Assembly (NCBI GenBank): GCA_001447805.1
Contig: CP013099.1
Span: 3,588,235 to 3,642,500, forward strand
Direction: 5' to 3'
Length of the DNA stretch: 54,266 nucleotides
Source: Candidatus Tenderia electrophaga
GTDB lineage: Bacteria; Pseudomonadota; Gammaproteobacteria; Tenderiales; Tenderiaceae
Part shown: piece after piece, positions 1-54,266 of the stretch
Layout of the letters: each line of letters starts with the position of its first letter
Numbering within the stretch: position 1 is the stretch's first letter
Program-made: the position numbers and the translations under genes
The notes under the pieces: generated by a model
Seen by the model: only the letters and a program-made list of their open reading frames with translations
Databases searched by the model: none
What the model was told of the DNA's origin: nothing

Positions 1-327
1 GCCCAGTACAATATCTTCGACGCCGAAACCATCGACGCCAGTGTTACCAGCGGACTGTTCAGAAACGGTGAGACCGAGTTGACCAGTTTCGCCGTCGAAG
101 GCGGTTACATGGTGATCCCGTCAACGCTGGAGCTGGTGGTCGGTCTTTCCAGTCAGGACGCCGACAACTACACCACCGCGTGGGACCGCACCGAGTTCGG
201 CGCCAACTGGTTCGTGCATAAGCACGACGTCAAGTTCCAGTTGACCCTGCGTCAGAACGAAAACGTGGACGGCCAGCAGGGTAATGATCTGGATGAGGTC
301 TTCGCCCAAGCCCAGTACGTGTTCTAA
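1..327 (+). CDS. C-terminal part of an outer-membrane porin (phosphate-selective porin O/P-like), 5' truncated by the window
   Basis: Frame 1 is open from the first base to the TAA at 325-327, giving 108 residues of a protein that starts upstream of the window. The segment alternates hydrophobic and polar residues as beta-strands do, with short Asp/Asn turns, and ends in the aromatic residue Phe (final residues AQAQYVF), the usual C-terminal signal of outer-membrane beta-barrels. Spacing and turn composition resemble the last strands of OprO/OprP-type porins, but the missing N-terminus prevents firm assignment. A strong terminator follows directly. I am confident of the barrel, less of the substrate class. 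Confidence 0.7.
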   Translation, partial: AQYNIFDAETIDASVTSGLFRNGETELTSFAVEGGYMVIPSTLELVVGLSSQDADNYTTAWDRTEFGANWFVHKHDVKFQLTLRQNENVDGQQGNDLDEVFAQAQYVF

Positions 328-350
328 ACCCACTGCCGGGAATTGAAAAA

Positions 351-377
351 GGAGGCCTTAGGCCTCCTTTTTTTTTT
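351..377 (+). terminator. Rho-independent terminator shared by convergent genes
   Basis: A perfect 7-bp stem, GGAGGCC (351-357) and GGCCTCC (361-367), with a TTA loop is followed by ten T residues. On the opposite strand the same stem is followed by five T (complement of the A run at 346-350), so it can also end the convergent coq7 transcript. Confidence 0.9.
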
Positions 378-403
378 GGTTTTTTATGAGGGTGGAGGGT
401 CCC

Positions 404-1048
404 TTAAATTCTATACGCCAACGTAGTCATCACCTTTGACGTCAGCCCCATCAATTTTTTAAGCGGCGCGGGCAGTTGCGCGCCGCCGTGCTGCAGGGCC
501 ACCGTGGCATGGTGGGCCTCATCTTGCTTCATCTGTTCGACCACGGCGCGGCTCTTGACGTCCTGCGGCGGCAGGCTGTGTAGGTGGCTGTCCAGATGCC
601 TGACGACCTGATGCTCGGTCTCGGCGACGAAGCCCAGACTCCACTTGTCGCCGGCGGCGCCGGCCGCGGCACCGATGGCGAAGGCGCCGCAGTACCAGAG
701 CGGATTGAGCAGGCTCTTGTGGCTGTCCAGTTCATCCAGGCGCTGCCCGCACCAGTCCAGATGATCGTTCTCTTCCAGCGCCGCGCGCTCCATCTTTTCA
801 CGCACGTCGGGCAGGCGGGCGGTCAGGGCCTGCCCGCTGTAGAGCCCTTGGGCCGAGACCTCGCCGGCGTGGTTGACCCGCATCAGTCCGGCGGCATGGC
901 GCTTTTCCGTTTGGCTCATATCGGCCTCGGCAAGGCCTTGGGCGGGATTGGGCCGTTCGGTGATGTGCGGCTGGCCGAACATGGTGCGCATGGCGTTGTC
1001 CAGGTTGGCGATCAAGTTGTCCGCCGCGGTGAAATGCCTGTGATTCAT
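404..1048 (-). CDS. coq7: 2-polyprenyl-3-methyl-6-methoxy-1,4-benzoquinone monooxygenase (demethoxyubiquinone hydroxylase)
   Basis: Catalyses the last ring hydroxylation of ubiquinone biosynthesis, using a carboxylate-bridged di-iron centre at the inner membrane. The 214-residue protein shows ligand motifs of the family in order: the MRVNHAGE segment, EENDH, ETEHQ and DEAHH. Length matches the usual ~215 residues. I chose the ATG at 1048 rather than 1054 or an upstream extension, because GAGG lies 8 nt before it. It follows the FG-GAP gene by 17 nt on the same strand and ends at a bidirectional terminator. It shows that the organism makes ubiquinone. Confidence 0.93.
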
Positions 1049-1065
1049 GACCATAACCTCGCAGA

Positions 1066-2928
1066 TTATCGTGACTGGGCGGAGCGGCGGTAGCGCTGTC
1101 GGCCTGGGCGACCAAACCACCACAGGCAGGCGATCGACAGCGCACTCCAGAGCGACACCGCGCCGCTGCCTCCGCCACTCGAAGATGAAGCGCCGCCCTT
1201 GGTCTTGACGATGAAGGCCGCCTGTATGCCGCCGACGCTGACCAGGGCCTGACGCTGGGCACCGAAACTGTTCGAGGCGGTGAGGCGGATCTCCAGCTCG
1301 TCCCGGTTGTCGATAGTGCCCGATGCAGAGGTGAAGGCACCGCCGTTGATACTGTATTCGCCGGTGCTGCCGATGATGATGGTGGCCGGCGCGCCCAGGC
1401 CGGTGATGGTGACCGGGCTCGAGATGACGACCTCGCCGGGCTCCGCGTCTACCCGCGGTGCAATGGAAAAGACATTGGGCACCGCGTCTCCGGCGGTGGT
1501 GACGCTGAAGGTGACACCAAGGCCGCCGATGGTCAGCGTCTTGGTCACGGTGTCGCCCTGGTCGGTGCTGGACAGCAAACGCACCCGGACGGTGCTGCCG
1601 TTGGCGATGGTACCGGGGTCGGCCGTGAAGGCACCGCCGTTGATGCTATACGCCGCGTCGTAGGCGATTGCGCCCGATGCATCCGTCCTCTGGTTGGCAT
1701 TGATGCTGATGGGGGCGGGGGCGATCAGGCCGGTGACGGTGGCGCTATTCGATGTGTAATTGGTGGCCGTGGTGGCGTCGACCACGCTGGTGAAGCTGAA
1801 CGGGGCCGGGGTCACCGGACTTAGGTTCTGCAGATAGGTGACATTGCCGTTGAGCAGGTTGGTCACCAGCAGCTCGGCATAGCTGTCGCCGTCCAGATCG
1901 CGCGCCGCCAGGCCGCTGGGGCCCTGAACGGAGGAGAAGTCGCGGCGCGTGTTGAACACGCCATCGGCGACGCTTTGGTTCTCAAACACCGAAACGGTGT
2001 CGGAGGCATTGTTGGTGACGGCGATATCCAGATCCGTATCCAGGTCCAGGTCGGCGAGCACCACGCTGTGGGGCGTGGATTCGGTATTGTAACTGACCGC
2101 GCCGGCGAAGCTGCCGTCCAGTTGGTTGATGAGCACGGAGAGGGTGTCGCCGGCGCTGTTGCTGACCACCAGATCGGGAAAATTATCGCCGTTCAGATCA
2201 CCCGCGGCGATGGCGGTCGGGGTTGAGCCGGTGCCGTAGCCGCCGGCAACGGTGAACGCGCCAGCGCCGTCGTTGAGAAATACGGAAACGCTGTTGTCAC
2301 CCTGGTTGACCACTGCCAGGTCTATGCCGTTCATTCCGTCGAGATCGGCGGCCGCCACGGCGACGGGGGACGACAGGTTGGTGGTGTAGTCCGTCTTGGC
2401 GGGAAAGGTGCCGGTGCCGCTATTGAGAAACACGGAGATGGAGTTGCTGCCGTTGTTGACCGCCACCAGGTCAGTGTTGTTGACGCCGTCCAGTTGCGCC
2501 GCCAGCACATAGACGGGGGCGTCGCCGGTTGGGTAGTCGGCTTTTGCCAGGAAGGTGCCGGGCGCAGCATTGTTGTTGATGAAGACCGAGATAGTGTCCG
2601 AATCGCGGTTGGCGGTGACCACATCCACACCGCCGGCGCTCAGAATGGCAGTGGCGATGGAATAGGGGGCGCTACCGCTAACGTAGCTGTCGGCGTCCTG
2701 GAAACTGCCGTCACCGTTGCCCAATATGACGACCATTTGATCGCTGTCAGTGCCGGTGAAGGCCGCGTCGCCATGGTCGTCGTTGTCGAAATCGGCGCCG
2801 CTAATCGCCTGCGGGCTGGTGCCGGGAAAAGCGCCGATGAGCTGATAATCTTGAAACACCGTCGCCCAGCCGCTTTGGCTGGTGAGCATGGCCACGGTCA
2901 TAAGACTCCCTGCCAGGGTGGCGCGCAT
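1066..2928 (-). CDS. Secreted FG-GAP/VCBS-repeat propeller protein with a GlyGly-CTERM-like sorting tail
   Basis: This 620-residue protein begins with a signal peptide ([15 protein letters not shown]..., cleavage near GWA). About seven FG-GAP/VCBS-type repeats of ~55 residues follow, each with an Asp-rich loop such as [13 protein letters not shown] or [13 protein letters not shown] that normally binds calcium, forming an integrin-like beta-propeller to roughly residue 375. Two Ig-like modules carrying a YSINGGAFT motif come next. The end is Ser/Gly rich (SSSSGGGSG), then a hydrophobic helix and an Arg-rich tail, the arrangement of GlyGly-CTERM substrates of rhombosortase. The ATG at 2928 has CAGGAG 9 nt upstream; an in-frame extension to 3021 is unlikely. 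Ligand unknown. Confidence 0.8.
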
Positions 2929-3053
2929 TCGTGAAATCTCCTGAAACGGTTTGAATCTAATGATAATAATAATTATGCTGGCAAGTATACCGGATGTTAG
3001 CCGGGAATTTGTGCTTCCCAATCAGGACAAATTGTCGGCCGAACAGGGCCTGA

Positions 3054-4280
3054 CTAAAGGGCTATTTGGCGCGCCAGCAGTGTGACGGGATGGACCACTT
3101 CAAGCCGCAGGCCGGCGGCGCGGGCACCGGCGGCGATGTGTAGGGCGCAGCCGATATTGCTGCTCACCAGGAGGTCGGGACTGAGCCGGGCAAGGGCATC
3201 GGTCTTGTCCTGGCGCAGGCGGTCGGCCATCGCGGGATGCTCGATCATGTAGCTGCCGGCGGCGCCGCAGCACTGTGAATTGCCGGGCAGAGACACCAGG
3301 TCCAATTGCGGAATGCGGTTCAGCAGGACGTAGGGGGCGTCGGCCTGTTTGAGCACATTGCGCTGGCTGCAGGGCTCGTGCACGGCGACCCGTTTATTGA
3401 GCGGCCGCATGCGCAGGTTGTCGGGCCACTCAATCTGGCTGAGGAAACTGTTGATATCGCACACTGGCAGGGCCTTGCCGATGATGTGCTCATAGTCTCG
3501 GAGATACGCGCCGCAGCCGGTGGCGGTGCTGATGACGGCATCCAGTTGCAAGGCGCCGAAGGCATCCAGATTCTGTTGCGCCAGTTGCCGCGCGCTCGCG
3601 CTGTCGCCGCTGTGCTGATGCAGGGCGCCGCAGCAGGTCTGGGTGGCGGGCACGTGGACGCCGTAGCCGCAGGCGGTGAGCAGGCTGATGCTGTCGTCCA
3701 GGGTGGCCTGGTCGAACATATCGCTGAAGCAGCCGATGAACAGGGCGACCTCGCCGCGCGTCTCGCCGCGGGCGGGGTAGTAGGTCTGCCAATCATGGGG
3801 GCGGCGCATCTCGGGGGCCAGTTGTTCGAAACGCGCCAGGCCCAGGGCGCGGGTGAGACCTAAGCCGCGGCCCAATGCACGCAGGCCGGTCTTGTCGGCC
3901 AGCCACAGCAACTTGGCGTCGCGGCGTTGGCGCTGCTTGTCGGTGGCCAGCCGATCCAGGGGGATGCGCTGTTCGCTCCGGGGGCGATCCTGCGCCAGGG
4001 CGTGGCGGGCGCCGTCCATGAGTGTGCCGAATTCCACCCCCGAGGGACAGACCACCTCACAGGCACGGCACAGCAGGCAGTTGTCCAGGTGGCTGCGCAG
4101 TTTGTCGTCGGCCTGCAATTGCTCCCGGGCCAGGCCCAGGATCAGCGAAATACGGCCGCGCGGTGATTCGGCCTCGTTCTGCGTCTTGTTGTACGTCGGG
4201 CAGTGGGGCAGACACAGGCCGCACATGACGCAGCGTTCGGCTTGGTGTTGGGTTGCGAGGGTAATCTTCAAGGTGGGCAA
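3054..4280 (-). CDS. glcF: Glycolate oxidase iron-sulfur subunit (GlcF-like)
   Basis: A 408-residue protein with two ferredoxin-type 4Fe-4S motifs near the N-terminus (CVMCGLCLPHCP and CLLCRACEVVCP) and two Cys-rich CCG domains (motifs CCGALHQHSGD and CCGAAGSY) in the C-terminal half. This is the layout and length of GlcF, which passes electrons from the flavin subunits of glycolate oxidase. The frame has TAA and TAG stops at once upstream and no ATG before the first cluster, so the start must be the TTG at 4280, about 24 nt below a TATAAT element. No glcD or glcE lies beside it, so a different 2-hydroxyacid partner is possible. Confidence 0.85.
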   Translation of the reverse strand: MPTLKITLATQHQAERCVMCGLCLPHCPTYNKTQNEAESPRGRISLILGLAREQLQADDKLRSHLDNCLLCRACEVVCPSGVEFGTLMDGARHALAQDRPRSEQRIPLDRLATDKQRQRRDAKLLWLADKTGLRALGRGLGLTRALGLARFEQLAPEMRRPHDWQTYYPARGETRGEVALFIGCFSDMFDQATLDDSISLLTACGYGVHVPATQTCCGALHQHSGDSASARQLAQQNLDAFGALQLDAVISTATGCGAYLRDYEHIIGKALPVCDINSFLSQIEWPDNLRMRPLNKRVAVHEPCSQRNVLKQADAPYVLLNRIPQLDLVSLPGNSQCCGAAGSYMIEHPAMADRLRQDKTDALARLSPDLLVSSNIGCALHIAAGARAAGLRLEVVHPVTLLARQIAL

Positions 4281-4303
4281 CGTAAAATATTGATGAATCG
4301 GCT

Positions 4304-4309
4304 ATTATA
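4304..4309 (-). promoter_or_regulatory. Candidate -10 element for glcF
   Basis: The reverse strand reads TATAAT here, about 24 nt upstream of the glcF TTG start, in the 65-bp gap between divergent genes. I see no convincing -35 box. The forward strand reads TATTAT at 4303-4308, which could serve the ferredoxin gene. Confidence 0.4.
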
Positions 4310-4345
4310 GCGGCTTTTGGCTCTTGTGCATTGAAGAGGGAAAGC

Positions 4346-4654
4346 ATGGCTTATTACACGCGTCACGCCTTTGTCTGCTGCAATCAGACCTCGGACGGCA
4401 GTCAGTGCTGCCAGGATCACAACGCCCTGGCCATGGTGAAATACGCCAAGGACCGGCTCAAGGAATTGGACATGTTCGGGCCGGGCAAGGTTCGGCTCAA
4501 CAAGTCGGGCTGCATGGGGCGCTGTGGCGAGGGGCCGGTGCTGGTGGTCTATCCGGACGAGACCTGGTACACCTATGTGGATCAAGAGGATATCGAGGAG
4601 ATCATCCAGGAGCACCTGATCAATGGGCGTGAAGTGGCGCGGTTGAAGATTTAG
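4346..4654 (+). CDS. Thioredoxin-like [2Fe-2S] ferredoxin
   Basis: A 102-residue protein of the (2Fe-2S) ferredoxin family with a thioredoxin-like fold. Cysteines sit in FVCCNQ near the N-terminus, QCCQDH, and GCMGRCGEGP, the spacing expected for the cluster-binding loops. The ATG at 4346 is preceded by AGAGGG and gives the typical MAYYTRHAF start; the TTG 15 nt upstream is less likely. The gene is divergent from glcF and ends 1 nt before the ABC transporter ATPase, so it probably leads a three-gene operon. The redox partner is unknown. Confidence 0.85.
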   Translation: MAYYTRHAFVCCNQTSDGSQCCQDHNALAMVKYAKDRLKELDMFGPGKVRLNKSGCMGRCGEGPVLVVYPDETWYTYVDQEDIEEIIQEHLINGREVARLKI

Positions 4655-4655
4655 C

Positions 4656-5576
4656 GTGTCGGCGTGGGTGGTCAAGGCGCGCCGGCTGCGCAAGGTCTAC
4701 GGCGGCCAGGCGGTGGTGGACGACATCGATTTGGATGTGCGCCGCGGCCACTGTTTCGGCCTGCTCGGGCCCAACGGCGCGGGCAAGACCACCACCCTGC
4801 GCATGTTGCTGGGGCTGACGCCGCCCGACGGCGGCGAGCTGGAGGTGCTGGGTTATGACATCCCGCGCCAGGCGCGGCGCATGCATGCCCGCATGGGGCT
4901 GGTGCCGCAGAGCGACAATCTCGATCCCGACTTCAGCGTCGCCCATAACTTACTGACCTACGCCCGCTATTTCGGGATTTCAAAGATCGAGCTGGAACAA
5001 CGCCTGCCGCAACTGCTGGCCTTCGCCGCCCTGGAGCACAAGGCCGAGGCCGGCATCGGTACGCTCTCCGGCGGTATGAAGCGGCGCCTGACCCTGGCCC
5101 GGGCGCTGGTCAACGACCCGGAGCTGGTGGTGTTGGACGAACCCACCACCGGCCTCGATCCCCAGGCGCGCCAGCTCATCTGGCGCCGCCTGCGCGAGCT
5201 GTTGGCCCAGGGCAAGAGTCTGATCCTGACCACGCACTATATGGACGAGGCGGAGCGGCTCTGCGACCGCTTGGCCATCATGGACAACGGCCGGGTGTTG
5301 GTGGAGGAGAGCCCGGCCGAATTGATCCGCCGACACATCGAGCCCCAGGTGGTCGAGATCTATGGCCCCGGCGTGGAGCAGTGGGGCGTGGATCACGGCC
5401 GCCGCTTGGCGCAACGGCTGGAGCAGGTGGGCGAGACCCTGTTTTGCTACGCGACGGACGAACAGCCGGTGTTGACCTCCCTGCGCCGGTATGCGCAGCT
5501 GCAATTCATCCATCGCCGCGCCAATCTGGAGGATGTGTTCCTGAAGCTGACCGGCAAGGAGCTGCGCGATGCGTGA
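4656..5576 (+). CDS. ABC transporter ATP-binding protein, NodI family
   Basis: A 306-residue ATPase with Walker A GPNGAGKTTT, ABC signature LSGGMKRRL, Walker B LVVLDEP and an H-loop in LTTHYMDEA. The sequence, including the C-terminal extension after residue ~220, is typical of NodI/DrrA-type exporter ATPases. Start is GTG at 4656, one nucleotide after the ferredoxin stop. The stop overlaps the start of the permease by 8 nt, which indicates translational coupling. The exported substrate is not evident; the nod name reflects family only and does not imply nodulation. Confidence 0.9.
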   Translation: MSAWVVKARRLRKVYGGQAVVDDIDLDVRRGHCFGLLGPNGAGKTTTLRMLLGLTPPDGGELEVLGYDIPRQARRMHARMGLVPQSDNLDPDFSVAHNLLTYARYFGISKIELEQRLPQLLAFAALEHKAEAGIGTLSGGMKRRLTLARALVNDPELVVLDEPTTGLDPQARQLIWRRLRELLAQGKSLILTTHYMDEAERLCDRLAIMDNGRVLVEESPAELIRRHIEPQVVEIYGPGVEQWGVDHGRRLAQRLEQVGETLFCYATDEQPVLTSLRRYAQLQFIHRRANLEDVFLKLTGKELRDA

Positions 5577-6348
5577 TTTCGCGTTGCCCAGGTTCTCCTC
5601 GCGCTGCCTACCGGTCTGGCGCCGCAATGCCCAGGTCTGGCTCAAGCTCTCCGGGCCGTCGCTGGTGGGTAATTTCGGCGAGCCGCTGCTCTATTTGTTG
5701 GCGCTGGGCTACGGTCTGGGCGGTTTCATCGGCGAAGTGGACGGCCTGCCCTATATCGTCTTTCTGGCCACCGGCATCGTCTGTTCCAGCGCCATGAACA
5801 CCGCCACCTTCGAGTGCCTGTACTCGGCCTACACCCGCATGAAGGTGCAGGAGACCTGGTCGGCCATGCTGGCCGCCCCCCTGAGCTTGGATGATATCGT
5901 CCTCGGCGAGACGCTTTGGGCCGGCACCAAGAGCCTGATCAGCGCCACAGCCATCCTGCTGGTGGCCGCCCTGCTGGGGCTGGTGGAGGGCTGGCAGGCA
6001 CTGGGCGTGTTGCCCTTAGCCTTTCTGTTGGGCTGTTGTTTCGGCGCCATGGCCCTGGTGGTGACCGCGATTTCGCCCAGCTATGATTTCTTTCTTTATT
6101 ATTTCACCCTGGTGATCACGCCCATGTTCCTGCTCAGCGGGGTGTTTTTCCCGCTCGAGAGTGTGCCGGGCTGGGTCCAGGCCGGGGTGCAGTTGCTCCC
6201 CCTGTACCATGTTGTCGAGCTGGTGCGGCCGCTGATGACCGGGCGCCCGCTCGAGGGCGTGGTGGTGCATCTGCTGGCACCGCTGCTCTACGGTCTGGCG
6301 GCCCTCTGGCTGGCGCTGGGCTTTTTGCGCCGCAGACTCCTCATTTAG
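5569..6348 (+). CDS. ABC transporter permease, NodJ/ABC-2 family
   Basis: A 259-residue membrane protein with about six hydrophobic segments and the ABC-2 permease signature around LLSGVFFPLESVPGW before the last pair of helices. It overlaps the upstream ATPase by 8 nt, so the two form a NodIJ-type exporter, probably as a dimer of each subunit. The first 45 residues are cytoplasmic and Arg rich. The gene stops 77 nt before rplM, which has its own promoter. Confidence 0.9.
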   Translation: MRDFALPRFSSRCLPVWRRNAQVWLKLSGPSLVGNFGEPLLYLLALGYGLGGFIGEVDGLPYIVFLATGIVCSSAMNTATFECLYSAYTRMKVQETWSAMLAAPLSLDDIVLGETLWAGTKSLISATAILLVAALLGLVEGWQALGVLPLAFLLGCCFGAMALVVTAISPSYDFFLYYFTLVITPMFLLSGVFFPLESVPGWVQAGVQLLPLYHVVELVRPLMTGRPLEGVVVHLLAPLLYGLAALWLALGFLRRRLLI

Positions 6349-6351
6349 GGC

Positions 6352-6380
6352 TTGTCTGAACCCGGTCCGGCGTGTAAAAT
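6352..6380 (+). promoter_or_regulatory. Candidate sigma-70 promoter for rplM-rpsI
   Basis: TTGTCT (6352-6357), a 17-nt spacer and TAAAAT (6375-6380) lie upstream of rplM, leaving a leader of about 40 nt. Ribosomal protein operons are often autoregulated in the leader, but I could not identify a specific structure here. Confidence 0.5.
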
Positions 6381-6425
6381 TCGCCGTCTTTCCTGAAGAG
6401 AACCAAGATTTTGGGGTTTATTTTG

Positions 6426-6854
6426 ATGAAAACGTTTGTTGCAAAACCTGCCGAAGTCAAACGCGACTGGTACGTGGTCGACGCCGAAGGCAAAACTCTG
6501 GGCCGTCTGGCGACCGAAATCGCCCGTCGTTTACGCGGCAAGCACAAGGCTGAGTACACGCCGCACGTCGATACCGGCGATTATATTGTTGTTGTCAATG
6601 CCAAAAAGGTCGCTGTCACCGGCAACAAGCGCACCGACAAGATGTATCACCGCCACACCGGCTACATCGGCAACCTGAAGTCCATCAGCTTTGACAAGTT
6701 GAACGCCAGCAAGCCCGAGCAGATCATCCAGATCGCGGTCAAGGGTATGATGCCCAAGGGCCCGCTGGGTCGTGCCATGCTGAAAAAGCTGAAAATCTAC
6801 GCCGGCAGCGAACACAATCATTCCGCCCAGCAGCCCAAGCCGCTGGAAATTTAA
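6426..6854 (+). CDS. rplM: 50S ribosomal protein L13
   Basis: A 142-residue protein, exactly the usual length, starting [11 protein letters not shown]. Family hallmarks are visible: [17 protein letters not shown], the GDYIVVVNA segment, YHRHTGY and the [19 protein letters not shown]-terminal block. An upstream in-frame start 15 nt earlier is possible but would add five residues not found in the family. The gene is followed by rpsI after a 21-nt gap, the standard operon. Confidence 0.98.
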
Positions 6855-6875
6855 GCAGAGTAACGGGAACGCAAC

Positions 6876-7268
6876 ATGGCAGACATGAATCAACTCAGCA
6901 CCGGCCGTCGTAAAACCGCGGCGGCGCGTGTATTTGTAAAACCGGGCAGTGGCAATATCACGATCAACAAGCGCACCATCGAGCAGTATTTCGGTCGCGA
7001 GACGTCGCGCATGATCGTGCGTCAGCCGCTGCAGGCCGCCGACCTGATCGACAAGCTGGACGTAGTTGTCACCGTCAATGGTGGCGGCGCCAACGGCCAG
7101 GCGGGTGCGATTCGTCACGGTCTGGCACGCGCCCTGGTCAACTACGACGAAGAGCTGCGCAGCGCCATGCGCCGCGCCGGCTTTCTGACCCGCGACGCGC
7201 GTGCCGTAGAGCGTAAGAAAATCGGCCTGCACAAGGCGCGTAAGCGTCCTCAGTTCTCCAAGCGCTAA
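6876..7268 (+). CDS. rpsI: 30S ribosomal protein S9
   Basis: A 130-residue protein with the S9 signatures [12 protein letters not shown] near the N-terminus, [14 protein letters not shown] in the centre and the basic C-terminus [17 protein letters not shown] whose last Lys/Arg residues reach the ribosomal P site. ATG at 6876 is preceded by the purine-rich GTAACGGGA. No terminator is visible directly after the stop; the following 400 nt hold a decayed gene. Confidence 0.98.
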
Positions 7269-7301
7269 ACGCAGAGAGAAAAGAAGACAGTATAAGGTAA
7301 G

Positions 7302-7645
7302 GGCAAAGGCAGGGAGGCCTTTGACACGCTCGGGGTTTGGCAAAGGCGCGCGGGCCTCTCTGAAGTATATCGGATGCTGGTTGATTGTAAGGACTGCGGT
7401 TTTAAAGACCGGCTATTGCGCTCTTCCTTATCCATTCCCTCTAACATCGCAGAAGGCTGTGAGTGCGGCTCGCCGCATAGGAGGGGTTGTGTCCCCTCCG
7501 GGATTGCCATAGCGTCCTGTGCCGAGACGAGCGCTCGGCTTTTCATCGGCGCAGGGGCGGGGATTCATCCGCAGCGGGTTTCCTTCGGGAGACAGTAGGG
7601 ATCTCAAAGATATTACAGGGTCTCATCAGCAAGCGCGGTGTCTGA
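7302..7645 (+). pseudogene. Decayed four-helix bundle protein (23S rRNA intervening-sequence protein family)
   Basis: The frame of 7302-7472 reads without an initiation codon through EAFDTLGVWQRRAGLSEVYR and then GFKDRLLRSSLSIPSNIAEG, the hallmark of four-helix bundle proteins of the IVP (S23) family. After IAEGCE the match stops. It seems to resume as RLFIGAGAGI near 7540-7570, then shifts frame at about 7580 to read ETVGISKILQGLISKRGV and a stop at 7643-7645, which looks like the family C-terminus. Missing start, internal loss and a frameshift indicate an inactivated gene. The family is often found next to rRNA or as an orphan of unknown function. Confidence 0.7.
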
Positions 7646-7688
7646 CTTTAACTTTTCTCTTTACTCTTGTATCTTTTCTCTGAATTTA

Positions 7689-7762
7689 TGGGGAATCGTC
7701 TAACGGCAGGACAGCGGACTCTGACTCCGCCAATCTAGGTTCGAATCCTAGTTCCCCAGCCA
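7689..7762 (+). tRNA. tRNA-Gln (anticodon CTG)
   Basis: A 74-nt cloverleaf. The acceptor arm starts TGGGGAA and pairs with TTCCCCA. The anticodon stem GCGGA/TCCGC encloses the loop CTCTGAC, giving anticodon CTG for codon CAG. The T arm is CTAGG-TTCGAAT-CCTAG, and the 3' end is discriminator G followed by encoded CCA. It is followed by an intrinsic terminator. Confidence 0.96.
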
Positions 7763-7763
7763 C

Positions 7764-7779
7764 ATATCAGCAAGCCCGC
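7764..7779 (+). repeat. Direct repeat copy 1 flanking the tRNA terminator
   Basis: The 16-mer ATATCAGCAAGCCCGC occurs here and again at 7990-8005. Both copies lead into a hairpin followed by a T run. A separate 12-bp repeat (AATCCTAGTTCC) at 7744-7755, in the tRNA 3' end, recurs at 7916-7927. Together they suggest duplication of the tRNA 3' flank. Confidence 0.8.
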
Positions 7780-7797
7780 ATTAGCGGGCTTCTTTTT
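7772..7797 (+). terminator. Intrinsic terminator of the tRNA-Gln gene
   Basis: An 8-bp stem AAGCCCGC (7772-7779) and GCGGGCTT (7784-7791) with loop ATTA is followed by CTTTTT. It lies 9 nt after the tRNA CCA end. Confidence 0.9.
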
Positions 7798-7865
7798 GTC
7801 TGGCTGGGGTCGCTGGGATGAGAGCCTAGATTCGACAAAATCGCCGGGAACGATATTGAACAGCG

Positions 7866-7947
7866 GCGCGCAGCGACGCTGGCCCTTTAGGGCGAGGCGC
7901 AGGGATGCGCCGAGTAATCCTAGTTCCACCGTAGAATCGCTGCGCGC
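7866..7947. repeat. REP-like palindromic element with 11-bp inverted arms
   Basis: GCGCGCAGCGA (7866-7876) and TCGCTGCGCGC (7937-7947) are perfect inverted repeats. The GC-rich interior has further complementary stretches such as GGCGCAGGGATGCGCC. It contains the second copy of AATCCTAGTTCC at 7916-7927. It looks like a dispersed REP/BIME-type element, but only a genome-wide search can show whether it recurs. Confidence 0.55.
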
Positions 7948-7989
7948 TTCATTCGGCACGCCTTCGCTTCGTTCAGGTCGCCCAGTCAT

Positions 7990-8019
7990 ATATCAGCAAG
8001 CCCGCCGTCGCGGGTTTTT
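7990..8019 (+). repeat. Direct repeat copy 2 with a terminator-like hairpin
   Basis: ATATCAGCAAGCCCGC (7990-8005) repeats 7764-7779. It forms CCCGC/GCGGG with loop CGTC and runs into TTTTT, so it is a second, slightly diverged copy of the tRNA terminator. The rest of 8020-8217 shows a C9 run near 8059 and AT-rich DNA before the porin promoter, and no gene that I can support. Confidence 0.7.
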
Positions 8020-8217
8020 CACAGTTTACCTTTGTCACTCCGTGGCTTGTACCCCATTGCCCCCCCCCCATTGTCTGGATACGCTGCAATGGTCAGGGGC
8101 GGATCTCTTTTCGGCGCCGCGCAGGGGCGGCGCCAAGACTTTTCTGGATGTTGTATTTTTAATACATAAAGAATTTGTCTTAGTATTTACACGTAAGCCC
8201 ATGTCAATTAAAAAATA

Positions 8218-8247
8218 TTGTTGCTTTTCCGAGCGCAGTAGTATAGA
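8218..8247 (+). promoter_or_regulatory. Candidate promoter of the porin gene
   Basis: TTGTTG (8218-8223) and TATAGA (8242-8247) are separated by 18 nt in an AT-rich stretch, about 50 nt upstream of the porin start. A 12-bp perfect palindrome, GTCTTTAAAGAC (8256-8267), lies just downstream in the leader and could be an operator. Confidence 0.4.
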
Positions 8248-8297
8248 TTTTGATCGTCTTTAAAGACATTTTTACCACACTCAAGGGAGGTTTCATG

Positions 8298-9356
8298 ATG
8301 CAGAAGAAATTGATCGCACTGGCGGTGGCCGGAGTTATGGCGGCACCCATGGCGGCCCAGGCGGCTAGCGCCGAGGTCTATGGTAAGGCCCGCGTGTCCG
8401 TGGGGGTCGTCGGCAATGACGACTCAACCCCAACTAATGATGACAGCAAATTGAATGTCACCAGCCACCACTCCAATTTTGGTATCCGCGGGGCTGAGGC
8501 CCTGGATAATGGGATGGACGCGACTTACCAGCTCGAGGCCCAGGTCTCCTTTGACGATGACAATGCTACGGGCAGCGGCATTTTTGACGGGATGCGCAAC
8601 ACCTATTTCGGCCTGGCCGGTGATTTCGGCGAGGTGCGGGTGGGTAAGCACGATACCCCCTACAAGATGTCGACCTACAGCAAGCTGGATGTCTGGAAGG
8701 ACACCCACGGTGACTACAATGCCATCATCGGTACCCGCCACGACACCCGCGCGGATAACAGCATCCTCTACCTGTCGCCGGACATGAACGGCTTCAGCCT
8801 GGCGGCGGCCTACATTACCGACGTAAACGATGATGAGCTGCCGGTGCCTGAAAACGGTAACGAGGCAGTCAGTATTGCCGGTATGTACGACGCCGGTCCG
8901 CTGTATGTCACCCTGGCGTATCAGACTATTGATAATGACACAGGTACTGAGAGTGCCGACGGCGTCAAGCTGGGTTTGGGCTACACCATCGGTAACACCG
9001 GCCTGGGCTTTGTCTATGAAAACGACGATGCCGGCGGCAATGACAATGACCAGGACCGCATGTACTTCAGTATCGATCAGGATATGGGCAACGGCATGGC
9101 CATCAAGGCTGCCTTGGGGACGGCCGACGATCGCGGTAATACCGCCGACAGCGGCGCCACCTTCTTTGCCCTGGGGGGCACCAAGCAGATGAGCAAGAAT
9201 GTCGAGATGTATGCCATCTATTCCCAGATCGACAATGACGCTAACGTGAGCGCGGCGAATAGATTCGATCTTGACTATGTAACTGCAGCCGGGACTCCCG
9301 AAGCCTCGGCAAACGTCTTTGCCGTCGGTGCCAACCTGAAGTTTTCTTCAATGTAA
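8298..9356 (+). CDS. General porin (Gram-negative porin family, Porin_4 type)
   Basis: A 352-residue outer-membrane trimeric-type porin. It has a classic signal peptide (MQKKLIALAVAGVMA..., cleavage after AQA), then an AEVYGKARVS first strand, the SHHSNFGIRGAE and FGEVRVGKHDTPYK segments of the family, and a beta-rich body. It ends FAVGANLKFSSM, without a terminal Phe but with Phe three residues before the end. Many Asp/Asn residues give an acidic barrel. GGGAGG at 8285-8290 lies 7 nt before the ATG at 8298; the ATG at 8295 is also possible. A strong terminator follows. Confidence 0.9.
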   Translation: MQKKLIALAVAGVMAAPMAAQAASAEVYGKARVSVGVVGNDDSTPTNDDSKLNVTSHHSNFGIRGAEALDNGMDATYQLEAQVSFDDDNATGSGIFDGMRNTYFGLAGDFGEVRVGKHDTPYKMSTYSKLDVWKDTHGDYNAIIGTRHDTRADNSILYLSPDMNGFSLAAAYITDVNDDELPVPENGNEAVSIAGMYDAGPLYVTLAYQTIDNDTGTESADGVKLGLGYTIGNTGLGFVYENDDAGGNDNDQDRMYFSIDQDMGNGMAIKAALGTADDRGNTADSGATFFALGGTKQMSKNVEMYAIYSQIDNDANVSAANRFDLDYVTAAGTPEASANVFAVGANLKFSSM

Positions 9357-9381
9357 TCACCGTGCCAAAGTGCTAGTGTGA

Positions 9382-9409
9382 ACGGGCGCCCCAGGGCGCC
9401 CGTTTTTTG
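9382..9409 (+). terminator. Intrinsic terminator of the porin gene
   Basis: ACGGGCGCC and GGCGCCCGT form a nine-bp GC-rich stem around a short loop (9382-9403), followed by TTTTTT. It isolates the porin from the cytochrome cluster downstream. Confidence 0.9.
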
Positions 9410-9457
9410 TTTTAAGTGACTGAAATCATACGTGCTTGTGATGTGTCGGGAATGCAT

Positions 9458-9471
9458 AACAACATGTTGTT
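9458..9471. promoter_or_regulatory. 14-bp perfect palindrome, candidate operator upstream of the conduit cluster
   Basis: AACAACATGTTGTT is a perfect 14-bp inverted repeat. It ends 4 nt before a -35-like TTGACA, about 62 nt ahead of the first cytochrome start. Position and symmetry suit a dimeric regulator. Confidence 0.4.
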
Positions 9472-9475
9472 TTGT

Positions 9476-9505
9476 TTGACAGTTTTGTGGCCGCTGTGTT
9501 AGAAA
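9476..9505 (+). promoter_or_regulatory. Candidate promoter of the conduit cluster
   Basis: A consensus TTGACA (9476-9481) is followed after 18 nt by TAGAAA (9500-9505). It is the only clear promoter-like pair ahead of the run of nine conduit genes, leaving a leader of about 20 nt. Confidence 0.45.
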
Positions 9506-9532
9506 TCGGGCAATGGGCGGAGATTCACATTA

Positions 9533-10354
9533 ATGAGATGGAAGAGATCCTGCCTGCTGGGGGGTATGTCGCTGCTGCTGTTTTCGGCGACGAGCCAGGC
9601 GGGTATTTTTAATACCAAGCATAATCTGGGCAGTACGGGTCTCAATGCGGCCAGTACCTATAGCGGCACGCGTGAAATTTGTGTTTTCTGTCATACCCCA
9701 CACGGGGCCAGCGGCGAGGCGGCGGCGCCTATTTGGAATCGCAACCTCGATCCCACCGGTTTTGCCACCTATGATCAGATGGGCACCACCACCCTGGATG
9801 CCGGTGTCGAGCCGGTGGGTTCGGTGTCGCTGGCGTGTCTCTCCTGCCATGACGGCACCCAGGCCATGGATGCCGTGTTGAACGAACCCGGCTCCGGGCG
9901 TGACGTGCCGGGATTTTCGCGCGGGCTGTGGAGCGGCCAGGCGGCGCCGGTGGAAGGCCGTATCGGCCCGCCGGATGTGGTGACCAATCTGGGCAAGGAT
10001 CTGACCAACGATCATCCCATCGGCATTCAATATGCCGGTGGTGGTTACTCCCTGAGTAACCCGGCCGGCCCCGGCTATGACAAGGATTTCCATCCCGCCC
10101 GTTCCGAGATTATGGGCACCAGCCGCGTCTGGTGGGTGGATTCCATCGCCCCCATGCCCGGCGGCACCGGCACCTTCGAGCGCACCGATATGAAGCTCTA
10201 TACCCGGGTGGCGACGCGCGGTGCCTATGCCGGTGAGCCTCAGCCGTATGTGGAATGTGCGTCCTGCCATGATCCGCATGTCGATTACAATCCGACGTTC
10301 CTTCGTATCGATCCCGTGGGTAGCCAGGTCTGCCTGACTTGTCATAACAAATAG
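9533..10354 (+). CDS. Tetrahaem c-type cytochrome (doubled CxxCH family)
   Basis: A 273-residue exported protein with signal peptide (MRWKRSCLLGGMSLLLF..., cleavage after SQA). It has four haem motifs: CVFCH, CLSCH, CASCH and a C-terminal CLTCH. Conserved context includes TKHNL, FCHTPH, PIWNR, SCHDGTQA, DLTNDHP and SCHDPH, as in cytochromes annotated with a doubled CxxCH motif. Five extra histidines can supply distal ligands, so bis-His haems are feasible. It heads the conduit cluster and is followed 15 nt later by a prolyl isomerase gene. A role as surface or filament-forming cytochrome is conjecture. Related proteins in the window are the pentahaem at 46387 and the N-terminal part of the 11-haem at 19271. 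Confidence 0.88.
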   Translation: MRWKRSCLLGGMSLLLFSATSQAGIFNTKHNLGSTGLNAASTYSGTREICVFCHTPHGASGEAAAPIWNRNLDPTGFATYDQMGTTTLDAGVEPVGSVSLACLSCHDGTQAMDAVLNEPGSGRDVPGFSRGLWSGQAAPVEGRIGPPDVVTNLGKDLTNDHPIGIQYAGGGYSLSNPAGPGYDKDFHPARSEIMGTSRVWWVDSIAPMPGGTGTFERTDMKLYTRVATRGAYAGEPQPYVECASCHDPHVDYNPTFLRIDPVGSQVCLTCHNK

Positions 10355-10369
10355 CGCGGATGATGACGC

Positions 10370-11380
10370 ATGGGCCGTTGTAGGTTGAGGCTGGGAGGGG
10401 CGGTTTGCAGTGTGTTGCTGGTGCTGCTGTCGGGCGGCGCTTGGGCTCAGTCGCAGGATGATGTGATCGCCCGTGTCAACGGTGCGGATGTGGTGACGCG
10501 GGCCGAGCTGGACACGGCGGTTTATATGACCGCCCGGCAACGCTTTTATCACGGCCGTATGGGCGAGCAGCGGCTGCAGGCCTTGCGCGCCGAAGTGCTG
10601 GGCCAGTTGATCGACAGGCGACTGTTGCTCGAGGAGGCGCGGGCGCGAAATATCAAGCGCGCCGCTGAGGTGGAGGCGCGTCTCTTGCGCCGGCTGCGAC
10701 GCGGCTACAATGTGCAGGCGATGCCGGCCGATCACCGTGCGGAGATCGAGACAGAGTTGCGCCGTCGCGCCGCCGAACAGGCCTTGCTGGAGACGTTTGA
10801 GGCCGCAGTCAGGTCGGTCGGAACACCAACGGATCAGGATTTGGAGCTGTTTTATCGGCAAAATCTTGATAAATTTACTACGCCACCAAGATTGCGGCTG
10901 TCGGTGATCTTGCTAAAGGTCACGCCGTCCGCGCCGGTCCAGGCTTGGCGGGCTGCCGAGGAGGAGGCGATGCAGTTGCGCGCGAAGATTGAGACCGGCG
11001 CAGAATTCGCTGAGCTGGCGCGCCTGCATTCGGGCGACGCCTCGGCCGAAGCGGGGGGCGATCTGGGGTTCGTGCATGAGGGGATGTTGTCTCGCGAGGC
11101 GCAACAGGCAGTCGATGATCTGGCCGTGGGGGCGGTATCGGCGCCGGTGGTGTTGTTGCAGGGAGTGGCCTTGTTTCGTATCGAGCAGCGTCTGGAGGCC
11201 AAGGTCAATCCGCTGGCACAGGTGGCGGGGCGCGCCCAGGGCTTATGGCAGCGCGCACGGGCCGATGAGGTTTGGGAGGCGTTATTGCAGTCGCTGCGTG
11301 CCGAGGCGGATATAGAGATAACGAATAGTGACATAACAGCGACAATGATTTGGGCGCAAAAGGCGGATGTTGTCCAGTAA
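10370..11380 (+). CDS. PpiC/SurA-type periplasmic peptidyl-prolyl cis-trans isomerase
   Basis: A 336-residue exported protein: signal peptide to about AWA, a SurA-N-like helical region (DDVIARVNGADVVTRAELD... LIDRRLLLEEARARNI), then one parvulin rotamase domain at about residues 165-270. The rotamase domain is recognisable from GAEFAELARLHSGDASAEAGGDLGFV and the following hydrophobic block. It lies between the tetrahaem cytochrome and the beta-barrel gene with short gaps (15 and 33 nt). Prolyl isomerases of this type commonly accompany multihaem cytochrome and porin clusters, so a dedicated folding role for barrel or cytochromes is a reasonable inference. General SurA activity is not excluded. 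Confidence 0.87.
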   Translation: MGRCRLRLGGAVCSVLLVLLSGGAWAQSQDDVIARVNGADVVTRAELDTAVYMTARQRFYHGRMGEQRLQALRAEVLGQLIDRRLLLEEARARNIKRAAEVEARLLRRLRRGYNVQAMPADHRAEIETELRRRAAEQALLETFEAAVRSVGTPTDQDLELFYRQNLDKFTTPPRLRLSVILLKVTPSAPVQAWRAAEEEAMQLRAKIETGAEFAELARLHSGDASAEAGGDLGFVHEGMLSREAQQAVDDLAVGAVSAPVVLLQGVALFRIEQRLEAKVNPLAQVAGRAQGLWQRARADEVWEALLQSLRAEADIEITNSDITATMIWAQKADVVQ

Positions 11381-11413
11381 TAACAATAAATATAAGTATG
11401 GGGTGCCTGGACG

Positions 11414-13255
11414 GTGTGTAGGATAAGCCGCCGTCGGGGTGTGGCGCTGTGCGTGGCCGCGTGCTGCGGCTTGGTGGTCGTGGTAACGCCGGAGTTGTCC
11501 CTGGCGGCCCTGATCGGGCCGGTGGAATCGTCCGGTTATCTCGCCTATTATTACCGCTCCTTGAGCGAGGATGGCGGACCGGAAAACACCAGCCATCAAC
11601 TGGGCGGCACGGTGAACGCGTCGACCTTTTTCGGCGAGCCCTGGCTGGCCACCTCTCATATGTCATTGAGTCTGACGCAGGACTCTTCGGAAACATCGAA
11701 TACAGGCACTCAAGCCAGCACCGATTCCCAGCTGATTACCGGCGATTTCGGCCTGAATGTCCTGCCCCAAAGCCGCACCCCCTTCACCCTGCAGCTGCAG
11801 GTGACCGACAGCCGGGTCGACTCGGAAGGCACGGGCTTTATTCCCATTACCTTTCTCGGTCAGGAATACTCGACCATGTATCTGGGGTTGCGCCAGTCCT
11901 ATTTGACCGACAACGGCGGGCGTTATCTGGCCAATTACGATTATCGTACCTGGGAGTCAAACAGAAGCGGCGAATATGAGGATACTACGCTGGGTTTCGA
12001 GGCCGACCTGCGGGCGCCGCGACATCGTCTGTACGGACGCGCCAGCTTGACCAATAATGAGCATTCCATCGCCGATCGTCAGAATGAAACCCTGCTGCTG
12101 GATATGAGCCACTTTTATTACCCGGTGCGCCATTTTCGGCTCGACAGCAAGGCCAGCTACTATGATTACGACCGGTCATTTCTGGATCCGAATGCCTCCG
12201 ATACACGGCTGACCAATTTGAATATCGCTCAGGTATCCAGTAACGCCTTCTGGCGTCCCACCAATTACCCGCTCAGCGTTACCGCCGGGGTGCGGGTCTA
12301 TGCCATGGATGGCAGCTCCGGCTCGGTGTCCGGCAACGAGGTGCAGAACGTGGCAATGAATGCAGGCCTGTTCTACCACGCCAATCAGAATTTGCGTTTC
12401 GATGCCAGCTTTACCTCGCTGTGGGGCGAAATCAGCGGTGTACAGGATGATGTGCATACTCAGCATGTCGGCTTCTTGTATCAGACCGATTGGATGGAAG
12501 TGGCCGAGTTTATGTATCAGGCCTATCTGGATGGTGATGTCGGGCATCGCGTCGATGTGGATAGCGATGTCACGGATTGGTCCATGACGGCGGGTCATGG
12601 TCTGACTCGCACATGGTGGCCGGCGGAGCGTACTTCGAGTACCTCCCTGCGCATGAATTTGAATCAGGCGCTGGGGTACAGTGCGGCCTCGGGGGATGTG
12701 GCGCTTGATTCCGGTACCGGCGTTTCGGTGGATCACTCCATCACCCTGGCGTTTAGTCAGCGCGCCTGGGGCGGTAACTCATTGGCGCAGATTACCGCCG
12801 CCGACACGCGCACCTATTCCGAGCTCGAAGACTCGCTCGGCGCCACCACCGAAGTCGACAGCGAGCAACAGCTCGTCAATCTGCAGCTGAGTCGGGATCA
12901 GGACTTAGGCCGGAGGAGCTCGATTACCGGTGATATCTCGCTCCAGTACGTGCGTGTCAGGGACGAAACCGCCAGCCCCGGCAGTTCGGTGGCTATCGAC
13001 GAATTTGATACAACCACCTCCACGGGCCGCTTGATGTTCCAGCATTATCAGCTGCTTGGGCTGCCGCGCTTGCAGTTTGTCTCGGATTACAGGGTGTCCA
13101 AGATATCTACAGAAGGCGCCATTGATCGTGAAGACTGGGAAAACCGGCTCGCTTATATGATCGGAAAACTAGAAACAAGTGTCAGTTATCGATTGACTGA
13201 GACTGACAGTCGCAATTATGATTTGCTATACTTCCGGCTCATGCGCCGCTTCTGA
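11414..13255 (+). CDS. Large outer-membrane beta-barrel protein, candidate porin of a porin-cytochrome conduit
   Basis: A 613-residue protein with an N-terminal signal peptide (start MCRISRRRGVALC..., cleavage near LAA), then a long run of amphipathic beta-strands with polar turns, rich in Ser, Thr, Tyr and Asp, closing with LLYFRLMRRF, a terminal Phe. There are no haem motifs. The length allows about 26 strands, in the size range of MtrB/PioB-type barrels that sheath multihaem cytochromes across the outer membrane. I see no clear sequence match to MtrB itself, so homology is not claimed. Start is GTG at 11414, 33 nt after the isomerase gene. Neighbouring genes encode five cytochromes. Confidence 0.8.
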   Translation: MCRISRRRGVALCVAACCGLVVVVTPELSLAALIGPVESSGYLAYYYRSLSEDGGPENTSHQLGGTVNASTFFGEPWLATSHMSLSLTQDSSETSNTGTQASTDSQLITGDFGLNVLPQSRTPFTLQLQVTDSRVDSEGTGFIPITFLGQEYSTMYLGLRQSYLTDNGGRYLANYDYRTWESNRSGEYEDTTLGFEADLRAPRHRLYGRASLTNNEHSIADRQNETLLLDMSHFYYPVRHFRLDSKASYYDYDRSFLDPNASDTRLTNLNIAQVSSNAFWRPTNYPLSVTAGVRVYAMDGSSGSVSGNEVQNVAMNAGLFYHANQNLRFDASFTSLWGEISGVQDDVHTQHVGFLYQTDWMEVAEFMYQAYLDGDVGHRVDVDSDVTDWSMTAGHGLTRTWWPAERTSSTSLRMNLNQALGYSAASGDVALDSGTGVSVDHSITLAFSQRAWGGNSLAQITAADTRTYSELEDSLGATTEVDSEQQLVNLQLSRDQDLGRRSSITGDISLQYVRVRDETASPGSSVAIDEFDTTTSTGRLMFQHYQLLGLPRLQFVSDYRVSKISTEGAIDREDWENRLAYMIGKLETSVSYRLTETDSRNYDLLYFRLMRRF

Positions 13256-13328
13256 TGCGTGAGCCAAGGGTTTAGGGTTTAAAACAATAATATTATTAAA
13301 ATATTTTAGCTTGAGGAGAACTTTCGCT

Positions 13329-13751
13329 ATGTCACGTGTGACCAAGCATAGTAAGTGGAGGTATGTTCTACTCGGGGCGATTACGTGGCTAGCCGCGTTT
13401 AGCTTGCCTCAGTCGGTACATGCTGAATATGCAGATGTGGTAATCAACAACTACGCCGATGCGGCCGGTATCCGTCCAGTGGTGTTTCCCCATTGGTTCC
13501 ACCGTATTCGTTTCCGTTGCAAGGTCTGCCATGCCGACCTGGGTTTCCAGTTCAAGGCCGGTGGTAACAAGATCACCATGGCCAAGATCATCGACGGCAA
13601 ATTCTGCGGCGCCTGCCACAATGGTGAAATTGCCTGGTCAGTTGAGAACTGCGCCTTGTGTCATTCGGGTATTCCCGGCACGCCCACCCATTTTCACGGC
13701 AGTACGGTACAGCGCCTTGTCGCGCCTGCCTACAAACCGGTTGAACAATAG
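13329..13751 (+). CDS. Trihaem c7-like periplasmic cytochrome
   Basis: A 140-residue protein with signal peptide (cleavage after VHA) and three haem motifs, CKVCH, CGACH and CALCH, in about 65 residues. The pattern FPHWFHRIRFRCKVCH, GGNKITMAKI, GKFCGACH is that of c7/c3-type small cytochromes with bis-His haems. GAGGAG lies 10 nt before the ATG at 13329; an ORF extension to 13311 would cover this site. The 73-nt gap upstream is AT-rich with a 12-bp palindrome (AATAATATTATT, 13286-13297), so an internal promoter is possible. It is likely a soluble electron carrier between inner membrane and the barrel-bound cytochrome. Confidence 0.88.
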   Translation: MSRVTKHSKWRYVLLGAITWLAAFSLPQSVHAEYADVVINNYADAAGIRPVVFPHWFHRIRFRCKVCHADLGFQFKAGGNKITMAKIIDGKFCGACHNGEIAWSVENCALCHSGIPGTPTHFHGSTVQRLVAPAYKPVEQ

Positions 13752-13765
13752 AGGGGGGCGGTGTG

Positions 13766-14503
13766 ATGAAATTACGTAGCAAGAGTCTATTTCTTGGTTT
13801 TGCCATGTCCCCGGCGGTTTCGGGTCCCGCCTGTTCGCAGGGCTATGTGGAGATCCAGTCCGGCGGCGTTGATGATATGCCCCTGGATTACGCGCCCGAG
13901 TATCAGCCGGTGAACGAGGTCGCTCCGCCGGAGAACGAAGTGATCCGCGTGGCTCAGGTTTCAGGTGCCAATGAGTTCAATCGCAACCTTAAGAAAGACA
14001 AAATGAAAAACGCGCCGCCCCCCGAGGACGGTATCCACGATCCCGATAACGAAGGTACCTTCGTATTGCAGCCGCCTCTGGAGGCATACGAAGGCTTGCC
14101 GCCCAGTGAATTCGGCAACTATGTCGACTGGGTGAAGGCGATCGACGAGGAAAAGATCAATCCCCGCTGGGACCGCGTCGACTCAAGCGAAGAGCCCTTC
14201 GTGATGGATATGGATATCGTGCGGGAGGTCAAGGCCTCCGTGCCCGATGTGGTGTTCCCGCATCGTCAGCATACTGAATGGTTGTCATGTTCCAATTGCC
14301 ATCCCGCCATCTTCATCCCGCAGAAGGGGGCTAACCAGATCAATATGTCGGCCATCCTGCTGGGGCAGAAGTGCGGGGTGTGTCACGGTAAGGTCTCATT
14401 CCCCATTACGACTAAGTCCTGTAAGAAGTGCCACTCCAAGCCCAAGCCTGCTGATTGGCAGCCGCCGTTGAGTGAGGCAACTCTAAAGAATCCATGGCGA
14501 TAA
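13766..14503 (+). CDS. Trihaem c7-like cytochrome with N-terminal EDGIHDP module
   Basis: A 245-residue exported protein with haem motifs CSNCH, CGVCH and CKKCH in the last third. A long acidic, Pro-rich region precedes them and includes EDGIHDPDN and NYVDWVKAI. The haem part (FPHRQHTEWLSCSNCHP, IFIPQKGAN, CGVCHGKVSFP) closely parallels the protein at 16266, so the two are paralogues. Start is ATG at 13766, 7 nt after GAGGGGGG; a GTG 3 nt earlier is possible. It begins 14 nt after the small trihaem gene, so they are co-transcribed. Haem count and size suggest a periplasmic carrier; the extension could dock to the barrel or a lipoprotein. Confidence 0.87.
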   Translation: MKLRSKSLFLGFAMSPAVSGPACSQGYVEIQSGGVDDMPLDYAPEYQPVNEVAPPENEVIRVAQVSGANEFNRNLKKDKMKNAPPPEDGIHDPDNEGTFVLQPPLEAYEGLPPSEFGNYVDWVKAIDEEKINPRWDRVDSSEEPFVMDMDIVREVKASVPDVVFPHRQHTEWLSCSNCHPAIFIPQKGANQINMSAILLGQKCGVCHGKVSFPITTKSCKKCHSKPKPADWQPPLSEATLKNPWR

Positions 14504-14546
14504 CCGTTATCTCCTAGTGATTTTATCTCGCCAAATGAGATGAGAT

Positions 14547-14566
14547 GGCCGCCTCAGGGCGGCCTT
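14547..14566 (+). terminator. Weak terminator-like or processing hairpin between conduit genes
   Basis: GGCCGCC (14547-14553) and GGCGGCC (14558-14564) form a 7-bp stem with loop TCAG, followed by TTCTCAATCT rather than a T run. It could attenuate transcription or protect the upstream mRNA in the 153-nt gap before the copper lipoprotein gene. Confidence 0.45.
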
Positions 14567-14656
14567 CTCAATCTAAGGGTCGGGATAGCAGGCTGGCGTA
14601 AAGCGACGGAATGTGCCAGCGGTAAGTTGTGAAATTTACTGTTGAAGGTGACGATG

Positions 14657-16162
14657 ATGAAATCTAAGTATACGATTGTGGCGATTGCGGTCACTACGAT
14701 TCTGGCAGGATGCAGCGGAACACCCCCGAAGCAGGGTGAAGTGGCTGCGTCATCAACGGAAGCCACTGGCTCGATGGCTGCTGAAGCTCAAATGCCGGCC
14801 GAAGAAAAAACGAATCAGGTGGCGCCCGCGCCCGAAGTGGCACCCGTAACCCCCGCGCCCACCGCACCGGTTGCGGCCGCAGCATCCGAGCCCACTCCGG
14901 CCAAGGAGGAGACGCCAAAGCGTGAGCTCAAGATTCCCACCGACCCCAACACTTTTTTGATTACCGCGGCGCCGAAGACGCGTGAACATCCCTTTCATGG
15001 CCAAGGGCTGGAAACAGGGTTCGAAGTAAATGGCAAGTCCGGTCACGAAGTCGTGGTCACCCGCGGTGAAACATACAAATTCATCGTCGATACGGGTGTC
15101 AAGCATGATTTCTATCTCACCACCAATGCTGCCGGCTGGGGCGCTGGTACCTATACCGACGGTGTCGAAGGTCAGTTCATCTATCAGGGTGAGGTGACAT
15201 TCACGCCGTCCAATAAAACACCTGACCTGCTTTATTATCAATGTCGCAACCATAAGTATATGGGGGGCAAGATCTACGTTCTTGACAAAGGGGAGGATCT
15301 GGCCAAGGTGAAGGCGGCGGTGGCCGGCAGTGACGCGGCGGAAGCCACAAGCCGGCGTCGTGCCGCCGTTGTGAGTGAGAGCGGGGTCAAGCAGAAGCTG
15401 AGTTATGCCCAGATGGTGCTCGGTTCCGGCAGTGCCAAGCGGGTGCAGGCGAGCGGCAACACAAACGCCATCGCCATGCTGAATGATGCGCGCAGTCAGA
15501 TCGATGCCGCCAATGCGTCGCTGGATGGCGGCGACTTGCAAACGGCGATGGATCAGGTCAATGAGGGTCTGCGCCTGCTGACGGCGGCATCCCGTGAAAT
15601 TACCAGCGAGAGTGAAATGGCCGGGGTTAATTACCAGGCCCGTTACGACGAGTTGGCTGGCTCGCTCAAGACCTATGAAGGCTCTTACAAGCGCAACATC
15701 GATCGCGCCGCCAAGATGGGTGAGCCGGTCAAATCCAAGCTGGACGAAGCGGAATACAAGCGCTTGGTCGATCAAGGGCATGCCTTGGCAGATAAGAATG
15801 ATTATGCTCAGGCCGCTAAATCCTTAGAGAAGGCTCAAAATATGATCACGGCAGTATTGACCGATATGCTGCATGCTCAGACTGTCACGTATGACAAGAA
15901 ATTCGAGACGCCCAAGGAAGAGTACGAGTATGAACTGGCGCGGCTGGAGAACTATGAAGAGCTGGTGCCGCTTGCCATCGAGCAAAAGCAACCGTCCCAA
16001 CGCGCGCTCGAGTTGATAGACAGTTTTGTGCAGAAGGCCGCCAAGATCAAATCCGAAGGGCGGGACGTTGCCGCCAAGGGCGATTACAAGATGGCGATCA
16101 TGGCCCTGCAAGCCGCTACCTCGAATCTGCAGCGTGCCTTGCGCATGGCCGGGGTGAACTAG
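14657..16162 (+). CDS. Lipoprotein with cupredoxin domain and helical repeats
   Basis: A 501-residue lipoprotein (lipobox ILAGC, Cys19) with a Pro/Ala-rich linker to about residue 90, a cupredoxin-like beta domain at about 95-210 and a helical C-terminal half. Candidate type 1 copper ligands are His150 (VKHDFYL) and the trio Cys196, His199, Met202 (YYQCRNHKYMGG), in the standard C-x2-H-x2-M pattern. The C-terminal half contains at least three related helical hairpins, for example GGDLQTAMDQVNEGLRLL, KNDYAQAAKSLEKAQNMI and KGDYKMAIMALQAATSNL. AAGGTG lies 6 nt before the ATG at 14657; the ATG at 14654 is an alternative. It probably acts as a membrane-anchored electron carrier or copper sensor in the conduit. 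Confidence 0.8.
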   Translation: MKSKYTIVAIAVTTILAGCSGTPPKQGEVAASSTEATGSMAAEAQMPAEEKTNQVAPAPEVAPVTPAPTAPVAAAASEPTPAKEETPKRELKIPTDPNTFLITAAPKTREHPFHGQGLETGFEVNGKSGHEVVVTRGETYKFIVDTGVKHDFYLTTNAAGWGAGTYTDGVEGQFIYQGEVTFTPSNKTPDLLYYQCRNHKYMGGKIYVLDKGEDLAKVKAAVAGSDAAEATSRRRAAVVSESGVKQKLSYAQMVLGSGSAKRVQASGNTNAIAMLNDARSQIDAANASLDGGDLQTAMDQVNEGLRLLTAASREITSESEMAGVNYQARYDELAGSLKTYEGSYKRNIDRAAKMGEPVKSKLDEAEYKRLVDQGHALADKNDYAQAAKSLEKAQNMITAVLTDMLHAQTVTYDKKFETPKEEYEYELARLENYEELVPLAIEQKQPSQRALELIDSFVQKAAKIKSEGRDVAAKGDYKMAIMALQAATSNLQRALRMAGVN

Positions 16163-16202
16163 CCTGTTGGCGGAATGTCCAAAAATTAGTGTATAGTGCG
16201 GA

Positions 16203-16230
16203 CGACTGCCATCGGTTTCGATGGCAGTCG
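16203..16230 (+). promoter_or_regulatory. 12-bp perfect hairpin in the intercistronic gap
   Basis: CGACTGCCATCG (16203-16214) and CGATGGCAGTCG (16219-16230) form a perfect 12-bp stem with a GTTT loop. It is followed by ATCTATTTC, not a proper T run. It buries an in-frame ATG at 16221, supporting the downstream start at 16266. A role in mRNA processing or partial termination is likely. Confidence 0.6.
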
Positions 16231-16265
16231 ATCTATTTCGGAGCCCAATTGTAAGATCGGTCGCT

Positions 16266-16865
16266 ATGCTGCGTGCTAAACGTTACAAAACCTTTGCCAT
16301 TGTTTTGGCCGCTTTTTTTTTGGCCATGTTGTTGCCGCGTCTGGCCTATGTCCAGGAAGATAAGTTCCAGGGTGATTTCTGGAATGAAGGCGAACATTTT
16401 CAGCTCGATAGCGACGTTGTACCTGTGTCTGAAGACGGCATCCATGACCCGACCAATGACGCAGTGAAGGTTTTGCAAGCGCCGGTCGAGGCGATGGAGA
16501 ATTTTCCGCGCGATAATTCCGGTGTCATCGATTGGGTGAAAGTGTTGCGTCAAGGCCTGATTGCGCCTCGAAAGGGGCTTTACGGCGATGAGGAGATGCA
16601 TGCAGTCGATTTCGATGTGATCTTTAAGAATACCGGCTCCATGCCGTTTGTGCGTTTTCCTCACCGCCCGCATACCGAATGGCTTACCTGTAAAAACTGC
16701 CATCCCAAAATCTTTCTACCGCAAAAGGGCGGCAATCCCGTGACCATGTCCGGGATCATGCAAGGTAAGTATTGTGGCGTCTGTCATGGTAAAGTTGCCT
16801 TTCCTCCAACCAAGAATTGTGGGCGATGCCATTCCGTATCTCGAGACACCGTCGGCTTAAGATAA
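16266..16865 (+). CDS. Trihaem c7-like cytochrome, paralogue of the 13766 protein
   Basis: A 199-residue protein with a signal peptide or uncleaved anchor (MLRAKRYKTFAIVLAAFFLA...), an EDGIHDPTN module and VIDWVKVL segment, then haem motifs CKNCH, CGVCH and CGRCH. FPHRPHTEWLTCKNCHP, LPQKGGN and CGVCHGKVAFP match the 13766 protein closely. I prefer ATG 16266 because the in-frame ATG at 16221 is inside a hairpin and would place 15 residues ahead of the signal peptide. Its end overlaps the next gene by 40 nt. It is one of two diverged copies that flank the copper lipoprotein. Confidence 0.87.
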   Translation: MLRAKRYKTFAIVLAAFFLAMLLPRLAYVQEDKFQGDFWNEGEHFQLDSDVVPVSEDGIHDPTNDAVKVLQAPVEAMENFPRDNSGVIDWVKVLRQGLIAPRKGLYGDEEMHAVDFDVIFKNTGSMPFVRFPHRPHTEWLTCKNCHPKIFLPQKGGNPVTMSGIMQGKYCGVCHGKVAFPPTKNCGRCHSVSRDTVGLR

Positions 16866-18202
16866 TTGCTTGTCTCTTGGGTGCGGCGCAGCTTATCGGA
16901 TGCGCCACTACCGAGCAGACTGCTACCGCCCCTGGGCTCGAGACCGACCAGGCGGCCAGCGAACTTGCCGAGTTGTTCGAGGGGATGGGGGACGAACCGG
17001 CGTCGCAGGACCAGCAGGCAGCGGAATCAGCCCCTGCCGCGCCCATTTCAGAACAGCAGCCGAAGGATGTGATCGAAGAGGCCATCGACGAATCCGTCGA
17101 CCCCTTGGATCAAATCGCCGCCTCCGCCCCCCAGCCCGTTCTTCCCACTCCCCAAGGCGCCGCCAATATTCAGGTGTTTGATTGGCGGGTGATCGGTAGC
17201 GCCCCGGTCGGCAATTTTTTTACCGGTGTCGCGCACCATGATTTTATCCGCCCGGTGGCGATCGCCGTGCAAAGCGAATACCTCTATGTCGTCGATGACG
17301 GTGCGGATATTCTCTATCGTTTCGACCTCGCCTCGAGGCGGCTCGAGGCCTTGCTCGACTTAAAGGCCGAGATGAAAGGGGAGGTTGCCGATGTCTATGT
17401 GGATAAGGATTTTTCGTTTTATCTGACCGATACCGAAGCGGGTCGGGTGGTCCACTATGATCGCCACGGGCGTGTGCTGCAGGTGTTTCGCGACCATTTC
17501 AACCTGGTCAGGCCGGTGGCGGTGACGCGTCTGGAAAACGGCGATGTCGTGATTGCAGACGGTCATTATGATCACCTGCTGCAATTCAATAGCATGGGTA
17601 AATTGGTCGCCGCCCATGGTGGCCGTGGTACCGGAGTGGCGGAATTCATCAATATCATGACCATGGCCGAGGGGCCCGATGGTTACTACGTCGGCGCCCG
17701 TGTCGGGCGGCGTCTGCAGGTTCTCGGTCGTGACGGCAATTATCTCTATGCCTTCGAGGAAGGGGCGGTGGTATTTCCCGCCGCCATCGCGGTGGATCGC
17801 AACAACCGCAGCTATGTGGCGGACTACATGGATAACACCATCAAGGTATTCGATCGCGGCAGTTTGATTGGCACTATCGGGCGTTTCGGCACCGGTGCCG
17901 GTCAATTCAAACGGATTACCGATTTGTGGTTGGACGGTAATCGGCTCTATATCGTCGACAGCCTCAATCAACGCATCCAAGTGGCGCAGTTGGCGCCCAA
18001 TGCCGCGCCCGTTCCCGGGGCAATGTTCGACCCCGAGACCGAGCCATTGCAGGAATCCGTCCCGGAGACACAAGCCCCGCCGTCGAGCGGCTCGGTGGAC
18101 GAAATGAGGGAAGAGCCTGTGCCTGGCCCGCCAAGCGATTCCGTCCCCCAAGCAACAGAGCAATCCGCCGCGGATAGCCCTCCCGACAGCAGCGGCCAAT
18201 GA
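16826..18202 (+). CDS. NHL-repeat beta-propeller lipoprotein (first of a pair)
   Basis: A 458-residue lipoprotein (lipobox LIGC, Cys26) with an acidic Gln/Ala/Pro-rich linker to about residue 110. A six-bladed NHL-type propeller follows, with repeats such as IRPVAIAVQSEYLYVVDDG, FPAAIAVDRNNRSYVADYM and DLWLDGNRLYIVDSLNQRI. The tail is rich in Pro, Ser and Glu. ATG 16826 is chosen over TTG 16817; both overlap the preceding cytochrome gene. It overlaps the next NHL gene by 4 nt (ATGA). NHL proteins recur in multihaem cytochrome clusters, probably as periplasmic scaffolds. No haem or catalytic motif is present. Confidence 0.87.
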   Translation: MPFRISRHRRLKIIACLLGAAQLIGCATTEQTATAPGLETDQAASELAELFEGMGDEPASQDQQAAESAPAAPISEQQPKDVIEEAIDESVDPLDQIAASAPQPVLPTPQGAANIQVFDWRVIGSAPVGNFFTGVAHHDFIRPVAIAVQSEYLYVVDDGADILYRFDLASRRLEALLDLKAEMKGEVADVYVDKDFSFYLTDTEAGRVVHYDRHGRVLQVFRDHFNLVRPVAVTRLENGDVVIADGHYDHLLQFNSMGKLVAAHGGRGTGVAEFINIMTMAEGPDGYYVGARVGRRLQVLGRDGNYLYAFEEGAVVFPAAIAVDRNNRSYVADYMDNTIKVFDRGSLIGTIGRFGTGAGQFKRITDLWLDGNRLYIVDSLNQRIQVAQLAPNAAPVPGAMFDPETEPLQESVPETQAPPSSGSVDEMREEPVPGPPSDSVPQATEQSAADSPPDSSGQ

Positions 18203-19329
18203 TCATGCCGCGAGGTTTGTTGGCGGCGCTTTGCTGTCTCTCTGTGCTGTCCCTTGTGTCCGGCTGTGCCCGTCTTCCCACCGTATTTGAGTATCGTTCC
18301 GTCGAGTCGGGCGAGTTCGAGCGCGTATGGCCCGACGCGCCGGAGACGGCTCGCTATCGCTATGTCGGCGAGCTCACGGGCGAGGACAATTTTCCCCGCC
18401 CCGGTGCACAGACCCTCAATGTCGGTACGCGCTTTCTGCGCTGGCTGGTGGGTCTGGTCGGTCACGGTGAGCAGCCGATCATCCTGCAGCGGCCGCAAGC
18501 AGTGGCCAGCAATTCCCAGGGGCGGATTTTTGTCAGCGATGTCAGCCGCCAGGCGGTGTATGTGTTCGATACCGCGCAGGCTGAACTGTTGGTATGGGAA
18601 TACGCCGCCGCCGACGTGCGCTTCGAGCTGCCCATCGGCCTGGCGCCGACGGCCGATGGCGGGGTGTGGGTCGCCGACGCCTCCTTGGGCGTGGTAACCC
18701 GTCTCGGGGCGGACGGCGAGCCGCTGGATTATTTCGGTCTTGATCAGCTTCAGCATCCCACCGGTCTGGCCTGGGACGCGTCGCGCCAGCGTCTTTACGT
18801 TGCCGACCGGGGTGCCAACAACATCAAGGTCTACGACGCGGCCGGCGGCTTGCAGTTCGAGTTCAGTGAGTTCGGCGAGGCCGACGGCCAGCTCAACGGT
18901 CCGACCTACCTGTTCTGGCGTGATGATCAGCTCTATGTCACCGATACCCTGAATTCGCGCATCCAGGTGTTTTCGCCGCAGGGGGAATACCTGTCCGGCT
19001 TCGGGCGCCGCGGGCTTTATCTGGGCGACCTGCCACGTCCCAAGGGCGTGGCGGTGAGTCAAGACGGGAAAATCTATGTGGTAGAATCGTATTACGACTA
19101 TTTGTTAATATTCAACCGTAAAGGTGAGTTATTATTGCCGATTGGCGGCACAGGCCATCAGGTGGGGCAGTTCTATTTGCCCGCAGGGGTATGGGTTGAT
19201 AACAACTACGTTTATGTCGCGGACACCTTCAACGGCCGCGTAATGATATTTGAATATCTGGGAGAGGGAGATGCGTCGGACGTTGCAGGTGACAGCAGCT
19301 CTGATATTGACGACGCTGCTGGGGGTTAG
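18199..19329 (+). CDS. NHL-repeat beta-propeller lipoprotein (second of a pair)
   Basis: A 376-residue lipoprotein (lipobox LVSGC, Cys23) made almost wholly of an NHL propeller: LQRPQAVASNSQGRIFVSD, FELPIGLAPTADGGVWVAD, LQHPTGLAWDASRQRLYVAD, LNGPTYLFWRDDQLYVTD and two further blades. Start ATG 18199 overlaps the upstream stop in ATGA. Its 3' end overlaps the start of the 11-haem cytochrome gene by 59 nt, so the three genes are tightly coupled. It lacks the acidic linker and tail of its neighbour. It is probably a partner or scaffold for the large cytochrome. Confidence 0.88.
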   Translation: MIMPRGLLAALCCLSVLSLVSGCARLPTVFEYRSVESGEFERVWPDAPETARYRYVGELTGEDNFPRPGAQTLNVGTRFLRWLVGLVGHGEQPIILQRPQAVASNSQGRIFVSDVSRQAVYVFDTAQAELLVWEYAAADVRFELPIGLAPTADGGVWVADASLGVVTRLGADGEPLDYFGLDQLQHPTGLAWDASRQRLYVADRGANNIKVYDAAGGLQFEFSEFGEADGQLNGPTYLFWRDDQLYVTDTLNSRIQVFSPQGEYLSGFGRRGLYLGDLPRPKGVAVSQDGKIYVVESYYDYLLIFNRKGELLLPIGGTGHQVGQFYLPAGVWVDNNYVYVADTFNGRVMIFEYLGEGDASDVAGDSSSDIDDAAGG

Positions 19330-21988
19330 CGCCCAAGCCGAAATAATATCGGATATACGCAATACCAAACATAACTTCTCTGCCACTGTTGTCCCCGCCC
19401 TGCCGGACGGCGCCAGCCGCACCGTGCAGGCGCGCTCGGAGTCGCAGATCTGCGCCTTCTGTCATACCCCCCACAAGGCGACCAAACAGGGGCAGGCGCC
19501 GATCTGGAATCGCAAGCTCTCCAACGCCACCTACAGCCCCTATACCAGCACCTCGATCAATGCCGTCGATCTGGGCCAGCCCAACACCAAATCCAAACTG
19601 TGTCTTTCCTGCCATGACGGCACCCTGGCCATCGGCTCGGTCAACGTCCTCAATCGGGAGGAAGACCCCCAAATTAATATGACGGGTGTCGCCGCTGACG
19701 GCACCATGCCGGATGGTCTGGGCGAGCGTACCGGTTTTACCCGCCGCTTGGGCACCGATCTGACCAACGACCATCCTATTTCCTTCACTTACGACGCCTC
19801 CCAAGCCGTGCGTGACGGTGAGCTGCGCGACCCCAATGCGGTGACCTTTTTGGGTGAGCGTAATCGCCGTATCAGTCACAACAAGCCCACGTTGCCGCTG
19901 GAAGACGGCCAGATGGAGTGTGTCTCCTGCCACGATCCCCATGTACGTAGCACCTCAGGCGAGAACATCAAGTTTCTGCGCGTCAACCGTTTTCAGCAGG
20001 CCACACCGGTGGAGGGGACGTTCGACCAGGCCAATGACATCATCTGTCTGGCCTGTCACGAAAAGGCCGGCTGGGCTGATTCGGCGCACGCCAACATGGC
20101 CGTCGCCGATGAACGCTACACCGATGCCGCCGCCGAAGTGCGCGAGTTTCCGCAGGATATGCAGGTCTGGCAGGCCGCCTGTCTCAACTGCCATGATCCG
20201 CACACGGTGCAGGGCTCACGCCGCCTGCTGCGCGAAGGTACCGACGACGCCGGCCAGCTGGTGAGTGCCGCCAATGACACCATTCGCATCAAGCAGGGCG
20301 GCAATCCGGCTATCGAGGAGACTTGTTACGCCTGTCACTCCACTGACGGTAATGTGTTGCAGGGGCAGCCCAACAAGGGTGTGTTCGAGGTGCCGGACAT
20401 CAAGACCGACTTCACCACCATGCGCATCCACATGCCGATCGCCAGCGCGGACCAGCCGGCCGGCGAGGAACGCCACGCCATCGGCACGCATCCGTCGCCC
20501 CAGAATGGCAAGGACTTTATGGAGTCGCAGCAGCGTCTCGGCAAGGGCGATCTGACCAACCGCCACGCCGAATGTACCGATTGCCATAATCCGCACCGGG
20601 TGGTCAAGAATCGTCGTTTCAATGACGATCCCAAGATCCCGGACAACGAGGGGACTCATGACCACACCCTGACCCAGCTCGCCGGCACCCCCGAGGGTAT
20701 GCATACCAATATCGCTTCGGGTGTATTGCGCGGCGCCTGGGGGGTGGAGCCGGGCGGCTGGCCCACCACTGAATTCACCAGCGTGCCGGTGTCCTTCGAC
20801 GTCAAGCGCGGCGACGCCGTGGTGGGCGGCAGTACCGACGTCAGCGCGCCCTATGTCACCCGTGAATACCAGATTTGTATGAAATGTCATTCCAACTACG
20901 GCTATGACACGCCGCCGCCGCTGGGCACCAATCATGCCGGCGGCACGCCGCCGGGGACCAATGCCTTGTTTAATTACACCAATCAAGGCATGGAGTATCA
21001 GTCGCCCGACGACCACAAGGGTGAAGGGACTCCGGCGACCCCGACCGGCGCCCTCTCGGGCAGTGTCGGCGAATGCGCCGAGGTCAATACGGGCACCCTG
21101 AACACGGCGGCCGATCCCAATTACGACACCTTCATCAAGCGTGCCGGTTATCGGGATTCCTTCGGCAACTGCGTCAACTATGTCACCGACAACCATCGTT
21201 CCTGGCACCCCGTGCTCAAAGAGACCGGGCGCACCCCCGCGGTGCGCAACGCCAATGCGGATGACTGGCACGAGCCCTTCAATGCCGCCGTCGGCGTGCA
21301 GACCATGTACTGCACCGACTGCCACGGCTCCGATACCGCCCAGGGCACCGTCGTGCCGCGCGGGCTGCAGCCCCACGGCAACGTCTGGGGCCCCCATGGT
21401 TCGGACAACGAGTTCTTGCTGAAGGGCAGTTGGAGCGATCAAACCGGGCAGAACACACCGACCGACGGCCTGTGCTTCAAGTGTCACAACTACAATTTCT
21501 ACGGCCGGGAGTTTCCCACCGGCGTTATCAATGCCAACCAAACCCAGAGCAGTGGTTTTAGCCGTGATCCGGCCTTGGGCGTGGCGGCCTGTCTTTACGT
21601 GCCCCAGGTCAATCTGCACACCGGCCATGCCCAGGAACGCCAGGTGGCCAACTTCCGTTGTAGCTACTGCCACGTGTCCATCCCGCACGGCTGGAAGAAT
21701 AAGAATTTCCTTGCCAATCTCAACGACGTCGGCCCCGAAGTCGGCCTGCCGACGCCGGGCAACCAGGTGCGCAACAATCAGACCAGCCGTTACTACCGCG
21801 GTCCGTATTACAACGGCGCCGTGCTGAAGGTGGTGCAGTTCCGCCAAAGCGGTGAATGGATACACAACAGTTGCGGTTCCGCCGGCAATCCGGGCAACGG
21901 GCGGGTCGGCGGCAACAACAATTTCGGCAACATTCCCTGGATGACGGATCAGGGGTCAGGCAGTGAGGCCTGTAACCTGCTGCCATGA
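19271..21988 (+). CDS. Undecahaem (11 CxxCH) c-type cytochrome, probable surface component of the conduit
   Basis: A 905-residue protein with signal peptide (MRRTLQVTAALILTTLLG..., cleavage after AQA) and eleven CxxCH motifs: CAFCH, CLSCH, CVSCH, CLACH, CLNCH, CYACH, CTDCH, CMKCH, CTDCH, CFKCH and CSYCH. The first third repeats the pattern of the tetrahaem protein (TKHNF, FCHTPH, PIWNR, SCHDGTLA, DLTNDHP, SCHDPH). The rest is unlike anything I can name. There is no lipobox. ATG 19271 has GGAGAGGGAG just upstream; the ORF-level start at 19250 would precede this site. It overlaps the NHL gene before it and resB after it (ATGA). Size and haem number suit an outer-membrane or surface electron-transfer protein. 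Confidence 0.9.
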   Translation: MRRTLQVTAALILTTLLGVSAQAEIISDIRNTKHNFSATVVPALPDGASRTVQARSESQICAFCHTPHKATKQGQAPIWNRKLSNATYSPYTSTSINAVDLGQPNTKSKLCLSCHDGTLAIGSVNVLNREEDPQINMTGVAADGTMPDGLGERTGFTRRLGTDLTNDHPISFTYDASQAVRDGELRDPNAVTFLGERNRRISHNKPTLPLEDGQMECVSCHDPHVRSTSGENIKFLRVNRFQQATPVEGTFDQANDIICLACHEKAGWADSAHANMAVADERYTDAAAEVREFPQDMQVWQAACLNCHDPHTVQGSRRLLREGTDDAGQLVSAANDTIRIKQGGNPAIEETCYACHSTDGNVLQGQPNKGVFEVPDIKTDFTTMRIHMPIASADQPAGEERHAIGTHPSPQNGKDFMESQQRLGKGDLTNRHAECTDCHNPHRVVKNRRFNDDPKIPDNEGTHDHTLTQLAGTPEGMHTNIASGVLRGAWGVEPGGWPTTEFTSVPVSFDVKRGDAVVGGSTDVSAPYVTREYQICMKCHSNYGYDTPPPLGTNHAGGTPPGTNALFNYTNQGMEYQSPDDHKGEGTPATPTGALSGSVGECAEVNTGTLNTAADPNYDTFIKRAGYRDSFGNCVNYVTDNHRSWHPVLKETGRTPAVRNANADDWHEPFNAAVGVQTMYCTDCHGSDTAQGTVVPRGLQPHGNVWGPHGSDNEFLLKGSWSDQTGQNTPTDGLCFKCHNYNFYGREFPTGVINANQTQSSGFSRDPALGVAACLYVPQVNLHTGHAQERQVANFRCSYCHVSIPHGWKNKNFLANLNDVGPEVGLPTPGNQVRNNQTSRYYRGPYYNGAVLKVVQFRQSGEWIHNSCGSAGNPGNGRVGGNNNFGNIPWMTDQGSGSEACNLLP

Positions 21989-23013
21989 TGTTCGGACTGC
22001 GCAGGTTGGCCTCGACCCGGCTGACCTTGGTGGGAATGGCCCTGCTCGCGGTCGGGGCCGGCTTGAGCTATGACAATCCCGATGACGTCTCGGCCTGGGT
22101 GCTCACCGCGCCGTTGCTGTTGCTGGCTCTGAATCTGCTCGCCGCCATTATTACCCAGCCCGGCATCAACCGCCGCCCCGGGCTGTTGATGTTCCACATC
22201 GGGTTGCTTTCTATTTGTATCCTGGCGGCGCTGGGTCGGCTGACCCATTTCGAATCCCGTGTCGAGATCAGCCAGGACAGCGCCTTCGATCCGCGCGCCA
22301 TGCAGGAGATCAGTCAGGGACCCTGGCATGCAGATGAACTGGACAAACTCCGCTTTGTCCAACAGGGCTATACCGTGGAGTATCGGCCGGGCCTGGTGCG
22401 CGGCAAGACGCGCAGCCAGGTGTTGGTCCCCGACGGGCGCAGCGGCTGGGAGCCGCGGGTGGTCGGCGACGACACGCCCCTGATTCTGGACGGTTATCGT
22501 TTCTACACTACCTTTAACAAGGGGTTTGCCGCGGTGCTGAGCTGGATTCCACGGCAGGGCGAGGCGGTCACCGGCACCATACACATGCCGTCGTATCCGC
22601 TGTTCGAATACAAGCAGGCCAACAGCTGGATACCGCCGGGCAGTGACGCGCAGATAAAGTTCTGGCTGCGCCTCGACACCGGTTATGACCTGGAGTCGGA
22701 ATGGTTGTTGGACCACCAGCACACCGAGGGCGTGCTGGTGGTCAACGATGGCGACCGGCGTGTCGAGTTGCAGGCCGGGCAGGGCATCGATCTGCCGGGC
22801 GGCCACCTGCGCTATGAGGCGCTGAGCACCTGGATGGGTTACAAGATCTTCTATGATCCGACCCTGAAGTGGCTGTTCATCGCCGCCGTGTGGACGGTGT
22901 TCGGGCTGAGTCTGCACTACTGGAGCAAGTTCCGCCATCAGCCCCTGGCCGAATCCGGCGCCAAGCAAGCACAGCAGGACAGTATTATGAACTACAAGGT
23001 GACAAACTCATGA
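21985..23013 (+). CDS. resB: ResB/Ccs1-like cytochrome c biogenesis protein (System II)
   Basis: A 342-residue membrane protein with three N-terminal hydrophobic helices, a large periplasmic domain (about residues 85-285) and a final helix before the C-terminus (WLFIAAVWTVFGLSLHYW). This is a compact ResB-like arrangement, shorter than Bacillus ResB but like ResB-domain proteins paired with CcsA in multihaem-rich bacteria. ResB and CcsA together form the System II haem exporter/synthetase that attaches haem to apocytochromes. Its start overlaps the stop of the 11-haem gene (ATGA) and its stop overlaps ccsA (ATGA), so it is in the conduit operon. Confidence 0.82.
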   Translation: MMFGLRRLASTRLTLVGMALLAVGAGLSYDNPDDVSAWVLTAPLLLLALNLLAAIITQPGINRRPGLLMFHIGLLSICILAALGRLTHFESRVEISQDSAFDPRAMQEISQGPWHADELDKLRFVQQGYTVEYRPGLVRGKTRSQVLVPDGRSGWEPRVVGDDTPLILDGYRFYTTFNKGFAAVLSWIPRQGEAVTGTIHMPSYPLFEYKQANSWIPPGSDAQIKFWLRLDTGYDLESEWLLDHQHTEGVLVVNDGDRRVELQAGQGIDLPGGHLRYEALSTWMGYKIFYDPTLKWLFIAAVWTVFGLSLHYWSKFRHQPLAESGAKQAQQDSIMNYKVTNS

Positions 23014-23867
23014 CTGCCATACCGATCGAAGTCCCCTGGATGTGGGCGGGCCTGGTGGCCTATGCCCTGGCCACCTTGCTGGCCTTCAAGAGCGTCTGGC
23101 ACTTGGGCGCCGAAGGGCCGGGCGCCGCCATGACCTTGCCCAGCCGCAGCACCGAGCGCTGGATTCTGATATGCATCGCCAGCGGCGTGGCGCTGCTGGC
23201 CGCCGCCCTGGCGCTACGCTGGATGCGTCTCGGTCACGGCCCCTTCGTCAATCTGTACGAATTGTTAATAAGTCAGCTGTTCAGTCTCGGCCTGATCTAT
23301 GCGCTGGTCTACTGGCGCGTGCCCAAGCTGCGCGCCAGCGCGGTCGTAGTGTTGCCGTTGATCTGGATTCTGGGCACCTGGGTCCTGTTCCTGGAGCCTG
23401 AAGACAGCCTGTTCCCGCCCACCTATTCCAATAACTGGCTGTGGGCCCATGTGGGCTTCGGCAAGGTGTTTCTCTCTTTTTGCCTGGTGGCGGCCGGCCT
23501 GGCCGGCGTCATTTTGCTGCGCGCCATTCCCCGCTTCGCGCGCAGCTTCTCACACATGAGCGATGCCGCCTTGGACAACCTGGCCTGGCGCTTCATGATG
23601 CTGGCCCTGATCTTCGACAGCCTGATGCTCATCGCCGGCGCGGTCTGGGCCCAGGACGCCTGGGGCCGCTTCTGGCAATGGGATGCCCTGGAGACCTCCT
23701 CCTTCATGACCTGGCTGTCCATCGCCGCGGGCATCCATGCGCGCCTCAGCTACAACATCCCGGTGCGCATCGGGGCAGTGGTCATTCTGGCCATCTTCGG
23801 CCTGGCCTTCACCACCTATTTCGGCGCGCCCTTTTACAGTGAAGCGGCCCACAAGGGAGTGATCTGA
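23010..23867 (+). CDS. ccsA: CcsA-type cytochrome c synthetase subunit (System II)
   Basis: A 285-residue protein with about eight transmembrane segments and the Trp-rich WWD motif WGRFWQWDALETSSFMTWL that binds haem in the periplasmic face of CcsA/CcmC/CcmF proteins. Histidines that could ligate haem lie in WAHVGFGK and GIHARLSYN. ATG 23010 overlaps the resB stop in ATGA; an open frame from 22869 lies inside resB and is not the start. This is the catalytic partner of ResB. The window also holds a complete System I operon, so the two systems coexist. Confidence 0.9.
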   Translation: MTAIPIEVPWMWAGLVAYALATLLAFKSVWHLGAEGPGAAMTLPSRSTERWILICIASGVALLAAALALRWMRLGHGPFVNLYELLISQLFSLGLIYALVYWRVPKLRASAVVVLPLIWILGTWVLFLEPEDSLFPPTYSNNWLWAHVGFGKVFLSFCLVAAGLAGVILLRAIPRFARSFSHMSDAALDNLAWRFMMLALIFDSLMLIAGAVWAQDAWGRFWQWDALETSSFMTWLSIAAGIHARLSYNIPVRIGAVVILAIFGLAFTTYFGAPFYSEAAHKGVI

Positions 23868-24542
23868 GTGCACGGCCTGATGGAAAAGACCACCACCTTC
23901 ACCGCCCTGGCGCTGGTGCTGATGATGCTGGCATTGCTGTCCGGCTTCGCCAATCGCGCCCAGTTCGCCTATCAGCCGCCGAGGCTCGAAAGCGAACCCC
24001 CGATCGATGCCCAGGCCGATCCCCAGGGCCACGCCCGTCAATACCGTGCGCGCCTGCTCGATGAGCGTTTCCAGCAGGCGGTGGCCATGTTGCACGCCAA
24101 ACGCTATGACTTCGCCATCACCGCTCTGCACCGCGTCATCGAGCTGGCCCCCGAGATGCCCGAGGCATATGTCAACATGGGCTACGCCCTGATCGGCAAA
24201 CAGGATTACCAGGCCGCGGCCGACTTTTTCAGCGCCGCCATCGAACTCAAGCCCTACCAGGCCAACGCCTACTGGGGCTTGGCGGTGTCGCTGGAACAGC
24301 TCGAGGATCTGGCCGGGGCCATGGGCGCCATGCGCACCTTTATCCATCTCTCGCCGCCCAACGATCCCTTCCTGCGCAAGGCCCGTTCGGCCTTGTGGGA
24401 GTGGGAGTCCACCCTCAAGCGCGGCCCCTTGCCCGAGGCGGAACAGGAATGGATTGAACGACGCAGCGCCGAATGGGACGAGCGCAATAGCCTGGAGGCC
24501 GATATGCCCGCGGCGCGAGAGCGCGCCATCGAGGTGAATTAA
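23868..24542 (+). CDS. Membrane-anchored TPR protein following resB-ccsA
   Basis: A 224-residue protein with one N-terminal helix (residues ~10-28), then two or three tetratricopeptide repeats (YDFAITALHRVIELAPEMPEAYVNMGYALIG, YQAAADFFSAAIELKPYQANAYWGLA split by a few residues) and a charged C-terminus. GTG 23868 directly follows the ccsA stop, with GGGAG about 10 nt upstream; ATG 23880 is an alternative. TPR proteins such as CcmI/CycH present apocytochromes to the haem lyase, so a chaperone role for System II substrates is a sensible guess. It is the last gene of the conduit transcript; I see no clear terminator in 24543-24807. Confidence 0.75.
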   Translation: MHGLMEKTTTFTALALVLMMLALLSGFANRAQFAYQPPRLESEPPIDAQADPQGHARQYRARLLDERFQQAVAMLHAKRYDFAITALHRVIELAPEMPEAYVNMGYALIGKQDYQAAADFFSAAIELKPYQANAYWGLAVSLEQLEDLAGAMGAMRTFIHLSPPNDPFLRKARSALWEWESTLKRGPLPEAEQEWIERRSAEWDERNSLEADMPAARERAIEVN

Positions 24543-24807
24543 GCCGTATGCCTCGCTGGCCAGCGCTCTTCTGGGGGGAGAGGGACGTGGCGGCAATCTT
24601 GGGCCCGCCCACGCGTTTATTCATAGTCGACTGACAAAGGTGACCTGCTCGTGTGCCAGCAGTGGCGCGAGGTCCGACCGGCGCATGGATCGCTTTTTGT
24701 CATCGACGTGAGTGATCGACCCAGACCACGCCAGGCCGACCGCAGACCATTGTTTCCCGTTCACTGAGTAATCACGCAAGGCGTCACGCCCATCCCGATG
24801 GTTAGGC
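24543..24807. other. 265-bp intergenic gap between convergent genes
   Basis: The gap separates the end of the conduit/ccs operon from the end of batD. I found no ORF with family resemblance, no tRNA and no clear intrinsic terminator on either strand. Either Rho-dependent termination or a structure that I cannot see must separate the transcripts. Confidence 0.6.
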
Positions 24808-26436
24808 CTATGGGCGCTGAGAAAAACTTTCCGCTCGCCATGGGTCGCTGGTGTTTGATTGGCTGGGTACAGGCGTCTTTTTTATCAAGCTCAGCGCCTG
24901 TTGTACCTTGGCCTGAACATCTGCTTCGGATTGTTCTCCATGGCCGTAATAAAAGCGCTGCACGGCGCGCACGGCATCGAGCACCACCCGATCGTCGGGC
25001 TGATGTTGCAGCCATTGCTGCACGCCTTGCTCCAGGGTTCTGCTGTTCATGGCCGCCAGCAATTGCTGTTGCAGCGGCTGACGCTCGTCCTTGGCCGGCC
25101 CGGCCGCCGGGGCCTCCGATAGTGTACTGACTTTGGTCCGATTCGGTTGCCGTCGCCACAGGTAAAGCGTGCTCAGCCACAACAGTGCCAAAACCAGCGT
25201 GCTGATGTGCCAAATCCCGATCCCGGAGGGGACCTCGGCGGCAGCCGCGCCGGCTGCGTTCACGGCGGTGTCCGTAATGTCCGACGCCGGTTGCGGCAGC
25301 GTGCCGGCGGCGACGCTGATGGTGCGGCCCGGTAGTTCCACCAGCGCGGCTTGGCCGCGCTCAGGATCGAAGTAGGGAACCCGGATGGCGGGCAGCTCGA
25401 ATTCGCCGGCCGCCAGGGGCATGATGCCCAGGCTGTAGTCGGCCGCGTCCATGATGCCGCTGCTGTCCTGTTGGGTGTGATAGCGCGCCGGGTCGGGGAA
25501 CAGTTTCAGGCCCGCCGGCAGTTCGATGCCGGGCAGCAGGCGCGGCAGGGTGGTGACGCCCACCGGGGCCTTGAGGGTCAGCGTCCATTCGCTCAGTTCG
25601 TATTGGGTGAAGGCCTCGGGCAGCGGCTCAGCCGTGAGTTGCGGCGTGCCGACGATAATGTCGGCGGGCACATCTGGCGGCAGGGCCTGTACCTGAAATT
25701 CCAGGCGCTGGTGCGGCAGGCGCAGTTGGGCGCCGGCTTGGGTGGTGACCCAGATGTCGGGCAGCTCCACCGTGAAGGGACCGGCCTGGTTGGGAAACAC
25801 CGCCCAGGCGCTGCGCTGGACCTCGTAGTCCAGGCCGTCGATGCGTTCCTGGCGTGTCTCCTGCGGCAACTTCCAATTGGGCAACAGCTCGATCTGCACC
25901 GGCGCGGTCTCGACGTTGCTGCCCAGCGAGGCCGATTCCAGCGCCACCCGGTGATAGAGATCGACCCAGGCCACCAGCTGCTGGCCGACCCAGGTCGATT
26001 CCGATGCTACGTCGGCGCCGCTGCGCACGAAGACCTCATCCGGTAGCGCGGCATCTTGTTTCAATACTTCGATCTCGATCGGCGCGCTGCTCAGGCCGTC
26101 GATATGGAAGGCGGGGATGGTGAGGGTGCCGCTGCGAGTGGGAAAGATTTCCACCTGGATTTCGGAGGTGGAGCGCCCCTGGCCGCGATAGATATTGTAG
26201 TGGGTGCTGGCCTCGGGACGGCCCACGTCGAAGGCGTCGCCGAGCCGGGTCAGGTCGATGTTGGGGTCGACGCCCTGGGCGCGCAGGCGCGTGTCGCTAT
26301 TGATCAGCGACAGGGTCAGCAACAGCGGCTCGTGCACTTGCAGCTGGGTACGGTCGACGCTGGCGCGGAATTCGGCGCCCCAAGCCGGCCCCAGCCACAG
26401 CACGCAGACGAGCATGGCGACAACACGCCTTACCAT
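24808..26436 (-). CDS. batD: BatD-like periplasmic protein of the bat/MoxR operon
   Basis: A 542-residue protein with signal peptide (cleavage after AWG), an oxygen-tolerance (BatD) beta-rich region starting with AEFRASVDRTQLQVHEPLLLTLSL, internal repeats of Ig-like modules to about residue 390, then one transmembrane helix (ISTLVLALLWLSTLYLW) and a cytoplasmic tail. BatD proteins act with VWA-domain BatA/BatB and MoxR AAA+ ATPases; the exact job is unclear in most bacteria. Its start overlaps the end of the preceding VWA-TPR gene by 7 nt. It is the last gene of the six-gene reverse operon. Confidence 0.87.
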   Translation of the reverse strand: MVRRVVAMLVCVLWLGPAWGAEFRASVDRTQLQVHEPLLLTLSLINSDTRLRAQGVDPNIDLTRLGDAFDVGRPEASTHYNIYRGQGRSTSEIQVEIFPTRSGTLTIPAFHIDGLSSAPIEIEVLKQDAALPDEVFVRSGADVASESTWVGQQLVAWVDLYHRVALESASLGSNVETAPVQIELLPNWKLPQETRQERIDGLDYEVQRSAWAVFPNQAGPFTVELPDIWVTTQAGAQLRLPHQRLEFQVQALPPDVPADIIVGTPQLTAEPLPEAFTQYELSEWTLTLKAPVGVTTLPRLLPGIELPAGLKLFPDPARYHTQQDSSGIMDAADYSLGIMPLAAGEFELPAIRVPYFDPERGQAALVELPGRTISVAAGTLPQPASDITDTAVNAAGAAAAEVPSGIGIWHISTLVLALLWLSTLYLWRRQPNRTKVSTLSEAPAAGPAKDERQPLQQQLLAAMNSRTLEQGVQQWLQHQPDDRVVLDAVRAVQRFYYGHGEQSEADVQAKVQQALSLIKKTPVPSQSNTSDPWRAESFSQRP

Positions 26437-28166
26437 GGTTTTTCCTCCACCGTGCCCAGGGCGCGCTTGTCCTCGATCTCGAAACGGCGTTTCAACAAGG
26501 TCTGACTATCCTCTTGTAGATTGCGGTACTGCTGCCAGGCCTGGCGCGGCGCTTGGCGCTCGGTATCCGGCCGCTGGCTCCATCGTGCCAGGCTCTCGCG
26601 CAGCGCCGCGTCGGTCTTTTCGCGTGCGCCGCGTTGATTGCCTTCGGACGTGCTCAGCTGTGCGGCGTGCTCGCTTTCGCCAGACAGGGGCGTGCCCGTG
26701 GCCATGCCGCCGGCGCCGCTGTCCGTTTCGGTCTGGCCGGGACCGGGGCGGGCCTGTTCCGCCTCTGATTGTTGCCGCGCGCCCCATTGCTGACGCGCCC
26801 GCTCCAGCAGCAGCAGATTGTGGCTGGCGCGCGGGTAACTACCGCGCAGCTCCAGCGCCCGTTCGAAGGCGGCGACGGCCCGGTCCAGCTGATGCAGCTG
26901 GCTCAGGGCCCTGCCCTGGTTATAGGCGGCGCGCGCACGGGCCTCGTCACTATCGGCGCGGCCATAGGCCCCCTCGAAGGCCTGCAATGCCGCTTGCCAT
27001 TGGCCCAGGCGGTAGGCCGCCGCCCCCTGACCCATGAGTCCGGCATAATTATTGAGTTCACTGTAAGTTTCAAGGGCGCCTCGATTTGCGCCGCTGTGCA
27101 GCTGTTGCAGACCCCGGGCCTCGGTCCAGGGGGCGGCCTCGACGGGGGCTGCTGGGATCAGGGTCAGACCGAGCAGCAGCGTGGCCAGCCCCTGGGGACG
27201 GCTGACGGTCTGCCAGAACAGGATCAGCAGGGCCGCCAGGATCAGCAGCGGAAACAGCGGCTGGCCGATGCGGGTGTCGATTTCGGCCTTGAATAGGGCC
27301 TGTTGCAGGCGGTTTATCTCGGCCTCGAGCTGCGGCCAGATGGCCGCCTGCAGGTCGAAGTAATCGCCACCGCCGGCGGCGGCCAGGCGGCGCAGGGTGT
27401 CGCGCTGCAAGTGCGAGGTGAGGATGGCGCCTTGCCGGCGTACCAGCCGCCCGCCCGCCAGGGGCACCGGCGCGCCCTGGACGGTGCCGACGCCCAGAGC
27501 GATCAGGGTGTGTCCGGCCTGGCGCAGGTCGGTGGCCGCCGCCAGCGCGGCGGGGTCGTGGATCTCGCCGTCGCTCACCAGCAGTACCAGGCCGCCGGTC
27601 CTGGGCGCATTATCCAGGGCCTGGCGCGCCAGGCGCAGGCCGCGGCCCAGGTTGGAGCCGGTGACATAGGCCAGGCTGGGATCGAGTTCATTGAGGAAAT
27701 GGCGGAAGGCGCCAGTGTCCTCGGTCAGGGGCAGCACGGTGTAGGCGTTGGCGGAGAAGGCGATCAGGGCCAGGCGGTGGTGGTCCAGCCCTTGACTGAA
27801 ATCGGTGACCATCGTCTGCGCCCGGGCCAGGCGGCTGGGCTGGATGTCCTGGGCGCCCATGGAGGGCGAAATGTCCATCACCACGGCGATGTTGGCCGCC
27901 AGTTTTTCGATCTCTTGCGGGTTTTTCTCGACCAGATAGGGGCCGGCCAGGGCCAGGCTGAGCAGCAGCCAGGCGCTCATGAACCCCAGCCGGCGCCGGC
28001 GTCCGGCCCGCAGCGGCGCGCTCAGCACGCGCGCCCAGAGATGGCGCTGGATGAACTGCTCCAGGCGCCCATATCGTCGATCCGCAGCCGGCGGCCAAAG
28101 CAGCAAGGGCAGGGGCAGCAGGGCCAGCAGCAGCCAGCCGGGGTGAAGCCAGTGCAGCGCGCTCAT
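26430..28166 (-). CDS. batB: VWA-domain and TPR protein (BatB/BatC fusion type)
   Basis: A 578-residue membrane protein. Two N-terminal helices precede a von Willebrand A domain with an intact MIDAS motif (VMDISPSMGAQ) at residues ~90-280. After a third helix (LFPLLILAALLILFW) there are TPR-like repeats (AYRLGQWQAALQAFEGAY, AYNQGRALSQLHQLDRAVAAFERAL) and a low-complexity Gln/Glu/Gly tail. In many genomes the VWA part is batB and the TPR part batC; here they are one chain. ATG 28166 overlaps the batA stop in ATGA; an ORF extension to 28244 lies inside batA. Function is linked to MoxR-assisted assembly or stress tolerance. Confidence 0.88.
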   Translation of the reverse strand: MSALHWLHPGWLLLALLPLPLLLWPPAADRRYGRLEQFIQRHLWARVLSAPLRAGRRRRLGFMSAWLLLSLALAGPYLVEKNPQEIEKLAANIAVVMDISPSMGAQDIQPSRLARAQTMVTDFSQGLDHHRLALIAFSANAYTVLPLTEDTGAFRHFLNELDPSLAYVTGSNLGRGLRLARQALDNAPRTGGLVLLVSDGEIHDPAALAAATDLRQAGHTLIALGVGTVQGAPVPLAGGRLVRRQGAILTSHLQRDTLRRLAAAGGGDYFDLQAAIWPQLEAEINRLQQALFKAEIDTRIGQPLFPLLILAALLILFWQTVSRPQGLATLLLGLTLIPAAPVEAAPWTEARGLQQLHSGANRGALETYSELNNYAGLMGQGAAAYRLGQWQAALQAFEGAYGRADSDEARARAAYNQGRALSQLHQLDRAVAAFERALELRGSYPRASHNLLLLERARQQWGARQQSEAEQARPGPGQTETDSGAGGMATGTPLSGESEHAAQLSTSEGNQRGAREKTDAALRESLARWSQRPDTERQAPRQAWQQYRNLQEDSQTLLKRRFEIEDKRALGTVEEKPW

Positions 28167-29134
28167 GCCATCACCTCGCGCGCGCCACGCCGACGCGCCA
28201 TGGCGAGCAGCAGCAGCCCGGCCAGCAGCGGTGCCGGATACCACTCGAACGGCGGGCTGTCGGTTTGCTCCAGCGGCAGGGTCTCCAGCCGCTCGATGTC
28301 GGCCATGATCTGTTGCAAGGCCTCGGTGTCGCCGGCGCTGTAGTAGCGGCCGCCGGTGCTCTGGGCCAGGCGTTCAAGCAGCGCCTCGTCGGTTGGCACG
28401 GCAACGAAGTCGGGCTGTTGCGCCGGACCGCGCTGGAACAGCACCTTGCCCGGTTTGCCGACACCGATGGTGTAGATCTTCACCCCCTTGAGTTTGGCGA
28501 TCTCCAGGGCATTGAGGGGGTGAATGTCACCTGAGGTATTGCTGCCGTCGCTGAGCAGGATCAGATTGCGCGAGCGCGGGTCCAATTGCTCCAGCCGTTT
28601 CACCCCCAGGGCGACGGCCTGGCCCAGGGCGGTCTTCTGTCCCGCCATGCCCTGCTTGACCTCGCCGAGCAGGCGCCGGATTAGGCCCAGGTCGCCGCTC
28701 AGGGGGGCGAGGGTGTAGGCGTCGTCGGCGAAGACCAGTAGGCCGATGCGGTCGCCGCGGCGCTGGTCGATGAACTGGCCGGCGACGTGCTTGACCGCCT
28801 CGAGGCGGTTCACGGCCCGACCGTCGACGACAAAGTCCTGCGCCTTCATGGAGCTGGAGATGTCGATGGCCAGTAAAAAGTTGCGCCCCTGGTGTGCGCC
28901 GCCGTCCAGCCACTGGGGCCGGGTCAGGGCCAGCAGCAACAGCGTGCAGCCCAGCAGCCACAGCCAGGGGGCGCGCGCCCGGGTCTGGCGGCTGAGGCGG
29001 GCCAGCAGGGCGGCCTGGGGGTGATACAGGGCGGGGGATTCGCGCCTCTTGTCGCGTCGTCGCCGGCCCAGCCACCACGCCAGCCAGGGTAATGGCAGCG
29101 CCAGCAGCCAGACGGGGGTGGCCAGGCTCAGCAT
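28163..29134 (-). CDS. batA: VWA-domain membrane protein (BatA)
   Basis: A 323-residue protein with two N-terminal transmembrane segments, a von Willebrand A domain with MIDAS DISSSM and a later SDGSNTSGD loop, and a C-terminal helix (YPAPLLAGLLLLAMARRR). Layout and length are those of BatA. The start at 29134 (MLSLATPVWLL) overlaps the DUF4381 stop by 7 nt; an ATG 9 nt earlier is possible. It sits between DUF4381 and the VWA-TPR gene with overlapping ends throughout, so the operon is translationally coupled. Confidence 0.88.
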   Translation of the reverse strand: MLSLATPVWLLALPLPWLAWWLGRRRRDKRRESPALYHPQAALLARLSRQTRARAPWLWLLGCTLLLLALTRPQWLDGGAHQGRNFLLAIDISSSMKAQDFVVDGRAVNRLEAVKHVAGQFIDQRRGDRIGLLVFADDAYTLAPLSGDLGLIRRLLGEVKQGMAGQKTALGQAVALGVKRLEQLDPRSRNLILLSDGSNTSGDIHPLNALEIAKLKGVKIYTIGVGKPGKVLFQRGPAQQPDFVAVPTDEALLERLAQSTGGRYYSAGDTEALQQIMADIERLETLPLEQTDSPPFEWYPAPLLAGLLLLAMARRRGAREVMA

Positions 29135-29574
29135 TGCAGCCATTCCCGGATTTGGTTGAAGGTCTGTTCGCTCAGCGTGGCCTCACGCTGAGGCTGGTAG
29201 CGCAGCTGTGCCAGGGCGCTCAGGAGGGCGTGCCACTCGGCCGCTTGATGCGCCAGCTGCGGTGGTGGGGTAGGCTCCAGCTGCCTGAGTCCCAGCCCCA
29301 GGCGCAGCAGGGTGGCGAGTTGGTAGGCGGCATCGCGCGCTTCCAATTCGCCTGTTTGCCAAGCGTGTTGCAGTTGCTGCAAACGGTGGGCGGCCTCAGC
29401 GGCGGGCGTCTGCTGGGGGCTCAATTTGCGCTTTTGTCGAATCACCAACACAAGGATCAGCGTGCTCAGCGCAATCGCCGCCACGCTCCAGGTCAACGGC
29501 CACCAGTCGGGCTCGGGCGGCAGTTCGATGCCGGCCAGGCGCGCATTCAGTTGCTGCCACTGCTGGTCGTTCAT
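29128..29574 (-). CDS. DUF4381 membrane protein of the bat operon
   Basis: A 148-residue protein with a single transmembrane helix (LTWSVAAIALSTLILVLVI) after a short N-terminal segment containing PPEPDWWPL, and a helical cytoplasmic domain ending REWLQC. This pattern and genomic position, between DUF58 and BatA, define DUF4381 proteins in gammaproteobacteria. It overlaps the DUF58 stop by 4 nt and batA by 7 nt. Molecular role unknown. Confidence 0.85.
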   Translation of the reverse strand: MNDQQWQQLNARLAGIELPPEPDWWPLTWSVAAIALSTLILVLVIRQKRKLSPQQTPAAEAAHRLQQLQHAWQTGELEARDAAYQLATLLRLGLGLRQLEPTPPPQLAHQAAEWHALLSALAQLRYQPQREATLSEQTFNQIREWLQC

Positions 29575-30455
29575 AGGGCCCGGGCCAGGGTCGGCAGGGG
29601 GTCGCGGTCGGTGAAAAGCTGTTGGTGATGCATACCGCTGCGTTTAAAAAGCTGTTCCAGTTGCTGTTGGTGTTCATTCATGGCGGCAGCGTATTGGCGG
29701 CGCAGCTCGGCATCATCGGTGTCGATGACCAGCTCCCGACCGTCGAAGGGGGAGCGGATGTGCAGTCGACCCACCGCGGTTAGGGTTTGTTCTCCGGCGT
29801 CCACAATCTGCAGGGCACATACGAGATGGCGCTCGGTCAGTTGCTTCAGCGACGCCAGCAGGGCATCGTCCCAGTGTTGAAAGTCACTGATGAGATAGAG
29901 GCTGTCCTGCCGCCGCGCCAACTGGTGCAGTTGTGCCAGCGCCTCGGCGGCATCGACGGCGGGATAGTCATGCCCGGGGGCGCGATTGGCGGCGCCGATC
30001 AGGGCCAGGGCGCGGTCGAGGTGGGTGCCGGGCTGGAAAAACTCGGTCTCGCGGCCCGCCACCATGCCGCCGATCTCGGCCCCCTGGCGCAGGGCGGCGA
30101 AGCCGATCAGGGCGCAGGCGCGGGCGGCCACGGCGGCCTTGAGTTCACCGCGGGTGGCGAAGGCCATGCCGGGATGTTGCTCCACCAGCACCAGGATGCG
30201 CTGGCGTCGTTCGGCGCGGAATACCTTGCTGATGGGGCGGCCGCTGCGGGCGCTGGCGCGCCAGGCGATGTGGCGTACGTCGTCACCCAGCTGGTAGGGG
30301 CGCAGATCCTCCAGTTCCAGTCCGGCGCCGCGCTGCCATGCGGTTTGCGGGCCGCTCAGTGGGCTGCTGCCACGGGCGCGCAGGCCGCCGAGGCGGCCGG
30401 CCTGAAAGCGCAGCAGCTCCAATTCCCGTGCGCTGAGGAGAGCGTCGACCGCCAT
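29571..30455 (-). CDS. DUF58 domain protein of the MoxR/bat operon
   Basis: A 294-residue protein with the DUF58 signature RPYQLGDDVRHIAWRASAR and the following SKVFRAERR segment. A degenerate VWA-like fold follows, with LYLISDFQHWDD. The ATG at 30455 shares one base with the moxR stop (TGATG); the long ORF extension to 30680 is the moxR shadow. DUF58 proteins accompany MoxR ATPases almost invariably and may be clients or adaptors. No transmembrane segment is seen. Confidence 0.9.
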   Translation of the reverse strand: MAVDALLSARELELLRFQAGRLGGLRARGSSPLSGPQTAWQRGAGLELEDLRPYQLGDDVRHIAWRASARSGRPISKVFRAERRQRILVLVEQHPGMAFATRGELKAAVAARACALIGFAALRQGAEIGGMVAGRETEFFQPGTHLDRALALIGAANRAPGHDYPAVDAAEALAQLHQLARRQDSLYLISDFQHWDDALLASLKQLTERHLVCALQIVDAGEQTLTAVGRLHIRSPFDGRELVIDTDDAELRRQYAAAMNEHQQQLEQLFKRSGMHHQQLFTDRDPLPTLARAL

Positions 30456-31447
30456 CAGGGGATGGGGACGATGTCCACCAGTTGTTGGATGATTTGGCGC
30501 GCCGTAATGCCCTCGGCGCGGGCGGCGAAGCTCAGGCCGATACGGTGGCCCAGCACGTCGTCGGCCAGGTCGACGATGTCGGCCGGTTCGACAAAATCGC
30601 GTTGACGCAAATAGGCCAGCGCACGGGCACAGCGCGCCAGGGCCAGGGTGGCGCGCGGCGAGGCGCCGTAGGCCAGCCATTCCTTGGCCTCGGCAATCCA
30701 GGCGCCGGGATTGCGCGTGGCGTTGACCAAGGTGACGCAGTAGCGTGCCAGCATCTCATCCATATAAATAGCGTTGACCTGGTCGCGGGCGGCGATGATC
30801 TCGTCCGGACTCAGCACCGCCAGGCCGCTCTCGCGACCGCCGTGTTGCAGCCGCTCGGTCTCGCGCTTGAGGATCTCCAGCTCGTCGTCCTGTTGCGGAT
30901 AATCCAGCTCCACTTTCATCAAAAAGCGGTCCAGCTGCGCCTCCGGCAGGGGGTAGGTGCCCTCTTGCTCCAGCGGGTTCTGGGTGGCGATCACCTGGAA
31001 CACGGCGGGCAGTGTACGCGTCATACCGGCGACGGTGACCTGGCGCTCCTGCATGGCCTCCAGCAGGGCCGACTGCACCTTGGGCGGGGCGCGGTTGATC
31101 TCATCGGCGAGGATGATCTCATTGAAGATGGGCCCTTCGATGAATTTGAACTCGCCCGCCTGGGACAGAAAGATTTCGGTGCCGGTGATGTCGCCCGGGA
31201 TCAGGTCCGGGGTGAACTGGATGCGGCGGAAGCTCAGCGCCATGCCGTCGGCCAGGGTGTGGACCGCGGTGGTCTTGGCCAGGCCGGGCAGCCCCTCCAG
31301 CAGCAGATGGCCGTCGGCCAGCAGGCCGATCAGCAGCCGCTCGATCAGGCTGCCCTGGCCGACGATGGTGTGCTGGATGTGGCGCCGCAGGGTCGCCAGT
31401 TTGCTGTTCAGGTTAGCGTCTGTTTCGGGAAGAGTTTGCTGGTTCAT
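30455..31447 (-). CDS. MoxR-family AAA+ ATPase
   Basis: A 330-residue AAA+ protein with Walker A GLPGLAKTT, Walker B ILADEINRAPPKVQSALLEAM, sensor 1 region VIATQNPLEQEGTYPLPEAQLDRF and a C-terminal lid domain. This is the regular MoxR length. It is the first gene of the reverse operon moxR-DUF58-DUF4381-batA-batB-batD. MoxR proteins act as chaperones, often for metal-centre insertion or for stress tolerance. The start at 31447 lies 97 nt from the divergent SUMF1-fold gene. Confidence 0.94.
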   Translation of the reverse strand: MNQQTLPETDANLNSKLATLRRHIQHTIVGQGSLIERLLIGLLADGHLLLEGLPGLAKTTAVHTLADGMALSFRRIQFTPDLIPGDITGTEIFLSQAGEFKFIEGPIFNEIILADEINRAPPKVQSALLEAMQERQVTVAGMTRTLPAVFQVIATQNPLEQEGTYPLPEAQLDRFLMKVELDYPQQDDELEILKRETERLQHGGRESGLAVLSPDEIIAARDQVNAIYMDEMLARYCVTLVNATRNPGAWIAEAKEWLAYGASPRATLALARCARALAYLRQRDFVEPADIVDLADDVLGHRIGLSFAARAEGITARQIIQQLVDIVPIP

Positions 31448-31544
31448 ACGTTTCGACTGGTCGCCTGTTGCGGGGTCACGTTATCATCGCCGCTTCGGCG
31501 AAATAGTAACACGGTCAATTCATCGACGCGGAGAGCAGCGAGCA

Positions 31545-32354
31545 GTGAAAACAGAAGAGCGGCGCGCCATTCAATTGGTGATCGGAGTAGTGGTGGTGCT
31601 GGCCCTGGCCGGCGGTCTGGCGAGCCTGGGCTATCAGCAGGTGGCTAAGCGCCAGCAGCTGATGGAGCGGCTCGATGAGCTGGAGACCGTCACCAACAGC
31701 ATCGGCATGCAGCTGGTCAAGGTGCCGGGCGGCAGCTTTACCATGGGCAGTGAAGAGTATGGCCCCACCCGCGAGGTGCAGGTGATGCCGTTCTATATCG
31801 GCACCCACGAGGTGACCCAGGCCCAGTGGCAGGCGGTGATGGGGTATAACCCCAGCCTGTTCGAGGACCCGCGCCGCCCGGTGGAGAATGTCACCTGGCT
31901 GGAGGTGCAGGGTTTTCTCGAAGAGCTGAACCGGCGCGAAGGCACCAACAAATACCGCCTGCCTTCCGAGGCGGAGTGGGAATACGCCGCCCGCGCCGGC
32001 AGCGAATCACGTTTTTTCTTCGGCGACGATCCGGGGCAACTGCGCCGCTATGCCTGGTTTGGTGTCGACAGCCGCAGCGGTACCGCGCCGGTGGGGCAGC
32101 GCCTGCCCAATCGCTGGGGGCTGTACGACGTCTACGGCAATGTCTGGGAATGGGTGCAGGACTGTTGGCACGACGACTACAGCGGCGCGCCCGACGACAG
32201 CCGCGTCTGGGGTGGCGGTGATTGCTCACAGCGCGTGGTGCGCGGCGGCGGCTGGGCCAACCGGGCCGGTTATCTGAGTTCGGCGCTGCGCGGCACCTAC
32301 GAGGCCAAGTTCGAGGATGCCAGTAACGGCTTTCGGGTAGTGATGACGCCTTGA
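31545..32354 (+). CDS. Membrane-anchored SUMF1/formylglycine-generating-enzyme-fold protein
   Basis: A 269-residue protein with one N-terminal helix (LVIGVVVVLALAGGLASLGY), a short linker and a SUMF1-type domain: NSIGMQLVKVPGGSFTMGSE, EVTQAQWQAVMGYNPS, RLPSEAEWEYAARAG, GLYDVYGNVWEWVQD and RVVRGGGW ... NGFRVV. The C-terminal region after RGGGW lacks the cysteines used by true formylglycine-generating enzymes, so catalysis of that kind is unlikely. The start is GTG 31545 (KTEERR after Met), with GGAG 11 nt upstream; no ATG is available. It stands alone between the bat and ccm operons. Confidence 0.85.
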   Translation: MKTEERRAIQLVIGVVVVLALAGGLASLGYQQVAKRQQLMERLDELETVTNSIGMQLVKVPGGSFTMGSEEYGPTREVQVMPFYIGTHEVTQAQWQAVMGYNPSLFEDPRRPVENVTWLEVQGFLEELNRREGTNKYRLPSEAEWEYAARAGSESRFFFGDDPGQLRRYAWFGVDSRSGTAPVGQRLPNRWGLYDVYGNVWEWVQDCWHDDYSGAPDDSRVWGGGDCSQRVVRGGGWANRAGYLSSALRGTYEAKFEDASNGFRVVMTP

Positions 32355-32487
32355 GGGGGTTATGAAACGGCGCAACAGGCGGTGGCGATTGTGCGCGGCC
32401 TGTTTGTCTATGACCAATATGTCAATCTGCTTTCAGAAGGTGCCGAGCCCCTGCGCTGAGAAGGGGAATCCGCCGGCCGTCCGGTCC

Positions 32488-32515
32488 GGGACAAGCGCCC
32501 CGTTTAATGTATAAT
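32488..32515 (+). promoter_or_regulatory. Candidate promoter of the ccm operon
   Basis: A consensus TATAAT (32510-32515) is preceded after 16 nt by GGGACA (32488-32493), a weak -35. It lies about 40 nt upstream of ccmA in the only sizeable gap (202 nt) before the operon. Confidence 0.5.
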
Positions 32516-32556
32516 CGTCGGTCTTTTTGGGTCCGGCAGAATAATAATTAAGGTTC

Positions 32557-33177
32557 ATGCTCAATATCGCCAATCTGGAATGCGTGCGCGGGGACAGGCA
32601 GCTCTTTTCCGACCTCTCCTTCGCCATGGACGGGGGCAGTCTGCTGCACGTGCACGGCGCCAATGGCAGCGGCAAGACCACCCTGCTGCGTGCCATCGCC
32701 GGCTTGGTGTTGCCGGAGGCCGGCGCGATCCAATGGAACGGGGTTTCCACCCGCAAGCTGGGCGAGGACTTCAACCGCGAGCTGCTCTACCTGGGTCATC
32801 ACGACGGTCTCAAATTCGAGCTCACCGGTTATGAGAATCTGAATATTTTTGCCAGATTGAGCGGTTTCAATATCAGTGCGCGCCAGGTGGAGGTGGCCCT
32901 GAAACGCATGGGATTGGCGCGCTGCGTGGAACTTCCGGTGAAAGTGCTGTCTCAAGGACAGAAGAAGCGGGTGGCCTTGGCGCGCCTGTTGTTGCAGCCC
33001 GCCAGGCTCTGGATCCTGGACGAGCCCTTTGTGGCCCTGGACGTGGCGGCGGTGAGCCTGTTGCTGGAATTGATCCAGCAGCATGTGGCCGACGGCGGCA
33101 TGGTGATCCTGACCACGCATCAGGCGGTGGATGTGGACGTGGGCCAATTGCAGCACCTGCATTTGGGCGAGCACTGA
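32557..33177 (+). CDS. ccmA: Cytochrome c maturation ABC ATPase CcmA (System I)
   Basis: A 206-residue ATPase with Walker A GANGSGKTTL, signature LSQGQKKRV, Walker B LWILDEP and an H-loop in LTTHQAVD. With CcmB, CcmC and CcmD it releases haem-loaded CcmE from the membrane complex. The gene starts the nine-gene ccm operon, 3 nt before ccmB. ATG 32557 has AAGG just upstream. Confidence 0.95.
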   Translation: MLNIANLECVRGDRQLFSDLSFAMDGGSLLHVHGANGSGKTTLLRAIAGLVLPEAGAIQWNGVSTRKLGEDFNRELLYLGHHDGLKFELTGYENLNIFARLSGFNISARQVEVALKRMGLARCVELPVKVLSQGQKKRVALARLLLQPARLWILDEPFVALDVAAVSLLLELIQQHVADGGMVILTTHQAVDVDVGQLQHLHLGEH

Positions 33178-33180
33178 GCG

Positions 33181-33849
33181 ATGTTCGCCGCGCTGAAGTG
33201 TATTATCGGCCGCGACCTGACCCTGGCCATGCGCCATCGCTCCGATGTCTTGACGACGGTGTTCTTTTTCATCATCGTCGTCTCCCTGTTTCCGCTGGGG
33301 GTGGGGCCGGAGGCCGAGTTGTTGCGCGCCATGGCCGGGGGGGTGGTGTGGGTGGCGGCGCTGCTGGCCTCCATGCTGTCGTTGACGCGCCTGTTCGCGG
33401 ACGACTATAACGACGGCACCTTGGAGCAGTTATTGCTGGTGCCCCAGCCCTTGTCGCTGTTGGTGCTGGGTAAGATCGTGGCCCACTGGATTATCTCGGG
33501 CCTGCCGCTGGTGTTGATGGCGCCCTTGCTGGGACTGCAGTTCGGCCTTGGCGGTGACGCCCTGCTGATGCTGGTGCTGACCCTGCTGCTGGGCACGCCG
33601 GTGCTGAGCCTGATCGGCTCAATCGGCGCGGCCCTGACCCTGGGTCTGCGTGGCGGCGGGGTGTTGGTGTCGCTGTTGGTGTTGCCGTTGTACATTCCGG
33701 TGCTGATCTTCGGCGCCGGGGCGGTGGAGGCCAGCGGCGCCGGTCTGGGTGCGGAGGGGCACCTGTCGTTGCTGGGGGCGATACTGATCCTGGCCCTGTT
33801 GCTGACACCCTGGGCCTCGGCGGCGGCACTCAGGATCTCGATAGAGTAA
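33181..33849 (+). CDS. ccmB: Cytochrome c maturation permease CcmB
   Basis: A 222-residue integral membrane protein with six hydrophobic segments. The sequence MFAALKCIIGRDLTLAMRHR and the motif LFADDYNDGTLEQLLL are typical of CcmB, membrane partner of CcmA in the haem-CcmE release complex. It follows ccmA by 3 nt and precedes ccmC by 21 nt. Confidence 0.95.
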   Translation: MFAALKCIIGRDLTLAMRHRSDVLTTVFFFIIVVSLFPLGVGPEAELLRAMAGGVVWVAALLASMLSLTRLFADDYNDGTLEQLLLVPQPLSLLVLGKIVAHWIISGLPLVLMAPLLGLQFGLGGDALLMLVLTLLLGTPVLSLIGSIGAALTLGLRGGGVLVSLLVLPLYIPVLIFGAGAVEASGAGLGAEGHLSLLGAILILALLLTPWASAAALRISIE

Positions 33850-33870
33850 TTAAAAGACATAACAAGAAGT

Positions 33871-34629
33871 ATGGCGATTAACTGGTTTAAATATTCGGCA
33901 CCGTCCAGCTTTTACCCCTTGGCGGGCAAGCTCGCCAAGGGCTTTGCCGTGGTCTCGGTCATTCTGTTGGTGATCGGTTTGTACATGAGTTTTTTCGTCG
34001 CGCCCACCGATTATAAACAGGGCGAGGGCTACCGCATCATGTTCATCCACGTGCCGGCGGCCTGGATGTCCATGTTCATCTACGTGGTCATGGCCGGCTG
34101 GGCCGCGGCGGGCATGATCTGGCGCACCCGCCTGTCATCCATGATGGCCTCCGCCCTGGCCCCCACCGGCGCCATGTTCACCTTCATCGCCCTGTGGACC
34201 GGCGCCCTGTGGGGCAAGCCCATGTGGGGCGCCTGGTGGGTGTGGGATGCGCGCCTGACCTCCGAATTGATCCTGCTGTTTTTGTACATCGGCTTCATGG
34301 CGTTGGAATCGGCCATCGACGATCCGCGCCGTGCCGCCCGCGCCAGCGGCCTGTTGGCCCTGGTGGGGGTGGTCAATGTGCCCATCATCTATTACTCGGT
34401 GCAGTGGTGGAATACCCTGCATCAGGGTGCGTCCATCAAAATGGGCGAGGGCGGCATGGAGACCAGTATGACCGACATCATGCTCTGGACCCTGCTGATC
34501 ATGACTTTCGCCTGCTGGTTCTATACCCTTGCCGTGGCTCTGACCCGGGTGCGCAGCATCATCCTGGAGCGCGAGCGCAATACGGTGTGGGTGAAAGAGA
34601 TGTTGCAGGAGGAAAACGCTCATGGCTGA
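33871..34629 (+). CDS. ccmC: Haem exporter/handler CcmC
   Basis: A 252-residue protein with six transmembrane segments and the tryptophan-rich WWD motif WGAWWVWDARLTSELIL, through which CcmC holds haem and attaches it to CcmE. Two conserved periplasmic histidines are in MFIHVPAAW and NTLHQGAS. It overlaps ccmD by 8 nt. Confidence 0.96.
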   Translation: MAINWFKYSAPSSFYPLAGKLAKGFAVVSVILLVIGLYMSFFVAPTDYKQGEGYRIMFIHVPAAWMSMFIYVVMAGWAAAGMIWRTRLSSMMASALAPTGAMFTFIALWTGALWGKPMWGAWWVWDARLTSELILLFLYIGFMALESAIDDPRRAARASGLLALVGVVNVPIIYYSVQWWNTLHQGASIKMGEGGMETSMTDIMLWTLLIMTFACWFYTLAVALTRVRSIILERERNTVWVKEMLQEENAHG

Positions 34630-34786
34630 GTGGTTTGCGATGGGCGGGCACGGTACTTACATCTGGGGGTCGTTCGCCGTGACGGCCCTGTTCATGATCG
34701 GCGAGGCGCTGCTGGTGGTGCGGCGGCGACGAACTTTGGTGCAACGGCTGGGTCGTATGATTCGTATGAATTCCGAGGTGAAGTAA
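34622..34786 (+). CDS. ccmD: Small haem exporter protein CcmD
   Basis: A 54-residue protein starting MAEWFAMGGHGTYIWGSF, with one transmembrane helix (AVTALFMIGEALLVV) and a basic cytoplasmic tail. This is the standard form of CcmD, which stabilises the CcmABC-CcmE complex. Its ATG is inside the end of ccmC and its TAA is immediately followed by the ccmE ATG. It is shorter than most automated ORF thresholds and easily missed. Confidence 0.93.
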   Translation: MAEWFAMGGHGTYIWGSFAVTALFMIGEALLVVRRRRTLVQRLGRMIRMNSEVK

Positions 34787-35239
34787 ATGAGGGCGAGACA
34801 CAAGCGCATGATGTTCATCGTGGTCGGGCTGGCGGGCCTGGGGGTGGCTGCGACGCTGATCCTGAGCGCTCTGCAGAGCAATATCAATCACTTTTTCAGT
34901 CCCACCGAGGTGGCCGCCAATCAGGCGCCCCAGGATCGCACCTTTCGTCTCGGCGGCCTGGTGGAGGTGGGCAGCGTGCAGCGCGAGGACGACGGCCTGA
35001 CGGTGCACTTCAATGTCACCGACAACGCCGAAGTGGTGGGCGTCACCTATACCGGGATTCTCCCTGATCTGTTCCAGGAGGGCCAGGGGGTAGTGGCCCA
35101 GGGTAAACTCGGCAGCGGCGGCGTATTCATGGCCGACGAAGTGCTGGCCAAGCATGACGAGACCTATATGCCGCCGGAAGTGGCCGAGGCGCTGGAAAAG
35201 GCGGAACAACAAAAAACATCCTCACAAGGAGGTATCTAA
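34787..35239 (+). CDS. ccmE: Periplasmic haem chaperone CcmE
   Basis: A 150-residue protein with an N-terminal signal anchor, an OB-fold and the covalent haem-binding His123 in VLAKHDETYMP. The downstream Tyr is also conserved. It receives haem from CcmC and delivers it to CcmF. The His form (not Cys) is present. The start follows the ccmD stop without a gap; the stop overlaps ccmF by one base (TAATG). Confidence 0.96.
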   Translation: MRARHKRMMFIVVGLAGLGVAATLILSALQSNINHFFSPTEVAANQAPQDRTFRLGGLVEVGSVQREDDGLTVHFNVTDNAEVVGVTYTGILPDLFQEGQGVVAQGKLGSGGVFMADEVLAKHDETYMPPEVAEALEKAEQQKTSSQGGI

Positions 35240-37245
35240 TGATTCCCGAGATAGGCCATTTTGCCCTGATTCTGGCGCTGTGTCTGGCCCTGGTGCAGGG
35301 GATCATCCCCATTGCCGGTGCTCAACTCAATCTGCGTTCCTGGATGGCGGTGGCACGCCCGGTGGCCCAAGGGCAGTTCATGTTTCTGGTGATCGCCTTC
35401 GGCTGTCTGGTGTATGCCTTCGTCAATGACGATTTCTCGGTGCTCTACACCGCATCCCACTCCAATTCGCTATTGCCGGTGCAGTATAAAGTCGCCGGTG
35501 TCTGGGGCGGCCACGAAGGCTCGCTGTTGCTATGGGGCATGATGCTGGGTCTGTGGACAGCGCTGGTGTCGGTATTCAGTAAGAAACTGCCGGATGAGAT
35601 GGTGGCGCGCGTCATCGGGGTGATGGGGCTGATCAGTGTCGGTTTCATCCTGTTCATGCTGCTGACCTCCAATCCCTTCGACCGCTTGCTGCCGGCGGCC
35701 CCCGACGGTCGCGATCTGAATCCGCTGTTGCAGGACCCCGGGCTGGTGATCCATCCGCCCATGCTCTACATGGGCTATGTGGGCTTTTCCGTGGCCTTCG
35801 CCTTTGCCATCGCCGCCCTGCTGGGCGGGCGTCTCGACGCCGCCTGGGCGCGCTGGTCGCGACCCTGGACCATTGTCGCCTGGGCCTTTCTCACCGTCGG
35901 TATCGCCCTGGGCTCCTGGTGGGCCTACTACGAACTGGGCTGGGGCGGCTGGTGGTTCTGGGACCCGGTGGAAAACGCCTCCTTCATGCCTTGGCTGATG
36001 GGCACGGCCTTGATCCATTCCCTGGCGGTGACGGAAAAACGCGGCGGCTTCAGGAGTTGGACCGTATTGCTGGCCATCTTCGCCTTTTCACTCAGCCTGC
36101 TGGGGACCTTCCTGGTGCGCTCGGGCGTGCTGACCTCGGTACATGCCTTTGCCACCGATCCGGAGCGCGGCGTGTTCATCCTCGGCTTTCTGGTGGTCGT
36201 GGTCGGTGTTTCGCTGTTGCTCTACGCTTGGCGTGCGCCCAAGATCGGTCTGGGCGGCAAGTTCGATCTGGCCTCCAAGGAGACCATGCTGCTGAGCAAC
36301 AATGTTCTTCTGGCGGTGGCCGCGGCCATGGTGCTGTTGGGCACCTGTTATCCCCTGTTTGTAGATGCCCTGGGGCTGGGCAAGGTCTCAGTGGGGGCAC
36401 CCTACTTCAATGCGATGTTCGTGCCGCTGATGGTGCCGCTGGTGTTCCTGATGGGCTTGGGTCCCATCGCGCGCTGGAAAAAGGCCAGTCTGCCGGACAT
36501 GATGGTACGGCTGAAGTGGGCCGCGGCGGTGAGCATCGCCACAGCCATTCTGGTGCCCTTCGCCATGGGTGAATGGGTGTCACTGGCGGCGCTGGGTATG
36601 TTGATGGCGGGCTGGATTATCGCCACCGCCGCCTACCACACCTACAGCCGCTTCAAGTCCACCAAGCCGGACCAGCCCTGGGGGCTGCGCCTGAAGGCGA
36701 TTCCGGCCGGTTTCTTCGGTATGCATCTGGCGCACATCGGGGTGGCGGTGGCCATCATCGGCGTCACCTTGGTGACTAACTACGAGACCGAGAAGGACGT
36801 GCGTATGGATATCGGCGATACGGTCGACGTGGGCGGTTATACCTTCCGCTTCGACGGCGTAATCGCGACCAAGGGGGCCAATTATACCGCTAACCAGGGC
36901 ATGATCCGGGTCCTACGCGACGGCCATGAAGTGGAAACCCTGCGTCCGGAGAAGCGTATCTATACGGTCCAGACCATGCCCATGACCGAGGCGGCCATCG
37001 ACACCAGCGTCTGGCGCGATATTTACGTCTCTCTGGGTGAGCCGGTCAGCGGCGGCGCCTGGAGCGTGCGGGTCTATCACAAACCCTTTGTCGTATGGAT
37101 CTGGGGCGGGGCGGTGTTGATGGCCTTGGGCGGTATCCTGGCGATTTGCGACAAGCGCTACCGTGTCATGGCGCGGCGCGACAGCAAGATTAAGGCCGAG
37201 TCGCCCCTGGCGGCCGCCGGCAAACTGGCGACGGAGAAGAGCTGA
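35239..37245 (+). CDS. ccmF: Cytochrome c haem lyase subunit CcmF
   Basis: A 668-residue polytopic protein, normal length for CcmF, with the WWD motif GWGGWWFWDPVENASFMPWL and conserved periplasmic histidines in KVAGVWGGHEGSLLLW and VIHPPMLYMGY. It ligates haem to apocytochromes together with CcmH/CcmI. It shares one base with the ccmE stop and one with the ccmG start. Confidence 0.97.
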   Translation: MIPEIGHFALILALCLALVQGIIPIAGAQLNLRSWMAVARPVAQGQFMFLVIAFGCLVYAFVNDDFSVLYTASHSNSLLPVQYKVAGVWGGHEGSLLLWGMMLGLWTALVSVFSKKLPDEMVARVIGVMGLISVGFILFMLLTSNPFDRLLPAAPDGRDLNPLLQDPGLVIHPPMLYMGYVGFSVAFAFAIAALLGGRLDAAWARWSRPWTIVAWAFLTVGIALGSWWAYYELGWGGWWFWDPVENASFMPWLMGTALIHSLAVTEKRGGFRSWTVLLAIFAFSLSLLGTFLVRSGVLTSVHAFATDPERGVFILGFLVVVVGVSLLLYAWRAPKIGLGGKFDLASKETMLLSNNVLLAVAAAMVLLGTCYPLFVDALGLGKVSVGAPYFNAMFVPLMVPLVFLMGLGPIARWKKASLPDMMVRLKWAAAVSIATAILVPFAMGEWVSLAALGMLMAGWIIATAAYHTYSRFKSTKPDQPWGLRLKAIPAGFFGMHLAHIGVAVAIIGVTLVTNYETEKDVRMDIGDTVDVGGYTFRFDGVIATKGANYTANQGMIRVLRDGHEVETLRPEKRIYTVQTMPMTEAAIDTSVWRDIYVSLGEPVSGGAWSVRVYHKPFVVWIWGGAVLMALGGILAICDKRYRVMARRDSKIKAESPLAAAGKLATEKS

Positions 37246-37769
37246 TGCTGCGTTATCTGGTGCCCCTGGTGATTTTTGCCGTGCTGGCGGGGTTTCTCTA
37301 TATCGGCCTGAGCCTGAATCCGCAGGCGGTGCCTTCGCCCCTGATCGACAAGCCGGCGCCCAGCTTTGAGTTAAGTCAGTTACACAGCCCGGCACAGACC
37401 GTTTCGCGTGAGACCCATCTGGGCAAGGTCTGGCTGCTTAACGTGTGGGCCTCCTGGTGTGTGTCCTGTCGCCAGGAGCATCCTCTGTTGATGCAACTGG
37501 CGCGCAGCGGCGAGGTCCCCATCGTCGGTCTGAATTACAAGGACACCCGCGCAGAGGCCGTCGGCTGGCTGGAGGATTTCGGCGATCCCTATACCGTCAG
37601 CGGCTTTGATGTGGACGGCCGCGTGGGCGTGGATTACGGCGTCTACGGCGTACCCGAGACCTATGTCATCGACAAGCAGGGCGTGATTCGCCACAAGCAT
37701 ACCGGGCCGGTGACCGTGGAGGCGCTGCGCAATGAGATCCTGCCCCTAGTAAGGAAATTGAACGGATGA
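37245..37769 (+). CDS. ccmG: Thiol:disulfide oxidoreductase CcmG/DsbE
   Basis: A 174-residue membrane-anchored thioredoxin-fold protein with one N-terminal helix and the active site WCVSC, plus GVYGVPETYVID containing the cis-proline. It keeps apocytochrome CxxCH cysteines reduced for haem attachment. The E. coli protein has WCPTC, so the intervening dipeptide differs. It shares its start with the ccmF stop (TGATG). Confidence 0.94.
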   Translation: MLRYLVPLVIFAVLAGFLYIGLSLNPQAVPSPLIDKPAPSFELSQLHSPAQTVSRETHLGKVWLLNVWASWCVSCRQEHPLLMQLARSGEVPIVGLNYKDTRAEAVGWLEDFGDPYTVSGFDVDGRVGVDYGVYGVPETYVIDKQGVIRHKHTGPVTVEALRNEILPLVRKLNG

Positions 37770-38245
37770 TGAGTAAAGTAATTGCAACGGTGCTGTTGCT
37801 GACGGCGCTGGGGTCGGCGCAGGCCGACGAGGCGGAATACACGAGCGGTGACCCGGTGATGCACAATCGTGTCATGGGCGTATCGGAAGAGCTGCGCTGT
37901 CTGGTATGCCAGGGGCAGTCGCTGGCCGATTCCAATTCCGAATTCGCCGTCGATATGCGTCAGCAGATTCAGGAGTTGATGGAAGAGGGCATGACCGACC
38001 GCGAAGTGGTGGAATTCATGGTGGAGCGCTATGGCGATTACGTGCGCTACCGGCCGCCGCTGAAGTCGACCACCGTGCTGTTGTGGTTCGGTCCGGCGCT
38101 GTTGCTGGGCCTGGGGATCGGCATTCTTTATTTCAACGTGTTGCGGCGCAAGAAACAGATTCAGGATGTACCTCTGTCCGCCGAGGATCAGCGCCGTGCC
38201 GCCGAGATGTTAAAACAGAACGAGTCGGGGGACGGTAAGGCATGA
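37766..38245 (+). CDS. ccmH: Cytochrome c maturation protein CcmH (CcmH/CycL)
   Basis: A 159-residue protein: signal peptide (cleavage after AQA), the redox motif LRCLVCQGQSLADS that handles apocytochrome thiols, a three-helix domain and a C-terminal membrane anchor (LLWFGPALLLGLGIGILYF). It overlaps ccmG by 4 nt. As a single-domain CcmH it works with the separate CcmI encoded next. Confidence 0.95.
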   Translation: MMSKVIATVLLLTALGSAQADEAEYTSGDPVMHNRVMGVSEELRCLVCQGQSLADSNSEFAVDMRQQIQELMEEGMTDREVVEFMVERYGDYVRYRPPLKSTTVLLWFGPALLLGLGIGILYFNVLRRKKQIQDVPLSAEDQRRAAEMLKQNESGDGKA

Positions 38246-39528
38246 CAGTGTTTTGGATTGTGGTCGGCTGCCTGGTGGTAGCCGCGTTGTTGTTTGTCGT
38301 GCCGCCGCTGTTGCAGCGCAAGGCCAAGGCCGAAGTGGAGCGCGCCGCGCTCAATGTGTCGATCTATAAAAACCAGCTGCAAGAGCTGGAAGACGATTTG
38401 GCCAACGGCGATATCAGTCAGGAATATTACGACGGCAGTCGCGAAGAAATACAACGGCGCCTGCTGGAAGATACCGCCGTCGCCCAGAGTGATATCCGCG
38501 ACGGCAGCAAGGGGCTCAATGCCGGGGTGGCGGTGGTGACCGCGGCGGCGGTGCCGGTGCTGGCGGTGACTCTGTATTTCAATCTGGGCAGCCTGGAGGC
38601 CATGAATCCCGAGCAACAAATGGCTCAGCAGGCGGCGTCGCCTCACGGCGATGAAACCGACATGGCGGCCCAGATCGAGATGATGGTCGGGCGCCTGGCG
38701 CAACGGCTGCAGGACAACCCGCAGGATATCGAAGGCTGGGTCATGCTGGGGCGGTCCATGTCGGTGCTGGGGCGTTATGACGAGGCGGTGCAGGCTTACG
38801 AAAACGCCATCCGCTTTGCCGGCAATGACCCCAATGTGCTCACCGATTATGCCGACGCCCTGGCCATGGCCGGCAATCAGAGTCTGGAAGGCAAGCCGCT
38901 GGAGCTGCTGCAAAAGGCCTTGTCCATCGACCCCAACAACCAGAAGGCCCTGTGGCTCATCGGGACCGCCTTGTTTGAGCGCGGTGATTTTGCCGGCGCC
39001 ATCGAGCATTGGTCTCATTTGTTGGATCAGTTGCCGCCCGGCTCGGAAGATGCCGATGTGATGCGCGCCAATATCAAAGAGGCCGAATCCTATCGTCAGC
39101 GCCAGCTGGCCGGTGAGTTCGGCCCGGTACCGCCGCAGCAGTCTCTGCCCGAGGTTCAGGCCGAGACGCAAACCGCCACGGCCCCGGCCCAGATCAGCGG
39201 CCGGGTGAGCCTGGCCGCCGGGCTACGCGATAAGCTGTCGCCGGACGCCACCCTGTTCGTGTTCGCCCGCGCCGTCAACGGTCCGCCTATGCCCTTGGCC
39301 ATCGTCCGCGCCCGGGCCGGCGAGCTGCCGCTGGAGTTCAATCTGGACGAGAGCATGGCCATGATGCCGAGTATGAGTCTGGCCAATTTCAATCAGGTGG
39401 TGGTCGGTGCCCGTATCTCGGAAAGCGGCAACGCCATGCCCCAAAGCGGCGACCTGCAAGGCATGACCGAGGCGGTCGCGGTGGGCACGGACGGGCTGGA
39501 GATCGTCATCGATTCTGTGGTGCCCTGA
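38242..39528 (+). CDS. ccmI: Apocytochrome chaperone CcmI (CycH)
   Basis: A 428-residue protein with two N-terminal transmembrane helices around a cytoplasmic loop, then a periplasmic TPR domain (LAQRLQDNPQDIEGWVMLGRS, YDEAVQAYENAIRF, LLQKALSIDPNNQKALWLIG) and a C-terminal beta-rich domain found in long CcmI forms. It binds the C-termini of apocytochromes and delivers them to CcmF/CcmH. It overlaps ccmH by 4 nt and ends 9 nt before the TlpA-like gene. Confidence 0.94.
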   Translation: MTVFWIVVGCLVVAALLFVVPPLLQRKAKAEVERAALNVSIYKNQLQELEDDLANGDISQEYYDGSREEIQRRLLEDTAVAQSDIRDGSKGLNAGVAVVTAAAVPVLAVTLYFNLGSLEAMNPEQQMAQQAASPHGDETDMAAQIEMMVGRLAQRLQDNPQDIEGWVMLGRSMSVLGRYDEAVQAYENAIRFAGNDPNVLTDYADALAMAGNQSLEGKPLELLQKALSIDPNNQKALWLIGTALFERGDFAGAIEHWSHLLDQLPPGSEDADVMRANIKEAESYRQRQLAGEFGPVPPQQSLPEVQAETQTATAPAQISGRVSLAAGLRDKLSPDATLFVFARAVNGPPMPLAIVRARAGELPLEFNLDESMAMMPSMSLANFNQVVVGARISESGNAMPQSGDLQGMTEAVAVGTDGLEIVIDSVVP

Positions 39529-39537
39529 GGCCGACCT

Positions 39538-40077
39538 ATGCGTCGCGTCCCCGCGGCTGCCGCCATCCTGCTGAGCGCGCTGGCGCTGCTTGGCTGCAGC
39601 GATCAGGCGCCGATCAGCGACAAGCTCGAGATCGGCGCGCCCCTGCCCGCCATCGAATTGCAGCGTCTCGACGGCGCCCCGGCCGATGCCCTGCGCGATT
39701 ATCGCGGCAAACTGGTGGTGCTCAACCTGTGGGCCACCTGGTGCGAACCCTGCCGCCGTGAAATGCCCAATCTGCAACGCTTGAGCGAGACACTCGATGG
39801 TGCGCGCTTCGCCGTCATCGGCCTGGCCCAGGATGAGGACGACCACCTGGTGCGCGAATACCTGATCGATAAGGACGTGGATTTCGCCCAGCATATCGAT
39901 CGGGGCGGCCAGCTCACCCAGCAGCGGCTTGGTGTGCGTGTGTTTCCCTACACCCTGCTGATCGCCCCGGACGGCCGCTTGATCCAGCGCATTACGGGGC
40001 CGCGCGAATGGCAGCGCGAGGAAGTGATCCGGCTGTTGGAACGGGTCTATGCCGGGGACTACGCCGCGCTGCGCTAG
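39538..40077 (+). CDS. TlpA/ResA-like thioredoxin-fold lipoprotein
   Basis: A 179-residue lipoprotein (lipobox ALLGC, Cys20) with a thioredoxin-like domain and active site WATWCEPCRREMP; the cis-Pro is in VRVFPYTLLI. The CEPC dithiol and the anchor resemble ResA/TlpA, which reduce apocytochrome or copper-site cysteines outside the membrane. It lies 9 nt after ccmI and 76 nt before a cytochrome gene. It gives the ccm region a second periplasmic reductant and could equally serve System II. Confidence 0.88.
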   Translation: MRRVPAAAAILLSALALLGCSDQAPISDKLEIGAPLPAIELQRLDGAPADALRDYRGKLVVLNLWATWCEPCRREMPNLQRLSETLDGARFAVIGLAQDEDDHLVREYLIDKDVDFAQHIDRGGQLTQQRLGVRVFPYTLLIAPDGRLIQRITGPREWQREEVIRLLERVYAGDYAALR

Positions 40078-40153
40078 GCCATGTCGGCGACAGGTCGGTG
40101 CCGGGATGGTAGAATCCGAGCAATTTATCAGCAAGTTTCGAGAGTGACTATCG

Positions 40154-40474
40154 ATGAGAGCGAAAACCAGTGTCAGCCTGTTCACCCTGTTGCTCGCCCT
40201 GGGCGGTTTCCTGAGCGCCGGCGGGGCCATGGCGGCCGATCCGCGTAACGGCGCCAAACTCTACAATCAGCACTGTTCCAGTTGTCACGGTGCGCGCGGC
40301 CAGGGCGCCATGCCCGGCACGCCCGATTTCAGCCGCGGCGAGGGCCTGCGGGTAGCCAACGCCTCACTGCTGACGGTGATCGAGAACGGGTCAGGGGTGA
40401 TGCCGGCTTATCGCGGTCTGCTCAGCACCCAGGATATCTTGGACGTCATTTCCCATCTGAGAACCTTCCAGTAA
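40154..40474 (+). CDS. Small monohaem cytochrome c
   Basis: A 106-residue protein with signal peptide (cleavage after AMA) and one class I haem motif, HCSSCHG, at about residues 40-46. A later Met in GSGVMPAYRG is the likely sixth ligand, giving a His/Met high-potential haem. The C-terminal helix ISHLRTFQ closes the fold. Its stop overlaps the next propeller gene by one base (TAATG), which implies co-expression and perhaps partnership. Confidence 0.92.
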   Translation: MRAKTSVSLFTLLLALGGFLSAGGAMAADPRNGAKLYNQHCSSCHGARGQGAMPGTPDFSRGEGLRVANASLLTVIENGSGVMPAYRGLLSTQDILDVISHLRTFQ

Positions 40475-41601
40475 TGCGCTGGCGGTACATGCTAATTACC
40501 GCCGCGCTGCTGGCGGGATGCTCCGACACGCCGCCGCCCGAGGCGCCGGCGGTGGCAAGCGCGGCGGCCGCGCTTGAGATTGACGACCCGTGGCAAGTCA
40601 TCGACGCCTTCGAGGTCGGGCGTGATGTCTACGTGCGCGCGCTGGCGTTAGAGCCCGGGGCCGACCGGCTCTGGGTGGGCACCAGCCTGGGCGTGAACGA
40701 GGTGGATCTGACCGATCAGTCGCTGCGCAATACCTTTACCCGTGCCGACGGGCTGGCCAACGAATATGTGTTTTCCATCTTCGTCGACAGCGGCGGCTAC
40801 ACGTGGATGGGCACCAACGGCGGCGGCGCCTCGCGCTACAAGGACGAGCAGTGGCAGGTGTTCTTTCCCATGCACGGTCTGGCCGATTATTGGGTCTACA
40901 GTTTCGCCCAGCAGGACGACGGTACGGTCTGGATCGGCACCTGGGCCGGTGCCAATGAGTGGGATCCGGACAGCGGCGAATTCAAGACCTACTATGACGA
41001 GCTGGTCAACGAATGGGTCTACGGCATCGGTGTCGATTCCAAGCAGCGCGTCTGGTTCGGCACCGAGGGCGGCGTCTCCATGTTCGATGGTGAAAACTGG
41101 CAGGCCTGGACCCACAGGGACGGCCTGGGTGCCGCCAATCAGGACAACCTGCCTATCAGTCTCAACACGGGCTTGGGTACCCGCTCGCGCCACGACCTGA
41201 ATGTGATGGCGGATGGCCAACCGACCTATAACCCTGATTACGTGTTCTGTATCCATGTAGACAAGCAGGACGGGGTATGGGCCGGCACCTGGGGCGGCGG
41301 GGTCAGTCGCTTCGACGGCGAGCAGTGGCGCAATTACAGCGTCGACGACGGTCTGGCCGGCGCGCTGGTGTATAGCATCGCCGAGGCCGATAACGGGGAT
41401 ATGTGGTTCGGCACCAACAAGGGCCTGAGCCGCTTTGATGGCGAGCATTGGTTCAATTACGGCCGCGAGGACGGACTGCTTTCCGAGCATGTCTACAGCA
41501 TCGCGCTGATCTCGCCCGACGAGGTCTGGGTCGGGACTCGCGGCGGCGTCACGCGCTTCGGCCGCGCTGTGGCGCAACAAGAGGCAGGTAAGGCAGAATG
41601 A
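40474..41601 (+). CDS. Lipoprotein beta-propeller of two-component-regulator propeller type
   Basis: A 375-residue lipoprotein (lipobox LLAGC, Cys16). It is composed of repeats with the pattern VWIGTxxGxxxxD...F..DGL, for example DRLWVGTSLGVNEV, YTWMGTNGGGASRY, VWIGTWAGANEW, VWFGTEGGVSMF and MWFGTNKGLSRF. This is the Reg_prop repeat that normally forms the periplasmic sensor of hybrid kinases. Here there is no kinase, response regulator or transmembrane signalling part. It is translationally coupled to the monohaem cytochrome upstream and to a similar propeller downstream (ATGA). Confidence 0.86.
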   Translation: MRWRYMLITAALLAGCSDTPPPEAPAVASAAAALEIDDPWQVIDAFEVGRDVYVRALALEPGADRLWVGTSLGVNEVDLTDQSLRNTFTRADGLANEYVFSIFVDSGGYTWMGTNGGGASRYKDEQWQVFFPMHGLADYWVYSFAQQDDGTVWIGTWAGANEWDPDSGEFKTYYDELVNEWVYGIGVDSKQRVWFGTEGGVSMFDGENWQAWTHRDGLGAANQDNLPISLNTGLGTRSRHDLNVMADGQPTYNPDYVFCIHVDKQDGVWAGTWGGGVSRFDGEQWRNYSVDDGLAGALVYSIAEADNGDMWFGTNKGLSRFDGEHWFNYGREDGLLSEHVYSIALISPDEVWVGTRGGVTRFGRAVAQQEAGKAE

Positions 41602-42836
41602 AATTCAATCCAATATTCGGGGCCATCGCCGTGCTGTTCGGTGCGGCGGTGATTGTCGGTGCCTATCAGCTGGGCCAGCAGGGCGCTGAGCCCGCCGCAG
41701 CCCAGCCACCGCCACCGAGCAGTGCGGGTACGGCGACGGCGGAGCCGAGCCGGCAGCCGCAGCAGGACGCGGCCCTGTTTCCCGACGCCGTCCAAGCCAA
41801 TGCGCCGCGCTTTAGCCATTTTCGCGTCGGCAACCGCAACGTCAAGAGTATTTACGCCGACGGTCGCTATGTCTGGGTCGGCACCTCGGGCGGTGTGATT
41901 CGCTATGACACCGAGCACGATGATTACGAGTTGTTCAATAACAAAAACTCGGGCCTGCTCTCCAACGGCATTTTTCATATCAGCCGCCTCGATCACCGCA
42001 TGGCCATCGGCACCTACGGCGGCGGTCTGGCGCTGTTCGACCCCGAGGCCGGCAGTTGGCAGATCGTTAATATCCCCCAGGGACTGGCGGATCAATTCGT
42101 CTACGACGTGATGAAACTGGATAACGGCGACGTCTGGATCGCCACCTGGTCCGGCGCCAACCGGGTCCGCAACGGTGACTTTGACAACCCCGAGGCCTGG
42201 GAGACCTTCACCGTAGAGAATACCCACGGCGGCCTGCCCAACCCCTGGGTGTATGGCGTCGAGGAGGGCGCCAACGGCGATATCTGGTTCGCCACCGAGG
42301 ACGGTTTGGCGCGCTATCGCGACGGTCAGTGGCAGAACTGGCAACACTCGGACGGCTTGGGGGCGGATTACGAGGTGGTCAAGGACGCCATCGAATTCAA
42401 GAGCGATCCGGGCCAGGCCTCCATGCACCATTCGCGGCAGAAAGATGAACAAGGGCTGCAAAACGTGAAGGTGGCGTATAACCCCAACTATGTCATTTCC
42501 ATGCAGGTGGAAGAGGACGGTACGGTCTGGGCCGGCACCTGGGGCGCCGGGCTGTCACGCTTTCGCGACGGCGAGTGGAAGAATTTTACCTCGCTGGACG
42601 GCTTGCCGGCGGATCATATCTTCATGCTCTATCTCGATCCCCAGGATAATCTCTGGATCGGCACCAGCAAGGGCCTGGCGCGGTTTGATCGCGACAGCGA
42701 GACGTTTTCGGTCAGAACCATGAATGACGGGCTTTACGCCCAGAATGTGTTCTCCATGAGCAACGGCCGCGACGGGGATTTGTGGATCGGCAGCTTCGGC
42801 GGCGTTGCGCATATCGAACATGGCTGGAACCGATAA
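41598..42836 (+). CDS. Membrane-anchored beta-propeller protein, partner of the preceding propeller
   Basis: A 412-residue protein with an uncleaved-looking N-terminal helix (FGAIAVLFGAAVIVGAYQLG), a Pro/Ala/Gln linker and Reg_prop repeats: VWVGTSGGVIRYD, MAIGTYGGGLALFD, VWIATWSGANRV, IWFATEDGLARY, VWAGTWGAGLSRF, LWIGTSKGLARFD and LWIGSFGGVAHI. About seven blades are visible, so the propeller may be complete. It overlaps the preceding lipoprotein gene by 4 nt. No enzymatic motif is seen. The pair probably forms a double-propeller assembly on the periplasmic side. Confidence 0.85.
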   Translation: MKFNPIFGAIAVLFGAAVIVGAYQLGQQGAEPAAAQPPPPSSAGTATAEPSRQPQQDAALFPDAVQANAPRFSHFRVGNRNVKSIYADGRYVWVGTSGGVIRYDTEHDDYELFNNKNSGLLSNGIFHISRLDHRMAIGTYGGGLALFDPEAGSWQIVNIPQGLADQFVYDVMKLDNGDVWIATWSGANRVRNGDFDNPEAWETFTVENTHGGLPNPWVYGVEEGANGDIWFATEDGLARYRDGQWQNWQHSDGLGADYEVVKDAIEFKSDPGQASMHHSRQKDEQGLQNVKVAYNPNYVISMQVEEDGTVWAGTWGAGLSRFRDGEWKNFTSLDGLPADHIFMLYLDPQDNLWIGTSKGLARFDRDSETFSVRTMNDGLYAQNVFSMSNGRDGDLWIGSFGGVAHIEHGWNR

Positions 42837-42858
42837 GCAAGGTCGTAGGTAGTCGCTC

Positions 42859-45315
42859 GTGAAGAGTCTGGGAATCCGCCTGGCCCTGATTCTTTCCTCC
42901 GTGCTATTGGTATTGGTACTGCTGGCCGGTGTGTTGATCGAACGCCAGCTGACCCGCGCCATTCACAACGAAGAGGTCGATCAGGCCAAGAGCCATGCCC
43001 AAACCCTGTTGGCCAGTCTGCGCATCCTCATGCTCAACGGTCAGGGGGCGCTGGCGCGGGAATGGTTGGACAGCATGCACGGCGCCCCCGGCATCATCGA
43101 CATCGAGGTGCTGCGCCGTAATGGCCGCGAGGCCTTTACCGATCTCAGCACCTTAAAGCGAGTCAACGATTTTCTCGGCGAAGCGGTGTTCGAGCGCCAG
43201 CCGACTCCGCCGCATCACGTGGATCAGCCCGCCCTGGGCGCGTTTAACCGAGCGCTGCAAGGCGAAGTGGCCCTGGATCTGCGTTTTGATGATGAGATCA
43301 CCGTGTTGCAGCCCATCGAGGCCAGTAGCGAGTGCCTGACATGTCACGGTTACGATCCCAACCCCCTGCGCGGTGTGCTCAAGCTGAGCCTGTCGCGCGA
43401 AAAGGGCCTGGCGCGCATCCAATCCATGCGTGTCAGTCTCTGGGCCATCGCCGCCCTGCTGGTGGTGATTATCGGCTTGACGGTGCTGGCGGTGTTGCGC
43501 GTCAGCGTGCTCAAGCCCGTGAACCGGCTCAAGGACGCCATTATGCGGGTTGGTGAGCGCCAAGTGGAACTGCCCACCCACTGGCGCGATGAGCTGGGCC
43601 AGGTGGCGACGGTATTCAACGAAATGCAGCACCAGCTGGTGGCTACTGAAACCCGCATCCGCGCGGTCAGCGAAAACGCCTTCGACGCCATTATCACCGC
43701 CGACGAACAGGGCGTCATCGACAGCGCCAATCATGCGGTGGAGAAGATGTTCGGTTACCCGCCCGGCGAGCTGATCGGTCGCAATGTGGCCATGCTCATG
43801 CCCGAGCCCTATCGCGACGAGCATGACCGTTACATCGCCAAGTATCTGATGACCGGCAAGGGGCGTTTGATCAACAACCGCGCCGAGGTGGTGGGGCAGC
43901 GCAAGGACGGTACCACCTTTCCGCTGGAGGTCGCCCTGAGCGAAATGTTTATCGGCGCGCGCAGATACTTTGTGGCGGTGGCGCGCGACATCACGGAAAA
44001 CAAACGCCAGACCGCGGCACTGCAGCACCAGGCCCTGCACGACGCGCTGACCGAGCTGCCCAACCGCAGCCTGTTGTCCGACCGCATTCGCCAGAGCATT
44101 CTGCTGGCCCAACGCGAGCATCACGAGCTGGCCCTGTTGGTGATGGATCTGGATCGCTTCAAGGACATCAACGATACCCTCGGGCATCAATATGGCGATC
44201 TGGTGCTGCAACAGATCGCCGAGCGTATGCGTCAGGCCCTGCGCGAGTCCGACACCATCGCCCGCCTGGGCGGCGACGAGTTCGCCATCCTGTTGCCCAA
44301 CACCGGTCTGAACCAGGCCAGGGCCATTGCCGAGAAGCTGCTGCGCGTCACCGAAGAGCCGATCCTGATCGGCGATCAAATGCTACACGCCGGCGCCAGT
44401 ATCGGCATTACCCTCTACCCCCAGCACGGTGAGGATGAGGTGACGCTGCTGCAGCGCGCCGACGTGGCCATGTATATGGCCAAGCGCCAGCACTTGGGGG
44501 CGGCAGTCTACGATCCTTCGTCCGACCAGCATAGCCTGCGCAACTTGGCCTTGCTGGGCGAGCTGCGCGGCGCCATCGAGCGGGATCAACTGATACTCCA
44601 TTTCCAGCCCAAGGTGGATCTGCGCAGCGGCAAGGTGTACGGCGTCGAGTCATTGGTGCGCTGGCAGCATCCCGAACACGGTCTGATGTACCCGGACGAA
44701 TTCGTGCCGCTGGCGGAGCAGACCGGCCTGATCGCGCCGCTGAGCCTGTGGGCGCTGAAGACCAGCCTGCGCACCTGCGCCCGTTATCGGTCCGGCGATA
44801 TGGATCTGGATGTGGCGGTGAACCTGTCGGTGCGCAATCTGCAGGATCTGCGCTTCCCCGACAAGGTGGCCCAGCTGCTCGATGAAAACTGCGGCGAACC
44901 CGGCCGCCTGCGGCTGGAGATTACCGAAACCGCCATCATGGCCGACCCGGCCCGCGCCCTGGATGTGCTCAAGCGTCTCAGCGTCATGGGGGTCAAACTG
45001 TCAATCGATGACTTTGGTACCGGTTACTCTTCACTGGCACACCTGAAGCAGATGCCGGTGGACGAACTCAAGATCGACAAGCAGTTCGTCATGGGCATGC
45101 TGGAGGATGAAAGCGATGCCGTGATCGTGCGCTCCATCATCGACCTGGCCCACAACATCGGCATCAAGGTGGTGGCCGAAGGGGTGGAAAGCCAGCTGCT
45201 TTACCAGCGGCTCAAGGAGATGGGCTGTGACGCGGTGCAGGGCTATTACATGTGTCCGCCGGTGGCGGTGGACGATCTAATCGAATGGGTGAAATGCTCG
45301 CCTTGGCGGATATAA
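42859..45315 (+). CDS. c-type-haem sensor diguanylate cyclase/phosphodiesterase (periplasmic haem domain-HAMP-PAS-GGDEF-EAL)
   Basis: An 818-residue protein. TM1 (~8-27) and TM2 (~193-214) bracket a periplasmic domain with one haem motif, CLTCH (159-163), in ECLTCHGYDPNPLRG. HAMP (~215-265), PAS (~270-385), GGDEF (~395-560) and EAL (~575-815) follow. GGDEF is intact (RLGGDEFAILLP) with an inhibitory RESD five residues before it. The phosphodiesterase keeps ESLVRW, EITETAIM, DDFGTGYSSL and AEGVES, so both activities are plausible. It would read periplasmic redox state or a gas ligand and set c-di-GMP. Start is GTG 42859. It ends 1 nt from the convergent NHL gene. Confidence 0.92.
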   Translation: MKSLGIRLALILSSVLLVLVLLAGVLIERQLTRAIHNEEVDQAKSHAQTLLASLRILMLNGQGALAREWLDSMHGAPGIIDIEVLRRNGREAFTDLSTLKRVNDFLGEAVFERQPTPPHHVDQPALGAFNRALQGEVALDLRFDDEITVLQPIEASSECLTCHGYDPNPLRGVLKLSLSREKGLARIQSMRVSLWAIAALLVVIIGLTVLAVLRVSVLKPVNRLKDAIMRVGERQVELPTHWRDELGQVATVFNEMQHQLVATETRIRAVSENAFDAIITADEQGVIDSANHAVEKMFGYPPGELIGRNVAMLMPEPYRDEHDRYIAKYLMTGKGRLINNRAEVVGQRKDGTTFPLEVALSEMFIGARRYFVAVARDITENKRQTAALQHQALHDALTELPNRSLLSDRIRQSILLAQREHHELALLVMDLDRFKDINDTLGHQYGDLVLQQIAERMRQALRESDTIARLGGDEFAILLPNTGLNQARAIAEKLLRVTEEPILIGDQMLHAGASIGITLYPQHGEDEVTLLQRADVAMYMAKRQHLGAAVYDPSSDQHSLRNLALLGELRGAIERDQLILHFQPKVDLRSGKVYGVESLVRWQHPEHGLMYPDEFVPLAEQTGLIAPLSLWALKTSLRTCARYRSGDMDLDVAVNLSVRNLQDLRFPDKVAQLLDENCGEPGRLRLEITETAIMADPARALDVLKRLSVMGVKLSIDDFGTGYSSLAHLKQMPVDELKIDKQFVMGMLEDESDAVIVRSIIDLAHNIGIKVVAEGVESQLLYQRLKEMGCDAVQGYYMCPPVAVDDLIEWVKCSPWRI

Positions 45316-45316
45316 A

Positions 45317-46402
45317 CTATTCTGATTGCTGCCCGGGGCTGTCTGTATCGAGTCCAATCGGCTTGTAAATATCCACCTTGCGGAAGAACTGGTCGGCGAT
45401 ATAGACCCGACCGTCCTCATCCACGTCGATGCCCGCCGGCAGCATGTAATTGCCCGGCGCGCTGGTCTGGCCGCGCTGGCCGATGACCATCAGCAGTTCT
45501 CCTTGCGGGGTAAAGATCTGGGCGTTGCCGAAGGCGGTATCAACGACGTAGACATTGCCGTGCGCGTCGGTGCTCACCCCTTTGGGACTGAAAAACTGGC
45601 CCGGGTAGCGGCCGATGCTGCCGAAGCTGAATTTGTGCGCGCCGTTCTCGTCGAAGGCCTGGATGCGGAAATTGCCCTTGTCCACCACATACACCGTGCC
45701 GTCGCTCGAGCTGCTGATCTGCAAGGGCAGATTGAACTGACCGTCGGCGTTACCGCGCGTGCCGATGGTGGCCAGATGTTCGCCGCTGCGGGCATCGAAG
45801 ATGAACAGATGATGCGCCTGGGTATCCACGCCGCCGGTATCGATGACATAGACCTTGCTACCGTCCGGCGAGAGCGCCACCCCGGCGGGACGCTTGAACC
45901 ATTCCTGACCGCCGATAAAGCGGCGAAAATGACCCTCCGCATCGAACACCACGATGCGCCGCGCACTGACATCGGCGACGAATACCTCGCCCTGGGCGGA
46001 GATGTCGATGCCCACGGGCTTGAACAGTTGGCCGGGTTTTTCGTCACCGAACTGTGCGTAGCGCTGGCCGGTGATATCGAACAGGACCACGGCGCGTTGC
46101 ACCGTGTCGGTGACGTAGACACGGCCGTTGCGCACCGCCACGCCGTAAGGCTTGACCAGCCCCTTGATATCGTCCACCGCACCGGTAGCGTAACGGCGCA
46201 GCTTGGTGGCGGTGGTGACCGGTTCCACATTGGTGTTGTAGCGCAGCGAGCGCTCGAAAATGAAACGCGCTTCGTCCGGCGCTGCGGGATAGACCGGCGC
46301 TTCAAAGCTCTCTTTGGGCGGCGCGCTGCTGCAGGCCGCCAAGGCCAGCGGCAACAACGATAACAGCAGGCGTTTGAGGGACGGGCTTACTTGATATGAC
46401 AT
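45317..46402 (-). CDS. NHL-repeat beta-propeller lipoprotein next to a pentahaem cytochrome
   Basis: A 361-residue lipoprotein (lipobox LALAAC, Cys24) with six NHL blades: LVKPYGVAVRNGRVYVTD, LFKPVGIDISAQGEVFVAD, FKRPAGVALSPDGSKVYVID, NLPLQISSSSDGTVYVVD, FFSPKGVSTDAHGNVYVVD and LPAGIDVDEDGRVYIAD. It resembles the two NHL lipoproteins at 16826 and 18199. Its start overlaps the end of the pentahaem cytochrome gene by 16 nt, so the two form a small operon and probably a complex. Confidence 0.9.
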   Translation of the reverse strand: MSYQVSPSLKRLLLSLLPLALAACSSAPPKESFEAPVYPAAPDEARFIFERSLRYNTNVEPVTTATKLRRYATGAVDDIKGLVKPYGVAVRNGRVYVTDTVQRAVVLFDITGQRYAQFGDEKPGQLFKPVGIDISAQGEVFVADVSARRIVVFDAEGHFRRFIGGQEWFKRPAGVALSPDGSKVYVIDTGGVDTQAHHLFIFDARSGEHLATIGTRGNADGQFNLPLQISSSSDGTVYVVDKGNFRIQAFDENGAHKFSFGSIGRYPGQFFSPKGVSTDAHGNVYVVDTAFGNAQIFTPQGELLMVIGQRGQTSAPGNYMLPAGIDVDEDGRVYIADQFFRKVDIYKPIGLDTDSPGQQSE

Positions 46403-47133
46403 GTTTCACATAGCCGCTCGGCGCCGGTTCTCAACAACAGGTTGACGTCGGGGTTGTGAACATTGTGACAGGTGGCGCATTCGACCTTGTTGTCGTAGAT
46501 CTTGACGCCGTTGTCAAAACCGTATTCGTTATCCGGCGGGCGGAAGTCGATGTCTTTCGCATTCAGGCCGGCGTATTCCATGGAGATGGGGTGGTCGTTT
46601 TGCAGATCGGTGCCGATGTGTTTGATCTCAATGCTGTGAGCGGCCACGCCGTTGTGGCACTTGCCGCAGTTCATCAAGCTGTTGCCGCCGTTCAGGCGCA
46701 GGTGCAGAGAGGCATCCTCGCTGCTGTTCCAGGTATCGGGCTTGAACACGGTCATGTCCACCGCCAGGGTGCCGTCATGGCAGGACAGACACAGCAGGCT
46801 GATGGGGCTGGGGGTCTTGACCTTATTGTTGAGGGTACGCGAGTCATACAAATCGTAGACCGTATCCACCGCCGGCTGAAAACGATTCCAGCCCGGAATG
46901 CCGCCCAGTTCGGTGGTGTCGGCGCCTTCCTTTTCCGGCGGTAGATGGCAGTAGACGCAGGGATTGCCATAATCGGCGAAGGCTACGCCCGGCATGGCGA
47001 CCACGCCGGCGCGCTCATTCAGGCCGGTGAAGTCGTGCTTGGAGCCGAGGATGGTGCCGGCCTGCAGCGGGGCCATGACCGCCAGTGCCAGGGCGGTCCC
47101 ACCAATCAGGTTTTTTATCAGGCATTTCAACAC
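46387..47133 (-). CDS. Pentahaem c-type cytochrome (doubled CxxCH family)
   Basis: A 248-residue exported protein with signal peptide (cleavage after LQA) and five haem motifs: CVYCH, CLSCH, CGKCH, CATCH and a C-terminal CETCH. Context SKHDFTG, SCHDGTLAVD, DLQNDHPIS and TCHNVHN matches the tetrahaem protein at 9533 and the start of the 11-haem protein, with an extra haem (NCGKCHNG) inserted before DLQNDHP. Start is GTG 47133; no ATG fits in frame before the signal peptide. Divergent from the polyhaem gene at 47280 across a 146-bp gap containing GGGG-N6-CCCC (47215-47228). Confidence 0.88.
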   Translation of the reverse strand: MLKCLIKNLIGGTALALAVMAPLQAGTILGSKHDFTGLNERAGVVAMPGVAFADYGNPCVYCHLPPEKEGADTTELGGIPGWNRFQPAVDTVYDLYDSRTLNNKVKTPSPISLLCLSCHDGTLAVDMTVFKPDTWNSSEDASLHLRLNGGNSLMNCGKCHNGVAAHSIEIKHIGTDLQNDHPISMEYAGLNAKDIDFRPPDNEYGFDNGVKIYDNKVECATCHNVHNPDVNLLLRTGAERLCETCHIK

Positions 47134-47279
47134 AGTCGAGAACCATCTCTAAAGGCACAACTCTAACGCTCAAGGATACTAGCCCCTGCTTGGGTAGCGC
47201 AAATGATTATTTTAGGGGAAAATACCCCGCTTCTGGATAGTGGCCTGGCCTGCGCGGGCGGGTGAGGATAAGGCGACGC

Positions 47280-48488
47280 ATGCGGTGTTCTCTGTATAAT
47301 TTCCTGGTTTTAATCCCATTTTTTTCGATTTCCACAGTCGCGACTGCGGTCGAACCGGTGTCGCCGGCCGAGGCCGCCAAGGTCTATGAGGAAAACTGTC
47401 GCGTTTGCCATGGCGATGGCGGCGACGGCCAGACCCGCGCCCGTTTCGGGCTCAATCCTCAGCCGCGCGATTTCACCACCGCCGGGGCGGCTGCCGAACT
47501 TAATCGCGAACGCATGATTAGCTCCGTGGTGCAGGGCCGCGAAGGCACGGCCATGGTCGCTTGGAAGGACCGTTTGAGCATGGCCCAGATCGAGGGTGTG
47601 GTGGATTACATTCGTACCAATTTCATGCCCTTGGCCCCCGCCGAAGAGGCGCTGGCGACGACCGATCCTCGCCTGCAACTGGGTCGCCAGATCTACGAAC
47701 AGAACTGCCGCGTTTGCCATGGCGACCGTGGCAATGGTGCCACCTGGACCAACTCGGTATTGAACCCGCCGCCGCGCAATTTTACCTCGCCTCAAGCGCG
47801 CCGCATTCTGACTCGCAAACGCATGCTGGCCTCGGTAACCTTCGGGCGTAAGCAAACCGCCATGATGCCGTTTGCCACCCGCCTCTCGGACGATGAGATC
47901 GGCGCCGTAGTGGACTACATCCGCGAGGTCTTTATGAAAGGACCGGTGGTGGCCGATGCCGGTATGACCGATCTGTCCGGTCAAGGCGCCATGGGCGGTC
48001 ACGCCGGCGGCGGTCATCCGCGCGCGCCGTCATCCATCGGTGCCCACGGCATGGCGCCGGGCATGGCGCAGTCGCAGGAGCCGGTGGCCGAGGTGGATAT
48101 GAGTGCCGGTTTTGCCGGCGAGCTAAAGGGCGATTTCGCCCGCGGTCGCCGCATTTATCTGAACAATTGCAGCACCTGCCACGGCGTACGGGGAGACGGT
48201 TTGGGGCCGCGGTCTTCCTTCATTCAGCCCAAGCCGCGCAATTTTCTCCATGTGGAATCGCGCACTACCCTGAATCGGCCGGCCCTGTTTCGTGCCATCG
48301 GTATTGGTAAGCCGGGCACGGTGATGCCGGCCTGGAGCAAGGTATTGTCGGCCCAGCAAATTGCTGACGTGGCCGAATTCGTGTTTCAGGATTTTATTCA
48401 TCCCAATCCGGATGACATTGAGCCGCGCGTCGACCTGGATATGGATGCCGACGCGGCACCCATGGCGGATAAAAAAAAAGCGCCTTAA
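47280..48488 (+). CDS. Trihaem cytochrome c with three class I-like domains; 5' half of a probable frameshifted hexahaem gene
   Basis: A 402-residue protein with signal peptide (MRCSLYNFLVLIPFFSIS..., cleavage near ATA) and three tandem monohaem domains: NCRVCHGD, NCRVCHGD and NCSTCHGV. Each is followed by a signature of the form [LI]xPxPR[DN]F (LNPQPRDF, LNPPPRNF, IQPKPRNF) and a Met-containing segment (VAWKD, MMPF, VMPAW) that could give Met ligation. Between domains 2 and 3 is a Gly/His/Met-rich linker. Translation ends just after an A9 run (48471-48479); slipping by -1 there continues into the next ORF, which has three more such domains. ATG 47280 is preceded by GAGGATAAGG. Confidence 0.86.
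   Translation: MRCSLYNFLVLIPFFSISTVATAVEPVSPAEAAKVYEENCRVCHGDGGDGQTRARFGLNPQPRDFTTAGAAAELNRERMISSVVQGREGTAMVAWKDRLSMAQIEGVVDYIRTNFMPLAPAEEALATTDPRLQLGRQIYEQNCRVCHGDRGNGATWTNSVLNPPPRNFTSPQARRILTRKRMLASVTFGRKQTAMMPFATRLSDDEIGAVVDYIREVFMKGPVVADAGMTDLSGQGAMGGHAGGGHPRAPSSIGAHGMAPGMAQSQEPVAEVDMSAGFAGELKGDFARGRRIYLNNCSTCHGVRGDGLGPRSSFIQPKPRNFLHVESRTTLNRPALFRAIGIGKPGTVMPAWSKVLSAQQIADVAEFVFQDFIHPNPDDIEPRVDLDMDADAAPMADKKKAP
48471..48479 (+). other. A9 tract, candidate -1 slippery site joining two cytochrome ORFs
   Basis: Nine consecutive A in frame as AAA AAA AAA GCG end the upstream ORF seven bases later (TAA 48486-48488). A -1 slip gives AGC GCC TTA ATT GAC and stays open to 49453. The downstream frame has a stop at 48470-48472, directly before the tract, so the fusion works only through it. 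A GC-rich inverted segment, AGCGG to CCGCT, lies 20-40 nt downstream and might stimulate slipping. Confidence 0.55.
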
Positions 48489-48523
48489 TTGACGCGCAGC
48501 GGGCCGAGGCCATCCGCTCCACG

Positions 48524-49453
48524 GTGGAGATCGCCGCCGGCAGTGACGCGCGGACGGACTTTGAAAAGGGCCGCGATCTCTACAACTTCTACTGCTACTT
48601 CTGCCACGGCTATGCCGGTGACGCCAAGACCCTGGCCGCCACCTATTTGTCACCGCCGCCGCGTGATTTTACTGCCACGCCAATCGAAGAGCTAACGCGG
48701 GCGCGCATGATCAAATCCGTCAGCGACGGGCGTCCGGGGACCGGCATGGCCGGCTTCAAGCAGACCTTGAACACCGTACAAGTCGAGCGGGTGGTGGATT
48801 TTATCCGCCAGGCGTTCATGGGCGATGACAAGCCCAACACCCGCTATCACACCGCCGGCAACGGTTGGCCCGATCACGCGCGTTACGCCATCGCCTTTCC
48901 CTTCGCCACAGGTGAGATTCCCTTGGATACGCCGGTGGCTGAACTGACATCGCGGCAGCGCCAGGGGCGTGAGCTGTTCATGGACAGCTGCATTACCTGT
49001 CATGATCGCGCCAGGGTTGAGGATGAAGGGACGGCCTGGGAGCCGCGCGCGGTGTCCTATCCGCGCAGCGGATACAGCCATCGCAGGCCCGATGCGGTAT
49101 CCGCCGCCACGCCGTATTCGCAACATGACCTGCCGCCGCAGGTGGATGACTTGTCGCCGCGGCAGCGCTTGGGCGAGTCCCTGTATCAGGATAATTGCGC
49201 CTTTTGCCATGCCGCCGACGGCAGCGGCCGGAATTGGATCGGCGCCTTTCTCGAGCCCCAACCGCGCAATCTGACGGACAAGGCGCAGATGCAGGGGATG
49301 ACCACCGAGCGTCTGCAGGCGGTGATTCGCGACGGCCTGCCCAACACCACCATGCCGGCCTGGCGCCACGTGCTGAACCGGGCGCAGATCGAGGCCGTTG
49401 CCGACTATGTGATGCATGTGTTTGTGGAAAGCGCCGCGGAAGATGCACAATAG
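48524..49453 (+). CDS. Trihaem cytochrome c lacking its own signal peptide; 3' half of a probable frameshifted hexahaem gene
   Basis: The 309-residue frame has three haem motifs, [16 protein letters not shown] and NCAFCHAA, and the domain signatures LSPPPRDF and LEPQPRNL. The only in-frame start is GTG 48524; it has no Shine-Dalgarno sequence. The product would lack an export signal, although haem attachment happens in the periplasm. The frame is open back to 48473, inside the A9 tract that ends the upstream cytochrome, and the codons between encode a natural linker. I therefore infer that it is translated as the C-terminal half of one ~724-residue hexahaem protein, by -1 frameshifting or because the tract length is wrong in this sequence. 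Confidence 0.82.
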
Positions 49454-49488
49454 CGGGATTACCAGCGTCTATTCGGAGATTGAGCCAT

Positions 49489-50517
49489 ATGATCAAGGCA
49501 GGGATTGTGGGTGGCACCGGTTATACAGGTGTGGAATTGCTGCGGTTGCTGGCGGGCCACGCGCAAGTGGAATTGCAGGTGATCACCTCACGTTCCGAGG
49601 TGGGCATGTCGGTGGCCAACATGTTTCCCAACCTGCGCGGCAAGGTGGCGCTCAGTTTTAGCGAGCCCGACATGGATGCCCTGGCGCAATGCGATGTGGT
49701 GTTCTATGCCACGCCGCATGGCGTGGCCATGAAGGGGGCCGGTGAGCTATTGGCACGCGGCATCAAGGTGATCGATCTGGGGGCGGATTTTCGCATCAGG
49801 GATATCCCGACCTGGGAGCAGTGGTACGGCATGACGCATACCGCCCCCGAGTTGGCGGCCGAGGCCGTGTACGGATTGCCGGAGGTGAATCGTGAGGCTA
49901 TCAAACAGGCGCGCCTGATCGCCTGTCCCGGCTGTTACCCCACCGCGGTGCAGCTGGGCTTTATGCCGCTGTTGGAGCAGGGCTTGGTGGATAAGAATCA
50001 TCTTATCGCCGATGCCAAGTCCGGCGTCAGCGGTGCCGGGCGCAAGGCCAGTGTGGGCACCCTGATGTGCGAGGCCGCCGAGAGTATGAAGGCTTACGCC
50101 GTGTCCGGCCATCGTCATCTGCCCGAGATCCGCCAGGGACTGGTGCAGATGGCCGGTGCTGACGTGGCTCTGACCTTTGTTCCCCACCTGACGCCCATGA
50201 TCCGCGGTATCCACGCCACGCTTTACGCCACGCTTAGCCACGATGTGGATCTGCAGGCGCTGTATGAACAGCGTTACGAGGCCGAACCCTTCGTAGACGT
50301 GATGCCGGCCGGTGCCCATCCGGAGACGCGCAGCGTGAAGGGCGCCAATCAGTGTCGCATCGCTATTCACCGCCCCGGCGGCGGCGACACCGTGGTGGTG
50401 TTGTCGGTGATCGACAACCTGGTCAAGGGCGCGGCTGGGCAGGCGCTGCAGAACATGAATATATTGTTTGGACTGGACGAGCGCGCCGGCCTCGAGACCA
50501 TCGCGTTGTTGCCTTGA
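49489..50517 (+). CDS. argC: N-acetyl-gamma-glutamyl-phosphate reductase
   Basis: A 342-residue enzyme of arginine biosynthesis that reduces N-acetylglutamyl phosphate with NADPH. It has the Rossmann motif [17 protein letters not shown], the active-site Cys in ACPGCYPTA, and the conserved GHRHLPEI and [12 protein letters not shown] segments. Length matches the long gammaproteobacterial form. ATG 49489 has GGAGA 9 nt upstream; a longer open frame from 49195 is the shadow of the cytochrome gene. It leads a run of housekeeping genes. Confidence 0.97.
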
Positions 50518-50545
50518 TGCGCCCTTTGCGTGGACATGGTTGGCG

Positions 50546-51259
50546 ATGAAATCCGGTAAGCTGATTGTCAAAAGCCATCGCCCCCGCTTGCGGCGTATCC
50601 TGATCGCAGCCGCTTGGTTAGGCGTGCTGGTGCTGGTCTGGGGCGCTTATGAGCTGGGGAATTATCAAGGCGGTTATAAACGTCTCGAGTTTGCCGCCGA
50701 GCGCGATCGTCTGAAAGCGGACTTGGCGGAACAGGCAAAAATCAATACCCAACTCAAAGAGCAGATTACGGTTGTGGAACGGGCCCAGGCGATTGACAGC
50801 GAATCTTATCGGGTGGTGCGCAACGATTTAAAACAGTTGCAGGAAGAAATCCTCGAGTTGCGCGAAGAGGTGGAGTTTTATCGCGGCATTGTTTCACCCA
50901 CGGAGCGCCAGGCGGGGCTGAACATCCAGACCTTCAAACTGCAGCCGGCGGGCGAGGAGAGGCTCTATCATTTCGAGTTGGTGATGAGTCAGGTATTGAA
51001 AAACGATCGTTATGTCAAAGGCGTGGTCAAAATGTATTTGCAGGGGGTGCAGGAGGGCGAACCGCTGACGCTCAATTTCAGCGACATCACCCCCAATGAC
51101 AGTGTCGATCGCGATTTTCGCTTTCGCTATTTTCAACGCATGGAGGGCGACATCCGCTTGCCGGAGGGTTTTTCGCCTCGTAACGTGATGGTGGAAATGG
51201 CGCCGCAGGGGCGCAAATCCATCAGCAAGTCGTTTCACTGGTCCACGGAAGCGAGTTGA
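50546..51259 (+). CDS. DUF6776 family membrane protein
   Basis: A 237-residue protein with a basic N-terminus, one transmembrane helix (RILIAAAWLGVLVLVWGAYEL), a coiled coil of about 70 residues (RDRLKADLAEQ... LRVV... LQEEILELREEVEFYRGI) and a beta-rich C-terminal domain. The layout and position between argC and bactofilin match gammaproteobacterial DUF6776 proteins. The role is unknown; the coiled coil and bactofilin neighbour hint at envelope or cell-shape functions. ATG 50546 lies 28 nt after the argC stop. Confidence 0.8.
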   Translation: MKSGKLIVKSHRPRLRRILIAAAWLGVLVLVWGAYELGNYQGGYKRLEFAAERDRLKADLAEQAKINTQLKEQITVVERAQAIDSESYRVVRNDLKQLQEEILELREEVEFYRGIVSPTERQAGLNIQTFKLQPAGEERLYHFELVMSQVLKNDRYVKGVVKMYLQGVQEGEPLTLNFSDITPNDSVDRDFRFRYFQRMEGDIRLPEGFSPRNVMVEMAPQGRKSISKSFHWSTEAS

Positions 51260-51345
51260 ACGGCGCGGGTTAAACTTGGACTGCCCTCACCCGATAACAG
51301 GGATAGGTAAGTACCTAACAAAATTTAACGGAGTATTCTCGGCTT

Positions 51346-51768
51346 ATGTTCTCAAATCACAAAAAGCGGAAATCGACCAAGATCGACTCGTTGATCGGTC
51401 AAAACACGGAGTTAACCGGTGACGTGCTGTTTAGCGGCGGCTTCCATATCGACGGCAAGCTCAAGGGCAATGTCTGCGCCCATGAGCCTTCGTCGATGTT
51501 CACCCTAAGCGATCACGGCGTGGTGGAAGGTGAGGTGCACGTACCCAATATTATTCTTAATGGCACGGTCATTGGGGATGTCTATGCCAGTGAGCGGGTA
51601 GAGCTGGCGGCCAATGCCAAAGTCATCGGTAACGTCTATTACAATCTGATCGAGATGGCCATGGGGGCGGAGGTGAACGGCAACCTGGTCCATCGAGTGG
51701 AACCTGCGGCGGAATCCGTTGCCGAAATAGTGAGTCCCTCACAGGATGTGGCGTTGAGCTCCAAATAA
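51346..51768 (+). CDS. Bactofilin family polymer-forming protein
   Basis: A 140-residue protein with a short basic N-terminus and a central right-handed beta-helix of regular hydrophobic repeats: LTGDVLFSGGFHIDGKLKGNV, VVEGEVHVPNIILNGTVIGDV, VELAANAKVIGNVYYNLIEM and MGAEVNGNLVHR. Termini are disordered, as in bactofilins, which polymerise without nucleotide and localise to the inner membrane face. The upstream 86-nt gap contains TAGGTA-AG-TACCTA (an inverted repeat). It is followed by erpA after 94 nt. Confidence 0.93.
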   Translation: MFSNHKKRKSTKIDSLIGQNTELTGDVLFSGGFHIDGKLKGNVCAHEPSSMFTLSDHGVVEGEVHVPNIILNGTVIGDVYASERVELAANAKVIGNVYYNLIEMAMGAEVNGNLVHRVEPAAESVAEIVSPSQDVALSSK

Positions 51769-51816
51769 ACCGTGTTATATTTGTGGTTTAATGTTTTCCT
51801 GAGCGGGTTTCTAGGG

Positions 51817-51822
51817 TATAAT
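51817..51822 (+). promoter_or_regulatory. Candidate -10 element for erpA
   Basis: GGGTATAATC places a consensus TATAAT about 40 nt ahead of erpA. The -35 position holds TTTCCT (51794-51799), a weak match. No IscR-like site could be recognised. Confidence 0.45.
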
Positions 51823-51862
51823 CATTCCATCTTTCTTTTTACGTTGATTAAGGTAGTGTCCC

Positions 51863-52225
51863 ATGACGACGACAGCGACAGCAGAAGTAGAGAACAATTC
51901 TCCAGTGCTCTTCAGCGGCAGTGCTGCCTCCAAGGTGCGCGAGCTGATCCAAGACGAGGGTAACGAGGCGCTCAAGCTGCGCATTTATATCACCGGTGGC
52001 GGCTGCTCCGGTTTTCAGTACGGTTTTACCTTTGACGAAAACGTCAACGAAGGTGACACCGTGGTGGAAAAGGAAGGCGTTAAGCTGTTGGTCGATCCCA
52101 TGAGTTACCAGTATTTGCTGGGCGCGGAGATCGACTACAAAGATGACCTGGAAGGGTCTCACTTTGTGATTCGTAATCCAAACGCCTCAACCACCTGTGG
52201 TTGTGGGTCGTCCTTCTCGGTTTAA
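51863..52225 (+). CDS. erpA: Iron-sulfur cluster insertion protein ErpA
   Basis: A 120-residue A-type carrier with the three conserved cysteines: one in [11 protein letters not shown] and two in TTCGCGSSF near the C-terminus. It accepts clusters from the scaffold and passes them to apo-proteins such as the isoprenoid-pathway enzyme IspG. The 17-residue N-terminal extension is normal for ErpA. A terminator follows within 30 nt. Confidence 0.97.
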
Positions 52226-52248
52226 GTTCAGCGAATAATTTTTTTACA

Positions 52249-52281
52249 ACGCCGGAGCCGTTCAGGCCCCGGCGTTTTTTA
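52249..52281 (+). terminator. Intrinsic terminator of erpA
   Basis: ACGCCGG (52249-52255) and CCGGCGT (52269-52275) form the stem, with inner bases AGCC..GGCC extending it; six T residues follow. It overlaps the first bases downstream of the convergent anmK stop. Confidence 0.85.
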
Positions 52282-53391
52282 TTGCCCGTCTAAATGTCCC
52301 GCATAGACGCCGCCCAGGATCACTGCCTCGCTGGCGCCGGTGACGTCGGGCAGATTGCCGGGCCGGTTTTCAAGGGTCTGCTGTGCCAGCCAGGCGAAGG
52401 CGGCGGCTTCCACCCAATCCGGCGCGATACCGAGCTCCGACGTGGTGGCGATGCTGATCCGACCCAAGCGTTGTTCCAGGCTGCGCACTAAGTGAGAGTT
52501 GTAGGCGCCGCCGCCGCAAATGAATAATTCATCCGTGTGCGGGGCATGAGCCTCGATGGCGGCGGCGATGCTTTCCACCGTCAATTGTGTGAGGGTGGCT
52601 TGGATATTTTGCGGCGAGTCGTCCAGGCTGTGCTGTTGCAGCCAATGCAGATTGAAATGCTCGCGCCCCGTGCTCTTGGGCGGGGGCGCGGCAAGGTAAG
52701 GGTCAGCCAGTAGGCGGAATAACAGCGCGTTGTTGACAGTGCCGCCTGCGCCCCAGGCGCCGTCCCTGTCGAAGCGTTCATCTCGATGTTGTTGTATCCA
52801 GTTGTCCAGCAGGCAGTTGCCGGGGCCGGTATCGAAGCCGAACACCGAGGTGTCTTGGTCCGCCGCCAGTACGGTGATGTTGGCGATGCCGCCAATGTTG
52901 AGAATGACGCGGTTGTGTTTCCCGGAGCGAAAGTAGCGATCATGAAAGGCGGTGGCGAGCGGCGCCCCTTGCCCGCCGGCGGCCATGTCGCGGCGCCTCA
53001 GATCGGCCACGGTGGTGATGCCGGTCAGCTGGGCGATACTGTTGGGGTCGCCGATTTGCAGAGTGAAGGGTGGGTCGTCATCAGGAGCGTGGAACACGGT
53101 CTGACCGTGGCTGCCGATGGCGGTGATATCGCCGGGCGTAAGCGTGTGCTCCCTCAGCAACTGCTTGACGGCGTCGGCGAAGAGTCTGCCCAGTTCCACA
53201 TCCAGGCTGCCGAGTTCGCGGACGTTGAAGGTTTCGCTCCGGATGAGTCGCTGCAGCCGTTCCCCCAGTGGATAAGGAATCGGATGGCTGTGGCAGGCTA
53301 CCAAGCGGCAGGCGTTGTCGCGCAAATCCAGCGCGGCCGCATCGATTGCGTCCATGCTGGTGCCTGACATCAGGCCGATGAAATAAGCCAT
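52279..53391 (-). CDS. anmK: Anhydro-N-acetylmuramic acid kinase
   Basis: A 370-residue enzyme that phosphorylates anhydro-N-acetylmuramic acid released by cell-wall turnover, opening the 1,6-anhydro ring for recycling. Motifs match AnmK: GLMSGTSMDAIDAA at the N-terminus, AIGSHGQTVFH, VADLRRRDMAAGGQGAP and VFGFDTGPGNCLLDNW. The end NRPGNLPDVTGAS is the typical C-terminal block. It is convergent with erpA and 6 nt downstream of the M23 peptidase. Confidence 0.95.
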   Translation of the reverse strand: MAYFIGLMSGTSMDAIDAAALDLRDNACRLVACHSHPIPYPLGERLQRLIRSETFNVRELGSLDVELGRLFADAVKQLLREHTLTPGDITAIGSHGQTVFHAPDDDPPFTLQIGDPNSIAQLTGITTVADLRRRDMAAGGQGAPLATAFHDRYFRSGKHNRVILNIGGIANITVLAADQDTSVFGFDTGPGNCLLDNWIQQHRDERFDRDGAWGAGGTVNNALLFRLLADPYLAAPPPKSTGREHFNLHWLQQHSLDDSPQNIQATLTQLTVESIAAAIEAHAPHTDELFICGGGAYNSHLVRSLEQRLGRISIATTSELGIAPDWVEAAAFAWLAQQTLENRPGNLPDVTGASEAVILGGVYAGHLDGQ

Positions 53392-53397
53392 ACGACT

Positions 53398-54266
53398 TTA
53401 GAAATCAGAAGCCAGTGCGACGTTGGTTTGGCTGAGCAGGTCCAGGCTGGCGAGCAGCGGTGTGACGTGACTCTGGAAGTCCGCCAGGTACTGGCGCGGT
53501 AAGGGTTGTACGTCGGGCAGTTTGACCGTCAAAGGATTGCGGTGCACGCCGTTGATGCGGAATTCATAATGCAGGTGCGGCCCGGTGGCCAGGCCGGAGC
53601 TGCCGACATAGCCGATGACCTGTCCCTGCTTGACCCGCGAGCCGGTACGGAAGCCGCGGGCGTAGTTGGACAGATGGGCGTAGAGGGTACTGTAACTGCT
53701 GCCGTGCTGGATGATGACGGTGCTGCCGTAGCCGCCTTTGCGGCCGCGATGGATGATCTTGCCATCGCCGGTGGCCCTGACCGGGGTGCCGCGCGGGGCG
53801 GCGTAATCCACGCCTTTGTGGGCGCGTATGGTGTTCAGGATCGGGTGCTTGCGGCCCAGGCTGAAACCTGAGCTGATGCGCGAAAACTCCACCGGCGTGC
53901 GCAGAAAGGCCTTGCGCATGCTACGACCGTCCGGAGAGTAGTAATCGCTATGTCCGTCGGCATCGGTGTAGCGGATCGCCTGGAAGGGTTTGTCGCGATT
54001 GATGAAGGTGGCGGCGACGATCTTGCCATCGCGCACTTTCTCGCCGTCCAGAAACACCTCTTCATAAATCACGGCGAAGCGGTCGCCTTTGCGAATGTCC
54101 AGCACGAAGTCGATGTCCCAGCCGAAGATCCCGGCCAGCTCCATGGTCAGCTTGTCCGACAGGCCGGCGGCTTGAGCGCTGAGGAAAAGCGAATCGTTGA
54201 TGACGCCGGCGGCCTGGGCGGTGCGGTATTCCAGCGGACGCTGCACGATTTCGGCCTTGAAGCGAT
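53398..54266 (-). CDS. M23 family murein endopeptidase (MepM-like), N-terminus beyond the window
   Basis: The frame is open to the window edge (residues upstream read FKAEIVQRPLEYR), so the true start lies outside; a GTG at 54246 is not the start. The 289 visible residues show the domain between the LysM-type N-terminus and the catalytic core, then the LytM/M23 domain with zinc motifs HKGVDYAAP and HLHYEFR, and GSSYSTLYAHLSN. It cuts peptide crosslinks in peptidoglycan to allow wall growth. The order M23 peptidase, anmK, erpA is widely conserved in gammaproteobacteria. Confidence 0.92.
   Translation of the reverse strand, partial: RFKAEIVQRPLEYRTAQAAGVINDSLFLSAQAAGLSDKLTMELAGIFGWDIDFVLDIRKGDRFAVIYEEVFLDGEKVRDGKIVAATFINRDKPFQAIRYTDADGHSDYYSPDGRSMRKAFLRTPVEFSRISSGFSLGRKHPILNTIRAHKGVDYAAPRGTPVRATGDGKIIHRGRKGGYGSTVIIQHGSSYSTLYAHLSNYARGFRTGSRVKQGQVIGYVGSSGLATGPHLHYEFRINGVHRNPLTVKLPDVQPLPRQYLADFQSHVTPLLASLDLLSQTNVALASDF

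What the first reader, a model, noticed from the sequence alone, without database searches (positions are those of the whole stretch)
9533..24542. A 15-kb porin-cytochrome-type conduit locus with its own maturation genes
The sequence shows 24 CxxCH haems in five cytochromes (4+3+3+3+11), a 613-residue beta-barrel, a prolyl isomerase, a copper-site lipoprotein, two NHL lipoproteins, ResB, CcsA and a TPR protein, all on one strand with mostly overlapping or short junctions from 16266 on. Established: MtrCAB, PioAB and Geobacter porin-cytochrome clusters combine a barrel with multihaem cytochromes. Inference: this is a distinct conduit type, because the barrel has no evident match to MtrB, no decahaem MtrA-like protein is present, and a cupredoxin is built in. 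No inner-membrane quinol enzyme is encoded here.
Basis: partly seen in the sequence, partly recalled or inferred. Interest (0 to 1): 0.9.

Follow-up and report, generated by a model that had tools for sequence, protein, structure and literature searches.

The report
Known Uet electron-uptake gene cluster
This is the already described Uet cluster, which electricity-eating Tenderia bacteria are thought to use to move electrons across their outer membrane; new here is that two of its cytochromes are related to OmcE, a protein that Geobacter assembles into electron-conducting filaments.

Summary
In detail: five cytochromes with 4+3+3+3+11 CxxCH motifs, a barrel, a prolyl isomerase, a cupredoxin lipoprotein, two NHL lipoproteins, ResB, CcsA and a TPR protein, all on one strand. 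The reading as a "distinct conduit type" is right, but not new. It is the uetABCDEFGHIJ (undecahaem electron transfer) cluster named in 2022 for the Tenderiales; this genome belongs to that order, probably Ca. Tenderia itself. Synteny: strong UetC-type barrels occur in 20 of 185 genomes of the class, exactly those with full-length UetJ; UetA lies next to the barrel in 20/20. The barrel models as 28 strands with no plug domain. Its best PDB match is MtrB, barely above unrelated barrels, and no MtrB/PioB family model hits it. The cupredoxin is not universal (motif in 40/43 long, 0/27 short UetF homologues). UetJ is sometimes duplicated, and in one genome it is absent from the operon. What I did not find published, though the naming paper could not be read: UetA is a full-length relative of the filament cytochrome OmcE (E 5e-34), and UetJ begins with the same tetrahaem module; all eight haem-ligand histidines are invariant. 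Filament formation is untested.

The parts
9533..10354 (+). UetA: tetrahaem c-type cytochrome, full-length relative of OmcE
   Evidence: 4 CxxCH; profile hit to 7tfs E 4.9e-34 and to 9yuq E 4.6e-34; 8 ligand His invariant in 23/23
10370..11380 (+). UetB: PPIC-type/SurA-like prolyl isomerase
   Evidence: Pfam Rotamase E 2.9e-15
11414..13255 (+). UetC: outer-membrane beta-barrel, 28 predicted strands, no plug domain
   Evidence: AlphaFold2 pLDDT 89.9; no Pfam family for any of 23 members at a meaningful E; best PDB match MtrB 6r2q_B
13329..13751 (+). UetD: trihaem c7-type cytochrome
   Evidence: TIGR04257 E 4e-19
13763..14503 (+). UetE: trihaem c7-type cytochrome
   Evidence: TIGR04257 E 2.8e-17
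14654..16162 (+). UetF: lipoprotein with a cupredoxin-like domain and a helical tail
   Evidence: PF25489 E 1e-6; lipobox; CxxHxxM in 40/43 long homologues
16266..16865 (+). UetG: trihaem c7-type cytochrome
   Evidence: TIGR04257 E 1.5e-19
16826..18202 (+). UetH: NHL-propeller lipoprotein
   Evidence: PF01436 E 1.3e-8; lipobox by reading (LIGC)
18199..19329 (+). UetI: NHL-propeller lipoprotein
   Evidence: PF01436 E 4.8e-25; lipobox
19271..21988 (+). UetJ: undecahaem cytochrome; N-terminal ~230 residues are an OmcE-like tetrahaem module
   Evidence: 11 CxxCH; 7tfs E 3.4e-31 over profile positions 13-226; ligands invariant in 26/26
21985..23013 (+). ResB-like cytochrome c maturation protein (short, 342 aa)
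   Evidence: PF05140 E 4.3e-12
23010..23867 (+). CcsA-like cytochrome c assembly protein
   Evidence: PF01578 E 8.4e-21
23868..24542 (+). TPR protein, weakly CcmH/CycH-TPR-like
   Evidence: PF07719 E 4.2e-13; PF23914 E 2.8e-5, below its cut-off

Best explanation
This is the Uet trans-outer-membrane electron conduit of a Tenderiales bacterium. Shown here: a conserved operon of a large, plug-less 28-strand barrel (UetC), three trihaem c7-type cytochromes (UetD, E, G), an OmcE-like tetrahaem cytochrome (UetA), an undecahaem cytochrome that begins with an OmcE-like module (UetJ), two NHL lipoproteins, a prolyl isomerase and ResB/CcsA/TPR maturation genes. Inferred: UetC sits in the outer membrane and is filled by a cytochrome, because a barrel that wide with no plug domain would otherwise be an open hole. 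UetA and UetJ lie on the outer side and contact the electron donor (cathode or mineral). Electrons cross the UetC-held haem chain, pass to UetD/E/G in the periplasm and on to the respiratory chain. UetB helps fold the barrel or cytochromes; ResB/CcsA attach haem. Which cytochrome fills the barrel is unresolved; UetA, or a trihaem protein, is favoured over UetJ because UetJ varies in copy number and is missing from one otherwise complete operon. The direction (uptake) rests on published work on Tenderia, not on sequence.
For: Published match: UetA tetrahaem, UetB PPIase, UetC porin, UetDEG trihaem, UetHI NHL, UetJ undecahaem (PMC10734462); cluster named uetABCDEFGHIJ and called conserved in Tenderiales (PMC12575090). 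Published expression in Ca. T. electrophaga groups an undecahaem cytochrome and three trihaem paralogues with the respiratory complexes (PMC5371394). Gene order A-B-C-D-E-F-G-H-I-J-resB-ccsA-tpr holds in most complete loci, inside and outside Tenderiales. UetC found in all 11 searchable genomes of the order. Strong UetC in 20/185 genomes of the class, the same 20 that hold full-length UetJ; UetA next to UetC in 20/20. Barrel model with no plug.
Against: No complex could be modelled: UetJ folded without haems gave pLDDT 33, and no multimer tool was available. The MtrB match (Z 17.2, rmsd 11.3 A, 11% identity) is only about 1 Z unit above unrelated TonB-dependent receptors, so fold similarity says 'big barrel', not 'conduit family'. 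G087 has the operon without UetJ, and some genomes carry extra orphan UetJ copies. No quinol enzyme is encoded in the operon.
Confidence: 0.78

Rival explanations
1. The UetC barrel is mainly an export and assembly pore for extracellular cytochromes (UetA and UetJ, perhaps as filaments); electrons cross the membrane along the threaded filament or by another route such as Cyc2.
For: UetA is a full-length OmcE relative with every haem ligand conserved; a chaperone-type prolyl isomerase lies between UetA and the barrel in nearly all loci; UetA-UetC adjacency is 20/20 whereas UetJ can be unlinked. A Cyc2 homologue is reported for Ca. T. electrophaga (PMC5371394).
Against: Three trihaem cytochromes in the same operon fit an electron conduit better than a secretion pore; the export route of OmcE itself is not established in the papers read here.
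Confidence: 0.13
2. The cluster is a conduit that runs outward, for respiration of metal oxides, rather than inward for electron uptake.
For: Undecahaem cytochromes are also cited for the manganese reducer Ca. Dechloromonas occultata (PMC13264449); sequence does not fix direction.
Against: Ca. T. electrophaga grows on cathodes, and its undecahaem and trihaem genes cluster in expression with the terminal oxidase and reverse electron transport complexes (PMC5371394); Uet also occurs in iron-oxidizing Gallionella.
Confidence: 0.08
3. UetC is an ordinary substrate porin that happens to neighbour cytochrome genes.
For: No porin-cytochrome family model matches it, and many PDB barrels score close to MtrB.
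Against: Perfect co-occurrence with UetJ in 185 genomes and constant adjacency to UetA and UetD/E; no plug or constriction for substrate selection seen in the model's secondary structure.
Confidence: 0.03

Closest known systems
Uet (undecahaem electron transfer) cluster of Tenderiales, Eddie et al. 2022 mSphere (paper not held; known through PMC10734462 and PMC12575090)
   Same: Same genes A to J, same haem counts and same order; this genome lies in the same order, very probably the same genus.
   Different: Nothing essential; resB, ccsA and tpr directly follow UetJ and are as conserved, but are not in the named set A-J.
OmcE cytochrome filament of Geobacter sulfurreducens (PDB 7tfs)
   Same: UetA aligns over its whole length, all four CxxCH and the four distal histidines conserved; the UetJ N-terminus likewise. 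An OmcE homologue with two NHL genes is reported in Geoalkalibacter (PMC12016550).
   Different: UetA and UetJ each form their own clade apart from OmcE; UetA is longer; polymerization is not shown; UetJ carries seven further haems.
MtrCAB / MtoAB / PioAB
   Same: Barrel plus multihaem cytochromes; MtrB is the top PDB match of UetC.
   Different: No MtrA-like decahaem in the operon, no MtrB_PioB family match, 28 predicted strands.
Compact relative in other Gammaproteobacteria (L055-L058, L065)
   Same: OmcE-like tetrahaem, two NHL proteins, a barrel distantly like UetC and an 11-haem cytochrome.
   Different: 11-haem protein only about 570 aa; extra 8-, 7- and 3-haem cytochromes; no UetD/E/G or UetF detected.

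Membership tests
Uet cluster | Tetrahaem UetA, PPIase UetB, barrel UetC, trihaem UetDEG, NHL UetHI and undecahaem UetJ clustered together | tested here: met
   against the description in PMC10734462
Uet cluster | Presence in Tenderiales | tested here: met
   all 11 genomes of the window's order hold UetC; nearest named UetJ is Candidatus Tenderia sp. BWSM_60 at 90%
MtrCAB/PioAB/MtoAB | MtrB/PioB-family barrel (PF11854) | tested here: not met
   no hit in the genome; no Pfam hit to it in 23 UetC members
MtrCAB/PioAB/MtoAB | Decahaem MtrA-like periplasmic cytochrome in the operon | tested here: not met
   haem counts 4, 3, 3, 3, 11; TIGR03508 only 48 bits against a cut-off of 192
MtrB fold | Same barrel architecture as MtrB | tested here: inconclusive
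   Z 17.2, rmsd 11.3 A, other barrels Z about 16
OmcE-type filament cytochrome | Full-length homology with four haems | tested here: met
   UetA profile E 4.9e-34 to 7tfs over both ends of the protein
OmcE-type filament cytochrome | Complete set of haem ligands, including the histidine donated to the neighbouring subunit | tested here: met
   OmcE His 31, 58, 149, 208 and the four CxxCH His invariant in 23 UetA and 26 UetJ; the ninth OmcE His is not conserved. Which one bridges subunits was not determined
OmcE-type filament cytochrome | Polymerizes into extracellular filaments | not testable with these tools
   needs cryo-EM or a multimer prediction with haem
Geobacter porin-cytochrome (OmbB/OmaB/OmcB, ExtABCD) | Family-specific barrel and cytochromes | not tested
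   no family model for these barrels was run by name

The most novel reading that the evidence does not exclude
Uet is a cytochrome-filament system: UetA polymerizes like OmcE, UetJ caps or roots the filament through its OmcE-like module, and the UetC barrel anchors the filament or lets it through the outer membrane. That would make it a nanowire machine for electron uptake in aerobic autotrophs.
Probability: 0.3. Interest if true: 0.82.

Novelty: already known. Interest (0 to 1): 0.5.

Why it matters
How electroautotrophs take electrons from a cathode is open, and how cytochrome filaments are joined to the outer membrane is also open. A conserved operon that puts an OmcE-type cytochrome beside a dedicated barrel, and repeats its tetrahaem module at the start of the undecahaem partner, gives a concrete and testable link between the two questions.

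Tried and rejected
UetJ structure prediction failed (pLDDT 33), so no fold search was run on it. The barrel fold search cannot place UetC in the MtrB family. MtrB_PioB search of the genome: nothing. Plasmid search with UetA: nothing. 'Distinct conduit because of the cupredoxin' rejected: 27 short UetF homologues lack the copper motif. The naming paper (PMC9599434), the OmcE structure paper (PMC9357133) and a DOI tried for the Dechloromonas occultata paper were not held, so whether the OmcE link was noted there is unknown. What 9yuq is beyond 'putative multiheme cytochrome c' could not be learned. The order of OmcE, UetA and UetJ in the tree is unsure because OmcE and 9yuq have long branches.

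Full report
OBSERVATION. The window lies at 3,588,235-3,642,500 of a 3.76-Mb, two-contig genome. Between 9533 and 24542 the + strand carries thirteen genes in close succession. CxxCH motifs number 4, 3, 3, 3 and 11, that is 24, with no variant motifs. Pfam and NCBIfam give a PPIC-type isomerase, three c7-type trihaem proteins (TIGR04257, all above cut-off), NHL propellers, doubled-CXXCH cytochromes, ResB, a cytochrome c assembly protein and a TPR protein. The 613-aa protein matches no family, but AlphaFold2 on 23 relatives gives a confident barrel (pLDDT 89.9). I count 28 strands in it, no plug domain and short connections throughout.

WHAT IT IS. The combination is the Uet cluster. PMC10734462 describes it as an undecahaem cytochrome UetJ, tetrahaem UetA, trihaem UetDEG, prolyl isomerase UetB, NHL UetHI and porin UetC, first found in cathode-oxidizing Tenderiales. 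PMC12575090 calls it the conserved cluster uetABCDEFGHIJ of that order. The naming paper itself was not held. All 11 genomes of the window's order that could be searched have the barrel, and the closest named UetJ is from Candidatus Tenderia sp. at 90% identity. PMC5371394 names an undecahaem cytochrome Tel_16545 in Ca. T. electrophaga; the position of our UetJ near 96% of the genome fits that locus number, but identity with that strain is an inference.

CONSERVATION. In 185 genomes of the class, full-length UetJ and strong UetC occur in the same 20. The seven remaining UetJ matches are weaker: five were followed up and belong to a compact relative (below), two (G097, G109) were not. Two weak UetC matches fall inside the compact relative. 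UetA sits immediately beside UetB-UetC, or UetC alone where UetB is missing, in 20 of 20. Gene order A to J, then resB-ccsA-tpr, holds in most complete loci. Exceptions are informative. UetJ is tandemly duplicated in some loci and orphaned in others. In G087 the operon runs A-I-resB-ccsA with no UetJ, which lies on other contigs. A branch that includes beta- and alphaproteobacteria replaces the cupredoxin UetF by short proteins without the copper motif. So UetA, the barrel and the trihaem proteins form the constant core; UetJ is variable and the cupredoxin optional.

RELATION TO OmcE. A profile of UetA hits only two solved proteins with meaning: OmcE of Geobacter (7tfs, E 4.9e-34) and 9yuq (E 4.6e-34), each over both ends of the protein. 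A UetJ profile hits the same two over its first 226 positions. PMC12954529 identifies 7tfs as the OmcE filament and states that one interfacial haem takes a histidine from the next subunit. Aligned with OmcE, all four CxxCH histidines and the four other shared histidines (OmcE 31, 58, 149, 208) are invariant in 23 UetA, 26 UetJ and five compact-type tetrahaem proteins; the only other OmcE histidine (118) is not. The OmcE letters used there are those printed, from residue 8 on. Since four bis-histidine haems need four distal ligands, the ligand given to the neighbour should be among those four (inference). UetA, UetJ and OmcE form separate clades, so UetA is a relative, not a member of the OmcE clade. 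Homology does not show polymerization. I found no statement of this link in the papers I could read; the naming paper was not among them.

MECHANISM. Shown: the parts, their conservation and their families. Inferred: UetC is filled by a cytochrome; outside, UetA and UetJ meet the electron donor; inside, UetD/E/G carry electrons over the periplasm; NHL lipoproteins act as scaffold; UetB, ResB, CcsA and TPR serve folding and haem attachment. Uptake rather than release rests on published physiology. The barrel's best structural match is MtrB (Foldseek E 3.9e-9, Z 17.2) but unrelated receptors score Z about 16, so this supports size and shape only. By the standard barrel formula, 28 strands would give a backbone radius near 26 A (own estimate assuming a shear number of 32), wide enough for a multihaem protein.

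A COMPACT RELATIVE. In five genomes a tetrahaem OmcE-like gene, NHL, a barrel of about 630-720 aa, NHL and an 11-haem protein of about 570 aa lie in a row, in most with 8- and 7-haem cytochromes after them. In one (L056) the 11-haem ORF extends to 905 aa, probably from an upstream start. The barrel profile matches UetC at hhalign probability 86% over the first 300 residues, on only five sequences. This suggests that 'OmcE-like cytochrome + barrel + NHL + 11-haem protein' is a wider theme, tentatively.

VERDICT. The locus is known and its conduit role is likely though unproven. The OmcE relationship is the part worth following.

Noticed in passing
45317-47133 (-): A pentahaem cytochrome that matches the UetA profile (E 2.6e-22), paired with an NHL lipoprotein; it lacks the histidine of the CHTPH motif. 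It may be a second OmcE-like unit.
   Followed up: partly
32557-39528 (+): Reads as a System I ccm operon (CcmA, B, C, E, F, G, H and a TPR protein), so both cytochrome c maturation systems are encoded within 20 kb. Read from translations only.
   Followed up: no
42859-45315 (+): GGDEF-EAL-PAS-HAMP protein with one CxxCH in its N-terminal sensor region, next to two propeller proteins (40474-42836; Reg_prop shown for the first); possibly a haem redox sensor.
   Followed up: no
47262-49453 (+): Two adjacent proteins each with three CxxCH motifs of class I cytochrome c type (for the first), upstream of an argC-like gene at 49489-50517.
   Followed up: no
L160 (G087:C136): Uet operon A-I-resB-ccsA without UetJ, while several UetJ copies lie on other contigs of the same genome.
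   Followed up: yes
L055, L056, L057, L058, L065: Compact Uet-like cluster with an 11-haem cytochrome of about 570 aa and further 8-, 7- and 3-haem cytochromes.
   Followed up: partly
G000:C1:2099256-2099459 (-): A fourth c7-type trihaem protein (TIGR04257, 62.8 bits) outside the window.
   Followed up: no

Follow-up and report, generated by a model that had tools for sequence, protein, structure and literature searches.

Among described proteins, the closest counterparts of the sensor analysed here are GSU0935 and GSU0582 of Geobacter sulfurreducens (structures 3b42 and 3b47; Pfam PF21563). In the crystal structure of GSU0935 one haem is ligated by His144 and Met60, and spectroscopy of GSU0582 and GSU0935 indicates that the Met sits on the ferrous haem, is off the haem when it is oxidised, and gives way to CO or NO (PMC8396549). 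The haem c of DcrA from Desulfovibrio vulgaris has been reported as a sensor of redox potential and oxygen (PMC8396549). For the wider sCache_heme kind, a preprint lists fusions to GGDEF and EAL domains, argues that the signalling proteins are NO sensors, and describes stand-alone members as looking redox-related (PMC12889525). A signalling-type protein of P. azotoformans, which lacks the axial Cys and probably has water as its sixth ligand, showed NO-sensor properties in that work, binding NO tightly and forming no stable oxygen complex.

'Candidatus Tenderia electrophaga' carries an undecahaem gene (Tel_16545) and a triheme/tetratricopeptide group (Tel_16515-16530) that have been reported and proposed for electron uptake (PMC5371394). 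We analysed a stretch of 54,266 nucleotides of its genome, hereafter the window, in which a preliminary description had pointed to a haem sensor coupled to a GGDEF-EAL enzyme. New here are a proposed identity for the sensor domain, a predicted ligand, Met58, and a conserved locus.

Layout of the gene and its neighbourhood

The open reading frame at 42859-45315 encodes 818 residues, and its GTG is the sole start codon near the in-frame stop upstream. The protein, its parts and the surrounding genes are as follows, all in window coordinates.

32557-39528, + strand: cytochrome c maturation block, ccmA to ccmI (ORFs; block conserved in relatives; genes were named by their order and by homology with the relatives' block, not by per-gene family searches)
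40154-40474, + strand: mono-haem cytochrome c, which opens the conserved core (Pfam PF13442; conserved position)
40477-41601, + strand: Reg_prop propeller 1; its N-terminus resembles that of a lipoprotein (LLAGCS) and its start codon is provisional (Pfam PF07494; conserved position)
41598-42836, + strand: Reg_prop propeller 2 (Pfam PF07494; present in 43 of the 369 genomes sampled from the class)
42859-45315, + strand: TM-sensor-TM-HAMP-PAS-GGDEF-EAL protein, 818 aa, GTG start (ORF, Pfam, 25 orthologous loci with context plus the window)
42940-43434, + strand: periplasmic domain, residues 28-192, classed as divergent sCache_heme of the GSU0935/GSU0582 branch (profile matches to 3b47 and 3b42; 3b42 at Foldseek rank 2 with a low-confidence model)
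43030-43032, + strand: Met58 codon, predicted switchable distal haem ligand (aligned with GSU0935 Met60)
43333-43347, + strand: CLTCH, predicted haem c attachment motif (Cys159, Cys162, His163; invariant in 27 of 27 close orthologs)
43504-43641, + strand: HAMP, residues 216-261 (Pfam PF00672, 33.9 bits, cut-off 25)
43654-43998, + strand: cytoplasmic PAS, residues about 266-380 (Pfam PF13426/PF00989)
44032-44493, + strand: GGDEF, residues 392-545, with RESD I-site and GGDEF signature (Pfam PF00990, E=5.6e-49)
44560-45261, + strand: EAL, residues 568-801, catalytic motifs kept (Pfam PF00563, E=5.5e-76)
45317-46402, - strand: NHL propeller, convergent with the enzyme (Pfam NHL)
46387-47133, - strand: 5-haem cytochrome, paired with the NHL gene (Pfam Paired_CXXCH; 5 CxxCH)
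47262-48488, + strand: 3-haem cytochrome (Pfam Cytochrome_CBB3 three times; conserved in many relatives)
48524-49453, + strand: 3-haem cytochrome (Pfam Cytochrome_CBB3 three times; conserved in many relatives)

The preliminary description had placed CLTCH between two membrane helices; indeed, hydrophobic segments at residues 9-27 and 194-212 bracket the motif (residues 159-163), which is periplasmic by predicted topology. CxxCH appeared in only 0.06% of composition shuffles of the 818-residue protein, and CxxCHG is kept in 27 of 27 close orthologs, with CxxCH present in divergent ones as well; the motif is therefore not a chance occurrence. The spacing and surroundings given earlier were also correct: the enzyme's GTG follows the stop codon of propeller 2 (42836) by 22 nt, and the polyhaem genes at 46387-47133, 47262-48488 and 48524-49453 lie close by. 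The ccm genes, just upstream, had been overlooked in that account, as had the HAMP and PAS domains.

Also noted before was the retention of GGDEF, its RxxD site and the EAL-type residues, and all motifs were found in the window protein: RESD (462), GGDEF (471), ESL (597), NLS (655) and EITE (687), followed in the EAL half by DDFG (717), LKIDK (737) and AEGVE (773). They are largely conserved among orthologs. The GGDEF and EAL domains thus look intact by motif, which predicts an active hybrid enzyme. The PAS-GGDEF-EAL half matches NCBIfam NF045675 (DibA) with E=4e-145 and 484.6 bits, under the 980-bit cut-off of that model, and a plasmid search returned generic GGDEF-EAL matches only.

Six nucleotides are absent at window position 43550/43551, equal to two HAMP-connector residues (GxG to G) that the other aligned close orthologs possess; this loss may weaken signal passage in the window strain, or may be a sequencing error. 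Elsewhere in the window, three 3-haem cytochromes surround a further ORF (14642-16162) in the region 13263-16865, and an 11-haem cytochrome lies at 19247-21985. These genes fit the reported Tel_16515-16530 group and Tel_16545, respectively.

The periplasmic domain and Met58

A search of the periplasmic domain against haem-sensor families, as proposed in the preliminary description, came out differently for different profiles. No Pfam model reached its own cut-off: the nearest, the Tll0287-like PF11845, scored 15.4-17.7 bits (21.5 in the best ortholog) against 24.1 bits, a figure that is a score cut-off and not a structural feature. PF21563 (Mcp40H-20_sensor) matched neither the window protein nor anything else in the window's genome, and it matches 8 of the 17 members of the wider sensor alignment. 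Searching the PDB with the single domain sequence yielded no match, and the narrow family profile alone (the sample comprised 26 close homologs and four divergent ones) found 3b42 as its best PDB match at E=0.0097. When the sensor family was combined with related chemoreceptors carrying a CxxCH domain, this bridged profile matched 3b47 (GSU0582) at E=1e-9 and 3b42 (GSU0935) at E=1.6e-8, in each structure over two stretches, one in the region of the N-terminal helix and one around the CxxCH. The alignment of the family profile with local Tll0287-like proteins is confined to the CxxCH region and therefore makes no fold claim by itself.

Two AlphaFold models, each from four closely related sequences, have low confidence (pLDDT 49 and 53), and we therefore treat their fold matches as supporting only. 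With the model that includes the TM helices and HAMP, Foldseek ranked 3b42 second and 3b47 sixth; with the sensor-only model the top matches were mostly periplasmic sensor domains, with 3b42 at rank 4. In the sCache_heme kind the haem helix is inserted between strands 3 and 4 of a single-Cache fold; these low-confidence models place a short helix at the CxxCH, between the last two strands. We class the sensor as a divergent member of the sCache_heme/Tll0287 kind, in the GSU0935/GSU0582 branch, with a predicted fold. Judged from its sequence, it is a known type that has diverged to just below current detection limits, rather than an unknown one, suggesting that the sCache_heme kind extends beyond what current Pfam cut-offs detect.

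Two further proteins carry related domains. A chemoreceptor of the window's genome (L040:6281-8293) has a related CLQCH periplasmic domain that falls below the cut-off of every Pfam haem model, and genome G314 encodes a second, more divergent haem-sensor GGDEF copy (L088:1958-3712), located away from propellers.

In a multiple alignment with chemoreceptor relatives, Met58 occupies the column of GSU0935 Met60, and the HMMER alignments to 3b47 and 3b42 agree; back-counting from Cys140 confirms a Met at position 60 of the 3b42 chain. We used the register of the multiple alignment, and not that of a simple pairwise alignment with GSU0935, which differs and does not pair Met58 with Met60. The column holds Met in all 27 close orthologs and in 39 of 40 sequences overall. 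Met58 is predicted to be a conditional distal haem ligand, a candidate that offers a testable switch; it is the single residue that would distinguish a built-in redox switch from a site open to gas binding. His46 was also considered as distal ligand and was rejected as first choice, being Gln in two close orthologs and non-His in divergent DGCs.

Conservation of the locus

In all 25 orthologous loci for which context was available, drawn from eight families of one class, the enzyme gene comes after the propeller pair and shares its strand. Propeller and enzyme are 5-70 nt apart in the window's family, except for a gap of 88 nt in one fragmentary contig; in the other families the spacing runs from 54 nt to 1.6 kb. 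Upstream, the orthologous loci have the mono-haem cytochrome, joined in most of them by a thioredoxin-like gene and the ccm block; downstream, many have the convergent NHL/5-haem pair and the two 3-haem cytochromes. The association of the enzyme with propeller and cytochrome genes thus extends far outside the window's genome. Our literature search, which missed most subscription journals, found no paper on a locus of regulator propeller, cytochrome c and c-di-GMP enzyme, and this conserved propeller/cytochrome neighbourhood is apparently undescribed.

Across 369 sampled genomes, propeller 2 was present in 43 and an ortholog of the enzyme in 20, all of them among those 43. The propeller-cytochrome locus thus also exists without the enzyme, which marks the locus as the core and the enzyme as an accessory. 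In two relatives without the enzyme (L118:6294-9689 and L125:5268-9325), other genes stand after the propeller pair and before the NHL gene; among them are what is probably another propeller lipoprotein and a 5-haem cytochrome in convergent orientation.

The haem domain is retained in 26 orthologs of those examined. Genome G212 (L120:6040-8013) has the same locus and keeps PAS-GGDEF-EAL, with the periplasmic haem domain lost in frame, and so provides a natural haem-less variant. The coupling of a haem sensor to GGDEF-EAL, as first described, gains from the homology to solved haem-loaded sensors, the intact output motifs and this conserved context; what changes is that the domain appears to be a divergent form of a known type.

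Signal, mechanism and likeness to known systems

We propose that the protein is a transmembrane c-di-GMP enzyme with a GSU0935/GSU0582-like sCache_heme input and a Met58 ligand switch, with redox as the likeliest signal and NO or another diatomic gas second; we give this reading a probability of about one half. Haem loading, the switch, the identity of the signal and the direction of the output we infer along these lines. By motif and homology, haem c would be attached through Cys159 and Cys162, and His163 would serve as proximal ligand; the motif and topology make it a sound expectation, already voiced in the preliminary description, that the enzyme would depend on a cytochrome c maturation system. 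The distal ligand to ferrous haem would be Met58, where the long helix continuing TM1 ends; oxidation would release it and NO or CO would displace it, in line with the reports on GSU0582 and GSU0935. Its capture and release would move the TM1 helix relative to the haem-bearing sheet and TM2, and HAMP and PAS would relay this movement to GGDEF and EAL, so that net c-di-GMP changes. The likeliest natural signal would be how oxidised or reduced the neighbouring cytochromes keep the periplasmic pool, followed by NO or another diatomic gas.

If the haem state does control the enzyme, electron supply through cytochromes would feed directly into a second messenger by which attachment is commonly governed, and would do so in relatives of the cathode-feeding Tenderia. 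In Shewanella, c-type cytochromes are raised by high c-di-GMP (PMC7533324), which makes a tie between this messenger and electron transfer plausible; the tuning of biofilm or attachment suggested in the preliminary description would be a further, hypothetical step. A bolder extension treats the locus as dedicated to redox sensing: the mono-haem cytochrome, both propellers and the enzyme would make up a single periplasmic sensor that gauges electron supply by way of the adjacent cytochrome pathway and sets attachment of an electron-eating bacterium to cathode or mineral. This seems rather improbable to us.

The preference for redox state as the signal is moderate, and it meets a real objection. 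For the Geobacter domains, midpoints of -156 and -251 mV are on record (PMC8396549), and Tenderia cathodes were at 310-470 mV (PMC5371394); with an equally low midpoint in the window domain, the haem would stay oxidised at such potentials. The strongest competing explanation, which we consider somewhat unlikely, is that the protein is a periplasmic NO sensor whose labile sixth ligand allows tight NO binding to alter c-di-GMP turnover, the NO coming from neighbours or from an unrecognised enzyme. The behaviour of the P. azotoformans protein (PMC12889525) and the displacement of Met60 by NO and CO in the Geobacter domains (PMC8396549) both fit this explanation, but the invariant Met58 predicts a built-in ligand. 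The distribution of nitrite reductases points the same way: NirS was found in none of the 20 enzyme carriers, compared with 73 of the 369 genomes overall (hypergeometric P=0.011, for related genomes that are not independent), and NirK above its cut-off likewise in none of the 20, about half of which have a weaker multicopper-oxidase match. The lack of canonical NirS and NirK in carriers disfavours NO from their own denitrification as the signal and mildly favours redox; it is suggestive against self-made NO and says nothing against NO from outside. In genome G000, a multicopper oxidase (C1:3390810-3391646) has a NirK match well under the cut-off and is possibly the 'possible nitrite reductase' of PMC5371394.

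It is less probable still that the haem domain mainly carries electrons for the local cytochrome pathway or plays a structural part in it, with c-di-GMP output set by the cytoplasmic PAS or other inputs. Such a role would suit the cytochrome-rich locus, the redox-related look of stand-alone members (PMC12889525) and the persistence of the enzyme in G212 after in-frame loss of the haem domain; however, the domain is coupled through TM2, HAMP and PAS in classic sensor order, and its retention in the 26 orthologs also argues against it. That CLTCH is no haem site, its cysteines being a disulphide or metal ligands of an ordinary Cache domain, would agree with the sub-threshold scores of all Pfam haem families but is very improbable given the invariant CxxCHG, the homology to structures that contain haem and have the motif in the equivalent position, and the ccm genes upstream.

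Like GSU0935 and GSU0582, the window protein has a periplasmic domain between two TMs, then HAMP, with CxxCH ahead of the last strand and a Met at the Met60 position; it differs in its Met-to-CxxCH spacing (101 residues, compared with 80) and in its predicted c-di-GMP turnover, where the Geobacter proteins have a chemotaxis output. With the DUF3365/Tll0287-like, or sCache_heme, proteins (PF11845; Tll0287, 5b82) it shares fusion to a signalling output and, in the low-confidence model, a single-Cache-like secondary structure with CxxCH between the last two strands, whereas the Cys distal ligand of Tll0287 is absent. DcrA is alike by description only, in its periplasmic haem c and cytoplasmic PAS, and differs in its chemotaxis output. 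Hybrid GGDEF-EAL enzymes with PAS, such as DibA, resemble the PAS-GGDEF-EAL half, to which the window protein adds a haem-type input.
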